Below, in pieces: positions 1-58,376 of a stretch of 58,376 nt of DNA. The stretch comes from Tyzzerella sp. (lineage in GTDB: Bacteria > Bacillota > Clostridia > Lachnospirales > Lachnospiraceae). The stretch is from positions 1 through 58,376 of the forward strand of contig JAFQDE010000003.1 in NCBI GenBank assembly GCA_017416155.1. Direction: 5' to 3'. The number at the start of each line of letters is the position of its first letter. Within the stretch, counting starts at the first letter, position 1. The position numbers and the translations under genes were made by a program. Under the pieces are notes generated by a model. That model saw only the letters and a list, made by a program, of their open reading frames with translations. It was not told the DNA's origin and did not search any database.

Positions 1-75
1 TAACATGTAGGACAAAGATACTTAAAAACTATTATGTGAATAACAGGTACTTTTTTCTTGATAAAAAGAAAAAAA

Positions 76-166
76 TCCACAGAAATGTGGATAAATAGAA
101 AAGACCGGACGCGAGTCCGGTACTTTGTCTTCATTCTGAAGAATACGCTTCGGCGTATTCTTTTCT
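76..166 (+). other. Three consecutive tetraloop hairpins (possible 3' end of a structured RNA)
   Basis: Three short perfect hairpins follow each other: a 6-bp stem with a GAAA loop (76-91), a 7-bp stem with a GCGA loop (104-121), and an 8-bp stem with a UUCG loop closed by C-G (141-160) and followed by TTTTCT. GNRA loops and cUUCGg are strand-specific stable RNA loops, and all three are correct only on the plus strand. The last hairpin looks like an intrinsic terminator. This may be the tail of an RNA or mRNA that starts upstream of the window. No RNA family was recognised. Confidence 0.5.
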
Positions 167-586
167 ATTACCAGAGCAGTGTAAGGGGACTTAGTGTTTC
201 TTGAATCCCAGTTCACATAAAAGTCGCTTGCTAAAAGTATGTTTGAGAAACCGTGCGCTCTGTGTCTGTAATATATGCTCGACAACTGTGCGAGAGATTC
301 TGGAAAAGACTAGGCAACTGCGGTCAGAGATGATATAAGGGTGGCTGTCACAAAACTCCCTGTGGTCAAACAGTTGTTCCAGCCACCCACATGTTCTGTC
401 CTGCAGTTGCAAGGCCTTTCACAGAATCTCACGAGGTTATCTCACACATATTACAGACACAGAGCGCTATTGGTTTCGAGTTTACTTTTGGCAAGCGTAA
501 TATCTTCATGTGAATGGGATTCATAGAAACTCTTGTTCCCGCAGCTCCTGCTCTGATAGAAAAGAATAAGACGAAGCGAATATTTA
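141..586. repeat. Large imperfect inverted repeat, ~205-bp arms
   Basis: Left arm about 141-347 and right arm about 380-586 are reverse complements of each other over nearly their full length, with roughly three quarters of positions matching by eye and a few small gaps. The innermost 9 bp (GGGTGGCTG at 339-347 with CAGCCACCC at 380-388) is perfect and encloses a 32-nt loop. Well-matched blocks include CGCTCTGTGTCTGTAATAT (left, 256-274) with its complement near 450-468, and TATTCTTTTCTAT with its complement. Short open frames on both strands here arise from the repeat and do not look like genes. It could be a foldback or MITE-like element, two head-to-head copies of one repeat, or DNA for a long hairpin RNA. 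Confidence 0.75.
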
Positions 587-685
587 ATAAATGTATTTAG
601 TTGTCACACGGAATGCCTTTTTCCGCACAGATCCCAACATTTGACGTAGAGCCTTTATTTTTTAAGAGTAAAAAACAATTTCTCA

Positions 686-714
686 TTGTAATTTTATTTT
701 CTAACCCTTATAAT
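686..714 (+). promoter_or_regulatory. Sigma-A-type promoter for the toxin-antitoxin pair
   Basis: TTGTAA (686-691), a 17-nt spacer and a perfect TATAAT (709-714) stand about 145 nt upstream of the toxin start, just outside the inverted repeat. The rest of 587-859 shows no gene. Confidence 0.5.
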
Positions 715-859
715 AATGTCACATCGAAATCAGGACGGGTTTATTCAGACCATGGATGTCCTTTTGCGTTTTTATAATGCATCTGAATTTCAAGCGTATC
801 CGCTGAAGAATTTCCAATTTTGATGAAAAAAGAATAAAAGAGAGGAGAGTAGAGTAGAG

Positions 860-1180
860 ATGAAGTATACTTTGCGGTATTTGCCATCCTTTTATGAGGA
901 TTTAGATGAAAAAGTGATGCATATTGCTGTCAAACTCAAGAATCCTAAAGCAGCAAATGATTTGCTGGATGCTGTAGAAATGGCAATATTTGAACGTCTG
1001 CCTAATGCAGAATCTTTTGAAAGATATCATTCCTTAAATGAGAGAAAATACCAATATTATCGTATTTATGTAAAAAACTATGTGGTATACTATGTTGTAA
1101 TTGATGATGAAGGCAAGGATAAGATTATGGAAGTGCGAAGAATTTTGCATAATAAACAGGATTCTACTATTGTCATTTAG
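860..1180 (+). CDS. RelE/ParE-family toxin of a type II toxin-antitoxin system
   Basis: A 106-residue protein with the compact RelE/ParE layout: an N-terminal stretch with FYEDLDEKVMHIAVKLKNP as the helical hairpin, followed by beta strands rich in Tyr (KYQYYRIYVKNYVVYYVV) and a C-terminal MEVRRILHNKQD, which is where many RelE members keep catalytic basic residues. Members either cleave ribosome-bound mRNA (RelE) or poison gyrase (ParE); sequence alone does not decide which. It has a GAGGAG Shine-Dalgarno site just upstream. The Phd-type antitoxin gene follows after 66 nt, so the toxin comes first, the reverse of the usual order. Confidence 0.8.
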   Translation: MKYTLRYLPSFYEDLDEKVMHIAVKLKNPKAANDLLDAVEMAIFERLPNAESFERYHSLNERKYQYYRIYVKNYVVYYVVIDDEGKDKIMEVRRILHNKQDSTIVI

Positions 1181-1207
1181 AAAAGATAAGTATATAATAA
1201 ATGCGAT

Positions 1208-1233
1208 GATAAAATTATGATAAAATTATGATA
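1208..1233 (+). repeat. Tandem 11-nt direct repeat before the antitoxin gene
   Basis: GATAAAATTAT occurs twice head to tail (1208-1218 and 1219-1229) and a third copy begins at 1230, directly in front of the antitoxin ribosome-binding site AGGAG (1233-1237). It could be an operator for the antitoxin or an AT-rich translation enhancer. Confidence 0.5.
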
Positions 1234-1246
1234 GGAGATGAGCAAG

Positions 1247-1498
1247 ATGCAAATTAGACCAATTTCAGATTTGCGAAATAAATTTACGGATATTGAAAAA
1301 ACAGTTAGTAGTGGTGAACCGGTATATCTGACTAAAAATGGTTATGGTACGATGGTTGTGCTAAGTTTGGATTCGTATTCACATTTGATTGAGCGTATAG
1401 AAAAAGCGCTTGATGAGGCTGATAGATTAGCTGAAGAGACTTCAGTTAGATATACGCATGAAGAAGTTTTTGGCAAGATACGAGATAAAATAAAATGA
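1247..1498 (+). CDS. Phd/YefM-family antitoxin
   Basis: An 83-residue protein whose N-terminus (MQIRPISDLRNKFTDIEK) and following block (SGEPVYLTKNGYGTMVVLSLDSY) match the Phd/YefM DNA-binding fold. The charged C-terminal third is the part that usually wraps the toxin. Phd-type antitoxins neutralise a RelE/Doc-type partner and autorepress the operon. I chose the ATG at 1247 because AGGAG lies 9 nt upstream; an ATG at 1238 in the same frame is almost on top of that site. It is the partner of the toxin gene upstream. Confidence 0.85.
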   Translation: MQIRPISDLRNKFTDIEKTVSSGEPVYLTKNGYGTMVVLSLDSYSHLIERIEKALDEADRLAEETSVRYTHEEVFGKIRDKIK

Positions 1499-1513
1499 AA
1501 TAATGTTAGCATT

Positions 1514-1544
1514 GATTAGGAATCAGTCATACTGATTCCTAATT
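1514..1544 (+). terminator. Hairpin after the toxin-antitoxin pair
   Basis: ATTAGGAATCAG (1515-1526) pairs perfectly with CTGATTCCTAAT (1532-1543) around a 5-nt loop. The T-run that follows is poor, so termination may be moderate. Confidence 0.55.
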
Positions 1545-1565
1545 TGCATATTTATGCAAACTTGG

Positions 1566-1595
1566 TTGCCAACACCTCGCCAATTGTAGTATAAT
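1566..1595 (+). promoter_or_regulatory. Promoter of the nusB operon
   Basis: TTGCCA (1566-1571), an 18-nt spacer and a perfect TATAAT (1590-1595) lie just upstream of nusB, placing transcription start at about 1602. This also argues against translation starting at the ATG at 1604. Confidence 0.6.
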
Positions 1596-1630
1596 AAGCA
1601 ATAATGCGAAAACTTAAGGAGAAATGGGAA

Positions 1631-2029
1631 ATGAGTAGAACAGAACTTAGAGAGCATATTTTTAGAATGTTATTCCGTGTGGAGTTTAACAGTGCTGAGG
1701 AAATGAAAGAACAAGAGCAATTCTACTTTGACGAACTGGAGGAAGCGACAGGCAAAGACCAGGAATATATTTTGAACAAATACAGAGCAATCGATGAGAA
1801 GAAAGAAGAGATAGACAAGCTTCTCAATGAAGTGACAGAGGGTTGGAAGACTACGCGTATGAACCGTGTTGATCTTACGATTCTCCGCCTTGCAACATAC
1901 GAGATTAAGTGGGACGAGGATGTTCCGATAGGAGTTGCAATTAACGAAGCAGTGGAGCTTGCGAAGAAATACAGCAGTGATGATGGTCCGGCATTTGTCA
2001 ACGGAGTCTTAGCAAAGGTTGTAAACTAG
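1631..2029 (+). CDS. nusB: Transcription antitermination factor NusB
   Basis: A 132-residue all-helical RNA-binding protein that, with S10/NusE, binds boxA RNA and promotes antitermination on rRNA operons. Typical NusB features are the start MSRTELREHIFRMLFRVEF, the block WKTTRMNRVDLTILRLATYEI, and the C-terminal PIGVAINEAVELAKKYSSDDGPAFVNGVL, the most conserved NusB signature. I chose ATG 1631, which has AAGGAG 9 nt upstream, over an in-frame ATG at 1604 that falls at the predicted transcription start. It opens the conserved run nusB-xseA-xseB-ispA-dxs-tlyA-nadK-argR-recN. Confidence 0.93.
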   Translation: MSRTELREHIFRMLFRVEFNSAEEMKEQEQFYFDELEEATGKDQEYILNKYRAIDEKKEEIDKLLNEVTEGWKTTRMNRVDLTILRLATYEIKWDEDVPIGVAINEAVELAKKYSSDDGPAFVNGVLAKVVN

Positions 2030-2039
2030 GGGTAATTCG

Positions 2040-3248
2040 ATGCGTAATGTATATACGGTCAAGCAGGTAAATGCTTATATCAAAAATATGTTTACACAGG
2101 ATTTTATGCTGAATCGCATCTATGTGAAGGGTGAGGTGTCGAACTGTAAGTATCATACATCAGGACATATTTACTTTTCATTGAAAGATGAATCCGGTTC
2201 CATGGCGTGTATTATGTTTGCAGGCAACAGAAACGGTCTAGGATTTCGCATGCAGGATGGACAGCAAGTCATTGCTCTGGGCAATGTGACTACTTATGAG
2301 CGAGATGGCAAATATCAGCTCTATGCGAAGGAAATCATCTTAGATGGTGCAGGTCTTTTATACGAGAAGTTTGAGGCGTTAAAACGTGAGCTTGGTGAGA
2401 TGGGAATGTTTGCCGAGGAGTACAAGCAACCCATACCGAAGTTTGCAAAACGAATCGGTATTGTAACCGCACCGACGGGAGCAGCGATCCGTGATATTAT
2501 GAATGTCTCCGCAAGACGTAATCCATATGTGCAACTTATCTTGTATCCGGCACTTGTTCAGGGAGACGGAGCGGCAGAGAGTATTGTGAAGGGTATTCAG
2601 ATGCTGGATGAATATGGTGTAGATGTGATGATTGTCGGTCGAGGCGGAGGCTCCATAGAGGACTTGTGGGCGTTTAACGAAGAGATTGTGGCGAGAGCAA
2701 TCTTCGAGTGCAAGACGCCGATTATCTCTGCAGTCGGACATGAAACAGACACGACGATTGCAGATTATGTGGCGGATATGCGTGCACCGACACCGTCAGC
2801 GGCGGCAGAACTTGCAGTGTTTGAGTATCAGGCATTTGAAAATTGTTTAGATGAGAAACGGTTGAAATTAAAACGCACATTATATCAAAAAATACAGCTC
2901 ACGCGTATGAGAATGGAGCGTTATCGGGTGAAGATGAATTATTTGCATCCACGTACCAAACTTCAAAAGCAACAACAACGAAGCTTAGAGGCGGAGCAGA
3001 GAATTCGGAATGCGATGGAGCGAAAACTAGATGTAGCGAAGCAAAGATTGGCAATTCGTATTGAACAGATGAAAGGTCTTTCACCGCTTGCCAAATTGAA
3101 CCAGGGATTTTCCTATGTTACGTCTGAGACGGGAAAAGTTGTTAAGAGTGTGGAACATGTAAAACTAAATGACAGTCTGAAGATTTATGTGACTGATGGA
3201 ATTCTGAAAGCAAAAGTGGAAGATACTTATAAGGGAGGATTACAATGA
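2040..3248 (+). CDS. xseA: Exodeoxyribonuclease VII large subunit
   Basis: A 402-residue catalytic subunit of exonuclease VII, which degrades single-stranded DNA from both ends and acts in repair. Residues ~5-100 form the OB-fold nucleic-acid-binding domain (YVKGEVSNCKYHTSGHIYF). The middle carries the catalytic domain with the family motifs GIVTAPTGAAIRDI, VGRGGGSIEDLWAFNEE and SAVGHETDTTIADYVAD, followed by a helical C-terminal region that recruits XseB. It begins 10 nt after nusB, and its TGA overlaps the ATG of xseB by 4 nt, so the two subunits are translationally coupled. Length and motifs are normal. Confidence 0.96.
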   Translation: MRNVYTVKQVNAYIKNMFTQDFMLNRIYVKGEVSNCKYHTSGHIYFSLKDESGSMACIMFAGNRNGLGFRMQDGQQVIALGNVTTYERDGKYQLYAKEIILDGAGLLYEKFEALKRELGEMGMFAEEYKQPIPKFAKRIGIVTAPTGAAIRDIMNVSARRNPYVQLILYPALVQGDGAAESIVKGIQMLDEYGVDVMIVGRGGGSIEDLWAFNEEIVARAIFECKTPIISAVGHETDTTIADYVADMRAPTPSAAAELAVFEYQAFENCLDEKRLKLKRTLYQKIQLTRMRMERYRVKMNYLHPRTKLQKQQQRSLEAEQRIRNAMERKLDVAKQRLAIRIEQMKGLSPLAKLNQGFSYVTSETGKVVKSVEHVKLNDSLKIYVTDGILKAKVEDTYKGGLQ

Positions 3249-3448
3249 CAGAGCAGTCTTTGGAAACAGTATTTGAACAATTGGACGAGATTGTAGAACA
3301 GTTGGAAGCGGAAGATGTCTCTTTGGAGGCTTCTTTCGGGCTTTATCATAAAGGAATGGATTTACTCAAGGTGTGCAATGAGAAGATTGACACGATTGAG
3401 AAAAAGATGATGATGATGGATGAAAATGGAGAAGAGCATGAATTTTAA
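3245..3448 (+). CDS. xseB: Exodeoxyribonuclease VII small subunit
   Basis: A 67-residue helical protein that binds several copies per XseA. It has the standard XseB pattern: FEQLDEIVEQLEAEDVSLEASFGLYHKGMDLLKVCNEKID. The start ATG overlaps the xseA stop (ATGA), and the ribosome site GGGAGG lies within the xseA end. The 3' end overlaps ispA slightly. Confidence 0.93.
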   Translation: MTEQSLETVFEQLDEIVEQLEAEDVSLEASFGLYHKGMDLLKVCNEKIDTIEKKMMMMDENGEEHEF

Positions 3449-4328
3449 AGAAGAACAGGTAAAGCGAGTTGAGATAATTGAAAAGATTTTGAAAAAATAT
3501 CTTCCGGCGAAGGAAGGGCATCAAAAGGTCATCATGGAGGCCATGGAATATAGTGTCATGGCTGGTGGCAAGAGACTTCGTCCGATGCTGATGCAGGAGA
3601 CCTATAAGCTGTTTGGCGGAGAAGGAGAACTTGTTGAGCCTTTTATGGCTGCGATGGAGATGATTCATACCTATTCGCTTGTACATGATGATTTGCCGGC
3701 GATGGATGATGACGATTATCGCAGAGGAAGAAAGACGACTCATGTGGTTTACGGGGAAGCGATGGGAATCCTTGCAGGAGATGCACTTCTAAATTTTGCA
3801 TTTGAGACTGCGACAAAAGCGTTTGCTATGTTTCCGGAAAAGACTCTTGAGATTGGGAAGGCTCTGCAGGTACTTGCTGGGAAAGCAGGTATCTATGGCA
3901 TGATTGGCGGCCAGGTTGTCGATGTGGAGAGTGCTGGAAACAGCATTTCCAAAGAGGTACTTGACTTTATCTATGAACTTAAGACAAGTGCGCTCATTGA
4001 GTCATCGATGATGATTGGAGCTATCTTAGCAGGTGCAGATGAAACCTCTGTTAAGACGATTGAAAAAATCGCAAAGAACATCGGAATCGCATTCCAGATT
4101 CAGGATGATATTTTGGATGTAACAAGTACGGTAGAAGAACTTGGCAAGCCGATTCATAGCGATGAGAAAAACGAGAAAACTACATATGTGACATTGGTGG
4201 GACTTGAGAAAGCAAAAGAGTATGTTGAGAATATTTCCATGGAGGCAATTCAACTTCTCGAAACATTTGAAACAAGGGATGCTTTTCTCAAGGAACTTTT
4301 GAAAGCACTGATTCACAGAAAAAAATAA
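3438..4328 (+). CDS. ispA: Farnesyl/geranyl diphosphate synthase (polyprenyl synthetase)
   Basis: A 296-residue trans-prenyltransferase that condenses IPP with DMAPP/GPP, giving the C15 precursor for undecaprenyl phosphate and quinones. It contains the first aspartate-rich motif DDLPAMDDDDYRRGRKTTH and the second QIQDDILD, plus GGKRLRP near the N-terminus for substrate binding. I chose ATG 3438, which has GGAG 6 nt upstream; ATGs at 3420 and 3426 are in frame but overlap xseB further. It lies between xseB and dxs, so two steps of the isoprenoid pathway are co-transcribed. Confidence 0.92.
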   Translation: MNFKEEQVKRVEIIEKILKKYLPAKEGHQKVIMEAMEYSVMAGGKRLRPMLMQETYKLFGGEGELVEPFMAAMEMIHTYSLVHDDLPAMDDDDYRRGRKTTHVVYGEAMGILAGDALLNFAFETATKAFAMFPEKTLEIGKALQVLAGKAGIYGMIGGQVVDVESAGNSISKEVLDFIYELKTSALIESSMMIGAILAGADETSVKTIEKIAKNIGIAFQIQDDILDVTSTVEELGKPIHSDEKNEKTTYVTLVGLEKAKEYVENISMEAIQLLETFETRDAFLKELLKALIHRKK

Positions 4329-4340
4329 AGGGGTGCTCTT

Positions 4341-6206
4341 ATGGTATTAGAGCGTATTCAAAAAGCAAACGATATTAAAAAGCTTAAGTGGGAAGAACAA
4401 AATGTGCTGGCAACAGAGATTCGCCAGTTTTTAGTGGAAAAAATTAGTAAAACAGGCGGACATTTGGCTTCGAATCTTGGAGTTGTAGAACTTACGATAG
4501 CAATGCATTTAGCATTTTCGCTTCCTAAGGATAAGATTATCTGGGATGTTGGTCATCAGTCTTATACGCATAAGATTTTAACCGGCAGAAAAGAAGGATT
4601 TGATCATTTAAGACAATATGGTGGCATGAGTGGTTTTCCTAAGAGAAAGGAAAGTGCTTGCGACGCCTTTGATACAGGACACAGTTCCACATCTCTTGCG
4701 GCCGGTCTTGGTTATGTGGAAGCAAGGGAGCTTTTGGGAAAAGATTATAAGGTAGTCTCTGTTATCGGTGATGGTTCTCTAACTGGTGGAATGGCGTTCG
4801 AAGCACTGAACAATGCTGCACACTTAAAGAGCAATTATATTATTGTTCTGAATGATAATAACATGTCTATTTCAGAAAATGTCGGAGGAATGTCTGCGTA
4901 TTTGGATGGACTTCGAACTGCAAATTTTTATAATGATTTAAAAAAGGGTGTAACAAATACCCTAAATAAGATTCCGGGAGCCGGCGAGAAGATCGTCAAG
5001 GGAATTCGTAAGACAAAGAACAGTATCAAGCAGCTCTTTGTGCCTGGAATGTTATTTGAAGATATGGGAATCACCTATCTTGGTCCGGTAGATGGACATG
5101 ATATTAAAAAATTATATCGTACTTTTAAGGAAGCGCAGAGGATGGATCACGCTGTATTGGTTCATGTGCTTACAACGAAAGGTAAGGGATATGCACCGGC
5201 AGAACAGATGCCGTCTAAATTCCACGGTGTAAGTCCGTTTGATGTAAAGACAGGAGCTGTGCTTACTACGAAAAGAGCAGATTCATACACAGATGTATTT
5301 GCTGATATTATGTGTGAACTAGGCGAAAAAGAGCCTAGACTTGTTGCGATTACGGCAGCTATGAAGGATGGAACAGGACTTTGTAAGTTTCAAGAAAAAT
5401 TTCCTGACAGATTCTATGATGTTGGTATTGCAGAGCAACATGCGGTTACATTTGCAGCAGGACTTGCTGCAGCAGGCATGAAGCCTGTATTTGCTGTATA
5501 TTCCTCATTCTTGCAGAGAGGATATGACCAGATAGTGCATGATGTATGCATGCAAAATCTGCCGGTTATATTTGCGATAGACAGAGCTGGTTTAGTTGGA
5601 AATGACGGAGAGACGCATCAGGGTGTATATGATGTTGCATACTTAAACCATATTCCGAACATGACGATTCTTGCACCAAAGAATCGCAAGGAATTTGCAG
5701 ATATGATGGAATTTGCAATCAATCATAACGGACCAGTTGCAATTCGTTATCCGAGAGGAGATGTTTACGATGGATTGCAGGAATATTGTGAGCCAGTTGT
5801 TTATGGAAAGAGCGAAGTGATTGCAAAAGAATCTGACATTGCAATATTCGGATGCGGTCATATGATGGAGACGGCAGAGCAGGTATGGAACTTCTTGAAG
5901 AAACAAGGTTATTCATGTAGTCTCATCAACAGCCGTTTTGTAAAGCCACTAGATACAGATGTTCTTAAAGACATGTCAGAAGGACACCGATTATTTGTGA
6001 CGATAGAAGAAGCTGCTGTTGAAGGTGGATATGGATCCCATGTTGTGAAATATCTATCCGAACAGAATATTCCAGTCAAGGTATTGATTGTGGGTGTACC
6101 GGATTGTTTTGTAGAGCATGGAAATATTTCACAACTCCGCGAGCAGGTTGGACTTGACAGTGCAACAATTGTAGAAAAAATTATAAAAGCATGGGAGAAT
6201 CTATGA
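4341..6206 (+). CDS. dxs: 1-deoxy-D-xylulose-5-phosphate synthase
   Basis: A 621-residue thiamine-diphosphate enzyme that joins pyruvate and glyceraldehyde 3-phosphate, the first step of the MEP isoprenoid pathway. The ThDP-binding motif is GDGSLTGGMAFEALNNA with NDNNMSIS. The transketolase-like central domain carries FYDVGIAEQHAVTFAAG, with the catalytic Glu, and the C-terminal domain runs to the end. Length fits the family. ispH, the last enzyme of the same pathway, lies at 51191. The stop TGA overlaps the tlyA start by 4 nt. Confidence 0.96.
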   Translation: MVLERIQKANDIKKLKWEEQNVLATEIRQFLVEKISKTGGHLASNLGVVELTIAMHLAFSLPKDKIIWDVGHQSYTHKILTGRKEGFDHLRQYGGMSGFPKRKESACDAFDTGHSSTSLAAGLGYVEARELLGKDYKVVSVIGDGSLTGGMAFEALNNAAHLKSNYIIVLNDNNMSISENVGGMSAYLDGLRTANFYNDLKKGVTNTLNKIPGAGEKIVKGIRKTKNSIKQLFVPGMLFEDMGITYLGPVDGHDIKKLYRTFKEAQRMDHAVLVHVLTTKGKGYAPAEQMPSKFHGVSPFDVKTGAVLTTKRADSYTDVFADIMCELGEKEPRLVAITAAMKDGTGLCKFQEKFPDRFYDVGIAEQHAVTFAAGLAAAGMKPVFAVYSSFLQRGYDQIVHDVCMQNLPVIFAIDRAGLVGNDGETHQGVYDVAYLNHIPNMTILAPKNRKEFADMMEFAINHNGPVAIRYPRGDVYDGLQEYCEPVVYGKSEVIAKESDIAIFGCGHMMETAEQVWNFLKKQGYSCSLINSRFVKPLDTDVLKDMSEGHRLFVTIEEAAVEGGYGSHVVKYLSEQNIPVKVLIVGVPDCFVEHGNISQLREQVGLDSATIVEKIIKAWENL

Positions 6207-7015
6207 AAGAACGTTTAGACGTGTTACTTGTAAAACGAAATCTGGCTGAGTCCAGAGAAAAAGCAAAAGCGATTATCATGTCAGGAAATGTGTTTGTGGA
6301 AGGCCAGAGAGAAGATAAGGCCGGAAGCACATTTCCTGAGGAAGTATATATAGAGGTCAAAGGCAATAAACTTCCATATGTCAGCAGAGGCGGTCTTAAG
6401 TTGGAAAAGGCAGTTGCAAATTTTGCCGTAGAATTAGAGGGGAAAGTTTGTACAGACGTTGGTTCTTCTACCGGTGGATTCACAGACTGTATGCTCCAAA
6501 ACGGTGCAAAAAAGGTGTTTGCCATTGATGTTGGAACGAATCAGCTTGCGTGGAAACTGCGTCAGGATGAGCGTGTAGTCTGCATGGAAAAGACGAACAT
6601 CCGTTATGTGACACCAGAGGATATCGGAGAAGGAATTGACTTTTCGTCCATTGATGTTTCCTTTATTTCACTGACCAAAGTCTTACTTCCAATTCGCAAT
6701 TACCTGAAAGAAAATGGGCAGATTGTGGCACTGATTAAGCCACAGTTTGAAGCAGGCCGCGAGAAGGTTGGAAAAAAAGGTGTGGTGCGAGAAAAAAGTA
6801 CCCACTTGGAAGTCATTGAGATGGTATTGTCCTATGCCGTTTCCATTGGATTTAAAGTCTTGAATTTGGATTTTTCTCCGATTAAAGGACCGGAAGGTAA
6901 TATTGAATATCTGGCACATTTGGAAAAGACAGAGGAAGTGGGAACACTTTCAGATGTATCTATAGATTGGAAACAGGTTGTAGAGAATGCATTTGAAACC
7001 TTAAGTAAATCATAA
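6203..7015 (+). CDS. tlyA: TlyA-family rRNA 2'-O-methyltransferase
   Basis: A 270-residue protein with an N-terminal S4 RNA-binding domain (MKERLDVLLVKRNLAESREKA..., residues ~1-65) and an FtsJ/RrmJ-like methyltransferase domain with the SAM motif DVGSSTGGFTDCML. TlyA proteins methylate cytidines of 16S and/or 23S rRNA; in mycobacteria loss gives capreomycin resistance. I chose ATG 6203, which forms an ATGA overlap with dxs and has GGGAGAA upstream, over an ATG 12 nt earlier. This is its usual place in Firmicute genomes. Confidence 0.9.
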   Translation: MKERLDVLLVKRNLAESREKAKAIIMSGNVFVEGQREDKAGSTFPEEVYIEVKGNKLPYVSRGGLKLEKAVANFAVELEGKVCTDVGSSTGGFTDCMLQNGAKKVFAIDVGTNQLAWKLRQDERVVCMEKTNIRYVTPEDIGEGIDFSSIDVSFISLTKVLLPIRNYLKENGQIVALIKPQFEAGREKVGKKGVVREKSTHLEVIEMVLSYAVSIGFKVLNLDFSPIKGPEGNIEYLAHLEKTEEVGTLSDVSIDWKQVVENAFETLSKS

Positions 7016-7030
7016 AGTGAGGATGAAATT

Positions 7031-7843
7031 ATGAGGAAATTTTATATCATCACAAATTTATTGAAAGACAAGACGCTTGAAACAACGCATCGTATTCAAA
7101 AGTACATAGAGGAACATGGGAAAGAGTGTGTACTGGCAACTCCGGAACGTATTCTTCCGGAAGGAACGGATTGTATATTAGTGCTGGGTGGTGACGGAAC
7201 CTTGATTCGTGCTGCACGAGACATGCATGCTTATGATGTACCGATACTTGGTATCAACATAGGAACGCTTGGATATCTTACAGAGGTGGAACTTCAAAAC
7301 GTAGAGGAAGCCTTAGACCGCTTGTTTGAAGGTGATACGCAGGTAGAGAGACGCATGATGCTTGTGGGTACCATCAATGACGAAAGAGAAGAATTGGCTT
7401 TTAATGATGTCGTTATCACGAGACTTGGAGTGCTGAGAGTCATTCATTTTAAATTGTATGTTAATGGAGAACTTCTTAATACCTATCATGCGGACGGAAT
7501 AATTGTATCAACGCCAACCGGTTCTACAGCATATAATTTATCGGCAGGTGGTCCGATTGTGGAACCGACAGCATCTATTATTGTTGTCACGCCAATCTGT
7601 TCTCATGCATTAAACACAAGCAGTATTGTATTATCTGCCAATGATGAGATTATGATAGAGATTATGCCTGATCGTGAAGGACATGAGCAGATTGTAGGTC
7701 TCTCATTTGATGGAGAACATAATCTGGAGTTAAATACGGGAGACCGTGTTGTAATTCAAAAGTCCAAATCAGAGACAGAACTTCTGAAATTAAGTGACAT
7801 TAGTTTTCTGGAAAGAATGAGATGGAAGATGAAAGGAAATTAG
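7031..7843 (+). CDS. nadK: NAD kinase
   Basis: A 270-residue ATP-NAD kinase making NADP. It shows the diagnostic GGDGT motif (ILVLGGDGTLIRAARD), the second conserved NE/D region (AFNDVVITR), and the glycine-rich HADGIIVSTPTGSTAYNLSAGGP block that binds NAD. Length is typical for Firmicutes. It starts 15 nt after tlyA and is followed 2 nt later by argR, so it sits inside the operon. Confidence 0.95.
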   Translation: MRKFYIITNLLKDKTLETTHRIQKYIEEHGKECVLATPERILPEGTDCILVLGGDGTLIRAARDMHAYDVPILGINIGTLGYLTEVELQNVEEALDRLFEGDTQVERRMMLVGTINDEREELAFNDVVITRLGVLRVIHFKLYVNGELLNTYHADGIIVSTPTGSTAYNLSAGGPIVEPTASIIVVTPICSHALNTSSIVLSANDEIMIEIMPDREGHEQIVGLSFDGEHNLELNTGDRVVIQKSKSETELLKLSDISFLERMRWKMKGN

Positions 7844-7845
7844 TC

Positions 7846-8295
7846 ATGAAGGTAAACAGACATCAAAAAATTGTAGAATTGGTAAATAAGTTTCACATCG
7901 AGACGCAGGAGGAACTGGCAGACAGACTGCGCGAAGAAGGATTTCAAATCACGCAGGCAACCGTATCCAGAGATATCCGTGACTTAAAACTCACCAAGGT
8001 TCAAACAGATGATGGCAGACAAAAATATGTCGTGTTAAAGGCAACAGAAAATGCACTTCGAGAAAAGTACATCCGTATCCTGAAGGACGGTTTTGTATCC
8101 ATGGATATGGCTCTTAATATTCTTGTGATTAAGACGGAGTCAGGAATGGCTATGGCGGTGGCGGCTGCGATTGATGAAATGCACTGGCATGAAGTGGTTG
8201 GTTGTATCGCTGGGGATGATACCATTATGTGTGCTATTAGGACTGTTGAGGATACAGCTGCTGTTATGGAAAAAATACGTAAGATTGTATTGTAA
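7846..8295 (+). CDS. argR: Arginine repressor ArgR/AhrC
   Basis: A 149-residue arginine-responsive regulator. The N-terminal winged helix carries EELADRLREEGFQITQATVSRDIRDL, and the C-terminal hexamerisation and arginine-binding domain has GCIAGDDTIMCAIR with the conserved GDDT. I chose ATG 7846, which has AAAGGAAA about 7 nt upstream; an earlier in-frame ATG at 7822 lies inside nadK. No arginine biosynthesis genes are nearby. Its position before recN is an old Firmicute arrangement, not a sign of local regulation. Confidence 0.95.
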   Translation: MKVNRHQKIVELVNKFHIETQEELADRLREEGFQITQATVSRDIRDLKLTKVQTDDGRQKYVVLKATENALREKYIRILKDGFVSMDMALNILVIKTESGMAMAVAAAIDEMHWHEVVGCIAGDDTIMCAIRTVEDTAAVMEKIRKIVL

Positions 8296-8327
8296 TTTGA
8301 ACAAAAGAGAGTCTTTAGGAGACAACC

Positions 8328-10001
8328 ATGTTACACAATATCTATGTAAAGAATCTCGCACTGATTGACGAGATTGAGATTGAACTAAAGAAGGGCCTAA
8401 ACATACTGACAGGAGAGACCGGAGCCGGAAAGTCTATTGTTCTCGGCTCTATTAATCTTGCGCTTGGAGGAAGGTATTCTTCTGATATTCTGCGCAGTGA
8501 GGATGAGGATGGATATGTTGAACTTACTTTTTTTGTGGAAGATTCGGACCAGGAAGAACTTTTAAAGGCCATGGATATAGCAACTGATGATGGTGTCGTT
8601 GTGCTGAGCAGAAAAATGATTGGAAAACGCAGTGTCAGCAAGATTAATGGTGAGACCGTTTCCAATGCACAATTAAAAGAAGCTGCCGGCATTCTAATCG
8701 ATATTCACGGTCAACATGAACATCAGTCACTTTTGTATAAGAAGAATCATTTGAGCATTTTAGATGCATTTGCAAAAGACGGTGTGAAATCCGTCAAAGA
8801 GCGGGTGGCGCAAGCATATGGCATTTACAGAAGATATAAAGAAGAATTAGAGAATGCGAATCTCGACGAAAAAGAACGCGATAAAGAGATGAGCTTTTTG
8901 GAATTTGAAATCCATGAAATTCAGAGTGCGAACCTCAAAGAGAACGAGGACGAGATACTGGAAGAGCAGTATCGTCGCATGGTAAATGGCAAGAAGATTA
9001 CGGGTAATCTGGAAGAGGCATATGCTTATACAGCAAGGGACAATGCCAATGCGAGTGATTACCTGAGTAGAGCAATTCACTGCCTGCAGGATGCGGCACG
9101 TTATGATGAAAAAGCAAATGAGTTATATGAACAATTGTCGGAAGTAGATAGTCTTTTAAATGATTTTAATCGAGAACTATCTGCGTATAGTGAGTCTTTT
9201 GAATTTTCGGAAGAAGAGTTCTATGAGGTTGAAAATCGATTGAACGAAATAAATCGTTTAAAATCAAAATATGGAAACAGCATTGCAGATATGTTTGCAT
9301 ACTGTGAAGAAAAGGAAGAAACACTAAGAAAACTACAGGATTACGATTCTTATATCGAAGAATTGCAGAGTAATCTTAGAAAAGCCGAAGCGCAGCTAAA
9401 GGATGCGTCGGATGTATTGTCAGAACTTCGCAAAACGGCTGCACAAGAATTGGTTTCACAGATTATAGCGGGTCTCTTAGATTTAAATTTCTTAGATGTC
9501 AAGTTTGAGATGGTATTTGCGAAAACAGAGCATTATACCGCAAATGGAACAGATGAAGCGGAGTTTATGATATCTATGAATCCGGGTGAACCGGTGCGCG
9601 CACTCGGCGATGTAGCTTCCGGCGGTGAATTATCTCGTATTATGCTTGCAATCAAGACAGTTCTTGCAGAGAAGGACCGTATAGAAACTTTGATTTTTGA
9701 TGAAATTGATGTCGGAATCAGCGGAAGAACAGCTCAGAAGGTCTCAGAGAAGATGGCGTATATCGCAAAGAATCATCAGGTAATCTGTATCACGCATCTT
9801 GCTCAGATTGCAGCAATGGCAGATGCACATTATGCGATTGAAAAAACTGTAACAGATGGCAAAACAAGGACAAGCATTTCCTTGTTAAATGCAGACCAAG
9901 AGATAGATGAACTTGCCCGAATCTTGGGCGGCGTGGAGATTACAGAGTCTGTAAAACAGAGCGCGGCAGAGATGAAGGAATTGGCAAAGCGTACAAAATA
10001 A
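8328..10001 (+). CDS. recN: DNA repair protein RecN
   Basis: A 557-residue SMC-like ATPase that acts early in double-strand-break repair. Walker A is GETGAGKSIVLG near residue 30, the central ~160-370 region is coiled coil, the ABC signature is DVASGGELSRIML, and Walker B is LIFDEIDVGISG near the C-terminus, followed by ICITHLAQIAAMAD. Length is normal. It begins 32 nt after argR and ends at a clear hairpin terminator. Confidence 0.96.
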   Translation: MLHNIYVKNLALIDEIEIELKKGLNILTGETGAGKSIVLGSINLALGGRYSSDILRSEDEDGYVELTFFVEDSDQEELLKAMDIATDDGVVVLSRKMIGKRSVSKINGETVSNAQLKEAAGILIDIHGQHEHQSLLYKKNHLSILDAFAKDGVKSVKERVAQAYGIYRRYKEELENANLDEKERDKEMSFLEFEIHEIQSANLKENEDEILEEQYRRMVNGKKITGNLEEAYAYTARDNANASDYLSRAIHCLQDAARYDEKANELYEQLSEVDSLLNDFNRELSAYSESFEFSEEEFYEVENRLNEINRLKSKYGNSIADMFAYCEEKEETLRKLQDYDSYIEELQSNLRKAEAQLKDASDVLSELRKTAAQELVSQIIAGLLDLNFLDVKFEMVFAKTEHYTANGTDEAEFMISMNPGEPVRALGDVASGGELSRIMLAIKTVLAEKDRIETLIFDEIDVGISGRTAQKVSEKMAYIAKNHQVICITHLAQIAAMADAHYAIEKTVTDGKTRTSISLLNADQEIDELARILGGVEITESVKQSAAEMKELAKRTK

Positions 10002-10034
10002 AACCAGATTGAAACAACATATAATCCACATAAT

Positions 10035-10070
10035 AAAGCAGAGATTTCTTATGAGATCTCTGCTTTTGAA
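10035..10070 (+). terminator. Intrinsic terminator of the nusB-recN operon
   Basis: AAAGCAGAGAT (10035-10045) pairs with ATCTCTGCTTT (10056-10066) around a 10-nt loop, followed by a short T-run. It separates recN from spoIVB. Confidence 0.75.
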
Positions 10071-10161
10071 GTGTTTTACGGTTTATTATGAAGTTTTGTT
10101 ATTTTGCACCGTAATTAGAAAAAACTACACACTTCAAGACGAATTATAAGGAGGGTGTGGA

Positions 10162-11220
10162 ATGAGAAAATGGTGGTATCAGCGGATTCTCGTCATCATC
10201 TTAGTATTGGCGATGACGATGGGAACCGGTTTTGGAGTGCAGCAATTAGAGGCAAGTGAAGAAAAACAGATTGTCAGCAGTAAAGGGAGCAATGCACAAT
10301 ATGTAATCCCGGGAGGGATGGCAATTGGTATTTACATGGAAACAGATGGTGTGCTCGTTTTGTCAACAGATTGCATAGAATGTATCGATGGAAATGAGTA
10401 CGAGCCGGCAAAGAATCTCGTAAAAGCTGGTGATTATATTATTGGTATGAATGGGGAGAAAATCGAAAACAAAAGACAACTAGTACAAGCAGTAAACAAG
10501 TTAGAGAACTCAGAAGTAATATTAGAAATACGCAGAGATGAGGAATGTATTAAGATAAAAATGCAATCGGTTGAAGTTAAAAACGACCAGTACAAGTTGG
10601 GAATTTGGGTCAAAGACAGTGTACAAGGTCTTGGAACGCTTACTTATCTTACAATGGATGGTAAGTTTGGTGCGTTGGGACACGGGATTCATGATTCCGA
10701 GACAAACGAGCTGATTGAGATAGAAAAAGGTTCTGTTTATAACACGAATATTATTGGAATACAAAAAGGACAAAAAGGCGAACCCGGTGGTTTAGAAGGA
10801 GTTATTATATACAGAAGCAGTAATAAACTTGGTGTGATTAGTGAAAATACAGAAGACGGGATATATGGTTCTATCAACAAGATAGAAACACTTTGCGGAG
10901 ATATAGAACCTGTCGAGATATGTAAAAAAGAAGATATTCGATTGGGAAAAGCAACAATATTGTGCTGTGTCAACGGAATGGTTGAAGAGTATGACATTAA
11001 GATAAAAAATATAGATTCCTATGCGAAAGATGCGAACAAAGGAATAATTATTGAAGTGACGGATAAAAAATTGCTGGAATTGACAGGAGGAATTGTACAG
11101 GGAATGAGTGGAAGTCCGATACTTCAAGATGGAAAGATTGTTGGTGCGATAACGCACGTTCTAGTAAATGACCCGACAAGAGGGTATGGGATATTTATCG
11201 AAGATATGATAAAGCAATGA
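10162..11220 (+). CDS. spoIVB: SpoIVB serine peptidase (sporulation signalling)
   Basis: A 352-residue S55-family protease. In Bacillus it is made in the forespore and cleaves SpoIVFA to trigger sigma-K activation. It shows an N-terminal membrane anchor (~7-27), a PDZ-like region (~55-130), a catalytic-type His in GALGHGI (~174) and the Ser motif GMSGSP (~314-319), followed by [15 protein letters not shown]. Its ribosome site is GGAGGG. The last 117 nt, from codon 315 onward, are duplicated at 13473-13589 on the far side of the island. spo0A, normally the next gene, lies 14.7 kb away. Confidence 0.94.
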   Translation: MRKWWYQRILVIILVLAMTMGTGFGVQQLEASEEKQIVSSKGSNAQYVIPGGMAIGIYMETDGVLVLSTDCIECIDGNEYEPAKNLVKAGDYIIGMNGEKIENKRQLVQAVNKLENSEVILEIRRDEECIKIKMQSVEVKNDQYKLGIWVKDSVQGLGTLTYLTMDGKFGALGHGIHDSETNELIEIEKGSVYNTNIIGIQKGQKGEPGGLEGVIIYRSSNKLGVISENTEDGIYGSINKIETLCGDIEPVEICKKEDIRLGKATILCCVNGMVEEYDIKIKNIDSYAKDANKGIIIEVTDKKLLELTGGIVQGMSGSPILQDGKIVGAITHVLVNDPTRGYGIFIEDMIKQ

Positions 11221-11237
11221 GTCCGTGCAGAAATCGG

Positions 11238-11285
11238 AAATAGCAGACAGCGTAAGCTTGCTTACTGGCTGGTCTGCTATTTTTG
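11238..11285 (+). terminator. Terminator after spoIVB
   Basis: AAATAGCAGAC (11238-11248) pairs with GTCTGCTATTT (11272-11282), enclosing a second hairpin, GTAAG/CTTAC (252-256 and 261-265 of the 11-kb block), and ends in a T-run. It marks the left edge of the island. Confidence 0.7.
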
Positions 11286-11388
11286 ATTTATATTCGGCGA
11301 ATGCCGAACAGCGAGAAGTAGTAAAACGGATTCGAGCTGGTGCACGGCATAATACTGATGCAAGCTTGCTTGTATGAGCAGCTTTTTC

Positions 11389-11435
11389 TTGACATTTTTA
11401 CATGCATACTTTACGATTAAAATACGCAATGCGTA
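11389..11435 (+). promoter_or_regulatory. Island promoter with a palindromic operator
   Basis: TTGACA (11389-11394), a 17-nt spacer and TACGAT (11412-11417) form a near-consensus promoter. A 13-nt perfect palindrome, TACGCA-A-TGCGTA (11423-11435), covers the predicted start of transcription, the right place for a repressor. The HTH protein encoded next is the natural candidate. Confidence 0.6.
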
Positions 11436-11461
11436 ATGATATATATGGGAAGGTACAAGAT

Positions 11462-11650
11462 TTGAGTAGTAAGGATGAATTAATAGAATTAAGACAAAGT
11501 ACAGGAATGAACAGAAAGCAGTTTTGCGACTATTTTCAGATTCCGTATAGGACAATGACTGATTGGGAACTTGGTAACAGAACGATGCCGGACTACTTAT
11601 TGAGATTAATGGCATACAAGGTGAATGTTGAAAAACTAGCAAGGAACTGA
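11462..11650 (+). CDS. Small helix-turn-helix regulator
   Basis: A 62-residue protein consisting of one HTH: DELIELRQSTGMNRKQFCDYF then QIPYRTMTDWELGNRTMPDYLLRLM, a Cro/C1-like pattern. Such single-domain proteins are common on mobile elements and often repress their own promoter. I chose the TTG at 11462 because GGAAGG lies 8 nt upstream and the predicted transcript starts near 11424. The frame is open back to an ATG at 11402, but that lies inside the promoter spacer. It opens the island operon, 24 nt before the BRO gene. Confidence 0.6.
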   Translation: MSSKDELIELRQSTGMNRKQFCDYFQIPYRTMTDWELGNRTMPDYLLRLMAYKVNVEKLARN

Positions 11651-11674
11651 AAATAAGTGAAAGGATAAAAAAAT

Positions 11675-12544
11675 ATGAATACAGAGCAATTACAATTATT
11701 TGAAGAACAGACAATCCGAACAGCATGGGATGAAGAAAACGAAGAATGGTATTTTTCGATTGTAGATGTAGTCGGTGTTTTGACAGAAAGCGTAGACGCG
11801 ACTAGTTATTGGCGTAAATTAAAACAAAGATTAAAAGAAGAAGGAAATGAAACCGTGACAAATTGTCACGCTTTGAAAATGAAAGCGGCAGATGGCAAAA
11901 GACGATTTACAGATGTTGCCAACACAGAACAACTTCTTCGTATTATTCAATCTATCCCTTCTAAAAAAGCGGAACCATTCAAACTATGGTTGGCACAAGT
12001 GGGACGAGAACGAATGGAAGAAACAATGGATCCGGAACTTATTGCAGAACGTTTGATTGCTACATATGAACGAAAAGGTTATACCAAAGAGTGGATTAAT
12101 CAAAGATTGCAAGCCATTAGCGCACGAAAAGAGTTGACCGATGAATGGAAAGACAGAGGTGTGTCTAGTGTAAAGGAATATGCCATCTTAACAGATGAAA
12201 TTACAAAGGCATGGAGTGGAATGACTACAAGGCAATATAAAACGCATAAAGGATTAAAAAAAGAGAGTTTGCGCGATAATATGAGTACAACAGAGTTAGT
12301 TCTAAACATGTTAGCCGAAACTGCAACAAAAGATATTTCTAGGGTTGCAAAGCCAAATGGATTTGAGGAAAATAAACAAGTTGCAAAAAGGGGTGGTTCT
12401 GTAGCAGACGTTGCAAGAATGGCTCTGGAAGAACAAACTGGGATTCCGGTTATTACAAGTCAAAATGCAATACAACTCAATCATGTTGTAGGAGCGATGA
12501 TAGAAGCAAGTGTATCTATCACAGATGAGGAATCGAAAGGATAA
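11675..12544 (+). CDS. BRO-N domain protein, DinD/antirepressor-like
   Basis: A 289-residue protein. Residues ~10-110 form a BRO-N domain (TIRTAWDEENEEWYFSIVDVV, SYWRKLKQRL, LLRIIQSIPSKKAEPFKLWLAQVG), found in phage antirepressors and in DinD. The middle (AISARKELTDEWKDRGVSS, EYAILTDEITKAWSGMTTRQY) resembles the DinD-type C-terminal region. DinD is SOS-induced in E. coli and inhibits RecA, but that role is only a guess here. It follows the HTH gene and its frame ends 5 nt before the start I use for the next gene. Confidence 0.7.
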   Translation: MNTEQLQLFEEQTIRTAWDEENEEWYFSIVDVVGVLTESVDATSYWRKLKQRLKEEGNETVTNCHALKMKAADGKRRFTDVANTEQLLRIIQSIPSKKAEPFKLWLAQVGRERMEETMDPELIAERLIATYERKGYTKEWINQRLQAISARKELTDEWKDRGVSSVKEYAILTDEITKAWSGMTTRQYKTHKGLKKESLRDNMSTTELVLNMLAETATKDISRVAKPNGFEENKQVAKRGGSVADVARMALEEQTGIPVITSQNAIQLNHVVGAMIEASVSITDEESKG

Positions 12545-12548
12545 ACAA

Positions 12549-13448
12549 ATGAAAATAATAAACGACTATTTAGATAATGTATTATATAAGCAGTTACGAG
12601 AAATAAATATGCCGTACCGTTTTATAAAACAGATTCAAGAAGATATAAAATTGAGAATGTTATCATGTTTGGCTTATTGGACTGATATAGAAAGCAGAAA
12701 TACTATTTTATTTCTTTCACTAGAGGAAGCATTATTCTACGAGCCAAGTACAGTTCAGAAGTATCTGCGTGAATTCGTGGTAACTACTATCAGAAATAGC
12801 ATGATTGAAGTTGCGGCAAGTGATGATTTCCGAATATTTAAAATATCTGAGCCATTATCAAATGAGCAAGTAAAACAAATTACTTTTGAAGCAATTCAAT
12901 ATTTTAATAATTACGATATGAATAAATTAGCGAATGATGTCATTGGTATAGAGAATGAACAAAATGTATATAGCATGGCGAAGAAAAAGTTTCCTTTGGC
13001 TTGGGATGTTCTGCATCAAATAGCAAACCTAGACGGGTATAAAATGAAAATAGAGAAAACAGAACAATTTCATAGAGAAAAACTAGAACTAAAATATGGA
13101 GCAGAGTTGAAAACTGTGGTATGTAATGGGTTCACATTAGAATTCGATGAAACTTTGAAGGGAATTCTTGGGGATATAATCGCAGATAAGAATAATTGTT
13201 TTTATTCCGATTGTTTTAAAATGGTTTCTAGAAATTTTGAAAAGGTTCTTCATGTCTTGCAAATTATATTAGAGAATGACAAGGTTTTTTGTACGAGCAA
13301 TTATTATATCAGTTGTAACTATATTGAAAAGCGGAAGAAGATATTGAGAGCGGCTCATAATTCCCAGGACGCAATCAAGAACATGAATTGTGATGGGGCT
13401 CCAAATGTGATAAGAGAATGCATTGATACAATGATGGGAGGCAATTAA
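12549..13448 (+). CDS. Hypothetical protein of the island
   Basis: A 299-residue protein I do not recognise. It looks soluble and mostly helical, with no signal peptide or membrane segment. It contains Cys in NNCFYSDCFKM and SNYYISCNYIEKRKK but no clear metal motif. The start at ATG 12549 has AAAGG about 8 nt upstream and sits 4 nt past the BRO gene, so the two are probably co-translated. Base composition is more AT-rich than the housekeeping genes. The function may be tied to the BRO protein. Confidence 0.6.
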   Translation: MKIINDYLDNVLYKQLREINMPYRFIKQIQEDIKLRMLSCLAYWTDIESRNTILFLSLEEALFYEPSTVQKYLREFVVTTIRNSMIEVAASDDFRIFKISEPLSNEQVKQITFEAIQYFNNYDMNKLANDVIGIENEQNVYSMAKKKFPLAWDVLHQIANLDGYKMKIEKTEQFHREKLELKYGAELKTVVCNGFTLEFDETLKGILGDIIADKNNCFYSDCFKMVSRNFEKVLHVLQIILENDKVFCTSNYYISCNYIEKRKKILRAAHNSQDAIKNMNCDGAPNVIRECIDTMMGGN

Positions 13449-13472
13449 TGTTGGTCCTATATTGACACACAC

Positions 13473-13589
13473 GTGAGTGGAAGTCCAATACTTCAAGATG
13501 GAAAGATAGTGGGTGCTGTAACGCATGTGCTGGTGAATGATCCGACAAGAGGCTATGGAATTTTCATAGAGGATATGCTAAAGCAATAA
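13473..13589 (+). pseudogene. Orphan 3' end of spoIVB
   Basis: These 117 nt encode 38 residues that match residues 315-352 of the intact SpoIVB: 35 of 38 amino acids and 98 of 117 bases agree. Most of the 19 base differences are silent, so the copy diverged while still under selection, not as a fresh tandem duplicate. It includes the SGSP active-site motif and the true stop. No start codon or ribosome site belongs to it. Homology stops abruptly just before the Ser codon. Confidence 0.85.
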
Positions 13590-13605
13590 GTCATATAGAA
13601 TAGGT

Positions 13606-13645
13606 AAGACGACATATCAGAGTGATGATATGTCGTCTAAAATTT
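13606..13645. terminator. Bidirectional terminator between the spoIVB fragment and the MATE gene
   Basis: AGACGACATATCA (13607-13619) pairs perfectly with TGATATGTCGTCT (13626-13638) around a 6-nt loop. It can serve transcripts arriving from both sides. Confidence 0.7.
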
Positions 13646-13653
13646 TGTATGAC

Positions 13654-15126
13654 TTATTTTTCACTTTTTAGTTTAATTAATTTCCATTTTCCGCTGTTGT
13701 AACGTTGTAGTACCAATGCAGAACGTAGAATCTGGTCAGTCGCCAGCGCAGCCCATGCTCCATATAATCCGAGACCAAATTTAACTAATACAATTGCAAC
13801 AATAGGTCGAACCAGAAGAACAGTAATAAATGTAAAGATGGCAGTTGCACGCGTGTCACCTGCACCGCGAAGCCCACCGGCGATAATAAACTGTGAACTT
13901 TGGAACGGCTGTAAGAATGCAACGAACAACATAATCTGTCCACCGATTCGAATAATTCCAGGGTCGCTGTTATATAATCCTACGATTTCTCCACCAAACA
14001 AAATGAATATAGCAGCAAGTATCAATGAAAAAGCAAGACCAACTTTTCGTGTTCGGCTACAGTAAGCTTGTGCCATATCAGTTCGCTTTTTTCCTAGCGA
14101 TTGACCCATCATAGTCGTTGCAGATACTGCAAACGCCTGTCCGGTCATGAAAGACAATGCCTGAATATTCATGCACACCTGATGTGTTGCATAAGCTGTT
14201 GTACCGAGGCTCGCAACTGTCTTTGCAAAGATAATCATACCGGCACGCATAAGAAGTTGTTCCACCATTGCAGGCAAACCAATGTGGATCATGTTCCCAA
14301 GAACGATTTTGTCAGGATTGAATCCCAGTTTAAATTCTAATTTAAGGAAATCATTTCCTCGAACAATTACAACAAACGCCATAATAAATGCAACGATTTG
14401 TCCAATGACAGTTGCGAGTGATGCACCTGCGACACCGAGTTTCGGGAATCCAAGATTACCATAGATGAGTAGCCAGTTAAAAACAACATTGACTAGATTG
14501 GCAATCAGGTTATAAATCATACTAGTCTTTGAATCACCAACTGCACGTAATGCTGCAGTAATGGTACTTGTTAGGGCAAAACTTAAGAAGCCAATCATCT
14601 GAATCTGTAGATATTGCGATGCCCAACGGGTTACAATGTCTTCTGTTGAACCCATGAAAATTACCATTGGTCTTGCAAATAGGTATCCAAGGATAGAGAG
14701 AACCACTGTTGCACAGAATGTAAAGAGTAAGCCTTGTCGTACAACTAAATTTGCTTGATTTTTTTCATTGGTTCCGCGGTTCCTAGCAATAAGTGCAGTA
14801 ACACCTGTATTCATGGCGACAAATGCAGTCATAAGAAGGAACTTGGGTTGTGTGGTTAAGCCCACCGCAGCAAGTGCCTGTGTTCCAATTTCCGGATGTG
14901 CTTTTCCACCCATAGAACCAACCATCATAAGGTCAACCATGGAGGCAAGTTGTGTGAGCAATAGCTCCACGAAGCTTGGCCATGCAATTCGAATAATGTC
15001 TCTATATAGTTCTTTGGATGTTACTCCTTCAGGAAGCATTTTGGTTACCTTTAAGTCATCTGAGAGATTCTCATCGCCGTAGGGGAGTTTGTCCAATGTT
15101 GTCTGTAATTTTGTATTTGCACTCAA
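13654..15126 (-). CDS. MATE-family multidrug/cation antiporter
   Basis: A 490-residue membrane protein with the two six-helix bundles of MATE exporters (Na+- or H+-driven efflux of organic cations). The N-terminal block has IAWPSFVELLLTQLASMVDLMMVG, and the second half repeats the pattern (IGLPAMVEQLLMRAGMIIFAK). I prefer the TTG at 15126, which has AGAAGG 8 nt upstream; a GTG at 15135 has its ribosome site almost touching it. It is divergent from the SCIFF gene. The substrate cannot be told, and any role in exporting the peptide is speculation. Confidence 0.88.
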   Translation of the reverse strand: MSANTKLQTTLDKLPYGDENLSDDLKVTKMLPEGVTSKELYRDIIRIAWPSFVELLLTQLASMVDLMMVGSMGGKAHPEIGTQALAAVGLTTQPKFLLMTAFVAMNTGVTALIARNRGTNEKNQANLVVRQGLLFTFCATVVLSILGYLFARPMVIFMGSTEDIVTRWASQYLQIQMIGFLSFALTSTITAALRAVGDSKTSMIYNLIANLVNVVFNWLLIYGNLGFPKLGVAGASLATVIGQIVAFIMAFVVIVRGNDFLKLEFKLGFNPDKIVLGNMIHIGLPAMVEQLLMRAGMIIFAKTVASLGTTAYATHQVCMNIQALSFMTGQAFAVSATTMMGQSLGKKRTDMAQAYCSRTRKVGLAFSLILAAIFILFGGEIVGLYNSDPGIIRIGGQIMLFVAFLQPFQSSQFIIAGGLRGAGDTRATAIFTFITVLLVRPIVAIVLVKFGLGLYGAWAALATDQILRSALVLQRYNSGKWKLIKLKSEK

Positions 15127-15169
15127 TGGATTCACCTTCTTATTTGTTATTACTTTTTATTATAGTTTA

Positions 15170-15198
15170 TTGACTTTCAGGAATCAATATGGTAGTCT
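15170..15198 (+). promoter_or_regulatory. Probable promoter of the SCIFF gene
   Basis: TTGACT (15170-15175), a 17-nt spacer and a weak TAGTCT (15193-15198) lie about 40 nt upstream of the peptide start. A TATAAA begins at 15199. The other strand of the same 100-nt gap contains TATAAT for the MATE gene, so this is a divergent promoter region. Confidence 0.4.
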
Positions 15199-15237
15199 TA
15201 TAAAATAAGATGACATTAAAGATTGGAGATAATGACA

Positions 15238-15384
15238 ATGGAAAGAATTAAAACATTAGAGACACGTAACTTATGTGAAAGTGCACAAAACGGTGGATGC
15301 GGAGAATGTCAGACATCTTGCCAGTCAGCTTGCAAAACAAGTTGCGGTGTTGCAAATCAATCTTGTGAAAACACAGAAAAATAA
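15238..15384 (+). CDS. scfA: SCIFF ranthipeptide precursor (six cysteines in forty-five residues)
   Basis: A 48-residue peptide with a leader (MERIKTLETRNLC) and a Cys-rich core containing CGECQTSCQSACKTSC followed by GVANQSC. This core is the near-invariant SCIFF signature of Clostridia. Cysteines fall at 13, 21, 24, 28, 32, 36 and 43: the usual six plus one in the leader. Radical-SAM maturases of this family add Cys-to-Thr thioether links; the function of the product is not settled. GGAG lies 9 nt before ATG 15238; an ATG at 15232 is too close to that site. The maturase gene follows after a terminator-like hairpin. Confidence 0.93.
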   Translation: MERIKTLETRNLCESAQNGGCGECQTSCQSACKTSCGVANQSCENTEK

Positions 15385-15392
15385 GTACTTAT

Positions 15393-15424
15393 AAAAGGTG
15401 CCGCCACTTAGACGGCACTTTTTT
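15393..15424 (+). terminator. Attenuating terminator between the SCIFF peptide and its maturase
   Basis: GTGCCG pairs with CGGCAC around a 9-nt loop inside 15393-15424, with flanking A and T runs (six T). A leaky terminator here would give much more precursor peptide than enzyme, as is usual for RiPP operons. Confidence 0.7.
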
Positions 15425-15500
15425 ATGCTAGGTCCTCTGGAATCAAATGCTTCGCGAGGATGCACAGAGGGAATATATAATGTTAGGAGAAATACACAAC

Positions 15501-16889
15501 ATGGTACATCAATATAAATTAAATGGATACAACATTGTTTTGGATACATGCTCGGGAGCAGTTCATGTGGTAGACGAAGTGGCTTACGATGTCATTGAAA
15601 TGTATCCGGTTAAGTCTGCAAGTGAGATTGTAACAGAGCTGCTAGAAAAGTATAAGGGCAGAGAAGATGTGACGGAAGAGGAGCTTCGTCTTTGTATTGA
15701 AGATGTGGAGATACTTGTTAATGCGAAGAAGCTCTATACAGAGGACAATTTCGAATCAATGGCTGGAACCTTCAAGGAGCGTTCCGGAAATATTGTGAAA
15801 GCGTTGTGCCTTCACGTAGCACATACTTGTAACCTGAATTGTTCGTATTGTTTTGCGAGCCAAGGTAAATACCACGGTGAACGTGCGATTATGAGTTATG
15901 AAGTTGGAAAACGTGCGTTGGATTTCTTAATCGAGAATTCTGGAACAAGAAGAAATCTTGAAGTGGATTTCTTTGGTGGTGAGCCACTTATGAATTGGGA
16001 TGTGGTAAAGGATTTAGTTAAATATGCCCGTAGCGTGGAAAAAGAACATAACAAAAATTTCCGTTTTACCCTTACTACGAACGGAATGCTTATTGATGAG
16101 GATGTTATTGAGTTTGCGAATAAAGAGATGAGTAATGTTGTATTGAGTTTAGATGGACGTAAGGAGATTCATGACCTGACTCGTGTAGACTATGCCGGAA
16201 ACGGAAGCTATGAGCGCATTGTGCCGAAGTTTAAGGAATTAGTGGATTCCCGTGGTGGAGAGGGCTACTACATGCGAGGTACATTTACGCATGCGAATCC
16301 AGACTTTACCCAAGATGTGTTCCATATGGCAGATTTGGGATTCACAGAGCTTAGCATGGAGCCGGTTGTAGCTGCACCAGACGATCCAATGGCACTCACA
16401 TCGGAGGATTTGGAGATTGTCAAGGAACAATACGAGATTCTTGCAAAAGAGATGATTAAGCGTAACAGAGAAGGACGAGGATTTACCTTCTATCATTATA
16501 TGATTGATTTGACAGCAGGCCCATGTATTTATAAAAGAATATCTGGTTGTGGTTCCGGAACAGAATATATGGCTGTAACTCCTTGGGGTGATTTGTATCC
16601 ATGCCATCAGTTTGTGGGTGAAGAGGAATATAAATTAGGTGATATTTGGAATGGTGTGACAAACGATGGTTTACGTGAAGAATTCCGAAACTGCAATGCT
16701 TATACGAGAGAAGATTGTAAGGATTGTTGGGCAAAATTATATTGTTCCGGTGGTTGCGCGGCAAATGCATATCATGCAACGGGAACGATTCGTGGCATCT
16801 ATCAACCGGGATGTGAACTCTTTAAGAAACGTATTGAATGTGCAATTATGATTAAAGTTGCAGAGGATGTAGCAAAAGGAGAAAAATAA
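15501..16889 (+). CDS. scfB: SCIFF radical-SAM maturase
   Basis: A 462-residue radical SAM enzyme. Residues ~1-85 form a peptide-recognition region (MVHQYKLNGYNIVLDTCSGAV...), followed by the radical-SAM motif CNLNCSYCFASQG, the FFGGEPLMNWD strand, and a C-terminal SPASM region with further Cys (CKDCWAKLYCSGGCAANAY) for auxiliary Fe-S clusters. The family installs thioether crosslinks in the SCIFF peptide encoded upstream. I chose ATG 15501, which has TTAGGAG about 11 nt upstream and matches the family's usual N-terminus. The next gene starts 2 nt after its stop. Confidence 0.93.
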   Translation: MVHQYKLNGYNIVLDTCSGAVHVVDEVAYDVIEMYPVKSASEIVTELLEKYKGREDVTEEELRLCIEDVEILVNAKKLYTEDNFESMAGTFKERSGNIVKALCLHVAHTCNLNCSYCFASQGKYHGERAIMSYEVGKRALDFLIENSGTRRNLEVDFFGGEPLMNWDVVKDLVKYARSVEKEHNKNFRFTLTTNGMLIDEDVIEFANKEMSNVVLSLDGRKEIHDLTRVDYAGNGSYERIVPKFKELVDSRGGEGYYMRGTFTHANPDFTQDVFHMADLGFTELSMEPVVAAPDDPMALTSEDLEIVKEQYEILAKEMIKRNREGRGFTFYHYMIDLTAGPCIYKRISGCGSGTEYMAVTPWGDLYPCHQFVGEEEYKLGDIWNGVTNDGLREEFRNCNAYTREDCKDCWAKLYCSGGCAANAYHATGTIRGIYQPGCELFKKRIECAIMIKVAEDVAKGEK

Positions 16890-16890
16890 A

Positions 16891-18225
16891 ATGAATACAC
16901 CGATTGCAGATTTTGTAAGAGGTTATGAAAAACGGAATATGACAAGACTACATATGCCAGGTCACAAAGGTCAGGCAATTGTAGGATGTGAGGGTTTTGA
17001 TATTACTGAGGTTGCAGGTGCGGATTCTCTCTATGAAGCAACTGGCATCATTGCGGAGAGTGAGATAAATACGACTAAGCTTTTTGGAACAGCAAGGACT
17101 GTGTATTCGACGGAAGGTTCCAGTCAATGTATTCGTGCGATGTTATACCTTGCGATGACAAATCACAAAGGTAAAGAAAAACCGATAGTTGTTGCGACAA
17201 GAAATGCACACAAAGCATTTTTATACGCAGTTGCTATGTTGGATTTGGAAGTTGAGTGGATATGGCCAGAAGAAACAGGGTCACTATGCAGTTGTACGAT
17301 TACAGAAAAGATTTTGGAAGATACTTTGGTAAATATGAAGGAACGACCAATTGCGGTCTATGTAACGAGTCCGGATTATCTGGGAGGACAATTGGATATT
17401 CCAAGTATTGCAGAGGTGTGCCATAAGAATGATACCATTTTGGCAGTAGATAATGCGCATGGTGCTTATTTGCGTTTTTTAAGTCCGAGTCAGCATCCAA
17501 TGGATTTGGGAGCGGACATCTGTTGTGATTCGGCGCACAAGACATTGCCAGTACTTACCGGAGGAGCTTATTTACATATTGGGAAATCTGCTCCAAAGCA
17601 CTTTGCGCAACAAGCAAAACAGGCGATGGCACTTTTTGGTTCTACAAGTCCGTCATATTTGATTCTCATATCCTTAGATATTTGTAATTCTTATTTATCA
17701 GAGAAATATAGTGAATTGTTACTTCGGACGATTCAACAAGTATATGAGTTAAAAAACAATTTAAGAAAAATGGGTTGGCAGATTTTAGATACAGAACCGT
17801 TAAAAATGACAGTTCGAATGCCAAAAGGTTTGTCTGGAATTCAGAAGGCAAAGATGCTTCGAGAGGCTAATGTAGAATGCGAGTATGCCGATGCAGAGTA
17901 TATTGTATGCATGTTTACACCGGAAAATTTGGAGGAGGATTATGAGCGTACCATACATGCATTTGATGAAAATTGTGAATTATATGAAGAACAGACAGAA
18001 TTGCAGATATCAAAATGTATTCGTGCAATCTCAATTCGAGAGGCAATGTTTTCTCAGCAGGAAACAATACCAGTAGAAGATGCTATGGGACGTATTTGTG
18101 GAACACCGGCAGTATCGTGTCCACCGGCAATACCAATCGTGATTGCAGGTGAAGTGATTGATGAAGATGCAATAAACGTCTTCGAACATTATGGAATCAA
18201 AAGCGTAGATGTTGTAAAAGAATAG
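16891..18225 (+). CDS. PLP-dependent Orn/Lys/Arg decarboxylase-like enzyme
   Basis: A 444-residue fold-type I PLP enzyme of the SpeA/YaaO decarboxylase group. It starts PIADFVRGYEKRNMTRLHMPGHKG, typical of this group. DNAHGAYLRF carries the Asp that pairs with the cofactor, and DSAHKTLPVLTGGAYLH carries the Schiff-base Lys. The likely reaction is decarboxylation of arginine, lysine or ornithine to a polyamine precursor; the substrate is not decided by sequence. It directly follows scfB, with GGAG in the end of that gene, and precedes the ABC-F gene by 10 nt, so it is probably in the same operon. Confidence 0.82.
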   Translation: MNTPIADFVRGYEKRNMTRLHMPGHKGQAIVGCEGFDITEVAGADSLYEATGIIAESEINTTKLFGTARTVYSTEGSSQCIRAMLYLAMTNHKGKEKPIVVATRNAHKAFLYAVAMLDLEVEWIWPEETGSLCSCTITEKILEDTLVNMKERPIAVYVTSPDYLGGQLDIPSIAEVCHKNDTILAVDNAHGAYLRFLSPSQHPMDLGADICCDSAHKTLPVLTGGAYLHIGKSAPKHFAQQAKQAMALFGSTSPSYLILISLDICNSYLSEKYSELLLRTIQQVYELKNNLRKMGWQILDTEPLKMTVRMPKGLSGIQKAKMLREANVECEYADAEYIVCMFTPENLEEDYERTIHAFDENCELYEEQTELQISKCIRAISIREAMFSQQETIPVEDAMGRICGTPAVSCPPAIPIVIAGEVIDEDAINVFEHYGIKSVDVVKE

Positions 18226-18235
18226 GAAGAAAAAT

Positions 18236-19888
18236 ATGATTCAAATAGATGAGTTATCTTATGGATTTCCGGACAAGGAATTATATAAAGAAGTTTCATT
18301 CACATTAAAAGACGGCGTGCATTGTGCATTTATCGGAAGTAATGGTACAGGTAAAACAACTCTTGTTCACATGATGATGCATCCGGATGAGTATCTTTAT
18401 GATGGGAAGATTATTTGCGATGAGAACTGTAGAATCGGTTATGTGAGTCAGTTTTCAAAAGAGGAGAAGAACCAGGGGATCACAGTATTTGCATTTTTAA
18501 GTGAAGTGTTTGTAAAGAATCAGGAAGAGACGGCACTTGTCTGTGAGAAGATGGCAACTGCTGAGGATTTGGAACCGGTCTATGAAGAGTATCAGAGTCT
18601 GATTGATGAGTTTCAGGCGATGGATGGAGATAACTATGAGAGCAACATTCGCAAGCAACTCAAGGTAGTAGGAATGCAGCAACACGAGCACACATTGTTA
18701 TCACAACTTAGTGGCGGAGAGTATAAGCTTTTGCATGTCATGAAAGAAATGTTATTGCAACCGAATCTTCTGGTAATGGATGAACCGGATGTGTTTCTAG
18801 ATTTTGATAATTTAAACGGACTTTGCGAACTGATTAATTCTTACAAGGGGACTTTGCTTGTGATCACGCATAACCGTTATCTTTTGAATCATTGTTTTGA
18901 TAAGATTTTGCATTTAGAAGATACAGATATACAGGAATTTGACGGAAATTATGTAGACTATAACTTCGCGCTTCTGCAGAAAAAAATCGAATTGCAGGAA
19001 AAGGCGGCGGCGGATAAAGAAGAGATTGCGAGAAATGAAGAGATCGTTGACCGTATGCGTACAGCCGCCACAGTCGCAAGTATCGCAGCACTTGGAAGAG
19101 CCGTGCATGCAAGGCAAACTCACCTAGACAGACTTCGTGCAAGACAAATCAAAGAACCATTTTTAGACGTGAAGATGCCGGAAATTGTACTTCCGAAAGT
19201 GGAATCAGATCCGGAAAAGGTAGTACTCAGTGTATGGGATTATGAGGTTGCATTCGATGAACTTTTATTATCTGATGTATGTTTCGAACTGCATGAGGGT
19301 GAGAAGGTGGCGATAGTTGGACCAAACGGAACAGGCAAGACGACGCTTCTTCGAGATATTTATAAAAATAGGCACCCATCTATCACCATAGGAGAAGATG
19401 TGAAGGTGGGCTTCTTGTCGCAGATTTATACAGAGGATGAGCGTAAACAGGAGGATTGGCTCTCGGGCGGCGAGCAGAATTTAGTGCAGATTGAAGAAAT
19501 ATGTAACAGTGATGCTAATTTACTTTTATTAGACGAACCGACCAGCCATTTAGATACCAATTCGCAGATTGCTTTGGAAAAGGCGATTAGTGAGTACAAA
19601 GGTGCGGTACTGATGGTTTCTCATGATTTTTATAATATTGTGAACTGCGCTGATTATGTACTTTTTGTGGATGACAAATCTATCCGCCGCATGCGAATTC
19701 GTTCCTTCCGAAAGATGATATATGAGAATCATTTTGATAAGGATTATTTGGAATTGGAACAAAAGAAAAAAGAGTTGGAGACTCGCATCACAAATGCACT
19801 GAAAAGTTCAGATATTAAGACGGCAAAACAACTTTGTGAGCAGTTAGGAGAGGTGGTTGAAAAATTATGCAAAACATCCCTAAACTAA
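18236..19888 (+). CDS. ABC-F family ATPase (ribosome-associated)
   Basis: A 550-residue protein with two ATP-binding cassettes and no membrane segments. Cassette 1 has GSNGTGKTT, LSGGEYK and LLVMDEPDVFLD; cassette 2 has GPNGTGKTT, LSGGEQN and LLLLDEPTSHLD. The linker at ~250-310 is basic and helical (AALGRAVHARQTHLDRLRA). ABC-F proteins act on the ribosomal E site as translation factors or antibiotic-resistance (target protection) proteins; I cannot tell which. It ends overlapping a short DUF89 fragment by 22 nt. Its place behind the SCIFF and decarboxylase genes suggests co-transcription. Confidence 0.85.
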   Translation: MIQIDELSYGFPDKELYKEVSFTLKDGVHCAFIGSNGTGKTTLVHMMMHPDEYLYDGKIICDENCRIGYVSQFSKEEKNQGITVFAFLSEVFVKNQEETALVCEKMATAEDLEPVYEEYQSLIDEFQAMDGDNYESNIRKQLKVVGMQQHEHTLLSQLSGGEYKLLHVMKEMLLQPNLLVMDEPDVFLDFDNLNGLCELINSYKGTLLVITHNRYLLNHCFDKILHLEDTDIQEFDGNYVDYNFALLQKKIELQEKAAADKEEIARNEEIVDRMRTAATVASIAALGRAVHARQTHLDRLRARQIKEPFLDVKMPEIVLPKVESDPEKVVLSVWDYEVAFDELLLSDVCFELHEGEKVAIVGPNGTGKTTLLRDIYKNRHPSITIGEDVKVGFLSQIYTEDERKQEDWLSGGEQNLVQIEEICNSDANLLLLDEPTSHLDTNSQIALEKAISEYKGAVLMVSHDFYNIVNCADYVLFVDDKSIRRMRIRSFRKMIYENHFDKDYLELEQKKKELETRITNALKSSDIKTAKQLCEQLGEVVEKLCKTSLN

Positions 19889-20037
19889 AATCCACTTGTG
19901 TTAGTTGTATGTTAAATAGCAGAATCAACCAATTCCCTGAGGGTGCACCGGAAGAAAAGAAGGTTGAGTATATGACAAGAGTTCTAAAAGAACTCGGTGA
20001 GATGAATAGTCCAATGCTAGTGAAAGAAAATGGTTGA
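19867..20037 (+). pseudogene. Truncated DUF89 (ARMT1-like) gene
   Basis: This 56-residue reading frame begins MQNIPKLKSTCVSCML and continues NQFPEGAPEEKKVEYMTRVLKELGEM. It resembles only the N-terminal helical part of DUF89-type damage-control phosphatases (with the CxxC near the start), which are normally about 280 residues or more. It stops at 20037, and the -35 box of the following promoter overlaps that stop. The rest of the gene is absent. It overlaps the ABC-F gene by 22 nt and has AGGAG about 16 nt upstream. The family call rests on a short match. Confidence 0.5.
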
Positions 20038-20062
20038 TAATGTTGATTTGTTGTGTTATACT
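20034..20062 (+). promoter_or_regulatory. Promoter of the cobalamin-riboswitch transcript
   Basis: TTGATA (20034-20039), a 17-nt spacer and TATACT (20057-20062) place the transcript start just before the riboswitch. The -35 box overlaps the stop codon of the DUF89 fragment. Confidence 0.6.
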
Positions 20063-20087
20063 CCTCGTGTCAAAGTAAATAAGAACA

Positions 20088-20285
20088 TGATAGGTGTCAT
20101 ACGAGATTTATCTCTGTATGGTGAAAAGGGAAGCAGGTGTAAGTCCTGCACGAACTCGTCGCTGTAACGTAGGAGTTTTGTTTCATTTATGTCACTGGCA
20201 TAAGCTGGGAAGACGAAACAAGGTGTTGATTACGAAGTCAGAAGACCTGCCTATGATGGTACTGGAAGACCACGAGTAATTGGTT
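20088..20285 (+). promoter_or_regulatory. Cobalamin (B12) riboswitch
   Basis: The leader shows the AdoCbl riboswitch landmarks in order: GAAAAGGGAAGCAGGTG and GTAAGTCCTGCACG (paired core), CGCTGTAAC, the GTCACTGG...GCTGGGAAGAC block (close to the B12-box GCCACTG...GGGAAGG) and AAGTCAGAAGACCTGCC (compare AAGCCAGGAGACC). A terminator hairpin follows at 20327-20362, so B12 most likely shuts down the downstream DUF4430 and ECF genes by early termination. The exact 5' limit is approximate. Confidence 0.9.
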
Positions 20286-20326
20286 AGTACATGATGAAGA
20301 AACTCTAGTTTTCTTTTGGTGTTACG

Positions 20327-20362
20327 ACCTTTTGTTTGTGTGTGCAGGCAAAAGGTTTTTTT
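20327..20362 (+). terminator. Riboswitch-controlled terminator
   Basis: ACCTTTTG (20327-20334) pairs with CAAAAGGT (20349-20356), followed by a strong T-run. It lies between the B12 aptamer and the first gene, as an expression platform should. Confidence 0.75.
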
Positions 20363-20406
20363 ATTTGCTTCTGACAAATAAACCAAAAGAAAAGGAGAAA
20401 AGAAAA

Positions 20407-20814
20407 ATGAACAAAAAGAAAGTGATACTGGGCTCCGGAATTCTTGTCGTTTTGATTGTGGCAATGACACTCATCTGGACAAATTTTCGTGAGAAACCGG
20501 TAGAAGGAAGTAAGGCTATTACCATCGAGGTGGTAGATAGCAAAGGGAAGTCCACGGTATATGAATTGAAGACAAATGCAAAGTATTTAATCAATGCTAT
20601 GGATGAAGCCAAAGAACAGGGGCTTAGTTACGAAGGCGAAGAGGGACCATATGGTCTTAGTATCAGTAAAGTAAATGGCGAACGCGCAGACTACACATTA
20701 GACGGCGCTTACTGGGGGTTTAATGTAAATGGAGAGTATTGTAACCTCGGAGTGTCAAAGCAACCGGTAGAGGATGGAGATGAATTTGAGATTGTCTATA
20801 CAAAAGCAGAGTAA
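20407..20814 (+). CDS. DUF4430 (transcobalamin-like) protein, membrane-anchored
   Basis: A 135-residue protein with one N-terminal membrane segment (~5-26) and an extracellular domain containing YLINAMDEAKEQGLSYE, YTLDGAYWGFNVNGEYCNLGV and QPVEDGDEFEIVYTKAE. This is the DUF4430 fold, related to the C-terminal domain of vertebrate transcobalamin/intrinsic factor. ATG 20407 has AAAGGAG upstream. It is controlled by the B12 riboswitch and overlaps an ECF S-component gene, so binding of cobalamin or a corrinoid at the cell surface is a reasonable inference. There is no lipobox; the protein would stay anchored by its helix. Confidence 0.8.
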   Translation: MNKKKVILGSGILVVLIVAMTLIWTNFREKPVEGSKAITIEVVDSKGKSTVYELKTNAKYLINAMDEAKEQGLSYEGEEGPYGLSISKVNGERADYTLDGAYWGFNVNGEYCNLGVSKQPVEDGDEFEIVYTKAE

Positions 20815-21316
20815 GAGGTTAACCGCACGAGATATTACAATCATGGCGCTTATGGTTGCAATTATAGAAGTCAGTAAAGTTGCACTTGCTCAGATTCCAA
20901 ATGTAGAACTTACAAGCTTTTGGATTATTATGTTTACACTATATTTTGGAACCCGTATATTCTATGTTATTCCCGTATTTATTTTGATAGAGGGTGTTAT
21001 ATATCCGTTTGGGTTGTGGTGGATTATGTATTTATACTCGTGGCCGTTATTGGCGATTGTTGTTTTAGTATTGAGGAAAATGAAGTCGGCATGGGAATGG
21101 AGTTTTATATCGGGACTATTTGGTCTTTCTTTTGGGTTCCTATGTGCAATTCCATATATTTTTACGAGTGGATTTCTCGGAGCATTTGTTTGGTGGGTGG
21201 AAGGAATCCCGTGGGACTTGTTACATGGAATCGCAAATTTTGCCATTATGCTGATACTATATAAGCCAATCAAAAACGTAATGTCCAAAATGAATCGTGT
21301 GGAAAAGGAAATTTAA
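20774..21316 (+). CDS. ECF transporter S component (predicted cobalamin/corrinoid uptake)
   Basis: A 180-residue integral membrane protein with 5-6 hydrophobic helices (ITIMALMVAIIEVSKVA, FWIIMFTLYFGTRIFY and others), the size and layout of ECF S components. These bind one vitamin and share an energising EcfA/A'/T module, which is not encoded here. The B12 riboswitch and the DUF4430 neighbour point to cobalamin or a precursor. The start is uncertain: ATG 20774 overlaps the upstream gene by 41 nt, and TTG codons near 20786 are possible. A strong terminator follows. Confidence 0.75.
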   Translation: MEMNLRLSIQKQSKRLTARDITIMALMVAIIEVSKVALAQIPNVELTSFWIIMFTLYFGTRIFYVIPVFILIEGVIYPFGLWWIMYLYSWPLLAIVVLVLRKMKSAWEWSFISGLFGLSFGFLCAIPYIFTSGFLGAFVWWVEGIPWDLLHGIANFAIMLILYKPIKNVMSKMNRVEKEI

Positions 21317-21346
21317 AGAAAGTGGGTCTTCCCACTTTCTTTTTTT
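21315..21346 (+). terminator. Terminator of the B12-controlled operon
   Basis: AAAGAAAGTGGG (21315-21326) pairs with CCCACTTTCTTT (21331-21342) around a TCTT loop, ending in seven T. Confidence 0.85.
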
Positions 21347-21414
21347 GTGGAACGTGCTATACTTTGTAAATGAATACAGTAACACAATATAGTACAGAAA
21401 AGAGATGACTTAAG

Positions 21415-22776
21415 ATGGCTAAAGGCAAGGCAAAAAATTATCAAATGGATATGTGTAATGGTCCGATATTAAAAAAGATGTTGCTTTTTACAATCCCACT
21501 GATATGCTCCAGCGTGTTACAACTTTTGTTCAATGCGGCGGATGTAATTGTAGTAGGAAAATATGCGGGGGATCATGCGCTTGCGGCTGTTGGTTCTAAT
21601 ACATCTTTAATAAATTTATTCGTGAATTTCTTTATGGGATTGTCCATTGGTGCGAATGTCCTAGTTTCCAGATACTATGGGGCAAAACAGGAGAAAGAAT
21701 TGAGCGAGACAGTCCACACGGCAATTGCTGTCAGTCTTGTAAGTGGAATTGCATTGGCAATTCTCGGGGTCGCATTATCGCCAACGATTCTAAGATGGAT
21801 GCAGGTTCCGAAAAAGGTTTTGGGGTTAGCCATTGTTTATCTGAGAGTTTATTTTGTTGGTATGCCGGCATTGATGTTATACAATTTTGGTGCAGCAATT
21901 TTGCGAGCGATTGGCGACACAAAAAGACCATTATATTTTCTCGCAGTAGCTGGTGTAGTGAATGTAACATTGAATCTGTTTTTTGTCATTGCATTAGACT
22001 GGAGCGTGTTTGGTGTTGCTCTTGCAACAGTGATTTCGCAAGTAATTTCTGCCTGGTTTGTTCTTCGATGTCTTATGAAAGAAACAGGTGGAATACGTGT
22101 GGAAATCAAAAAACTTTATATTCACAAGGATAAAATCAAAAGAATGCTGCAGATTGGTGTTCCGGCTGGATTACAGAGTGTATTGTTCTCTATTTCAAAC
22201 GTACTCATTCAATCGTCTATCAACAGTTTTGGTGCAACTGTTGTGGCAGGAAATTCAGCGGCTGGGAATATTGAAGGTTTTGTTTATGCTGCGATGAATG
22301 CTTTTTATCAGGCAAATATTTCCTTTACCAGTCAGAATATGGGTGCAGGTAAATATCATCGTTTAAATCGGATTTTGTTGACGGCATTAGGATGCGTAAC
22401 AGTAACGGGACTTGTCGCCGGTGTGTCATGTTATGTGGTAGGTCCTACGTTGTTGTCGTTATATACGAACAGTTCGAGGGTTATTGCTGCAGGTATGGTT
22501 CGATTAGGATATATTTGCTTACCTTATTTTATCATAGGTATTATGGAAGTTATGGTAGGTTCGCTTCGCGGAATGGGTTATGCAGTCCTTCCAATGATTG
22601 TATCGCTTGTTGGAACCTGTGCATTTCGAATCGTATGGTTGCAGACCATATTCCAAATAGACAGATTTCATAATATTGAGGTCGTGTATGCTGTTTATCC
22701 AATCACTTGGGTTGTAACGACAATTGCTCATGTTATAACGTATATTATTGTAAAACGAAAATTGATTGAGAAATAA
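21415..22776 (+). CDS. MATE-family efflux transporter (second copy)
   Basis: A 453-residue MATE exporter with twelve hydrophobic segments. The N-terminal motif is PLICSSVLQLLFNAADVIVVGKYAG, repeated in the second half as GVPAGLQSVLFSISNVLIQSSINSFG, as expected from the internal duplication of this family. It differs clearly in sequence from the MATE protein on the other strand at 13654, so it is not a recent duplicate. It probably exports organic cations or drugs in exchange for Na+ or H+. A TATACT at 21358-21363 may be its -10 box. The gene stands alone between two terminators. Confidence 0.88.
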   Translation: MAKGKAKNYQMDMCNGPILKKMLLFTIPLICSSVLQLLFNAADVIVVGKYAGDHALAAVGSNTSLINLFVNFFMGLSIGANVLVSRYYGAKQEKELSETVHTAIAVSLVSGIALAILGVALSPTILRWMQVPKKVLGLAIVYLRVYFVGMPALMLYNFGAAILRAIGDTKRPLYFLAVAGVVNVTLNLFFVIALDWSVFGVALATVISQVISAWFVLRCLMKETGGIRVEIKKLYIHKDKIKRMLQIGVPAGLQSVLFSISNVLIQSSINSFGATVVAGNSAAGNIEGFVYAAMNAFYQANISFTSQNMGAGKYHRLNRILLTALGCVTVTGLVAGVSCYVVGPTLLSLYTNSSRVIAAGMVRLGYICLPYFIIGIMEVMVGSLRGMGYAVLPMIVSLVGTCAFRIVWLQTIFQIDRFHNIEVVYAVYPITWVVTTIAHVITYIIVKRKLIEK

Positions 22777-22780
22777 AGAA

Positions 22781-22826
22781 AAGAATCTTTAGAAAATCTT
22801 TCGGATTTCCTAGAGGTTCTTTTTAG
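22781..22826 (+). terminator. Terminator after the MATE gene
   Basis: A long stem of about 18 bp (22781-22798 with 22803-22820, including G-U pairs) around a TTTC loop, followed by five T. Confidence 0.6.
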
Positions 22827-22882
22827 AATTAAAAGATATGATACAGACACATGAAAGAACTGTATCAGGCAAGGAGAGAGAA

Positions 22883-23593
22883 ATGGGAGAAAAATACCAC
22901 GTGTTAATTGTAGAAGATGATGCTGAGATTCGAGATGGAATCGAAATCTACTTAAAAAATCAAGGATACGAAGTGTTTAAAGCAGGAGATGGAGTGGAAG
23001 GCTTAGAAATTGTTCGCAAGGAAACCATTCATTTAGCCATTATTGACGTCATGATGCCTCGCATGGATGGAATCCGAATGGTAATGGAACTTCGTAAGAA
23101 TTACAATTTTCCTGTCATTATGCTGTCGGCCAAGTCAGAGGAAGTAGATAAGATTATGGGATTAAATATGGGGGCAGATGACTATGTAACGAAGCCATTT
23201 CAACCTTTGGAACTTCTTGCAAGAGTGAATTCCCAACTACGTCGATACACACGGTTTTCGAAGGTTAGTCAGACGGAAGCACAGAAGGGTAAAATTTATC
23301 GAATGGGTGGTTTAGAACTCAATGAAGACACAGTAGAAGTGCATGTGGATGGAGAACTTGTTAAGTTGACACCGATGGAATTCAAGATTCTGCTTCTTTT
23401 AATCAAAGCTCCGGGGCGTGTATTTTCAGCAGACGAAATTTATGAAAGAGTCTGGGAAGAACGTGCAATTAACACAGATACAGTAATGGTTCATGTCAGA
23501 CATATTCGGGAGAAGATTGAGATTAACCCGAAAGAACCAAAATATTTAAAGGTGGTGTGGGGAGTTGGATACAAAATTGAAAAAATCTCATAA
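22883..23593 (+). CDS. OmpR-family response regulator
   Basis: A 236-residue regulator. The receiver domain (~1-125) has the acidic pocket VEDDAEIRDG and the phosphorylated Asp in IDVMMPRMDG, plus the Lys of YVTKPF. The C-terminal winged helix carries LTPMEFKILLLL, ERVWEE and VMVHVRHIREKIEINP, typical of OmpR/PhoB. I chose ATG 22883 with AAGGAGAGAGAA directly upstream; the frame is open to 22838 but without a site. It overlaps the histidine kinase gene by 29 nt, so the two form one translational unit. The signal is not known. Confidence 0.92.
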   Translation: MGEKYHVLIVEDDAEIRDGIEIYLKNQGYEVFKAGDGVEGLEIVRKETIHLAIIDVMMPRMDGIRMVMELRKNYNFPVIMLSAKSEEVDKIMGLNMGADDYVTKPFQPLELLARVNSQLRRYTRFSKVSQTEAQKGKIYRMGGLELNEDTVEVHVDGELVKLTPMEFKILLLLIKAPGRVFSADEIYERVWEERAINTDTVMVHVRHIREKIEINPKEPKYLKVVWGVGYKIEKIS

Positions 23594-25823
23594 GTTAACA
23601 ACATTTATTATTACATTGTGCATTTTAGTTCCGGCATTTCTGTTGGTGTCACTCTATCCAAGAGTTGGAAGGGTAATGAACGAAGAGAAGGAAAAAATTG
23701 AGAAAAAGAATCAGGAATTAGAAGAAAAGTATGGAGATGAAAGTTGGAATACAACATTTTATTTGAAAGAAAGTTTTATTAATTATGCTATGGAATCTAG
23801 CTTCTATCTTTATAGTTCAATGATTTCTGAAGAGAAGACAGAGGCAGGAGAAGAAGCGGTAGATTTTCAGATATTTGAGGAATATGGTTGGCTCAACGAT
23901 TATCATACATTTCGAGACAACGCATATTTTGAGGCGTCTTATTGGAATTCCATCGGAGAAATGAATGAGAGCAATACCGAAAATCTGCAAAACACAGATA
24001 CTCTTGGATATTTAAATATGGATTTTGATTCGAATGGCTATTTGAAAAATATTCAAATTGAAGGTGATTTGAACATTGACATGTCAAATGCACAGAATCT
24101 TTATGAAAAAGCCATGGAATCTGTTCAGAAGTTTAAAAATAATGTGGGGCATTATAATGAAAAATATGCACTGCAAGGAGAACAGGCGATGAATGCGTCT
24201 GAATACATGCCGAAAAACTTTTCAATTAAGATTACCATTGTTTCATCCAATAATTTTGTTTACACGGAAGATGAGTATATTGGATGGAGATATGATGACA
24301 GAAACGAAGTTATGCTTTTGAAAAGTGGTGCACTGTTTATTATGATTGCAGCAGCAGTTTTCGTGGCAATCATGGCGCTTGTTTTACCGTTTTTTAAAAA
24401 GCTGGAGACTGGCTGGGAGAAATGTTTCTGCGTTCCTTTTGAGATTGTACTAGTGCTGAGTGGAATGGTAGTTGCGGCTGCAATAGGAATGTTCTATTTT
24501 ATGGCCTATACTTGCGGGATGGAATATTTTCCGAATATGAAAATGCTGGATTCCCTTATTTCTGAGCGCACACAATATATCATTCTTTTAGTGCTCAATT
24601 TCTTAGGATGGACTAGTGCTTTCCTGCTAGAATATATTGTGATTGCATCGTTCAGACAATTTTTATGCAGGCCGAGGATGTATCTTCGCAATCGAGTGCT
24701 GTGCGTAAGAATATTGCGATGGACAAAAAGAAAATGTGTGAGAATCTATGATTATGTAACACATATTGATTTTAATGAGAAACGAAATAAAACGATTCTT
24801 AAAATCACACTTTTGAACTTGGCTTTATTATTTGTTATTTACAGTTTGATATTTTGGGTGTTTGCTCTTATCGTTGGGATTTATTTGTTTATTTTTGATG
24901 AAATGTTTCTCATTTGGCTAATTGGTACCTTAATGCTTGTGGGATATTCTGTTGTGCTTTATATTGTGCTATTGAAATGTAGTGCGAGAATTCAAAAACA
25001 ATATCAAAGTATTCTATATGCGACTGAGCAAATGGCAGAGGGCAATCTCAAAATTTCTCTAGAAGAAGACCTCGGTGTATTTCAGCCAATTGGTGATTCT
25101 CTGAACGAAGTGCAAAAAGGTTTTGAGAAGGCGGTTGTGGAAGAGGCGAAGAGCCAGAATATGAAGACAGAACTTATCACCAATGTTTCTCATGATCTTA
25201 AGACACCACTTACTGCGATTATCACCTATGTGGATTTGCTAAAGAAAGAGGATATTACGGAGGAAGAGAGAAAGTCCTATGTGCAGACATTGGATCAGAA
25301 ATCACAGCGACTAAGGGTTCTCATTGAGGATTTGTTTGAAGTGAGCAAGGCACATTCCGGCAATGTTACCATGAACTTTATGGATGTGGATATTGTAAAC
25401 CTTATGAAACAGGTCCGCATGGAGATGGAAGACCAGATAGAAGCAAGCAATCTTACTTTCCGATTCAACCTGCCGGAGGAGAAGATTATCCTCTCGTTGG
25501 ATGGACAGAGGACATATCGTATATTTGAGAATCTTCTAAGTAATGCACTCAAATATGCGATGCCGCATTCAAGAGTGTATGTGGATATTCTGCAGAATAC
25601 CGAAGAAGTCAAAGTGGTGTTCAGAAACATTTCGGCACAGGAATTAGGCTATGAACCGGACCGTTTGACAGAGCGATTTGTAAGAGGAGACGCCTCGAGA
25701 AATTCTGAAGGAAGCGGACTTGGTCTTGCCATTGCAAAGAGTTTTACAGAATTACAAAATGGAAAAATGAATATTGAAGTGGATGGCGATTTGTTCAAAG
25801 TAACACTTATTTGGACAAAATAA
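23565..25823 (+). CDS. Large multi-pass sensor histidine kinase
   Basis: A 752-residue kinase. A membrane helix (~10-28) precedes a large external domain (~30-250), followed by several helices (ALFIMIAAAVFVAIMALVLPF, IVLVLSGMVVAAAIGMFYFM, and pairs near ~350 and ~430-480). A HAMP-like linker (ATEQMAEGNLKISLEEDLG), a DHp domain with the phosphorylated His in NVSHDLKTPLTAI, and the ATPase motifs NLLSNALKYA and NSEGSGLGLAIAKSF follow. It starts at TTG 23565 within the regulator gene. The mix of one external domain and several late helices is unusual; some such kinases sense cell-wall antibiotics, but the ligand is unknown. Confidence 0.88.
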   Translation: MDTKLKKSHKLTTFIITLCILVPAFLLVSLYPRVGRVMNEEKEKIEKKNQELEEKYGDESWNTTFYLKESFINYAMESSFYLYSSMISEEKTEAGEEAVDFQIFEEYGWLNDYHTFRDNAYFEASYWNSIGEMNESNTENLQNTDTLGYLNMDFDSNGYLKNIQIEGDLNIDMSNAQNLYEKAMESVQKFKNNVGHYNEKYALQGEQAMNASEYMPKNFSIKITIVSSNNFVYTEDEYIGWRYDDRNEVMLLKSGALFIMIAAAVFVAIMALVLPFFKKLETGWEKCFCVPFEIVLVLSGMVVAAAIGMFYFMAYTCGMEYFPNMKMLDSLISERTQYIILLVLNFLGWTSAFLLEYIVIASFRQFLCRPRMYLRNRVLCVRILRWTKRKCVRIYDYVTHIDFNEKRNKTILKITLLNLALLFVIYSLIFWVFALIVGIYLFIFDEMFLIWLIGTLMLVGYSVVLYIVLLKCSARIQKQYQSILYATEQMAEGNLKISLEEDLGVFQPIGDSLNEVQKGFEKAVVEEAKSQNMKTELITNVSHDLKTPLTAIITYVDLLKKEDITEEERKSYVQTLDQKSQRLRVLIEDLFEVSKAHSGNVTMNFMDVDIVNLMKQVRMEMEDQIEASNLTFRFNLPEEKIILSLDGQRTYRIFENLLSNALKYAMPHSRVYVDILQNTEEVKVVFRNISAQELGYEPDRLTERFVRGDASRNSEGSGLGLAIAKSFTELQNGKMNIEVDGDLFKVTLIWTK

Positions 25824-25845
25824 TGTAAAGGCCACAAGATGAAAA

Positions 25846-25903
25846 AGGGTGCGAGAATCGTGTCGAAATAAGGAGAACGATTAAACTTGCACCCTGTTCT
25901 TTT
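25846..25903 (+). terminator. Weak terminator-like hairpin after the kinase gene
   Basis: AGGGTGC (25846-25852) pairs with GCACCCT (25889-25895) over a long loop with an inner ATCGT/ACGAT pair, followed by GTTCTTTT. The 0A box and the -35 box of the spo0A promoter lie within it. Confidence 0.35.
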
Positions 25904-25916
25904 ATGCGCGTATAAT
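25861..25916 (+). promoter_or_regulatory. spo0A promoter with a 0A box
   Basis: TTGCAC (25887-25892), an 18-nt spacer and a perfect TATAAT (25911-25916) give a sigma-A-type promoter. TGTCGAA, the Spo0A binding consensus, stands at 25861-25867, about 20 nt upstream of the -35 box, which suggests autoregulation as known for spo0A. Confidence 0.6.
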
Positions 25917-25965
25917 GGTCGAGAGAGGTCAGAATATGTAAGAGTTATTTTAAAAGGAGGATGAG

Positions 25966-26757
25966 ATGGCGCACTTAGATGTGGCAATTGGGGATGATAA
26001 TGAGCGGATTTTGGAGATTTTAGGAGAACTAGTAAATAATGACAAAGATCTAACACTTGTTGGGAAAGCAAACAATGGTGAGGATATGTATCAGATCATT
26101 AAGAATAAGCAACCCGATGTTGTTTTGTTAGATTTAATCATGCCGAAGATGGATGGATTAAGCGTGATGGATGAAGTCGCAAAGAATAAAAATCTCAAGA
26201 AAGCCCCACAATTTATTGTTATCACTGCGGTTGGACAAGAAAAGATTACAGAAGATGCATTCCGTAAAGGAGCAAGTTACTACATAATGAAACCATTTCA
26301 GAATGAGACGGTTATAAACAGAATCAAATTAATCAGACAAGAAGTACAACAGGATAATTATCAATTAGGAAACACAGTGATAAACGTGCACGAAGCGCCA
26401 GAAGAAAATTTAGAGGATAGAGTAACGGACATGATTCACGAAATAGGAATACCTGCTCATATCAAGGGTTATCATTATCTAAGAGATGCCATAATGATGG
26501 CCGTAGAGGATATGGATGTTCTGAATGCAATTACTAAGATTATGTATCCGGAAGTAGCCAAGAAAAATCACACCACCTCGAGCCGTGTGGAGCGTGCTAT
26601 TCGACATGCAATTGAGGTTGCGTGGAACAGAGGAAAAGTTGATGTTTTGGACAGGCTGTTCGGATATACTGTGAGTAATGGCAAAGGCAAACCGACGAAC
26701 TCAGAATTTATTGCACTCATAGCAGATACAATTCGTTTAAACCAAAAACGGAGATAA
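25966..26757 (+). CDS. spo0A: Sporulation master regulator Spo0A
   Basis: A 263-residue response regulator that switches cells into sporulation. The receiver domain has [12 protein letters not shown], the phospho-acceptor in [13 protein letters not shown] (Asp56) and the Lys of YYIMKPF. The output domain carries [19 protein letters not shown] and the recognition-helix region [21 protein letters not shown], diagnostic of Spo0A. AAGGAGG lies 7 nt before the ATG. In most Bacilli and Clostridia it follows spoIVB directly; here 14.7 kb intervenes. No other phosphorelay gene is close. Confidence 0.96.
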
Positions 26758-26761
26758 ATTC

Positions 26762-26790
26762 TTGACCATCTGCCCGGCAATGAGTATAAT
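26762..26790 (+). promoter_or_regulatory. glgA promoter
   Basis: TTGACC (26762-26767), a 17-nt spacer and a perfect TATAAT (26785-26790), close behind the spo0A stop. This makes glgA its own transcription unit. Confidence 0.65.
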
Positions 26791-26821
26791 AAAAAAGAGT
26801 ATTTTATATGGAGGACATGAT

Positions 26822-28261
26822 ATGAAGAACATACTGTTTGCTGCATCAGAAGCTGTACCATTTATTAAAACAGGTGGATTGGCAGATGTTGTGGGTTCAT
26901 TGCCAAAGAATTTTAACAAAGAAGAATTTGATGTACGAGTGATTTTGCCAAAATATGCATGCATCAAGCAAGATTGGGCAGATAAATTAGAATATGTAAC
27001 GAACTTTTCCATGGAATATAATTGGAAAAGCCGTTACGTTGGTATTTTTAAATATGAATTAGATGGAATTACATATTATTTCATCGACAATGAAGAATAT
27101 TTTAAGGTGGACAAGCCTTATTCCAGTGATGGACGTTGGGATATTGAGAGATTTGCATATTTCTCAAAAGCAGTGTTAAGTGCACTTCCAGTGATTGATT
27201 TCAGACCAGATATTATCCACTGTCATGACTGGCAGACAGGTTTGATTCCGGTATACTTGGATTACTTCCATTTCTTCTCTGAGTACTACTGTGGGATCAA
27301 AACGATGATGACAATTCACAATCTGAAATTCCAGGGGACATATGGAACAGCTGAAGTTCGCAATTTAACCGGACTTCCGGATTATTATTTTACGCATGAT
27401 AAATTGGAAGCATATAATGATGCCAATCTTTTAAAGGGAGGTATTGTGTATGCCAACAGAGTCACTACCGTTAGTAATACTTATGCGAACGAGATTAAGA
27501 TGCCGTTCTATGGCGAGCGTCTTGACGGACTTATGAACGCACGCAGTGCTGAACTCTCAGGTATTGTAAATGGTATTGACTATGACGAGTATAATCCGGA
27601 GACCGATGCATTCCTTGCACGAAATTATTCAGTAGAGAATTTCCGCAAAGAAAAGGTAAAAAATAAAGTTGCACTTCAGGAAGAACTTGGCTTACCTGTA
27701 AATCCTAAAACGATGATGATAGGTGTGGTTTCCAGATTAACAGACCAGAAAGGTTTTGATTTGGTTGCGCATGTCATGGACGAGTTGTGCCAGGATGATA
27801 TTCAAATGGTTGTGCTTGGAACCGGAGATGAAAAGTATGAGAATATGTTCCGTCACTTTGCATGGAAATATCCGGAGAAAGTATCTGCAAACATTTACTA
27901 TTCAGAGGCTATGTCCCATAAGATATATGGTTCCTGCGATGCATTCTTAATGCCATCACTGTTTGAGCCATGCGGACTCAGCCAACTGATGAGTCTTCGC
28001 TTTGGAACACTTCCGATTGTGCGTGAGACAGGTGGACTGAAGGATACGGTAGAACCATACAATGAGTATGAGAAGACCGGAACAGGATTTAGCTTTGCTA
28101 ACTACAACGCACATGAGATGATGTATACTGTCCGTTATGCGGAAGCAATATACTATAGTAAGAAACGCGACTGGAATAAGATTGTAGAGCGTGCCATGAC
28201 ACAAGATTTCTCATGGAAGACATCAGCAAAACAATATGAAGAATTATATAAGAACTTATAG
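26822..28261 (+). CDS. glgA: Glycogen synthase (ADP-glucose, GT5)
   Basis: A 479-residue bacterial starch/glycogen synthase that transfers glucose from ADP-glucose to alpha-1,4-glucan. The N-terminal KTGGLADVVGSLP binds ADP-glucose, and the C-terminal half has GVVSRLTDQKGFDL, FLMPSLFEPCGLSQLMS and LRFGTLPIVRETGGL. I chose ATG 26822, which has GGAGG 8 nt upstream; the frame is open to 26762 but that is the promoter. No other glg genes are present nearby. Confidence 0.95.
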   Translation: MKNILFAASEAVPFIKTGGLADVVGSLPKNFNKEEFDVRVILPKYACIKQDWADKLEYVTNFSMEYNWKSRYVGIFKYELDGITYYFIDNEEYFKVDKPYSSDGRWDIERFAYFSKAVLSALPVIDFRPDIIHCHDWQTGLIPVYLDYFHFFSEYYCGIKTMMTIHNLKFQGTYGTAEVRNLTGLPDYYFTHDKLEAYNDANLLKGGIVYANRVTTVSNTYANEIKMPFYGERLDGLMNARSAELSGIVNGIDYDEYNPETDAFLARNYSVENFRKEKVKNKVALQEELGLPVNPKTMMIGVVSRLTDQKGFDLVAHVMDELCQDDIQMVVLGTGDEKYENMFRHFAWKYPEKVSANIYYSEAMSHKIYGSCDAFLMPSLFEPCGLSQLMSLRFGTLPIVRETGGLKDTVEPYNEYEKTGTGFSFANYNAHEMMYTVRYAEAIYYSKKRDWNKIVERAMTQDFSWKTSAKQYEELYKNL

Positions 28262-28290
28262 CAAGTATGCCTCCGCAAGGGGGCTATTTG
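28261..28290 (+). terminator. Hairpin between glgA and metF
   Basis: GCAA-TA-GCCTCC (from 28261) pairs with GGGGGC-TA-TTGC around a GCAA loop, with mismatches. No T-run follows, so it may only partly terminate. Confidence 0.4.
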
Positions 28291-28309
28291 CATTACAGGA
28301 GTGATGAAC

Positions 28310-29176
28310 ATGAAGATAAAAGACAGATTGACAGATGGGAAAGTACATATATCTTTTGAGGTGTTTCCGCCAAAGACAGATGCAAAATTTGAGAGCGTAC
28401 TGCATGCAGTTGATGAGATTGCGAAGTTGGCACCATCCTTTATCAGTGTGACATACGGTGCGGGCGGTGGAACCAGTAAGAATACCGTGAAGATTGCATC
28501 TCATATTCAGAATGATCTGGGTGTAGATAGCATTGCACATTTAACATGTGTGTCTTCTACGAAGGAAGAGGTTCGTCAGAGAGTACATGAAATGAGAGAA
28601 AGCGGAATTCAAAATATTTTGGCACTACGTGGAGATATTCCGGCGGAGTCAGAGTTTCCAATTCCTAACCAATATAAATACGCGTATGAACTGATAGAAG
28701 ATATCAAGTCACAGGGCGATTTTTGTGTAGGTGCAGCCTGTTATCCGGAAGGACATGTAGAGTGTGAACATAAAGAGGATGACATTGCACATTTAAAACA
28801 AAAGGTAGATTGTGGTGTGGATTTTCTCACCACCCAGATGTTTTTTGATAATTCTGTGTTTTATAATTTCCTTTATCGTATTCGTGAAAAAGGAATTATC
28901 GTTCCGGTGTTGCCAGGTATTATGCCAGTGACAAACGGAAAACAGATAGCAAGAAGTTGCCAACTTTCAGGGGCTGTATTACCATCTAGATTCCGTGCAA
29001 TTGTAGACCACTTTGGCGACAACCCGAAAGCAATGCAACAGGCTGGAATTGTCTATGCAACAGACCAGATTATAGATTTGATTGCAAATGGAATTCAAAA
29101 TATCCATGTGTATTCTATGAATAAACCGGAAGTTGCAGCGGCAATTATGTCGAATCTTTCAGAGATTGCGAAATAG
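28310..29176 (+). CDS. metF: Methylenetetrahydrofolate reductase
   Basis: A 288-residue flavoprotein that reduces 5,10-methylene-THF to 5-methyl-THF. It contains the family start ISFEVFPPKTD (with the catalytic Glu), TYGAGGGTSKNTV, NILALRGDIP (Asp of the flavin site) and YPEGHVECEH. ATG 28310 lies 8 nt after AGGAG; a GTG at 28301 overlaps that site. It is followed after 24 nt by metH, the consumer of its product. No metV gene, the partner in some acetogens, is seen. Confidence 0.94.
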   Translation: MKIKDRLTDGKVHISFEVFPPKTDAKFESVLHAVDEIAKLAPSFISVTYGAGGGTSKNTVKIASHIQNDLGVDSIAHLTCVSSTKEEVRQRVHEMRESGIQNILALRGDIPAESEFPIPNQYKYAYELIEDIKSQGDFCVGAACYPEGHVECEHKEDDIAHLKQKVDCGVDFLTTQMFFDNSVFYNFLYRIREKGIIVPVLPGIMPVTNGKQIARSCQLSGAVLPSRFRAIVDHFGDNPKAMQQAGIVYATDQIIDLIANGIQNIHVYSMNKPEVAAAIMSNLSEIAK

Positions 29177-29200
29177 TCAGGGTGTAAGAAGGAGCAAAAT

Positions 29201-31570
29201 ATGTTGCAAGAAAAATTGGGTAAAGAATTATTGTTTTTCGATGGGGGTATGGGAACCCTACTTCAAAGAGAGGGACTTAAACCGGGAGAACTGCCGGAGA
29301 ACTGGAATATAGAGAAGAAAGATGTGATACGAAGCATTCATCGCAGTTACTATGAGGCGGGAAGTAATATTCTGCTCACTAATACCTTTGGCGCAAATGC
29401 TGTCAAATATCACGACCAATTATATTCGCTCAAAGAGATTGTAGATGCTGCAGTTGAAAATGTGAGAAGTGTGGCGAAGAATGCAGTAGTAGCACTAGAT
29501 ATCGGACCAACGGGAAAACTGTTAAAACCGATGGGTGACTTAGGCTTCGAGGAAGCATACGAAGCATTTAAAGAGGTTATGCTATACGGTGCACAGGCAG
29601 GCGTGGACCTCATTCATATTGAGACCATGAGTGACACGTATGAAGTTAAGGCTGCGGTGTTGGCCGCGAAAGAAAATACGGATTTACCTGTATTTGCAAC
29701 ATTAATATTCGATGAGCGAGGAAAACTCCTGACAGGAGGAGATGTGCCGTCTGTAGTTGCACTTTTAGAGGGACTTCGCGTGGACGCTCTCGGCATTAAC
29801 TGTGGCATGGGACCTGAGCAGATGCTTCCGATTTTGAAGGAGATTGCAAAGTATACATCTTTGCCAATTATAGTAAAACCGAATGCAGGTTTACCAAAGC
29901 AGAGAGATGGGCAGACTTATTATGATGTTACACCGGAAAAGTTTGCAACAGCGCTTACTGAGATTGTTAGAAATGGTGCCTGTGTAGTGGGTGGATGTTG
30001 CGGTACTACACCGGAACATATACGTGCGATGGTGGAAGCCTGCAAGAACATGAACATTGTGAAGCCGACTTATAAGTCTAAAACACTGGTGACTTCTTAT
30101 GGAAAAACAGTGGAAATCGGTGATATGCCGGTGGTAATTGGTGAGCGTATTAATCCGACAGGAAAAAGTAAATTTAAGCAAGCGCTCAAAGAACACAATA
30201 TAGACTATATTTTGAAAGAAGCTTTAACCCAACAGGATAAGGGCGCGCATATTTTAGATGTAAATGTGGGACTTCCGGATATTGATGAGGTTTCCATGAT
30301 GAAGGAGGCAGTGACTGAGATTCAGGGAATCACGAACCTGCCGCTACAGATTGATACAGTAAATGTCAAGGCTTTAGAGACTGCAATGCGCATTTACAAT
30401 GGAAAACCGATGGTTAATTCCGTGAATGGTAAGCAAGAATCTATGGATGCGATATTCCCATTGGTGAAGAAATATGGTGGAGTAGTCGTTGGATTAACCT
30501 TGGATGAAAATGGTATTCCGGAAACGGCAGAAGGGAGAGTCTTCATCGCAGGGAAAATTATTGAAGAGGCCAAGAAATATGGAATCGACAAGAAGGATAT
30601 TGTAATAGATGTTCTGACACTGACCATCAGTTCCGAACCAGAGAGTGCAAAGATTACACTGGATGCGCTTCATACTGTAAAAGAAACTTATGGTGTAGGA
30701 ACGGTGCTAGGAGTCTCCAATATTTCCTTCGGACTTCCAAACCGTCCGATTGTGAATTCGCATTTCTACACAATGGCAATGCAAAATGGACTCAGTGCTG
30801 GAATTGTTAACCCATCATCAGATGCGATGATGCAGGCATATTATTCATATTGTGCACTGATGGGGTATGATAAGAATTGCCAGGCCTATATTGAGCAATG
30901 TGGTCAACAGGTAGAGATTAAAACAGTTGCTCAGATATCCGGAAACATGGACCTGCAAACTGTAATTGAAAAAGGACTCAAAGAAGAGGCGCATGCTCTT
31001 GCAAAAGAATTGGTACAGAATCAAAAACCATTGGATATTATTCAAGAATATCTCATCCCGGCACTTGATAATGTTGGAAAAGGTTTTGAGAAAGGGATAG
31101 TGTTTTTGCCACAGCTCCTTATGAGTGCCGAAGCAGCCAAGCAGGCATTTGAGGTGCTGAAGGAGAATATGGCATCAGAAGGTGAACAAGTTATAAAAAA
31201 AGAAAAGATTGTTCTTGCAACTGTAAAGGGCGATATTCATGATATTGGCAAAAATATAGTCAAGGTGTTGCTGCAGAACTATAGCTTTGATGTGATTGAT
31301 TTGGGAAAAGATGTCTCAGCAGAACGCATTGTGGATACCGTGCTGAAACAGAATGTGCAACTGGTAGGTTTAAGCGCACTGATGACAACTACTGTTGTGA
31401 GTATGGAAGAATGTATCAAACTTCTTCGTGAAAAGGCACCGAATTGCAAGGTGATGGTCGGAGGCGCTGTACTGAATCAGGAGTATGCAGATATGATTGG
31501 CGCAGATTTCTATGGAAAAGATGCAATGCAGAGCGTATATTATGCGCAGAAAGTATTTGCAGGAGCATAG
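29201..31570 (+). CDS. metH: Cobalamin-dependent methionine synthase, short form
   Basis: A 789-residue B12 enzyme that moves a methyl group from 5-methyl-THF to homocysteine. Homocysteine domain ~1-290 (FDGGMGTLLQREG, with Zn ligands in GINCG and GGCCGTTPEHIR), pterin domain ~310-560 (VIGERINPTGKSKFK, DVNVG), and a B12 cap and Rossmann domain ~590-789 with GDIHDIGKNIVKV, whose His binds cobalt. It lacks the ~330-residue reactivation domain of E. coli MetH, as in many anaerobes, so reactivation needs another protein. The B12 riboswitch locus at 20088 may supply its cofactor. Confidence 0.94.
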   Translation: MLQEKLGKELLFFDGGMGTLLQREGLKPGELPENWNIEKKDVIRSIHRSYYEAGSNILLTNTFGANAVKYHDQLYSLKEIVDAAVENVRSVAKNAVVALDIGPTGKLLKPMGDLGFEEAYEAFKEVMLYGAQAGVDLIHIETMSDTYEVKAAVLAAKENTDLPVFATLIFDERGKLLTGGDVPSVVALLEGLRVDALGINCGMGPEQMLPILKEIAKYTSLPIIVKPNAGLPKQRDGQTYYDVTPEKFATALTEIVRNGACVVGGCCGTTPEHIRAMVEACKNMNIVKPTYKSKTLVTSYGKTVEIGDMPVVIGERINPTGKSKFKQALKEHNIDYILKEALTQQDKGAHILDVNVGLPDIDEVSMMKEAVTEIQGITNLPLQIDTVNVKALETAMRIYNGKPMVNSVNGKQESMDAIFPLVKKYGGVVVGLTLDENGIPETAEGRVFIAGKIIEEAKKYGIDKKDIVIDVLTLTISSEPESAKITLDALHTVKETYGVGTVLGVSNISFGLPNRPIVNSHFYTMAMQNGLSAGIVNPSSDAMMQAYYSYCALMGYDKNCQAYIEQCGQQVEIKTVAQISGNMDLQTVIEKGLKEEAHALAKELVQNQKPLDIIQEYLIPALDNVGKGFEKGIVFLPQLLMSAEAAKQAFEVLKENMASEGEQVIKKEKIVLATVKGDIHDIGKNIVKVLLQNYSFDVIDLGKDVSAERIVDTVLKQNVQLVGLSALMTTTVVSMEECIKLLREKAPNCKVMVGGAVLNQEYADMIGADFYGKDAMQSVYYAQKVFAGA

Positions 31571-31626
31571 AACTTGTGTTAAAATATTTTGGAATGTTTG
31601 TTTAAGAAATAGTAGGAGGTAATAAG

Positions 31627-31749
31627 ATGTTTCTGGCAACATTGATTGAAACCTTGATTAAAATGGTAATCATTGGAGCAGCTGCTTTTGGTGGCATAAT
31701 GCTCGGAAGATATTTACGCAAGAAAAAAGATGAAAAGGATGTAGAGTAA
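31627..31749 (+). CDS. Small single-pass membrane protein before alaS
   Basis: A 40-residue protein: a hydrophobic helix (ATLIETLIKMVIIGAAAFGGIMLG, ~4-27, given here as two parts LIETLIKMVII and GAAAFGGIMLG) followed by a basic tail RYLRKKKDEKDVE. The AGGAGG site (31614-31619) lies 7 nt before ATG 31627. The alaS start follows its stop by one base, so translation is probably coupled. I recognise no family; it may be a small membrane-bound accessory protein. Confidence 0.7.
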   Translation: MFLATLIETLIKMVIIGAAAFGGIMLGRYLRKKKDEKDVE

Positions 31750-31750
31750 A

Positions 31751-34387
31751 ATGAAACAATATGGAGTAAACGAACTGAGAAAAATGTTTCTTGAATTCTT
31801 TGAGAGCAAAGAACACTTGGCAATGAAGAGCTTTTCGTTAGTTCCTCATAATGACAACAGTTTGTTATTAATCAACTCAGGTATGGCACCTCTGAAGCCT
31901 TACTTTACAGGAGCAGAGATTCCACCGAGAAAAAGAGTGACAACCTGTCAAAAATGTATCCGTACAGGTGATATTGAAAATGTTGGTAAGACAGCACGCC
32001 ACGGCACATTTTTTGAGATGCTTGGAAACTTCTCATTTGGAGATTATTTTAAAAGAGAAGCGATTCAATGGTCGTGGGAGTTTCTTACAGAAGTAGTAGG
32101 ATTAGACCCGGAGAGACTTTATCCTTCTGTATATGTGGATGACCAGGAAGCATTTGATATCTGGAATAAAGAGATGGGCATTGCACCGGAACGTATCTTC
32201 AAGTTTGGTAAAGAAGACAACTTCTGGGAGCATGGTTCTGGTCCTTGCGGTCCATGCTCTGAGATTTACTATGACCGTGGAGAAAAATACGGCTGTGGAA
32301 AACCAGACTGTACAGTAGGATGTGACTGTGACCGTTATATGGAAGTATGGAACAACGTATTTACACAGTTTGATAATGATGGAAAAGGCAATTACGAAGA
32401 ATTAGAGCAGAAGAACATCGATACAGGTATGGGTCTTGAAAGACTTGCGTCTGTTGTTCAGGATGTAGATTCTATCTTTGATGTAGATACGATTCGTTCA
32501 CTTCGCGATAAGGTATGTGAGTTTGCAAATGTGGAATATAAGTCTGATGAGAACAAAGACGTATCCATTCGTCTGATTACAGACCATATCCGTTCTGCAA
32601 CATTTATGATTTCAGACGGTATTATGCCTACAAACGAAGGTCGCGGCTATGTGCTTCGTCGTCTGATTCGTCGTGCGGCACGTCACGGACGACTTCTTGG
32701 AATTGATGGAAAATTCCTTGCAAAACTTAGCGAGACAGTAATTGAAGGCTCAAAAGACGGATATCCGGAATTAGATGAAAAGAGAGAATTTATCTTCAAA
32801 GTACTTACACAGGAAGAAGATAAGTTTAACAAAACAATTGACCAGGGATTAAGTATCCTGGCTTCTATGCAAGAAGAATTAAAGGCTGCAGGCAAGAGCG
32901 CACTTTCAGGTGCAGATGCATTTAAATTATACGACACTTACGGATTCCCGTTAGATTTGACAAAGGAAATCTTAGAGGAAGCAGGTTTTTCTATTGACGA
33001 AGAAGGCTTCAAGGCTGCAATGGAAGAGCAGAGAGTAAAGGCTCGTACAGCTCGTAAAGTGACAAACTACATGGGTGCAGACGCAACCGTGTATGATGAG
33101 ATTGATGCAGCTGTTACAAGCACATTTGTTGGATACGAAAAACTGGTTCACGATTCCAAGATTTCTGTTTTAACAACAGAGACAGAGCTTGTAGAGGCAG
33201 TGACAGAAGGTGAAAATGCAACCATCTTCGTAGACGAGACACCATTCTATGCAACCATGGGTGGTCAGGAAGGCGATAAAGGTGTTATCTGCACAACTGA
33301 TGCAGAGTTCACTGTAAATGACACCATTAAATTACTTGGTGGAAAAGTTGGACATGTTGGTACTGTAACAAAAGGTATGTTCAAGGTTGGAGATGCAGTT
33401 ACCCTGAAGGTTTGTGAAAAGGGAAGAGCAAATACATGTGCAAACCACAGTGCGACTCATTTGTTACAGAAAGCACTCAAGATGGTTCTTGGCTCACATG
33501 TAGAACAAAAAGGTTCTCTTGTGACACCGGATAGATTGCGTTTTGACTTTGCACACTTCTCAGCAATGACTGCAGAGGAGCTTGCAAAGGTAGAAGAGAT
33601 TGTAAATGCAGAGATTGCAAAGAATGAACCGGTTGTAACAGAGGTTATGAATATTGAAGCAGCGAAGGCATCAGGAGCAATGGCACTCTTTGGAGAAAAA
33701 TACGAAGAAGATGTTCGTGTGGTATCTATGGGAGACTTCTCAAAAGAACTTTGTGGTGGTACACACGTTGCTAACACAGGTAACATTGTAACCTTCAAGA
33801 TTCTTTCTGAAGGCGGTGTGGCTGCAGGTGTTCGTCGTATCGAAGCACTTACCGGCGATGCAGTATTTGCATACTATAAAGATATTGAAAAGACACTCGC
33901 AGAGGCAGCTAAGGCAGCAAAGGCTACGCCTTCAAATCTGACAGACAAGATTGAACACATGCTTGCAGAGATAAAGGCATTACAGAGTGAAATCGAGTCT
34001 ATGAAGAGCAAGGCTGCAAAAGAGGCACTCGGAGATGTTATGGACCAGGTAACAGAAGTGAATGGAGTGAAACTTCTTGCAACTGCAGTGGAAGGTGTAG
34101 ATATGAATGGTCTTCGTGATCTTGGAGACCAACTGAAAGACAAATTAGGTGAAGGTGTGATTGTTATCGCATCGAGTGCAGGAGACAAGGTAAATCTGAT
34201 TGCTATGGCAACTGATGGAGCAATGGCAAAAGGTGCTCATGCAGGTAACTTAATTAAAGGAATTGCAGGTCTTGTAGGCGGTGGCGGCGGCGGTCGTCCG
34301 AACATGGCACAGGCAGGCGGAAAAAATCCGGCAGGCATTCCAGATGCAATTGCGAAAGCAAAAGAGGTATTAGCAGAGCAAATTTAA
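31751..34387 (+). CDS. alaS: Alanyl-tRNA synthetase
   Basis: An 878-residue class II synthetase. The catalytic domain (~1-240) has MFLEFFESKEHLAM and RFFEMLGNFSFGDYF-type motif 2 sequence (here GTFFEMLGNFSFGDYFK) and motif 3 GMGLERLA. The editing domain has the zinc-binding HSATHLLQKAL and CGGTHVANTG. The C-terminal C-Ala domain (~730-878) ends in a Gly-rich GGGGGGRPNMAQAGG. Length is standard. No T-box leader precedes it; the small membrane protein gene is directly upstream. Confidence 0.96.
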   Translation: MKQYGVNELRKMFLEFFESKEHLAMKSFSLVPHNDNSLLLINSGMAPLKPYFTGAEIPPRKRVTTCQKCIRTGDIENVGKTARHGTFFEMLGNFSFGDYFKREAIQWSWEFLTEVVGLDPERLYPSVYVDDQEAFDIWNKEMGIAPERIFKFGKEDNFWEHGSGPCGPCSEIYYDRGEKYGCGKPDCTVGCDCDRYMEVWNNVFTQFDNDGKGNYEELEQKNIDTGMGLERLASVVQDVDSIFDVDTIRSLRDKVCEFANVEYKSDENKDVSIRLITDHIRSATFMISDGIMPTNEGRGYVLRRLIRRAARHGRLLGIDGKFLAKLSETVIEGSKDGYPELDEKREFIFKVLTQEEDKFNKTIDQGLSILASMQEELKAAGKSALSGADAFKLYDTYGFPLDLTKEILEEAGFSIDEEGFKAAMEEQRVKARTARKVTNYMGADATVYDEIDAAVTSTFVGYEKLVHDSKISVLTTETELVEAVTEGENATIFVDETPFYATMGGQEGDKGVICTTDAEFTVNDTIKLLGGKVGHVGTVTKGMFKVGDAVTLKVCEKGRANTCANHSATHLLQKALKMVLGSHVEQKGSLVTPDRLRFDFAHFSAMTAEELAKVEEIVNAEIAKNEPVVTEVMNIEAAKASGAMALFGEKYEEDVRVVSMGDFSKELCGGTHVANTGNIVTFKILSEGGVAAGVRRIEALTGDAVFAYYKDIEKTLAEAAKAAKATPSNLTDKIEHMLAEIKALQSEIESMKSKAAKEALGDVMDQVTEVNGVKLLATAVEGVDMNGLRDLGDQLKDKLGEGVIVIASSAGDKVNLIAMATDGAMAKGAHAGNLIKGIAGLVGGGGGGRPNMAQAGGKNPAGIPDAIAKAKEVLAEQI

Positions 34388-34415
34388 ATTTCGTCAAAAA
34401 ATTGCTAAGAAATGG

Positions 34416-34443
34416 TTGACGAATGAGAAAAATCTGTTATAAT
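34416..34443 (+). promoter_or_regulatory. rpsU promoter
   Basis: TTGACG (34416-34421), a 16-nt spacer and TATAAT (34438-34443), with the transcript reaching rpsU after an ~75-nt leader. Confidence 0.65.
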
Positions 34444-34524
34444 ATCATCTAGTGCAAATAAAAAATACCCGTACAGTCGTATGACGCACAATATAGGGCT
34501 GGAGGGGAGGTTAGGTGTGAGACT

Positions 34525-34701
34525 ATGTCAAATGTAATCGTTAAAGAGAACGAAACGTTAGATAGCGCTTTACGCAGATTTAAAAGAAACTGTGCAAAAG
34601 CTGGTATTCAACAAGAAATTCGTAAAAGAGAACATTACGAAAAACCAAGCGTAAGACGTAAAAAGAAATCTGAAGCTGCTAGAAAACGTAAGTTTAGCTA
34701 A
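34525..34701 (+). CDS. rpsU: 30S ribosomal protein S21
   Basis: A 58-residue highly basic protein ([39 protein letters not shown]), the standard bS21 sequence. It helps 30S subunits recognise mRNA. It has its own promoter and terminator. A GGAGGGGAGG stretch lies about 15 nt before the ATG, somewhat further than usual, with AGGTGTGAG closer. Confidence 0.93.
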
Positions 34702-34713
34702 TATGTGCAAATG

Positions 34714-34744
34714 AAGGGGAGTGTTTTTACACTTCCCTTTTTTA
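34714..34744 (+). terminator. rpsU terminator
   Basis: AAGGGGAGTGT (34714-34724) pairs with ACACTTCCCTT around a short loop, followed by a T-run. Confidence 0.85.
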
Positions 34745-34792
34745 TGTCGGCATGCTATAATTCTAGAGGAATTTGATAATAGGAGCAAATAC

Positions 34793-35659
34793 ATGATTAA
34801 GTGGCTCGTTTTAATAGGTGTGATTCTGGTACTCTGTATTGTAGAGTGGATGAGAGAAATTTCTACTTTTCAGATTACACATTATGAAATTGTTTCAGAG
34901 AAACTGAATAAAGTGCCAGAAGAGAAAAAGATTGTTTTTTTGACGGATTTGCATAATTATTCTTATGGAAAGAACAATGAGAAGTTGTTTTCTGCTATTA
35001 AGAATCAGAATCCCGATTTCATTTTAATCGGTGGGGATATGCCTATAGGGAAACTCGAATCACCTGTGCGAGTTGCAGAAAAATTTGTTTGTCAGCTTAC
35101 AGAGATTTGTCCTGTTTACTATGCGAATGGAAACCATGAGCAGCGCATGAAGATATATACGGAAAAATTTGGGGAAAAGTATCAGGAATATAAGAATGCG
35201 ATAGAACAATCTGGTGTTCGATTTTTAGAAAATGAACATGTTGATTTGATGTTTGATACTTGCCCGGTTCAGATTCATGGCCTTGAAATTCCAAGAGAGG
35301 CATACAAAAAGTTTCGAAAAACTTCTGTGTCGTTAGAACAGATAAAAGAGTGCATTGGAAAGGCTGATTTATCAAAATATCAGATTCTGTTGGCTCATAA
35401 TCCGATTTTTGCAGACACGTATATGGAATGGGGAGCCGATCTTGTATTATCCGGTCATTTACATGGCGGTGTTGTTCGATTGCCGGGAATTGGAGGCGTG
35501 ATTACACCACAGTTTCATCTGTTTCCAAAATATTCAGGCGAATTGACTGTTAAAGATGGAAAAAGCATTGTGGTCAGTAAAGGGCTTGGCACACATACGA
35601 TAAAAATACGTTTTCTGAATCCTGCAGAGATGGTTGTTCTGCATTTGAAGGGAAAGTAA
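34793..35659 (+). CDS. Metallophosphoesterase, membrane-anchored
   Basis: A 288-residue calcineurin-like phosphoesterase of the YkuE/YaeI type. One N-terminal helix (~2-17) anchors it. Metal-binding motifs are FLTDLHNYSYG, ILIGGDMPIG, YANGNHE and the C-terminal LSGHLHGGVVRLPG. Relatives act on UDP-diacylglucosamine or other cell-surface phosphates; the substrate is unknown. I chose ATG 34793, which has AGGAGC 8 nt upstream; the open frame back to 34721 crosses the rpsU terminator. A TATAAT at 34756 may serve as -10 box. Confidence 0.85.
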   Translation: MIKWLVLIGVILVLCIVEWMREISTFQITHYEIVSEKLNKVPEEKKIVFLTDLHNYSYGKNNEKLFSAIKNQNPDFILIGGDMPIGKLESPVRVAEKFVCQLTEICPVYYANGNHEQRMKIYTEKFGEKYQEYKNAIEQSGVRFLENEHVDLMFDTCPVQIHGLEIPREAYKKFRKTSVSLEQIKECIGKADLSKYQILLAHNPIFADTYMEWGADLVLSGHLHGGVVRLPGIGGVITPQFHLFPKYSGELTVKDGKSIVVSKGLGTHTIKIRFLNPAEMVVLHLKGK

Positions 35660-35677
35660 CATATAACGGAGGTACAC

Positions 35678-36433
35678 ATGGGAATACCTGTGAAATTAGA
35701 AGTGTTTGAGGGACCACTTGATCTTCTCTTACATTTAATAGAAAAGAATAAAGTAGACATCTATGATATTCCAATCGTTGAGATAACAAATCAGTATATG
35801 GAATACATTCAGGCAATGGAGCAGAGCGACCTCAACATTATGAGCGAGTTCCTTTTGATGGCGGCAACACTGCTTGATATTAAGTGCAGAATGCTATTGC
35901 CGGCGGAAGTCAATGAGGATGGCGAGGAAGAAGACCCAAGAGCAGAACTTGTTGAACAACTCCTTCAGTATAAGATGTATAAATACATGTCTTATGAACT
36001 CAAGGATCGCCAGATGGATGGTGCGCTTCGCATGTACAAGGAGCCGACAATACCGGATGAGGTAAAGGAATACGAACCTCCGGTTGATTTGGATGCTCTA
36101 TTAGACGGCGTTACATTGTCGAAACTGAATGACATTTTTAAAGAGATCATGAAAAGACAGCACGATAAGATTGACCCGGTTCGAAGTACATTTGGAAAAA
36201 TCGAAAAAGAAGAGATTACCGTGGAAGACAAAATGGAGTATCTGAATACTTATATTTCAAAACACAAGAAGTTTAGTTTTCGAGATTTACTCACAAAACA
36301 GAAGTCAAAAACACAGCTTGTCGTAACATTTCTTGCAATTTTGGAAATGATGAAGATGGGGAAAATATGGGTAGAACAAGAGAATGCTTTTGATGATATT
36401 GTAATCACATCAAAAGTAGCAGATGAGGTATAA
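35678..36433 (+). CDS. scpA: Segregation and condensation protein A
   Basis: A 251-residue kleisin that joins the SMC dimer in bacterial condensin. The N-terminal domain (KLEVFEGPLDLLLHLIEKNKVDIYDIPI) and the Glu-rich centre are typical, and the C-terminal winged helix ends TFLAILEMMKMGKIWVEQENAFDDI. GGAGG precedes the ATG by 7 nt. It lies 4 nt before scpB under the start I use for that gene. Confidence 0.95.
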   Translation: MGIPVKLEVFEGPLDLLLHLIEKNKVDIYDIPIVEITNQYMEYIQAMEQSDLNIMSEFLLMAATLLDIKCRMLLPAEVNEDGEEEDPRAELVEQLLQYKMYKYMSYELKDRQMDGALRMYKEPTIPDEVKEYEPPVDLDALLDGVTLSKLNDIFKEIMKRQHDKIDPVRSTFGKIEKEEITVEDKMEYLNTYISKHKKFSFRDLLTKQKSKTQLVVTFLAILEMMKMGKIWVEQENAFDDIVITSKVADEV

Positions 36434-36437
36434 AAAA

Positions 36438-37010
36438 GTGGACGTTAAGAAAATAGAAAGTATTATTGAAGCAATTTTGTTTACTATGGGGAATTCTGTG
36501 GAAATTAGTCGAATTGCAAATGTAATCGAGCAAGACACAAAGACGACAAAGAAGATTATACGTAATATGATGCTTAGATACGAAGAGGAAGATAGAGGCA
36601 TTCGTATTCTTGAATTGGAGGATTCTTATCAGATGTGTACAAAGAAGGAAATGTACGAATATCTGATTCAAATTGCAAAGCAACCAAAACGCTACCATCT
36701 TACGGATGTTGTTCTTGAGACGCTCTCTATTGTTGCGTACAAACAGCCGGTTACGAGACTTGAAATCGAGAGGATTCGAGGTGTGAAGTCTGACCATGCC
36801 GTGAATAAGCTCATTGAGTATGACCTTATTGAGGAAGTGGGAAGAATGGACGCTCCTGGACGCCCGATTCTATTCGGAACAACCGAAGAATTCCTTAGAA
36901 GATTTAGCGTACAGTCTGTAGATGAACTTCCTGTTATTACACCGGAAAAGATAGAAGATTTCAAGGCTGAAGTGGAAGATGAAATGCAGTTAAAACTGGA
37001 TTTGGATTAG
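36438..37010 (+). CDS. scpB: Segregation and condensation protein B
   Basis: A 190-residue partner of ScpA in the SMC complex, with two winged helices (IESIIEAILFTMGNSVEISRIANV and LTDVVLETLSIVAYKQPVTRLEIERIRGV). The conserved ALxTLAIIAY-type helix and the RPxLFGTTEEFLRRFS motif near the end (RPILFGTTEEFLRRF) are present. I prefer GTG 36438, with GAGG about 9 nt upstream, giving the common N-terminus MDVKKIESI; an ATG at 36423 overlapping scpA is possible. Confidence 0.92.
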   Translation: MDVKKIESIIEAILFTMGNSVEISRIANVIEQDTKTTKKIIRNMMLRYEEEDRGIRILELEDSYQMCTKKEMYEYLIQIAKQPKRYHLTDVVLETLSIVAYKQPVTRLEIERIRGVKSDHAVNKLIEYDLIEEVGRMDAPGRPILFGTTEEFLRRFSVQSVDELPVITPEKIEDFKAEVEDEMQLKLDLD

Positions 37011-37065
37011 CATTTGTTTACAAAAATAAGCATACAATGTCAGAAAGGAAACATGGGAGAATCCT

Positions 37066-38259
37066 ATGAGACGATTTTGGGCTATATTGTTATGTGCTTG
37101 TCTATGTATTGTAAATACAGTATACGCAGAAGAAATAGAAGAACCAAGGAATCTATACGCCCAATCTGCTGTTCTTATGGACGCAGAAAGTGGGCGTATT
37201 TTGTTTGAAAAGAATGGACAGGAAGTGCTTGCAATGGCAAGCACCACAAAGATTATGACATGTATTCTTGCGCTGGAAAAAGGGAATCCGGAAGATGTTG
37301 TAACTGCGTCAGAACTGGCTGCTTCGCAGCCAAAAGTGCATCTTGGTATGCGAACAGGTGAGAAATATAAACTTGAAGATTTGCTGTATTCATTGATGCT
37401 CGAATCGCACAATGATTCTGCGGTTGCAATTGCTGAGCATGTAGGAGGCTCTGTCGAGGAGTTTGCAAAGTTTATGAATGAAAAAGCAAAGGCACTTGGT
37501 TGCAAGAATACTTATTATATTACACCGAATGGACTCGATGAAACAGATGAAACAGGAATGCATGCAACAACTGCAACAGAACTTGCCCGAATAATGAGTT
37601 ATTGCATTATGGAGTCTCCGAAGAAAGAAGAATTCCTAAGTATCACATCCATGCCAAGCCACTCGTTTTCTAATGTAGAAGAGAGCCGTCATTTTAGTTG
37701 TAGTAACCATAATTCTTTTTTGGGTATGATGGAGGGGGCAATCTCTGGAAAGACAGGATTTACTGGGAAAGCCGGTTATTGTTATGTTGGTGCATTGGAA
37801 CGTGACGGGAGAACCTTTGTTGTTGCACTACTTGCCTGTGGGTGGCCGAACAACAAGAATTACAAGTGGAAAGATACTGTGAAATTGATGGAATATGCGC
37901 TTGATAATTATACATATCGTGACCTAGACCAGGATCTAAAGTTACCGACCGTTGTTGTAGAAGATGGTGTGCCGGAGAGTGACAAACTTTTCGATGAGGC
38001 GTATGTTAATTTGGAAGTGGATTATGGGGACGGCGTGGCGCAGGTCTTGCTAAGGAAGGATGAGCAAGTTGATGCTTCGCTTAAAATGGAAGAGGTTGTG
38101 TCAGCACCTGTAAAAGCAGGACAGCAAGTTGGTAAGATGGTTTATTATTTGGAAGGTGATATTATAAAAGAATATCCAATTATTGTTGTTAACAATGTTA
38201 GCCAGCGTACTATTTCTTGGGTTTTTGATAAGATATTGCAATTATATCTTGGTATTTAG
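37066..38259 (+). CDS. dacF: D-alanyl-D-alanine carboxypeptidase (DacF-like)
   Basis: A 397-residue low-molecular-weight penicillin-binding protein that trims peptidoglycan stem peptides. A signal peptide (~1-21) is followed by the serine peptidase motifs MASTTKIMT (SxxK), ESHNDSA (SxN) and SGKTGFTGKAG (KTG). A C-terminal beta domain (PB5_C-like, ~280-370) and a hydrophobic end (ISWVFDKILQLYLGI) that may anchor to the membrane follow. Relatives act in vegetative and spore wall synthesis; which one this is cannot be told. GGGAGAA lies before the ATG. Confidence 0.9.
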   Translation: MRRFWAILLCACLCIVNTVYAEEIEEPRNLYAQSAVLMDAESGRILFEKNGQEVLAMASTTKIMTCILALEKGNPEDVVTASELAASQPKVHLGMRTGEKYKLEDLLYSLMLESHNDSAVAIAEHVGGSVEEFAKFMNEKAKALGCKNTYYITPNGLDETDETGMHATTATELARIMSYCIMESPKKEEFLSITSMPSHSFSNVEESRHFSCSNHNSFLGMMEGAISGKTGFTGKAGYCYVGALERDGRTFVVALLACGWPNNKNYKWKDTVKLMEYALDNYTYRDLDQDLKLPTVVVEDGVPESDKLFDEAYVNLEVDYGDGVAQVLLRKDEQVDASLKMEEVVSAPVKAGQQVGKMVYYLEGDIIKEYPIIVVNNVSQRTISWVFDKILQLYLGI

Positions 38260-38331
38260 ATGTGCGAGTTTAGTTTTGGGTCTATACGTCGTTGGTTGTG
38301 TGTCAGACCAAATAACACACAAAAAGCATGA

Positions 38332-38378
38332 AAAATGGGTCTGTAGGAGAATTTCACTCCCACTAGACCCATTTGTTT
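38332..38378. terminator. Terminator between dacF and the aminopeptidase gene
   Basis: AAATGGGTCT (38333-38342) pairs with AGACCCATTT (38365-38374), with further pairing inside. T and A runs on both sides fit use from both strands. The 168-nt gap holds no gene. Confidence 0.65.
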
Positions 38379-38427
38379 GATTGCATAACAATTATTTGCA
38401 GGAAAACTAGATTTTTATAACAAAAAG

Positions 38428-40215
38428 CTAGATTGCACGAGTATATTTCTTCAACCACTCACGTTCCTCATCATTTAGATGTGGTGCCACAATATCGTAC
38501 ACTTGCTTGTGATATGCATTGAGTTGTACTTTTTCCTCTTTGTTAAGAAGGGAAGGCTCTATGGCATCCAAATCGAATGGCACGAAGGTAAGCACTTCAA
38601 AACTCATGAATTGACCATATTCATTCTTTACATCCTTGCGAACCAAGAGTTCATTCTCAGAACGGATGCCATGAGAGTCTTCAATATAGATACCCGGTTC
38701 GTCTGTAATTACCATGCCACCTTCCAAAGGACGAACAGTTTCTTCAATTGACTTCCAATTAAAACGGCATGCCGGTTCATGAATGCTAAGAAGATATCCA
38801 ACACCATGGCCGGTTCCGTGGTTAAAGTCTTGATTGTTACTCCATAGATATTGTCTGGCAAGAATGTCTAAATTTAATCCTGAACATCCATATAAGAACT
38901 TAGCTCTTGATAAAGCGAGATTACCGCGTAGTACATTTGTAAAGTCGCGTTTTAATTCGCTTTTTATTTCACCGAGTGCAACGGTACGAGTGATGTCAGT
39001 TGAACCTTCCAGATAGTTTCCGCCTGTATCAGTAAGGTAAAGTGTACCGCCTTCCAACACTACATTTGTTTCTTCTGAAGAAGAATAGTGACACATTGCT
39101 GCATGAGGACCATACGCGCTGATAGGCGCAAAACTTGGCCACAAGAAGTTTTCCTGTTCTGCTCGTAATGCTTCTAGTTTGTCTGATGCGCTAAGTTCCG
39201 TGATTTCTTCTTTATCATAAGTTGTCTTTACCCAATACATGAATTTGGTATGGGCAATTGCATCTTTGATATGTGCTTTTTTAATGTTTTCAATTTCAAT
39301 TTCATTTTTCACAGCTTTAAATAGAAGGGCAGGATTCGTTGCTTCTACAATTTTAATGTTCGAAGGAATACAATTATACAGGGCAAAGTTCAATCTTGCA
39401 GAATCCAAAAGTACAATCTCCTCGGTAGATAAGGTCGCAACAAAGTCATAGATGTCGTTGTAGTCATGTAAATCAACATTATCTCTTGACAGTATAGATT
39501 TCACTTCATCAGAAAGTTTTTTCTTATTGATAAACAGGTGCACACAGTCCATCATGATAATTGCATAGGAGAGTACAACCGGTGTGTATGCAACATCTCT
39601 GCCGCGGAAGTTTAATAGCCATGCAATGTCATCCAAGGTAATCAGAAGATGTGCAGTTGCACCAACCTTTTTCATTTCTTCACGAACTCGTGATAATTTG
39701 GATGCAGTTGATTCTCCTGAATATTTTTCTTCCAAAATAAATACAGGATGTTCTGACATTGCAGGGCGCTCTGTCCATATTGAATCAATCAAATCATATT
39801 TGTCTTCTAATCGGACATTTTTATATGCAAATTTTTCTTTATATTTCTTGCCCTCTGACATAGAGATAACGCGTCCGTCAAAGCCCAGCACACCATTTTC
39901 AGGTAGTATAGAATCTAAAAAATCATCTACAGTTGGAACACCCGGATTTCCCATCTTGTATAATTCAATCCCGCTTCCGGCTAATTCCGTTTCGGCCTGA
40001 ATAAAATATCTTCCATCTGTCCAAAGACCTGCTTTGTCCATGGTAATAACAGCATTACCGGCAGACCCGGTGAAACCTGTGATAAATGCACGTGATTTGA
40101 AATGTTCTCCGACATATTCGCTCTGATGATTGTCTGCAGATGTAATCAAGTACGCATCAATATTATGCTGAGACATCAATTGTCTAAGTGCAGTGAGTCT
40201 TTCTTGTACAGTCAT
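38428..40215 (-). CDS. Xaa-Pro aminopeptidase (M24B, three-domain type)
   Basis: A 595-residue metallopeptidase that removes the first residue from peptides with proline second. Two creatinase-like N-terminal domains (~1-310) are followed by the pita-bread catalytic domain with the metal ligands in LTDTGGNYLEGSTDITRT, NHGTGHGVGYLLSIHEP, VITDEPGIYIED and RSENELLV. I chose the ATG at 40215, which has GGAGG upstream on the minus strand; the frame is open to 40263. Length fits the eukaryote-like XPNPEP1-type form seen in many Clostridia. The gene is convergent with dacF. Confidence 0.92.
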   Translation of the reverse strand: MTVQERLTALRQLMSQHNIDAYLITSADNHQSEYVGEHFKSRAFITGFTGSAGNAVITMDKAGLWTDGRYFIQAETELAGSGIELYKMGNPGVPTVDDFLDSILPENGVLGFDGRVISMSEGKKYKEKFAYKNVRLEDKYDLIDSIWTERPAMSEHPVFILEEKYSGESTASKLSRVREEMKKVGATAHLLITLDDIAWLLNFRGRDVAYTPVVLSYAIIMMDCVHLFINKKKLSDEVKSILSRDNVDLHDYNDIYDFVATLSTEEIVLLDSARLNFALYNCIPSNIKIVEATNPALLFKAVKNEIEIENIKKAHIKDAIAHTKFMYWVKTTYDKEEITELSASDKLEALRAEQENFLWPSFAPISAYGPHAAMCHYSSSEETNVVLEGGTLYLTDTGGNYLEGSTDITRTVALGEIKSELKRDFTNVLRGNLALSRAKFLYGCSGLNLDILARQYLWSNNQDFNHGTGHGVGYLLSIHEPACRFNWKSIEETVRPLEGGMVITDEPGIYIEDSHGIRSENELLVRKDVKNEYGQFMSFEVLTFVPFDLDAIEPSLLNKEEKVQLNAYHKQVYDIVAPHLNDEEREWLKKYTRAI

Positions 40216-40311
40216 ATATAACCTCCAAAACATAAAATTCGTTGGTGATATTATAACATGCATGAGGTTCGTTCACAAGGAGAAAGAGATACACTCAGAT
40301 TTAAAAATAGA

Positions 40312-40340
40312 TTGTAATTCCATTTATTATATTTTATAAT
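40312..40340 (+). promoter_or_regulatory. ald promoter
   Basis: TTGTAA (40312-40317), a 17-nt spacer and TATAAT (40335-40340). Confidence 0.55.
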
Positions 40341-40387
40341 GATAACACATTGAAATTAGGAGAAATTAATTCAGGGAGAAAAAGAAT

Positions 40388-41506
40388 ATGAAAGTAGGAT
40401 GTGTAAAAGAAATAAAAAACAATGAATTTCGTGTAGGAATGACCCCGGGGTGTGTAGTTGGATACAAAAATGCGGGTCATGAAGTATATATTGAAAAAGG
40501 AGCGGGTGTTGGCTCCGGATTCATGGATGAAGAATATGTTGCAGCCGGAGCGATTATGGTTGATACAGCGAAAGAAGTTTGGGATACAGTCGACATGATG
40601 GTTAAAGTAAAAGAGCCGCTTCCGGAAGAATATCCATTTTTCCATGAAGGTCTGATTCTATATACATATCTTCATCTTGCAGCTGACAAACCTCAGACAG
40701 ATGCTTTGTTAGCAGCAAAGGTGAAAGGTGTTGCTTATGAAACATTATTTGACCCGAAAAATGGAGGACTTCCTCTGCTTGCACCAATGAGTCAGATTGC
40801 CGGACGTCTTTCCGTTCAGGAGGGCGCGAAGTATCTTGAAAAAATATACGGCGGTGAAGGTGTTCTATTAGCGGGTGTTCCGGGAACTCCAAAGGCTAAA
40901 GTTGTAATTCTTGGTGGTGGAAATGTAGGAATGAATGCTTGTAAGATTGCTGTGGGAATTGGCGCAGATGTAACAATTATGGATATTAGCATTCCAAGAC
41001 TGGCTTATCTTGATGATATTTTCGGCTCACGTATTCAGACTTTGGTTTCTACAGATGCTAACATAGAGAAGGCAGTAAAGGATGCTGATCTTGTGATTGG
41101 CTCCGTATTAATTCCTGGAAAGGCTGCACCCAAAATATTCAAAGCTAAATATTTGAAAGACATGAAACAGGGTGCTGTATTCGTTGACGTTGCGGTAGAC
41201 CAAGGTGGATGTGGAGAGACAACAAAAGTTACATATCATGACGACCCTATCTATGTTGTAGATGGTGTGGTTCATTACTGTGTAGGTAATATGCCGGGAG
41301 CAGTTCCGAGAACATCTACAATAGCACTTACAAATGCAACATTGTCCTATGGTCTTCAGATTGCTAATAAGGGCTTAGAACAGGCTTGTAAAGATAATGA
41401 GGTTATCTTCTCAGCTGTGAATACATATGATGGTAAATTGACATGTAAGAATGTTGCAGACAGCTTTGATTGCTATGAATATGTGGACATCAAAACACTT
41501 GTATAA
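40388..41506 (+). CDS. ald: Alanine dehydrogenase
   Basis: A 372-residue NAD-dependent enzyme converting alanine to pyruvate and ammonia, or back. The N-terminal [20 protein letters not shown] and [11 protein letters not shown] contain the substrate residues, and the Rossmann motif [13 protein letters not shown] binds NAD. Later blocks ([25 protein letters not shown]) match the family. Length is standard. It is a single-gene unit with its own promoter and terminator, upstream of the decarboxylase cluster, which may also handle pyruvate. Confidence 0.95.
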
Positions 41507-41547
41507 TTAACAATATAACGCACAATAGAAGATACGTTCAGAACATG

Positions 41548-41591
41548 ATGGTGGAATTCATTTATCACAGATGAATCCCACCATATTTTTT
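41548..41591 (+). terminator. ald terminator
   Basis: ATGGTGG-ATTCAT (41548-41560) pairs with ATGAAT-CCCACCAT (41571-41584), followed by a T-run. Confidence 0.8.
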
Positions 41592-41614
41592 GTCGAAATT
41601 TCATAAATTAATGA

Positions 41615-41643
41615 TTGCCTTAATCTGGTATTTGATATATAAT
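41615..41643 (+). promoter_or_regulatory. Promoter of the decarboxylase/transcarboxylase operon
   Basis: TTGCCT (41615-41620), a 17-nt spacer and TATAAT (41638-41643). A TGTCGAA, matching the 0A-box consensus, stands at 41591-41597, about 17 nt before the -35 box. Confidence 0.65.
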
Positions 41644-41691
41644 ACATAATGGCTGAAAATTTTAATTAAATATAAATGGAGGGCTTGAATT

Positions 41692-43131
41692 ATGAGCAAT
41701 ACAACTTCTTTAAGCCTTGCAAGTAAGCGAATCATTTCTTTACTTGACGAGGGTAGCTTTGTTGAGATTGGTGGAGCAATCACAGCCAGAACAACAGATT
41801 TCAACATGCAACAAAAAGAGACTCCTGCAGATGGTGTTATTACCGGATACGGAGTGATTGATGGCAATTTAGTGTATGTTTATAGCCAGGATGCATCTGT
41901 ATTAAAGGGTGCAATCGGTGAAATGCATGCAAAGAAAATTGCAAACATTTATGACATGGCAATGAAGATGGGAGCACCGGTGATTGGTTTTGTTGATTGT
42001 GCAGGTCTCAGACTTCAGGAAGCAACCGATGCACTGAATGCATTTGGCAGTGTTTACTACAAACAGGCAATGGCATCTGGTGTAATTCCACAGATTACAG
42101 CTGTATTTGGAAAATGTGGTGGTGGTCTCGCAGTAGCATCTGCGATGACAGACTTTACATTTATGGAAGGAAAGAATGGTAAATTGTTCTTGAATTCACC
42201 AAATGCAATCGAAGGAAACGAGATTTCAAAATGCGACACTTCTTCTGCTGACTTCCAGAGCAGCAAGGCAGGTATCGTTGATGTAGTTGGTACAGAGGCT
42301 GAGATTATGGCAGAGATTCGTGCACTTGTCAGTATGTTACCTGCAAACAATGAGGATGATGCTTCTTATGATGAATGCATGGATGATTTGAATCGTGCTT
42401 GTGCAGGAATCGAGAATGCAGTAGAAGATACAGCAATTGTTGCAGCTATGATTTCTGATAACAACGTATTCTTTGAGACAAAGAGAGCATACGCAAAAGA
42501 TATGGTGACAGGTTTTGTTCGTCTGAACGGTATGACAGTCGGCGTAGTTGCAAATCGCTCAAAGGTGTACGATGCAGAGGGCAATGTTACAGATGACTTT
42601 GGCACAACACTCTCAGAAGCAGGATGCAAGAAAGCATCTGATTTTGTGGAATTCTGTGACGCATTTAATATTCCGATTGTTTCCTTTGTAAATGTAACGG
42701 GATTCAGAGCATGCAAATGTGCGGAAAAGAGATTGGCAAGAGAGACAGCAAAACTTACATATGCATTTGCAAATGCAACAGTTCCGAAGGTGAATGTTGT
42801 GATTGGTAAAGCATACGGAAGTGCTTACATAACAATGAACAGCAAAGCAATCGGTGCAGATATGGTATATGCATGGCCAAACTCTGAGATTGGTATGATG
42901 GATGCTAATCTTGCAGCTAAGATTATGTATGCTGATGAAGATGCTGCAACAATCAAAGAAAAAGCAGCAGAATATAAAGAATTGCAGTCAAGCCCAATGG
43001 CAGCTGCAAGACGCGGATATGTAGATACAATCATTGCTCCGGCAGATACAAGAAAATATCTCATCGGTGCATTTGAGATGTTGTTTACAAAGAGAGAAGA
43101 CAGACCGGCTAAGAAACACGGAACAATTTAG
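41692..43131 (+). CDS. Acyl-CoA carboxyltransferase (12S/MmdA-like)
   Basis: A 479-residue biotin-dependent carboxyltransferase of the crotonase-like fold, related to the 12S transcarboxylase subunit and to MmdA. The two halves repeat the fold; the first has VFGKCGGGLAVASAMTDFTFM and the second NVVIGKAYGSAYITM with VYAWPNSEIGMM. It would move carboxyl groups between an acyl-CoA and biotin; the CoA substrate (methylmalonyl-, malonyl- or another) is not decided. It is shorter than usual MmdA (about 510). It opens a five-gene operon that also contains an OadA-type subunit, which is unusual. Confidence 0.82.
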   Translation: MSNTTSLSLASKRIISLLDEGSFVEIGGAITARTTDFNMQQKETPADGVITGYGVIDGNLVYVYSQDASVLKGAIGEMHAKKIANIYDMAMKMGAPVIGFVDCAGLRLQEATDALNAFGSVYYKQAMASGVIPQITAVFGKCGGGLAVASAMTDFTFMEGKNGKLFLNSPNAIEGNEISKCDTSSADFQSSKAGIVDVVGTEAEIMAEIRALVSMLPANNEDDASYDECMDDLNRACAGIENAVEDTAIVAAMISDNNVFFETKRAYAKDMVTGFVRLNGMTVGVVANRSKVYDAEGNVTDDFGTTLSEAGCKKASDFVEFCDAFNIPIVSFVNVTGFRACKCAEKRLARETAKLTYAFANATVPKVNVVIGKAYGSAYITMNSKAIGADMVYAWPNSEIGMMDANLAAKIMYADEDAATIKEKAAEYKELQSSPMAAARRGYVDTIIAPADTRKYLIGAFEMLFTKREDRPAKKHGTI

Positions 43132-43144
43132 TGAGGTGAGACAA

Positions 43145-43936
43145 GTGAAGAAAAAGATTAGAGTTTTAGTGTGCGTGATGTTAGCGGCACTTTGTTTCAC
43201 CGGATGCTCTGCAAAGAAAAACGAAGCGGAATATGATGTGTCAAAGATGAAGGAGACAGCAGATGTTATCATATTAAGCTTTGCTGAAATGAAGGATGAG
43301 CAGTTCAAACAATACAAGGATTTGTCTGAATTCCAGCTCAATTATGTTATGATGAGTTCCGGACTTCAGATTGAGGCAGAGAATTTCCTCGCTATGGTTA
43401 AGTCATGGCAGGCAGGTGAAGATGAATGTGGCGCGTATGTTTCGCATGGCGATTATAAAGTAGATGTAAAAGGTGACGAAGTTGTTATTTCTACAGAAAC
43501 AGAGTATGAAGACAGAAAAGCAACTTTAAGTTTCACTTTTTCAGATGATTCCTATCTGGAATCAATGGATGTTTCTGCGCACTATACGATGAATGAGATT
43601 CTGACAAAAGCAGGTCTTAACACAGTATTAGGTATGGGAACAGTATTTGCAGTATTAATTTTCCTTGCATTTATCATTTCTCTTTTCAAATACATTCCTA
43701 ATCTTTTAGAGTTATTTAAAAAGAAAGAGGAAAATAATGCAAAACCGATTGCAGAGGTAGTACCGCAAACGGCTCCAAAGGTGCCAGTTGCTAAACCGGC
43801 TGCAACAGTTGATACGGTAAATGATTTGGAATTGATTGCAGTTATTACGGCAGCAATCGCAGCGCAGGAAGGTACTACGACAGATGGATTTGTAGTTCGT
43901 TCTATCAGAAGAAGACCATCAAACAATTGGAAATAA
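43145..43936 (+). CDS. OadG-like subunit with an N-terminal lipoprotein domain
   Basis: A 263-residue protein. It starts with a lipoprotein signal (MLAALCFTGC), then an external domain of about 120 residues, one transmembrane helix (TVFAVLIFLAFIISLF, ~170), a cytoplasmic KKEENNAKPIAEVVPQTA linker and the OadG-type C-terminal block LELIAVITAAIAAQEG with SIRRRPSNNWK. OadG normally is an ~80-residue protein that assembles the pump. The GTG at 43145 has GAGGTGAG just upstream; no better start exists. The fused external domain is not standard. It is the second gene of the operon. Confidence 0.8.
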   Translation: MKKKIRVLVCVMLAALCFTGCSAKKNEAEYDVSKMKETADVIILSFAEMKDEQFKQYKDLSEFQLNYVMMSSGLQIEAENFLAMVKSWQAGEDECGAYVSHGDYKVDVKGDEVVISTETEYEDRKATLSFTFSDDSYLESMDVSAHYTMNEILTKAGLNTVLGMGTVFAVLIFLAFIISLFKYIPNLLELFKKKEENNAKPIAEVVPQTAPKVPVAKPAATVDTVNDLELIAVITAAIAAQEGTTTDGFVVRSIRRRPSNNWK

Positions 43937-43961
43937 TATTGATTTTAGGAGGAATTGAATC

Positions 43962-44351
43962 ATGAAAAGTTATACAATTACAGTAAACGGAAATGTATAT
44001 GATGTAACAGTAGAAGAAAGAGTTGGGGGAGTAGCACCTGTAGCAGCACCTGTAGCACCAGTTGCAGCGACACCGGTAGCAGCTCCGGTTGCAGCACCTG
44101 CAGCAGCACCGGCTCCTGTAGCAGCAGGCAGTGCAGGAAGTATTGAAGTAAAAGCTGGCGCAGCAGGTAAAGTATTTAAGTTAGAAGCAAGTGTAGGACA
44201 GAGTGTGAAGAAAGGTGATGCCGTTATTATCATCGAAGCAATGAAGATGGAAATCCCTGTTGTTGCTCCGGAAGACGGAACAGTGGCAAGCATTAACGTT
44301 GCAGTAGGTGACGCAATTGATGCAGGAACGGTATTGGCAACATTAAACTAA
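43962..44351 (+). CDS. Biotin carrier protein (OadA-C/1.3S-like)
   Basis: A 129-residue protein carrying covalently bound biotin. The N-terminal MKSYTITVNGNVYDVTVEER is followed by an Ala/Pro/Val-rich flexible arm (~25-62) and a biotinyl domain with EAMKMEIPV, whose Lys is biotinylated. It resembles the 1.3S transcarboxylase subunit and the Na+ pump gamma-biotin protein. AGGAGG precedes the ATG. It ferries carboxyl groups between the two carboxyltransferases and the OadB pump encoded around it. Confidence 0.93.
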   Translation: MKSYTITVNGNVYDVTVEERVGGVAPVAAPVAPVAATPVAAPVAAPAAAPAPVAAGSAGSIEVKAGAAGKVFKLEASVGQSVKKGDAVIIIEAMKMEIPVVAPEDGTVASINVAVGDAIDAGTVLATLN

Positions 44352-44368
44352 TACCCGGAGGTTAAGAC

Positions 44369-45520
44369 ATGGAATATATAACAACAACATTGGGAAATCT
44401 CATTCAGCAGACCGCATTTTTGAACCTCACATGGGGAAATATTGTTATGATCGGTGTTGCATGTTTTTTCCTGTATTTAGCAATTAGACATGGTTTTGAG
44501 CCATTGTTGCTTGTTCCAATTGCATTTGGTATGCTCCTTGTTAATATCTTTCCTGATATCATGATTAGTATGGAGGATGCGGAAAATGGCGTAGGTGGAC
44601 TTTTACACTATTTCTATCTGTTAGATGAATGGGCAATCCTGCCGTCACTCATTTTCTTAGGAGTAGGTGCAATGACAGACTTTGGTCCACTCATAGCCAA
44701 TCCAAAGAGCTTCCTTTTAGGAGCAGCAGCGCAGTTTGGTATCTTTGCAGCATACCTTGGTGCGATGGCAATGGGATTCTCGGACAAAGCTGCAGCGGCT
44801 ATTTCAATCATTGGTGGAGCAGATGGCCCGACATCGATCTTCCTTGCGGGTAAGTTAGAGCAGACAGCAATCATGGGACCTATCGCGGTTGCGGCATATT
44901 CATATATGTCACTTGTACCGATTATCCAACCGCCGATTATGAAGTTATTGACAACAGAAGAAGAACGTAAGATTAAGATGGAGCAGCTCCGTCCGGTATC
45001 TAAGTTAGAGAAGATCTTATTCCCGATTATCATCACAATCGTGGTTTCTTTGATTCTTCCTACAACAGCACCACTTGTTGGTATGCTGATGTTAGGTAAC
45101 TTGTTTAGAGAATCAGGTGTGGTTAGACAGTTGACAGAAACAGCGTCAAATGCACTTATGTACATAGTAGTTATCCTTCTTGGTACATCTGTTGGTGCGA
45201 CAACAAGTGCAGAGGCTTTCCTGAATTGGGATACATTAAAAATCGTGGCACTTGGATTGATTGCATTCTGCTTTGGTACAGCGGCAGGTGTTATCTTTGG
45301 TAAGATTATGTGCAAGGCAACCGGTGGCAAAGTAAATCCATTGATTGGTTCTGCGGGCGTGTCTGCGGTACCTATGGCAGCCCGTGTATCGCAGAAGGTT
45401 GGCGCAGAGGCTGATCCTACGAACTTCTTACTTATGCATGCAATGGGACCAAACGTTGCAGGTGTTATCGGTACAGCAGTAGCAGCCGGTACATTTATGG
45501 CAATTTTTGGCGTAAAATAA
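44369..45520 (+). CDS. oadB: Na+-translocating decarboxylase beta subunit
   Basis: A 383-residue membrane protein with about nine helices that decarboxylates carboxybiotin and exports 1-2 Na+. It has the functional Asp motif SIIGGADGPTSIFLAGKL, the NPLIGSAGVSAVPMAARVSQ block and a C-terminal NFLLMHAMGPNVAGVIG. All match OadB/MmdB/GcdB. This subunit makes the cluster an energy-conserving pump. It lies 17 nt after the biotin carrier gene. Confidence 0.95.
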   Translation: MEYITTTLGNLIQQTAFLNLTWGNIVMIGVACFFLYLAIRHGFEPLLLVPIAFGMLLVNIFPDIMISMEDAENGVGGLLHYFYLLDEWAILPSLIFLGVGAMTDFGPLIANPKSFLLGAAAQFGIFAAYLGAMAMGFSDKAAAAISIIGGADGPTSIFLAGKLEQTAIMGPIAVAAYSYMSLVPIIQPPIMKLLTTEEERKIKMEQLRPVSKLEKILFPIIITIVVSLILPTTAPLVGMLMLGNLFRESGVVRQLTETASNALMYIVVILLGTSVGATTSAEAFLNWDTLKIVALGLIAFCFGTAAGVIFGKIMCKATGGKVNPLIGSAGVSAVPMAARVSQKVGAEADPTNFLLMHAMGPNVAGVIGTAVAAGTFMAIFGVK

Positions 45521-45538
45521 AATATGGAGGACAATAGA

Positions 45539-46951
45539 ATGGAAATCACAAAAAAACCGATTAAAATCACAGAAACAATTTTGCGTGATGCTCATCAGTC
45601 TCTGATCGCTACTAGAATGACAACAGAACAGATGCTTCCAATCGTTGAGAAGATGGACAAAGTTGGTTATCATTCCGTAGAGTGCTGGGGCGGTGCAACA
45701 TTTGACGCATCACTTCGTTTCTTAAAAGAAGATCCATGGGAAAGACTTCGTAAATTCCGTGATGGATTCAAAAACACAAAATTACAGATGTTATTCCGCG
45801 GACAGAATATCTTGGGATATCGTCCATACGCAGATGACGTGGTAGAATATTTCGTTCAGAAATCAGTTGCAAACGGAATGGATATCATTCGTATCTTCGA
45901 CTGTTTGAACGATATGCGTAACCTTCAGACAGCTGTAAAGGCTGCTGTAAAAGAAGGCGCAGATGCGCAGGTAGCTCTTTCATACACATTAGGTGATGCT
46001 TACACAATGGAATATTGGATGGACATTGCTAAAAGAATTGAAGAGATGGGTGCAACATCTATCTGTATCAAGGATATGGCTGGTCTTTTAGTACCATACA
46101 AAGCGACAGAATTGGTAAGTGCGTTAAAAGAAGCAACAGATCTTCCGATTCAGCTTCATACACACTATACATCAGGTGTTGCTTCTATGACATATTTGAA
46201 AGCAGTAGAAGCGGGTGTAGATGTTATTGATACAGCGATGTCACCTTTTGCACTTGGTACATCACAACCGGCTACAGAAGTTATGGTTGAGACATTTAAG
46301 GATACACCATACGATACAGGATTAGATCAAAACTTATTGGCAGAGATCGCTGACTACTTCAGACCACTTCGCGACGAAGCATTGGAGAGCGGACTTCTCA
46401 ATCCAAAGAACATGGGTGTAAACATCAAGACGCTTCTTTACCAAGTACCTGGTGGTATGTTATCAAACCTTACATCACAGCTCAAAGAGCAGGGGGCAGA
46501 AGATAAATACTATGAAGTATTAGAAGAAGTTCCAAGAGTTCGTAAAGACCTCGGTGAACCACCACTTGTAACACCTTCTTCACAGATCGTTGGTACACAG
46601 GCTGTATTTAACGTACTTATGGGAGAACGTTACAAAATGGCTACAAAAGAGACAAAGGATATCTTAAGTGGTAAATACGGCGCAACTGTAAAACCATTTG
46701 ATCCGGAAGTTCAGAAAAAGTGTATAGGCGAAGATGCAGAGGTTATTACATGCCGTCCGGCAGACCTTATCCCAGACGAACTCGATACACTGCGTGATGA
46801 AATGGCTCAGTGGTCACAGCAGGAAGAAGACGTTCTTACATATGCATTGTTCCCACAAGTTGCAACAGACTTCTTTAAATACAGAGAAGCACAGCAGACA
46901 AGAGTGGACCAGACGGTGGCAGATACAGAGAACGGAAGTTATCCAGTGTAA
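45539..46951 (+). CDS. Oxaloacetate decarboxylase alpha / 5S carboxyltransferase
   Basis: A 470-residue TIM-barrel carboxyltransferase that transfers a carboxyl group between oxaloacetate/pyruvate and biotin. It has LRDAHQSLIATRM, GGATFDASLRFL, FRGQNILGYRPYADD, SICIKDMAGLL (with the reactive Lys) and the metal-binding HTHYTSG. Unlike full OadA (~590), it has no biotinyl domain; the separate carrier supplies it, as with transcarboxylase 5S. I chose ATG 45539, which has GGAGG 8 nt upstream. It closes the operon, before a strong terminator. Confidence 0.93.
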   Translation: MEITKKPIKITETILRDAHQSLIATRMTTEQMLPIVEKMDKVGYHSVECWGGATFDASLRFLKEDPWERLRKFRDGFKNTKLQMLFRGQNILGYRPYADDVVEYFVQKSVANGMDIIRIFDCLNDMRNLQTAVKAAVKEGADAQVALSYTLGDAYTMEYWMDIAKRIEEMGATSICIKDMAGLLVPYKATELVSALKEATDLPIQLHTHYTSGVASMTYLKAVEAGVDVIDTAMSPFALGTSQPATEVMVETFKDTPYDTGLDQNLLAEIADYFRPLRDEALESGLLNPKNMGVNIKTLLYQVPGGMLSNLTSQLKEQGAEDKYYEVLEEVPRVRKDLGEPPLVTPSSQIVGTQAVFNVLMGERYKMATKETKDILSGKYGATVKPFDPEVQKKCIGEDAEVITCRPADLIPDELDTLRDEMAQWSQQEEDVLTYALFPQVATDFFKYREAQQTRVDQTVADTENGSYPV

Positions 46952-46962
46952 AATGATAAATT

Positions 46963-47010
46963 AAAAAGGCAGAACAACTGTTTGTAAATAATAGTTGTTC
47001 TGCCTTTTTA
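46963..47010 (+). terminator. Terminator of the decarboxylase operon
   Basis: AAAAAGGCAGAACAACT (46963-46979) pairs with AGTTGTTCTGCCTTTTT (46993-47009), a 17-bp perfect stem and a T-run. Confidence 0.9.
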
Positions 47011-47014
47011 TATA

Positions 47015-47043
47015 ATGACAAGGGCATGTATAGATGGTATAAT
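47015..47043 (+). promoter_or_regulatory. glpK promoter
   Basis: ATGACA (47015-47020), a 17-nt spacer and TATAAT (47038-47043) lie about 36 nt upstream of the glycerol kinase start. Confidence 0.5.
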
Positions 47044-47066
47044 GAGTGCAATAAACTAAGCTATAA

Positions 47067-48575
<1,509 letters not shown>

Positions 48576-48638
48576 GACTTGATGTTTTTGCTTAAATATC
48601 GCATAATAGAACATGATGAAATCAGCAGGAGGCAGAAC

Positions 48639-49271
48639 GTGAAAAAAGCTAGAATTTTGGATGATATTATGAATTCCGATATCGCAAAAATTGAAGAGAC
48701 GTTAAAAAACATTGACAGAGAAGCATTCAACAATGCAGTTGAGACAATTTTAAAAGCAAAAAAGATATATATTATCGGAATAAGAAGTTGTGCACCGCTA
48801 GCAGAATTCCTGCATTTTTATATGAATCTAATTTGTGACAATGTCGTGCTTGTTACAACGAATACACCGAGTGAAGTATTTGAACAGATGATACATGTCA
48901 ATGAGAAGGATGTAGTGATAGGAATCAGTTTTCCAAGGTATTCCATGAGCACGTTAAAAGCACTTGAATTTGCAAGCAATCAGATGGCAAAGGTTATTAC
49001 ATTGACTAACAGTGCGCATTCACCGATTAACTTGTATTCATCATGCAACCTGATTGCAAAGAGTGAGATGGTATCCGTTGTCGATTCACTGGTTGCACCT
49101 CTCAGTGTTATCAATGCACTTGTAAGTGCACTGTATTTGAAAAAGAATGATGAGGTTTTAAAAAGGTTGGAAATGCTAGATAAGGTATGGGATGATTATC
49201 AGGTATACGGGAGCGATGAACTGAATCAAATTGAAGAATCAGTTGTGATAAAAGAAAATGAGGAAATATAG
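48639..49271 (+). CDS. SIS-domain protein, RpiR-like without a DNA-binding domain
   Basis: A 210-residue protein matching the C-terminal half of MurR/RpiR regulators: a linker (IEETLKNIDREAFNNAVETI) and a SIS sugar-phosphate domain (KKIYIIGIRSCAPLAEFLHF, DVVIGISFPRYSMSTL, VITLTNSAHSPI). The ~75-residue N-terminal HTH is missing; glpK ends 63 nt upstream, so there is no room for it. GTG 48639 has a perfect AGGAGG 6 nt upstream, so the short form is translated on its own. It may be a sensor or partner protein, or a remnant of a regulator. It abuts the flavoprotein gene. Confidence 0.78.
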   Translation: MKKARILDDIMNSDIAKIEETLKNIDREAFNNAVETILKAKKIYIIGIRSCAPLAEFLHFYMNLICDNVVLVTTNTPSEVFEQMIHVNEKDVVIGISFPRYSMSTLKALEFASNQMAKVITLTNSAHSPINLYSSCNLIAKSEMVSVVDSLVAPLSVINALVSALYLKKNDEVLKRLEMLDKVWDDYQVYGSDELNQIEESVVIKENEEI

Positions 49272-50498
49272 ATGAGCAAAGTAATTGTAGTTGGAGGCGG
49301 TGCGGCTGGAATGTTTGCTGCAGTTTTCGCTGCATACAACGGAAATGAAGTGCATATTTTTGAAAAGAATGAAAAACTAGGCAAGAAACTTTACATCACG
49401 GGAAAAGGGCGGTGTAACATTACAAACACATGCGATATGGACACACTTTTTGCTTCGGTGGTGACGAATTCCAAATTTTTATATAGCAGTTTTTATGGAT
49501 ATACCAATCACGATGTTGTGGACTTTTTTGAACGAATTGGAGTTCCAACAAAAACAGAACGTGGAAGTCGTGTATTTCCGGTCTCAGATCATTCTTCTGA
49601 TGTTATTGCGGGCCTTACCCGCGAGTTAAATCAGTTGGGTGTAGAGATTCATCTTCATACTGGTGTGAAGAAAATTGTAGGAAGAGAACGGTTTGAATAT
49701 ATCGAGTTGCAAGATGGAAGGAAAGAAAAGGGTGATGTTTGTATTGTCGCAACCGGAGGATTGTCATACCATACTACAGGTTCCACCGGAGATGGTTATC
49801 GTTTTGCAAAGGAACTGGGCCATCAAGTGACAGAATTATATCCGGCGTTAGTTCCACTCGTGGTTAAGGAGTGGTATGCAAAGGAACTGCAGGGATTATC
49901 ACTTCGTAACGTACAAGCAATGATTTTCGATGATAAGAAGAAATTGTATGATGATTTTGGGGAAATGCTATTTACCCATTATGGCGTCAGCGGGCCGATG
50001 ATGCTCAGCGCAAGCAGTTACATCGGCAAGATTGTAAAGGGAAAAGAACTTCGTCTGGTTATCGATTTAAAGCCTGCACTGACTGCGGAACAATTGGATC
50101 AGCGAGTGCTTCGTGATTTTGAGGAGAGCATGAATAAACAGTTTAAAAATGCGATTGGTAAATTGTTCCCAGCAAAACTTGTTCCGATTATGTTAGAATT
50201 AAGTGGAATTGATCCTGACAAAAAAGTAAATTTGATTTCTAAAGAAGAAAGACAACAGTTTGTACGTCGGATAAAGAATTTTGAGATGACAATTACAGGA
50301 CTTAGGGATTATAATGAGGCAATTATTACAAAGGGTGGAGTGAATGTAAAAGAAATTAATCCTACAACCATGGAGTCAAAATTGGTACGAGGATTATATT
50401 TTGTAGGAGAAGTTTTAGATTTGGATGCTCTTACCGGAGGTTTCAACTTACAGATTGCCTGGTCAACAGCCTACGCGGCAGGTAATAGTATATATTAA
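49272..50498 (+). CDS. NAD(P)/FAD-dependent oxidoreductase (HI0933/BaiN-like)
   Basis: A 408-residue flavoprotein. The N-terminal VVGGGAAGMFAAVFAA is the FAD Rossmann motif, followed by GKKLYITGKGRCNITNTC, typical of the HI0933/YhiN group, and a C-terminal GGVNVKEINPTTMESK and DLDALTGGFNLQIAWSTAYAAG. BaiN, a relative, acts on bile acids in some Lachnospiraceae, but this group is broad and no substrate should be assigned. It begins directly after the SIS stop, in front of cmk, ispH and the S1 gene. Confidence 0.88.
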   Translation: MSKVIVVGGGAAGMFAAVFAAYNGNEVHIFEKNEKLGKKLYITGKGRCNITNTCDMDTLFASVVTNSKFLYSSFYGYTNHDVVDFFERIGVPTKTERGSRVFPVSDHSSDVIAGLTRELNQLGVEIHLHTGVKKIVGRERFEYIELQDGRKEKGDVCIVATGGLSYHTTGSTGDGYRFAKELGHQVTELYPALVPLVVKEWYAKELQGLSLRNVQAMIFDDKKKLYDDFGEMLFTHYGVSGPMMLSASSYIGKIVKGKELRLVIDLKPALTAEQLDQRVLRDFEESMNKQFKNAIGKLFPAKLVPIMLELSGIDPDKKVNLISKEERQQFVRRIKNFEMTITGLRDYNEAIITKGGVNVKEINPTTMESKLVRGLYFVGEVLDLDALTGGFNLQIAWSTAYAAGNSIY

Positions 50499-50520
50499 AG
50501 GAATAGTGGAGGATGAAAAG

Positions 50521-51177
50521 ATGGGATACAATGTGGCGATTGACGGACCTGCAGGTGCAGGAAAGAGTACCATTGCAAAACGAGTGGCGAAAGAGATGGG
50601 ATATGTATATGTGGATACTGGAGCGATGTATCGTGCATTAGCAATCTATTTCTTGAAGAAGGGATTAAAACCGGAAGAAACAGAAAAGATTGTAGAGGCT
50701 TGTAAGGAAGCAGAAGTTACCATAGGCTATGAAGAAGGTATGCAACAGGTTTATTTGAATGGCGAGAATGTTACCAGAATGTTACGTGAAGAAGCAGTTG
50801 GGAATATGGCATCGGTCAGTTCTGCAATTAAGGAAGTTCGCGCGCAGCTCTTGGAACTTCAGAGAGAACTGGCGAGAACCAAGGATGTTGTTATGGATGG
50901 TCGTGATATTGGGACAAACATTCTTCCGAATGCAGATGTTAAAGTTTATTTAACAGCAAGTGTAGAGACCAGGGCAAAGAGAAGATATTTGGAATTACAG
51001 GAAAAAGGTGTAGAATGTAATTTGGAAGAGATTGCACACGATATAGAAGAAAGAGACCACAGGGATATGAATCGCGAGATTGCACCATTAAAGCAAGCGG
51101 AGGATGCAGTCTATGTGGACAGTTCTGACATGACAATCGATGAAGTGACAGAAGCAATTAAAGCATTATGCAAATAG
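50521..51177 (+). CDS. cmk: Cytidylate kinase
   Basis: A 218-residue kinase making CDP and dCDP from CMP and dCMP. The P-loop is GPAGAGKSTIAKRVA, followed by YVDTGAMYRALA, VVMDGRDIGTNILPNADVKVYL and HRDMNREIAPLKQAEDAVYVDSS, split here at natural breaks, all typical. I chose ATG 50521, with GGAGGATG upstream; the frame is open into the flavoprotein gene. It stands in its usual position before ispH and S1. Confidence 0.95.
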   Translation: MGYNVAIDGPAGAGKSTIAKRVAKEMGYVYVDTGAMYRALAIYFLKKGLKPEETEKIVEACKEAEVTIGYEEGMQQVYLNGENVTRMLREEAVGNMASVSSAIKEVRAQLLELQRELARTKDVVMDGRDIGTNILPNADVKVYLTASVETRAKRRYLELQEKGVECNLEEIAHDIEERDHRDMNREIAPLKQAEDAVYVDSSDMTIDEVTEAIKALCK

Positions 51178-51190
51178 AAAAGGAAATAGT

Positions 51191-52045
51191 ATGGAAGTAA
51201 GATTGGCGAAGACAGCGGGATTTTGTTTTGGAGTGAAGCGAGCTGTAGATACAGTGTATGAACAGGTAAAAAAGTGTCACGATAAAAAGATTTACACATA
51301 TGGTCCGATTATACACAATGAGGAAGTTGTGAAAGATTTAAAGGGCAAAGGTGTAGAGGTTATTGATAATGAAGAAGAGCTCAGAAATCTTACGTCAGGG
51401 GTAGTTATTATCCGTTCTCACGGTGTTGCAAAACATATTCACGATGTGTTGGAGGAACGTGGGCTGCAATGTGTAGATGCTACCTGTCCATTTGTAAAAA
51501 AAATACATCGAATCGTCGAAGAAGAAAGTCAAAACGGAAAGCATATAATCATTATTGGTGATGAAAAACATCCGGAAGTACAGGGAATCAAAGGTTGGTC
51601 AGAAACAGAAGTCACAATTATAAAAACAGAGGAAGAAGCAGAAAAATTTGAAGCACCCACAGGAGCAGAGGTCTGTATCGTTTCACAAACGACATTTAAT
51701 TACAATAAATTCAAATATTTAGTTGAAATTATTTCAAAAAAAAGTTATAATATACTTGTTTTAAATACAATTTGTAATGCGACGAAAGAACGCCAAACAG
51801 AGGCAGAAAGTATTGCAAAAGAGGTTGAGACTATGATTGTGATTGGTGACAAGCATAGTTCCAATACTCAAAAGTTATTTGAAATATGCCAAAGTGCATG
51901 TAAAGATACGTACTATATACAGACACTTGACGATTTGGATATGAATCAATTAAAGTCAGTAAAAACGGTAGGTATTACAGCAGGGGCGTCAACGCCCAAC
52001 AATATAATTGAGGAGGTTCAAAATAATGTCAGAATTAACTTTTGA
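51191..52045 (+). CDS. ispH: 4-hydroxy-3-methylbut-2-enyl diphosphate reductase
   Basis: A 284-residue Fe-S enzyme, the last step of the MEP pathway, making IPP and DMAPP. The cluster cysteines lie in AGFCFGVKRA, DATCPFVKKIH and NTICNATKERQ, and the substrate residues in IRSHGV and GDEKHPEVQGI. dxs (4341) starts the same pathway. It overlaps the S1 gene by 20 nt; in some Clostridia these two are fused into one protein, here they are separate. Confidence 0.96.
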   Translation: MEVRLAKTAGFCFGVKRAVDTVYEQVKKCHDKKIYTYGPIIHNEEVVKDLKGKGVEVIDNEEELRNLTSGVVIIRSHGVAKHIHDVLEERGLQCVDATCPFVKKIHRIVEEESQNGKHIIIIGDEKHPEVQGIKGWSETEVTIIKTEEEAEKFEAPTGAEVCIVSQTTFNYNKFKYLVEIISKKSYNILVLNTICNATKERQTEAESIAKEVETMIVIGDKHSSNTQKLFEICQSACKDTYYIQTLDDLDMNQLKSVKTVGITAGASTPNNIIEEVQNNVRINF

Positions 52046-53195
52046 ACAAATGTTAGAAGATTCATTCAAAACAATACGAAATGGAGAGGTTGTAGACGGT
52101 ACAGTCATCGATGTAAAACCTGAAGAAATCGTTTTAAATATTGGCTACAAAGCTGACGGTATCCTTGCTCGAAATGAGTACACAAACGATGTAAATGTTG
52201 ATTTAACAACAGTTGTTTCTGTTGGTGACAAACTTACTGTGAAAGTATTGAAAGTAAATGATGGCGAAGGTCAAGTGCAGTTGACATACAAGCGATTAGC
52301 TGCAGAAAAAGGAAATGAAAGATTAAAAGAAGCTTTTGAAAATAAAGAAGTTTTGAAAGCGCAAGTAGCACAGATTCTCGGTGGTGGATTAAGCGTTGTT
52401 GTAGAGGAAGCGAGAGTATTTATTCCGGCAAGTCTTGTATCCGATGTATATGAAAAAGATTTGAGCAAATATGCCGGACAAGAAATAGAATTTGTGATTA
52501 GTGAATTTAATCCGAAGAGAAATAGAGTTATCGGTGATAGAAGACAATTGTTAGTTGCAGCAAAAGCCGAACTCCAGAAAGCATTGTTTGAAAAGATTCA
52601 TGTAGGTGATACAGTAACAGGTAGTGTGAAAAATGTAACAGATTTTGGTGCATTTATTGACTTGGGTGGTGTAGACGGACTGTTACATATTTCTGAGATG
52701 TCTTGGGGAAGAGTGGAAAATCCGAAGAAAGTATTTAAAGTAGGACAAGAGATTCAGGTTCTTATTAAAGACATTAACGAGACAAAAGTTGCGCTTAGTC
52801 TCAAATTCCCTGAAACAAATCCTTGGGCAAATGCGGCAACAGATTACGCAGTTGGCACAGAGGTAACCGGTAAGGTTGCAAGGATGACAGAGTTTGGAGC
52901 ATTCGTTGAATTGGCACCTGGAGTTGATGCATTATTACATGTATCTCAGATTTCAAGAGCACACGTTGAAAAACCATCTGATGTATTAGCGGTTGGTCAG
53001 GAAATTACTGCAAAAGTTGTTGAACTGAATGAAGCAGACAAGAAGATCAGTTTAAGCATGAAAATATTAGAGCCGGTTGCGGAAGAAGCACCAGTAGAAG
53101 AGATTGCTGAGGAAACACCAGTAGAAGAAGTAGCAACAGAAGAAGTTGCAGTAGAAGAACCGGTTGCGGAAGCTACAGAAGAAACAGCTGAATAG
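52026..53195 (+). CDS. S1 RNA-binding domain protein (ribosomal S1-like)
   Basis: A 389-residue protein with four S1 domains (~20-85, ~105-170, ~190-262, ~275-350). The last two are the best conserved (GSVKNVTDFGAFIDLGGVDG and GKVARMTEFGAFVELAPGVD). A C-terminal tail of about 35 residues is acidic and repetitive (PVEEIAEETPVEEVATEEVA). It probably helps mRNA binding on the ribosome, as S1/YpfD-type proteins do. ATG 52026 has GAGGAGG 9 nt upstream, inside ispH. Confidence 0.9.
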   Translation: MSELTFEQMLEDSFKTIRNGEVVDGTVIDVKPEEIVLNIGYKADGILARNEYTNDVNVDLTTVVSVGDKLTVKVLKVNDGEGQVQLTYKRLAAEKGNERLKEAFENKEVLKAQVAQILGGGLSVVVEEARVFIPASLVSDVYEKDLSKYAGQEIEFVISEFNPKRNRVIGDRRQLLVAAKAELQKALFEKIHVGDTVTGSVKNVTDFGAFIDLGGVDGLLHISEMSWGRVENPKKVFKVGQEIQVLIKDINETKVALSLKFPETNPWANAATDYAVGTEVTGKVARMTEFGAFVELAPGVDALLHVSQISRAHVEKPSDVLAVGQEITAKVVELNEADKKISLSMKILEPVAEEAPVEEIAEETPVEEVATEEVAVEEPVAEATEETAE

Positions 53196-53215
53196 TAAGA
53201 GTGAATACGCTCATA

Positions 53216-53247
53216 ACAAATAGAGACTACATGTAGTCTCTATTTGT
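53216..53247. terminator. 32-nt perfect palindrome before rnfC
   Basis: ACAAATAGAGACTACA (53216-53231) is followed at once by its exact complement (53232-53247). It is likely the terminator of the cmk-ispH-S1 operon, though no long T-run follows. It could also be an operator for rnf. Confidence 0.6.
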
Positions 53248-53294
53248 GCTTTAAGGGGCATGTGAAAAAAATATCAAAAAAGGAGAGAAAAAGA

Positions 53295-54620
53295 ATGGCA
53301 TTGTTTACATTCAAAGGTGGGATTCATCCGAATGACGGAAAGAGTTTAGCAAAGGATAAACCAATTGTATCTGTGCTACCAAAAGGTGATATGGTATATC
53401 CCTTGTCCCAACATATTGGTGCACCGGCAATTCCGATTGTAGAAGTTGGTGACGATGTGCTTGTAGGACAAAAGATTGCAGAAGCAGGCGGATTTGTATC
53501 AGCACCAATTCATGCATCTGTTTCGGGTAAAGTAAAAGCGATTGAACCGCGTTTTAATCCAACCGGAACAAAAGTCAATAGTATCATTATTGAAAATGAT
53601 GGGGAATACAAAGAGATAGAATATCCACATGTAAAACCATTAGCTGTTCTTACAAAAGAGGAAATCTTGAAATTGATTGGAGAGGCCGGCGTTGTAGGTA
53701 TGGGTGGCGCAGGTTTCCCGACCAAAGTAAAACTTTCACCGAAGGAACCGAATAAAATCGAATATGTCATAGCGAATTGCGCAGAGTGTGAGCCATATAT
53801 AACAGCTGACTACAGAAGAATGTTAGAACATCCGGAAGAACTAGTCAGTGGTATGAGAATTGTTCTCAGACTCTTTGACAATGCAAAAGGTGTTTTCGGA
53901 ATAGAGGATAATAAACCGGATTGCATCGAGAAGTTGCGTGAACTTATCAAGGATGAACCACGTATGGAAGTGAAAACTCTGAAAACAAAATATCCACAAG
54001 GAGCTGAACGTCAGTTGATTTATGCGACAACAAAACGTGCGATTCATTCAAGCATGCTTCCGGCTGATGCAGGTTGTGTAGTAGATAATGTGGAGACTTT
54101 AATTGCAATTCACAACGCGGTTGTCAATGGAAGACCGGTAACAAGCAGAATTGTTACAGTTAGCGGAGATGACGTGCAAAGTCCGGGTAATTTTAAAGTG
54201 TTGATTGGAACGAATCAAAAAGAAGTGGTTGATGCTGCAGGTGGATTTATCGGCGATGCTGAAAAGGTGATTTCCGGTGGACCGATGATGGGATTCGCAA
54301 TGTTTACTTTAGATACTCCGATTACAAAGACATCTTCATCTATTCTCTGCATGACAAATGATGCGGTTGCAGAACATGAGCCAAGTGCATGTATTAATTG
54401 CGGACGTTGTGTGGATGCATGCCCAAGCAGAATAATTCCTTCCCGACTTGCTGATTATGCAGAACGATTTAATGAAGAGGCGTTTGTAAAATGGGAAGGC
54501 ATGGAATGTGTGGAATGCGGATGTTGTAGTTATATATGTCCGGCAAAACGTCAGTTAAAGCAATCCATCGGTTCAATGAAAAAGATTGTGATTGCAAATA
54601 GAAAGAAGAGGGGGAACTAA
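53295..54620 (+). CDS. rnfC: Rnf complex subunit C
   Basis: A 441-residue peripheral subunit of the Rnf ferredoxin:NAD+ oxidoreductase; it binds NADH and FMN. The N-terminal part has FKGGIHPNDGKSL and a barrel-sandwich region. The centre has GEAGVVGMGGAGFPTKVKL. Two 4Fe-4S motifs are CINCGRCVDACP and CVECGCCSYICP. It is Na+ or H+ dependent; the ion cannot be read here. ATG 53295 has AAGGAGAG upstream. It is the first gene of rnfCDGEAB, the gene order common in Clostridia. Confidence 0.95.
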   Translation: MALFTFKGGIHPNDGKSLAKDKPIVSVLPKGDMVYPLSQHIGAPAIPIVEVGDDVLVGQKIAEAGGFVSAPIHASVSGKVKAIEPRFNPTGTKVNSIIIENDGEYKEIEYPHVKPLAVLTKEEILKLIGEAGVVGMGGAGFPTKVKLSPKEPNKIEYVIANCAECEPYITADYRRMLEHPEELVSGMRIVLRLFDNAKGVFGIEDNKPDCIEKLRELIKDEPRMEVKTLKTKYPQGAERQLIYATTKRAIHSSMLPADAGCVVDNVETLIAIHNAVVNGRPVTSRIVTVSGDDVQSPGNFKVLIGTNQKEVVDAAGGFIGDAEKVISGGPMMGFAMFTLDTPITKTSSSILCMTNDAVAEHEPSACINCGRCVDACPSRIIPSRLADYAERFNEEAFVKWEGMECVECGCCSYICPAKRQLKQSIGSMKKIVIANRKKRGN

Positions 54621-54623
54621 GAT

Positions 54624-55553
54624 ATGAATGAAAATTATAATATATCATCTTCTCCGCATATACGCTCAAAAGTAACAACCGGCAGCATCATGTTGTATGT
54701 AATTATTGCATTATTGCCGGCAACAATCTTTGGTGTGTATACATTTGGAGTTCCGGCTCTGCTTGTTGTCTTGATTACTACCGCATCTGCGGTAATTACA
54801 GAGTATCTTTACCAGAAACTCATGAAAAAGAAAGTGACCATCGGTGACTTTAGCGCGGCACTGACAGGTCTCCTTCTTGCACTCAATCTTCCTGCAGAAG
54901 CACCTTGGTGGATGTGCGTGCTTGGAAGTGTATTTGCCATTTTAATTGTAAAACAGGTTTTTGGTGGACTTGGACAGAATTTTATGAATCCGGCACTTGG
55001 AGCAAGATGTTTTCTGTTGATTTCTTTTACAGGGAGAATGACAACCTTTGTGTATGATGGGGTGACAGGTGCAACACCTCTTGCGTTATTAAAAGCAGGC
55101 GAGAGCGTGAACCTTATGGATATGTTGATTGGAAATGAAGCGGGAACTATCGGTGAGACATCTGTAATTGCAATTCTTGTTGGTGCATTGTTCCTTATCG
55201 CAATGGGTATTATTGACCTTCGCATTCCGGGTACATATCTCGCAAGTTTTGTTGTATTTATTGTTGTTTTCGGAGGACATGGATTTGACCTTACTTATGT
55301 TACGGCACACCTCTGTGGTGGCGGATTGATGCTCGGTGCATGGTTTATGGCAACGGATTATGTAACATCTCCGATTACAAAAACAGGACAGATTGTATAT
55401 GGTATTTGTCTTGGTGTGCTCACAGGATTATTTAGACTGTTTGGTGGTTCGGCTGAGGGTGTTTCTTATGCAATTATTTTCAGCAACCTGCTGGTTCCAT
55501 TGATTGAGAAGATGACACTTCCGAGACCATTTGGAAAGGGAGGAGAGAGATAA
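54624..55553 (+). CDS. rnfD: Rnf complex subunit D
   Basis: A 309-residue membrane subunit with about nine helices. The covalent FMN site is GVTGATPLALLK, matching the TGAT pattern of RnfD/NqrB, and later DYVTSPITKTGQIVYG and LFGGSAEGVSYAI are standard. It transfers electrons through the membrane part. It starts 4 nt after rnfC and overlaps rnfG by one base. Confidence 0.95.
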   Translation: MNENYNISSSPHIRSKVTTGSIMLYVIIALLPATIFGVYTFGVPALLVVLITTASAVITEYLYQKLMKKKVTIGDFSAALTGLLLALNLPAEAPWWMCVLGSVFAILIVKQVFGGLGQNFMNPALGARCFLLISFTGRMTTFVYDGVTGATPLALLKAGESVNLMDMLIGNEAGTIGETSVIAILVGALFLIAMGIIDLRIPGTYLASFVVFIVVFGGHGFDLTYVTAHLCGGGLMLGAWFMATDYVTSPITKTGQIVYGICLGVLTGLFRLFGGSAEGVSYAIIFSNLLVPLIEKMTLPRPFGKGGER

Positions 55554-56161
55554 TGAAAAATATTTTGAAAAACACTCTTATCCTTACAGCAATTACATTG
55601 GTTGCAGGAATTCTTCTGGGACTTGTATATGAGATTACAAAAGAGCCAATTGCTTTGGCAAAAGAGGCTGCAAAAAAGGAAGCCTATCAGCAGGTGATGG
55701 CAGATGCAGATGCATTTGATAGTTTAGAACTAGTTGAAAAAACCATCAAAGAGGTGGAAGATACTGTAGAATCATCCGGATGCATCATAAATGAAGTTGT
55801 TGAGGCAAAAGCAAATGGTGAGACTGTTGGTTATGTTGTGACAACAACAACCTCAGAAGGCTACGGTGGGGAGATTCAGATTTCTGTAGGAATATTAAAA
55901 GATGGCACGGTAAATGGTGTTGCCATTCTTTCAATCGGTGAGACAGCTGGTCTAGGCATGAAAGCGACAGAAGAAGAATTCTATGGACAATATGCAGGAA
56001 AGAATGTTGAGTTCTTCACTGTTACCAAAACAGGGGCTTCTTCTGACGAAGAAATCGATGCTTTGAGTGGTGCCACCATCACATCAAATGCAATGACAAA
56101 AGCAGTGAACTCTGCAGTTGTTTACTATAAACATGCGTTAGGAGGTAGTGCAAATGAATAA
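55553..56161 (+). CDS. rnfG: Rnf complex subunit G
   Basis: A 202-residue subunit with one N-terminal membrane helix (NTLILTAITLVAGILLGLVY) and an external flavin domain. The covalent FMN threonine lies in ALSGATITSNAMTKAV, and GYGGEIQISVGILKDG is the typical strand. Length is usual. It overlaps rnfD by one base and rnfE by 8. Confidence 0.95.
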   Translation: MKNILKNTLILTAITLVAGILLGLVYEITKEPIALAKEAAKKEAYQQVMADADAFDSLELVEKTIKEVEDTVESSGCIINEVVEAKANGETVGYVVTTTTSEGYGGEIQISVGILKDGTVNGVAILSIGETAGLGMKATEEEFYGQYAGKNVEFFTVTKTGASSDEEIDALSGATITSNAMTKAVNSAVVYYKHALGGSANE

Positions 56162-56828
56162 GTGTTTGGAAAGACTTTTCAATGGTCTAATTAAAGAAAA
56201 TCCTACCTTCGTTCTTATGCTTGGTATGTGTCCGACATTGGCAGTTACAACTTCAGCAATAAATGGTCTCGGAATGGGACTTACAACAACCGTTGTACTC
56301 GTCATGTCGAATATGTTAATTTCTATGCTTCGAAAGATTATCCCGGATTCTGTGAGAATGCCGGCATTTATCGTAGTGGTTGCATCATTCGTTACAATGG
56401 TACAGTTCCTTCTGGAAGGATTTATCCCGAGTCTGTATGATTCGCTTGGATTATATATTCCGTTGATTGTTGTTAACTGTATTATTTTAGGACGTGCGGA
56501 AAGTTACGCATCAAAGAACCCGGTCTTGCCATCTATCTTTGATGGAATTGGTATGGGACTTGGATTTACAGTAGGTCTTACAAGTATCGGTATCGTGAGA
56601 GAAATTCTCGGTGCAGGGCAAGCTTTTGGGAAACAGATTATGCCGGCTTCTTTTGAACCGATTACGATTTTCATCTTAGCACCGGGAGCATTCTTTGTTT
56701 TGGCAGGGCTTACTGCCATTCAGAATAAAGTAAAACTTGAGGCGGCTAAGAAAGGGAAAAAAGTTGAAACAAAAGCTGGTTGCGGTGAAGGATGCGGTAA
56801 TTGTACAAATTGTGGAGGTGGCAAGTAA
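56154..56828 (+). CDS. rnfE: Rnf complex subunit E with a Cys-rich tail
   Basis: A 224-residue membrane subunit with six helices, paired with RnfA. Core motifs are NGLIKENPTFVLMLGMCPTLAVTT and VNCIILGRAESYASKN, the latter with a Cys that could ligate the intramembrane Fe-S centre. After the last helix the protein has an extra tail, KKGKKVETKAGCGEGCG and NCTNCGGGK, with four Cys in a C-x3-C-x2-C-x2-C pattern. ATG 56154 has GGAGG 8 nt upstream. The tail is not needed in the basic family. Confidence 0.93.
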   Translation: MNKCLERLFNGLIKENPTFVLMLGMCPTLAVTTSAINGLGMGLTTTVVLVMSNMLISMLRKIIPDSVRMPAFIVVVASFVTMVQFLLEGFIPSLYDSLGLYIPLIVVNCIILGRAESYASKNPVLPSIFDGIGMGLGFTVGLTSIGIVREILGAGQAFGKQIMPASFEPITIFILAPGAFFVLAGLTAIQNKVKLEAAKKGKKVETKAGCGEGCGNCTNCGGGK

Positions 56829-57403
56829 TGGAAAAATTATTATTGATTGCGGTTGGTTCAGCACTTGTAAATAACGTTGTACTCAGCCAATTCCTCGGAA
56901 TCTGTCCGTTCCTCGGTGTGTCAAAGAAAGTGAACACAGCTGCTGGTATGGGCGGCGCAGTTGTCTTTGTAATTACGATTGCCTCATTTGTGACAAGTTT
57001 GATTTACAAATATATTCTTACACCACTTGGATTCGAATATTTGCAGACGATAGTATTTATTCTTGTTATCGCTGCACTGGTACAATTTGTTGAAATGTTC
57101 TTAAAAAAAATCATGCCACCGCTTTATCAGGCTCTTGGCGTGTATTTACCGCTTATCACAACAAACTGTGCGGTGCTTGGTGTTGCACTTACGAATGTTC
57201 AGAAATCTTACACAATCTTAGAGGGTGTAGTGAATGGATTCGCAACCGCAGTTGGATTCACCATTGCCATTGTCATTATGGCAGGAATTCGTGAGAAGAT
57301 AGAAGACAATGAAGTCTCACCGGCACTTAAGGGAACACCGATTGTTCTTATTACAGCGGGACTTATGGCAATTGCATTCTTTGGTTTCTCAGGACTGATA
57401 TAG
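56828..57403 (+). CDS. rnfA: Rnf complex subunit A
   Basis: A 191-residue membrane subunit with six helices, homologous to RnfE. It has VNNVVLSQFLGICPFLGVSK and LITTNCAVLGVALTNVQK, each with a Cys that in the Rnf/Nqr family holds an Fe-S centre between A and E. It starts on the last base of the rnfE stop, with GGAGGTGG upstream. Length is standard. Confidence 0.95.
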   Translation: MEKLLLIAVGSALVNNVVLSQFLGICPFLGVSKKVNTAAGMGGAVVFVITIASFVTSLIYKYILTPLGFEYLQTIVFILVIAALVQFVEMFLKKIMPPLYQALGVYLPLITTNCAVLGVALTNVQKSYTILEGVVNGFATAVGFTIAIVIMAGIREKIEDNEVSPALKGTPIVLITAGLMAIAFFGFSGLI

Positions 57404-57415
57404 GAGGGCTGGCGT

Positions 57416-58207
57416 ATGAGTTTAACAGGTATTATATTAGCGGCTGCGATTGTCGGCGGTGTCGGTTTATTCATCGGTGTGTTCCTCGGGGTTTCCGGTA
57501 AGGCATTTGCAGTTGAAGTGGATGAGAGAGAAGAAGCTATTATAGGAGTTCTTCCAGGTAATAACTGTGGTGGTTGTGGCTATGCAGGATGTTCCGGGTT
57601 GGCTGCTGCGATTGTAAAAGGTGAAGCTGAGATTGGTGCATGTCCGGTAGGCGGTGCTCCGGTTGCAACTTTGATTGGCGAGATTATGGGTCAGGAGGCA
57701 GGAGAACAGGCTCGTATGACAGCATTTGTAAAATGTGCCGGAACTTGTGAAAAAGCAAATCAGGATTACAAATATTATGGCGTTGAAGATTGTACGTTCA
57801 TGAGTTTCGTACAGAACGGCGGCCCGAAGTCTTGTAATTATGGTTGTCTTGGTTATGGTTCCTGCGTAAATGCGTGTCCGTTTGATGCGATTCATATCAT
57901 AGACGGCATTGCAGTCGTAGATAAAGAAGCTTGTAAAGCATGTGGAAAATGTGTTGCCACATGCCCGAAGAACCTGATTGAATTAGTACCGTATGAGCAG
58001 ACACATTTGGTACAATGTAGTTCAAAAGACAAAGGTAAACAAGTCATGTCTGTGTGTAAAGTCGGATGTATCGGCTGTAAGATGTGTGAGAAGGTATGTC
58101 CTTCAGAGGCGATTACAGTGACTGATAATTTGGCACATATTAATCCGGAGAAGTGTACAAATTGTGGATTGTGTGCGGAGAAATGTCCGAAGAAGATAAT
58201 TTTATAG
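57416..58207 (+). CDS. rnfB: Rnf complex subunit B
   Basis: A 263-residue subunit that receives electrons from ferredoxin. An N-terminal membrane helix is followed by the cluster motif NNCGGCGYAGCSGL, and then by ferredoxin-type motifs CLGYGSCVNACPFDAI, CKACGKCVATCPKNLI, CIGCKMCEKVCPSEAI and CTNCGLCAEKCPKKII. It ends the rnfCDGEAB operon. The IS element begins about 35 nt later, so the native downstream region has been lost. Confidence 0.95.
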   Translation: MSLTGIILAAAIVGGVGLFIGVFLGVSGKAFAVEVDEREEAIIGVLPGNNCGGCGYAGCSGLAAAIVKGEAEIGACPVGGAPVATLIGEIMGQEAGEQARMTAFVKCAGTCEKANQDYKYYGVEDCTFMSFVQNGGPKSCNYGCLGYGSCVNACPFDAIHIIDGIAVVDKEACKACGKCVATCPKNLIELVPYEQTHLVQCSSKDKGKQVMSVCKVGCIGCKMCEKVCPSEAITVTDNLAHINPEKCTNCGLCAEKCPKKIIL

Positions 58208-58265
58208 AGTGATAAGAAAGGTGCCACGGGATATCCTGAGGTGACCCCAAAAAGTTAGACTTTTA

Positions 58266-58299
58266 AGCGTAGCAGTTTTAATGGCTGCTACGCTATTTT
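58266..58299. terminator. Hairpin inside the IS end
   Basis: AGCGTAGCAG (58266-58275) pairs with CTGCTACGCT (58285-58294) and is followed by ATTTTT on the plus strand. It lies between the transposase stop and the IS end, and could also stop transcripts coming from rnfB. Confidence 0.65.
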
Positions 58300-58376
58300 T
58301 ATGCAGCCAAGGCGGACAGTCTGTATTCAACAGGACTCATCCAACCAAGTTTCTCTTTAATCCGTTTTTCATTGTA
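58299..58376 (-). CDS. IS3-family transposase OrfB, C-terminal end (partial)
   Basis: The last 25 residues of the transposase: YNEKRIKEKLGWMSPVEYRL followed by SALAA and a stop. The pattern YN-xx-RI-KxKLGWxSPVEYR is the conserved end of IS150/IS3-group integrase-type transposases. The start lies outside the window, so its state (intact or not) is unknown. Confidence 0.85.
   Translation of the reverse strand, partial: YNEKRIKEKLGWMSPVEYRLSALAA

Follow-up and report, generated by a model that had tools for sequence, protein, structure and literature searches.

The window analysed here, 58,376 nt of a Tyzzerella sp. contig read on its forward strand, contains an intact spoIVB gene followed by a small island and by a second copy of the spoIVB 3' end (Table 1). 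The encoded protease matches Peptidase_S55 as far as its C-terminus (Pfam, E 1.5e-81), and a PDZ_2 match lies under the Pfam cut-off (E 1.1e-4). Ser316 and Thr331 are 15 residues apart, as are S378 and T393 of B. subtilis SpoIVB.

Table 1. Features of the spoIVB locus, in window coordinates.
Feature	Position	Strand	Basis
spoIVB, intact, 352 aa, Peptidase_S55 with PDZ, catalytic Ser316	10162..11220	+	Pfam, catalytic-residue spacing
Left core dinucleotide TG, putative crossover point in the Met315 codon	11105..11106	+	start of inter-copy homology
Left spoIVB 3' copy, working end of the present gene	11105..11220	+	98/116 identical to right copy
Small HTH protein, first cargo gene, TTG start (alternative ATG 11402)	11462..11650	+	PHROG 8898
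Bro-N protein, PADLOC candidate defence gene PDC-S13	11675..12544	+	Pfam, PADLOC
299-aa protein, last cargo gene	12549..13448	+	no family match
Conserved element end, P arm of attachment site	13449..13473	+	motif in displaced copies
Right (displaced) spoIVB 3' copy	13474..13589	+	base-by-base comparison with left copy; synteny
Right core dinucleotide TG	13474..13475	+	copy comparison, junction table
Terminator-like hairpin 3' of right copy	13607..13638	+	consensus scan only

A preliminary description of this DNA reported that the spoIVB 3' end recurs downstream, with mostly silent changes and from one sharp starting point, and each of these observations held. The last 116 nt of the gene agree with the right copy at 98 positions (98/117 when the A/G pair before the TG is included, with 35 of 38 residues shared when Met/Val315 is counted). 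In the codons after the TG there are 16 silent differences and two replacements. The homology starts at a single TG, the final two bases of the Met codon before catalytic Ser316, and similarity stops outside the block: 7/30 bases agree directly upstream of the TG and 13/60 past the stop codon. The second-best ungapped match of the 116-nt segment on either strand of the window is 54/116. A protein search of the whole genome also recovered the displaced fragment (E = 1.9e-17).

From TG to TG the island measures 2369 bp, with a G+C content of 35.7% versus 39.8% for the window. Its first gene encodes a small HTH protein (PHROG 8898, E 1.8e-12; NCBIfam matches were weak and under cut-off), and similar-looking HTH genes stand before Bro-N or RhuM genes in two relatives (G009 and G363). 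The second product has a Bro-N domain (Pfam, E 2.1e-11) and matches the full-length PADLOC profile PDC-S13, a candidate defence family only, over residues 1-276 of 289 (E 1.4e-133); no solved-structure relative of it was found at E 0.1. At the cut-offs applied, the 299-residue product of the third gene matched nothing in Pfam, PADLOC, NCBIfam or PHROGs, and a search of the viral collection gave no relative. One other genome of 98 examined encodes a relative (44% over residues 93-295), and the predicted structure was uninformative (pLDDT 34.5). As first described, the island has no recombinase among its three cargo genes. Pfam gave no integrase-family match in them, in spoIVB or in the adjoining MATE gene, and there was no conjugation or mobilisation match among the three. 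The recombinase trio associated with spoIVB in relatives (see below) was not found in the window's 84%-complete genome, where the best recombinase match is a solitary gene about 29-30% identical.

What marks the right boundary of the island? A conserved end of 25 nt, an addition to the preliminary description, abuts the right copy. Our table of displaced copies of the spoIVB 3' end has 28 entries, drawn from relatives and virus-collection contigs. The TG is present in all 28, and 24 are preceded by the motif GTTGGTCC-N4-TTGACACA-NNC, directly followed by that TG; the motif was derived from the same sequences as are tabulated, and pattern scans serve as partly independent checks. The motif-less copies are those of G003, G363_2, G392 and G394. 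Outside the 28 stand a remnant in G077, again without the motif, and copies in G558 that were found later, two with the end and one partial copy without it. A 21-nt pattern over 13460-13480 has one match in the window at 3 or fewer mismatches, where 0.02 are expected. Two pattern scans returned three matches besides the window's own, two of which (G189 and G558) lie at true spoIVB copies, and a reversed-pattern control returned 0. The end-pattern scan is insensitive, since in its 397 genomes it overlooked copies that other searches gave (G182, G283, G327, G363 and G408). The end pattern had no exact match in the viral collection, and a loose left-end pattern yielded nothing but noise. An end-like sequence in G425 was not counted, because no spoIVB tail lies behind it.

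The boundary can also be read where closely related elements adjoin different genes. In one set, four elements that agree at 1372-1500 of the 1500 nt upstream precede spoIVB 3' ends that are 56-78% identical; in another, three elements that agree at 1489-1494 of 1500 nt precede 3' ends that are 67-88% identical. The switch from near-identical element to differing gene end falls exactly at the TG.

The preliminary description suggested searching relatives for the island with a recombinase, and relatives with the same end do carry one: 11 displaced copies lie directly behind tandem large serine recombinase genes, three in number where the contig is long enough. Three adjacent genes are present in L053, L058, L060-L062, L064, L065, L072, L073 and L112, and L063 also has the trio, with a contig start that truncates its first gene. 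Short length or probable misbinning affects some of the trio contigs (G443, G267). The inferred attP is an imperfect palindrome whose arms agree at 18 of 26 positions, a value equalled by 0 of 20000 shuffles. In two genomes, G445 and G189, spoIVB is split at the same TG. There the gene reads ...VQGM and continues as element DNA, while its remainder lies behind the trio on another contig; both split genes were pieced together from contig pairs, with no continuous sequence. The G445 contig also encodes a relaxase, MobC and RadC. A recombinase match was absent from G008 and G009, which bear arrays (67% and 65% complete).

The single precise boundary, the end shared by 24 of 28 copies, the recombinase trio of relatives with that end and the two split genes bear out the earlier proposal that an element integrates within the spoIVB 3' end, and we conclude that such integration is strongly supported. 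The accompanying comparison with skin-like elements stood in part: it does not hold for the window island, because its spoIVB is intact, but it does hold for the two recombinase-bearing relatives. Ancestral tandem duplication was rejected, as no full-length second spoIVB stands beside the gene in the loci read; nor was any pair of 3' copies lacking intervening DNA seen there.

Which of the two copies is native? A comparison of both 3' ends with those of the closest island-free relatives singled out neither. The MATE gene next to the right copy is also found in the empty-site relative G007, and by synteny alone the right copy is probably the gene end that the chromosome had before. A likeness test on the left 3' ends of nine island genomes found 316 of 2000 permuted sets as high. 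The left copy was probably brought by the island, which would have restored spoIVB with a copy of its own. The stretch after the left stop codon (GAGTCCGTGCGG) recurs in G008 and G408; G000 has it with a single change, and G009 and G392 have it with more. Being short and among repeats found at other loci too, it was not used as proof.

Extra spoIVB copies occur in 4 of 10 genus genomes, and the other six have one SpoIVB match with no additional fragment. At the family level, within a set of 397 genomes, at least 10 of the 259 with a SpoIVB match carry extra copies, and an array was also present in one genome from another family. Units without the trio are about 1.3-10 kb long and have the same end and varied cargo in more than one genus and family; the window island is a recombinase-less cassette of this small class. 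Elsewhere the arrays hold barnase-barstar, RhuM/Fic, ToxN, ATPase or Bro-N genes, and G558 cargo includes a ribonuclease-barstar pair. The G363 array is on a contig separate from its intact spoIVB. Cargo is shared horizontally: the Bro-N genes of G000 and G009 have 88% DNA identity over 891 nt, versus 66% for spoIVB and 74% for recN, and an ATPase module of G008 and G009 has 90%; between the genomes of these pairs, recN and spoIVB are 66-74% identical. Related gut bacteria carry rows of cassettes, plus larger transferable elements that cut spoIVB in two. A 41-kb virus-collection contig (L052) was dropped, as it has a normal spoIVB at one end with a downstream response-regulator gene.

The best explanation of these observations as a whole, and one we regard as probable, joins a trio-served attB in spoIVB to recombinase-less cassettes that carry gene tails. 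The gene would be the attB of an element family that a trio of large serine recombinases mobilises, with crossover at the TG of the Met codon adjoining that of the catalytic serine. Elements that carry recombinases, at least one of them with relaxase and MobC, would split the gene, as seen in two genomes. A second class, including the window island, would consist of small cassettes that share the right end of those elements (the P arm and TG) and have a spoIVB 3' end as their left side. A circular form carrying P-TG-spoIVB3' may have recombined with chromosomal spoIVB, supplying a new gene tail and shifting the old one 2.4 kb downstream. The recombinases would act in trans, from elements such as the trio-bearing ones, and repeated insertion beside the gene would produce the arrays of relatives. 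Cargo, in the window the Bro-N/PDC-S13 gene, may be retained for host protection against phages or competitors. Several points count against this explanation: P-TG-spoIVB3' and attB form a non-canonical serine-integrase pair, the island lacks a recombinase in a genome without a detected trio, the incomplete array genomes G008 and G009 gave no recombinase match, similarity did not single out the native copy, four displaced copies are motif-less, the end-pattern scan is insensitive, and there are the contig limits given above for the trio elements, the split genes and the G363 array.

We hold only tentatively, as a possible reading of the whole, that large serine recombinases operate a system of cassette arrays here. 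Taken jointly, that reading would place a spoIVB 3' end on one side of each recombinase-less TA/defence module and a P half-site on the other, have such cassettes captured serially at the spoIVB active-site codon using the trio of visiting conjugative elements, and let the parent elements go the skin-like way of splitting the gene. Because every capture would swap the catalytic tail, spore formers would keep only cassettes whose tail works.

Perhaps the island is instead a dead relic, a recombinase-bearing insertion from which deletion removed the recombinases and conjugation genes, now immobile and with useful cargo kept? Such a relic would account for the missing recombinase and the lack of a matching trio in the window's genome, and displaced copies are indeed decaying in some relatives (G003, G394 and G077). 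However, the window's end motif is intact, and the trio-less units recur across genera and families as expected of self-standing mobile units. Moreover, shrinkage of a split-gene insertion alone would not give an intact left copy. We consider the relic unlikely.

Homologous recombination between spoIVB tails could also build arrays: DNA bringing a tail and a module would recombine with the resident gene, and displaced tails would be left behind. Orphan Rhs or CDI tips are thought to arise in this way, about 116 nt of similarity could support exchange, and the G558 ribonuclease-barstar pair resembles the cargo of orphan-tip arrays. Yet a boundary at one dinucleotide, next to a conserved non-coding end in 24 of 28 copies and behind recombinases in 11, argues strongly against homologous recombination as the founding mechanism, as do near-identical elements that switch exactly at the TG. 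We find it very improbable in that role, but it may reshuffle existing arrays. We give almost no credence to the idea that displaced tails are spare ends through which recombination varies the tail of the SpoIVB protease. Many are in frame and the window differences are mostly silent, but the tails are near-equal as protein (in the window, two replacements follow the core), and several have degenerated. In addition, deletion would lose the cargo too, and no inverted arrangement of tails was seen in the loci read.

The tail-carrying cassettes of our preferred explanation have partial parallels. Phage 21 and e14, at icd of Escherichia coli, provide a substitute 3' end with mostly silent differences and displace the native one, and the spoIVB cassettes likewise appear to bear a replacement gene end. 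Phage 21 and e14 encode a tyrosine integrase and are not known to form recombinase-less cassette arrays, whereas the enzymes linked to spoIVB are large serine recombinases and such arrays are found. Integron cassettes are small, mostly recombinase-less and arrayed at one anchor site, as are the spoIVB cassettes. No integrase is among the island's three genes. The spoIVB cassettes differ from integrons in that the linked enzymes are large serine recombinases and the anchor is a protein gene that each cassette would rebuild. The target of SCC is rlmH, and SCC normally carries its own ccr genes. PMC5595907 describes SCC composites and CcrAB as accepting non-canonical att pairs. Serine recombinases, composites and a position at the end of a gene that still functions are common to SCC and the spoIVB elements; they differ in recombinases and target, and the cassettes are recombinase-free and carry a 116-nt gene tail.

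The target of vfbin is spoVFB. Skin-type gene-intervening elements are on record for sigK, spsM, gerE and yabG, and vfbin is named in PMC5595907. Like these, the G445 and G189 elements lie within a sporulation gene, which their precise excision would restore; the window's spoIVB, in contrast, is uninterrupted. In gin, an element in the sporulation gene gerE of Bacillus cereus, two of the three recombinases are apart from the third, and excision in sporulation is shown (PMC5595907); streptococcal ICE triplets have three serine recombinases (PMC4701971). The spoIVB family resembles both in its three large serine recombinases, its very short repeat inside a coding gene and its signs of horizontal transfer. 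It differs in target, the word spoIVB being absent from the available texts of PMC4701971 and PMC5595907, and in a window cassette that is recombinase-free and leaves the gene whole. Excision of gin was demonstrated, whereas the spoIVB elements are read here from sequence. The window island has the very short core (TG) and family end sequence that characterise a triplet-ICE site; it has neither the three adjacent recombinases nor conjugation or mobilisation genes, while G445 has a relaxase and MobC.

Our literature search found no report tying spoIVB to such insertions. The codon beside the catalytic serine of this protease is an insertion hotspot for which we found no earlier report. The SpoIVB protease signals sigma-K activation, and sigma G is the forespore factor. 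Transcription of spoIVB is under sigma G; excision for expression would therefore enter the spore line, unlike mother-cell excision. The mother-cell logic of skin would fail here because spoIVB acts in the forespore, and this may explain why tail-carrying cassettes exist. At one site the cost of insertion is answered in two ways: the gene is split in the skin-like manner or, as proposed, gains a new tail. Candidate defence genes and a toxin-immunity pair are part of the arrays, so spoIVB tails offer a handle to find more. The implied reaction, in which attB recombines with a P half-site that is linked to a gene tail, would bear directly on what recombinase trios can do.

The 3' end of spoIVB is duplicated in the window, and the duplication is well bounded. 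A 116-nt segment, running from the TG of the Met315 codon to the spoIVB stop, is present twice, the copies being identical at 98 of 116 positions (codon changes: 16 silent, 2 replacing); the similarity ends sharply at both sides, and the second-best match of this segment anywhere in the window is 54/116. The repeated part holds the catalytic serine, Ser316, and Thr331, 15 residues later; in the portion of PMC12502668 available, T393 of B. subtilis SpoIVB follows S378 at the same spacing.

The gene order is recN-spoIVB-island-MATE, with a spo0A-family gene some 9 kb further on. This gene is directly 3' of spoIVB in six of the genomes compared (G001, G005, G006, G041, G044, G047); recN and spo0A are presumptive names, based on sequence and gene order. 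The spoIVB of G001 (locus L016), a relative lacking extra 3' copies, has two in-frame TGA codons. The island measures 2369 bp from TG to TG and has three genes, all on the spoIVB strand: one for a small HTH protein, one for a Bro-N protein with a match along its length to PDC-S13, a candidate defence family in PADLOC (E 1.4e-133), and one for a 299-aa protein without a family in Pfam, PADLOC, NCBIfam and PHROGs searches. The right spoIVB copy is directly preceded by GTTGGTCCTATATTGACACACACG, then TG.

Extra tails of this kind recur among relatives. SpoIVB searches of ten genomes of the genus found them in four (the window genome G000, G003, G008 and G009), covering SpoIVB only from about residue 309 onwards. 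SpoIVB was matched in 259 of 397 family genomes, and re-searching 25 of those with more than one match yielded extra 3' fragments in seven (G182, G283, G327, G363, G392, G394, G408). With G000, G003 and G189, also of the window's family, at least 10 of the 259 carry extra tails. When 295 genomes of the order were scanned with a pattern, one more was added: G558, of another family, with a tail array.

We placed 28 displaced copies by their tblastn starts, or by counting where the start was a few codons off; G267, G189_2 and G008_3, for which tblastn gave no start or another one, were placed by eye. TG stands at the junction in all 28. Just before it, 24 have a conserved end motif with at most two substitutions (exceptions: G003, G363_2, G392, G394), counted with an expression derived from these same sequences. 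Pattern scans of the 397 and 295 genomes are a partly independent check: besides the window they returned three sites only, of which those in G189 and G558 are spoIVB copies and that in G425 is not, and the reversed control returned 0. The scans are insensitive, since that of the 397 genomes missed the copies in G182, G283, G327, G363 and G408.

The preliminary description had read the duplication as the trace of an element inserted in the gene's 3' end, with no recombinase remaining. Relatives supply the recombinases. Directly before the end motif and tail, 11 of the 28 copies have tandem large serine recombinases (loci L053, L058, which equals L059, L060, L061, L062, L063, L064, L065, L072, L073 and L112). 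There are three at each locus save L063, where the contig start cuts the first gene; at L053 all three match Pfam Resolvase and Recombinase. No such trio was found in the window genome. No spoIVB tail lies behind the 48-49% trios of L066, L067, L069, L071 and L074 or the partial set of L068, which therefore likely have other targets; the contigs of L070 and L075 end too early to show its presence or absence.

The best boundary test comes from near-identical elements with differing tails. Those of G189, G443, G267 and G445 share 1372-1500 of the 1500 nt before the TG and are 56-78% identical past it; for three virus-collection contigs the values are 1489-1494 of 1500 and 67-88%. Judged by these alignments, the element stops at the TG, which places the tail behind the trio outside it.

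In two genomes the gene itself is split. In G445 (Lachnospiraceae bacterium RGIG2016, goat colon) and G189 (Lachnospiraceae bacterium RGIG8549, JAGALK010000133.1, water deer cecum), spoIVB reads ...VQGM, then element DNA, TTCACGAGTTATAATGGGAGCAAC, so that SpoIVB is broken before the catalytic serine; the remainder lies behind the trio on a separate contig. In both genomes the split is seen on paired contigs. The outer ends, when joined, give an imperfect palindrome around the TG (18/26 arm positions; 0 of 20000 shuffles as good), and the accessible part of PMC5595907 describes attP sites of phage serine recombinases as generally palindromic in this imperfect way. Relaxase, MobC, RadC and adhesin genes lie on the same contig as the split gene of G445.

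Elsewhere spoIVB is intact, and the DNA between it and the next end motif plus tail showed no trio. The cargo is HTH and Bro-N genes, then an AAA/DUF4143 ATPase module, in G009; RhuM among others, then the same module, in G008; GmrSD-like and TOTE-primase helicase genes over about 10 kb in G327; and a barnase-type ribonuclease with barstar, then a second such ribonuclease, in G558. The layout in G283 and G408 fits but spans contig ends. G392 has HTH and DUF6036 genes before a motif-less tail; G363 has three tails, two with the end motif, and RhuM/Fic and ToxN/AbiQ genes, on a contig that is separate from its intact spoIVB and perhaps misbinned. Cargo DNA is 88-90% identical across species, against 66-74% for recN and spoIVB, identities that indicate horizontal sharing. 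We conclude that the window island is a cassette belonging to a family that repeatedly targets spoIVB; the duplication first described stands as real and bounded, and the finding goes beyond it.

Coordinates of the spoIVB copies and associated features
Feature	Position	Observation
Window, left copy	11105-11220	spoIVB 3' end
Window, right copy	13474-13589	displaced spoIVB 3' end
Window, spoIVB to spo0A-family gene	13654-22837	variable in the genus; MATE and other genes, partly common to G007 and G004
L051 (window genome, C29)	3596-3790	close relative of island HTH gene; no Bro-N seen among ORFs listed beside it
L124 (window genome, C39)	1-11157	Rhs-type C-terminal ends (GTRYYDPEIGRFI-like) in several repeats, with RhuM-like genes and a duplicated solitary large serine recombinase lying between them; possible second accretion site
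L058 (G189)	7256-7281	end motif repeated 2.2 kb downstream of the first one; only first spoIVB tail bases remain
L073	6584-7862	another serine recombinase gene, starting ~150 nt past the tail; perhaps a cassette whose left end holds a recombinase of its own
L129 (G558)	827-2858	two successive cassettes, related barnase-type ribonucleases; barstar in first
G005	C7:2402725-2407622	three adjacent serine recombinases; spoIVB without extra tail
G006	C6:31595-36413, C46:572-5479, C13:61433-66291	as G005

Insertion at one TG, linkage to the trio and arrays are established by these comparisons. On the reading proposed for the cassettes, a circle, P-TG-spoIVB3', would recombine with a chromosomal attB, B-TG-spoIVB3'; the gene would thereby be rebuilt with a new tail and its native tail displaced, and the trio would act in trans. 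Serine integrases do not canonically use such a pair, but the available text of PMC5595907 describes CcrAB of SCC as accepting non-canonical ones. That the right copy is the native one fits synteny: the MATE gene next to it is common to G007, whose spoIVB lacks an island and is separated from MATE by two genes. Comparing the left and right 3' ends with those of the nearest island-free relatives singled out neither as native; in a separate test of whether the left ends of nine island genomes are unusually alike, 316 of 2000 permuted sets scored as high.

Our literature search, with most subscription papers outside its scope, returned no report of such insertions in spoIVB or in Lachnospiraceae sporulation genes. 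As far as the accessible texts go, streptococcal ICE triplets disrupt mutT, traG and hsdM (PMC4701971), and the gene split by gin, an element with three recombinases, is gerE (PMC5595907). Published intervening elements interrupt genes, sigK and gerE among them, that are linked to the mother cell according to parts of PMC5025042 and PMC5595907, and excision there would be without cost to heredity. SpoIVB, by a reference title, is made under the forespore factor sigma G. At spoIVB, an excision made to express the gene would pass into the spore line; bringing a tail along may therefore be an alternative.
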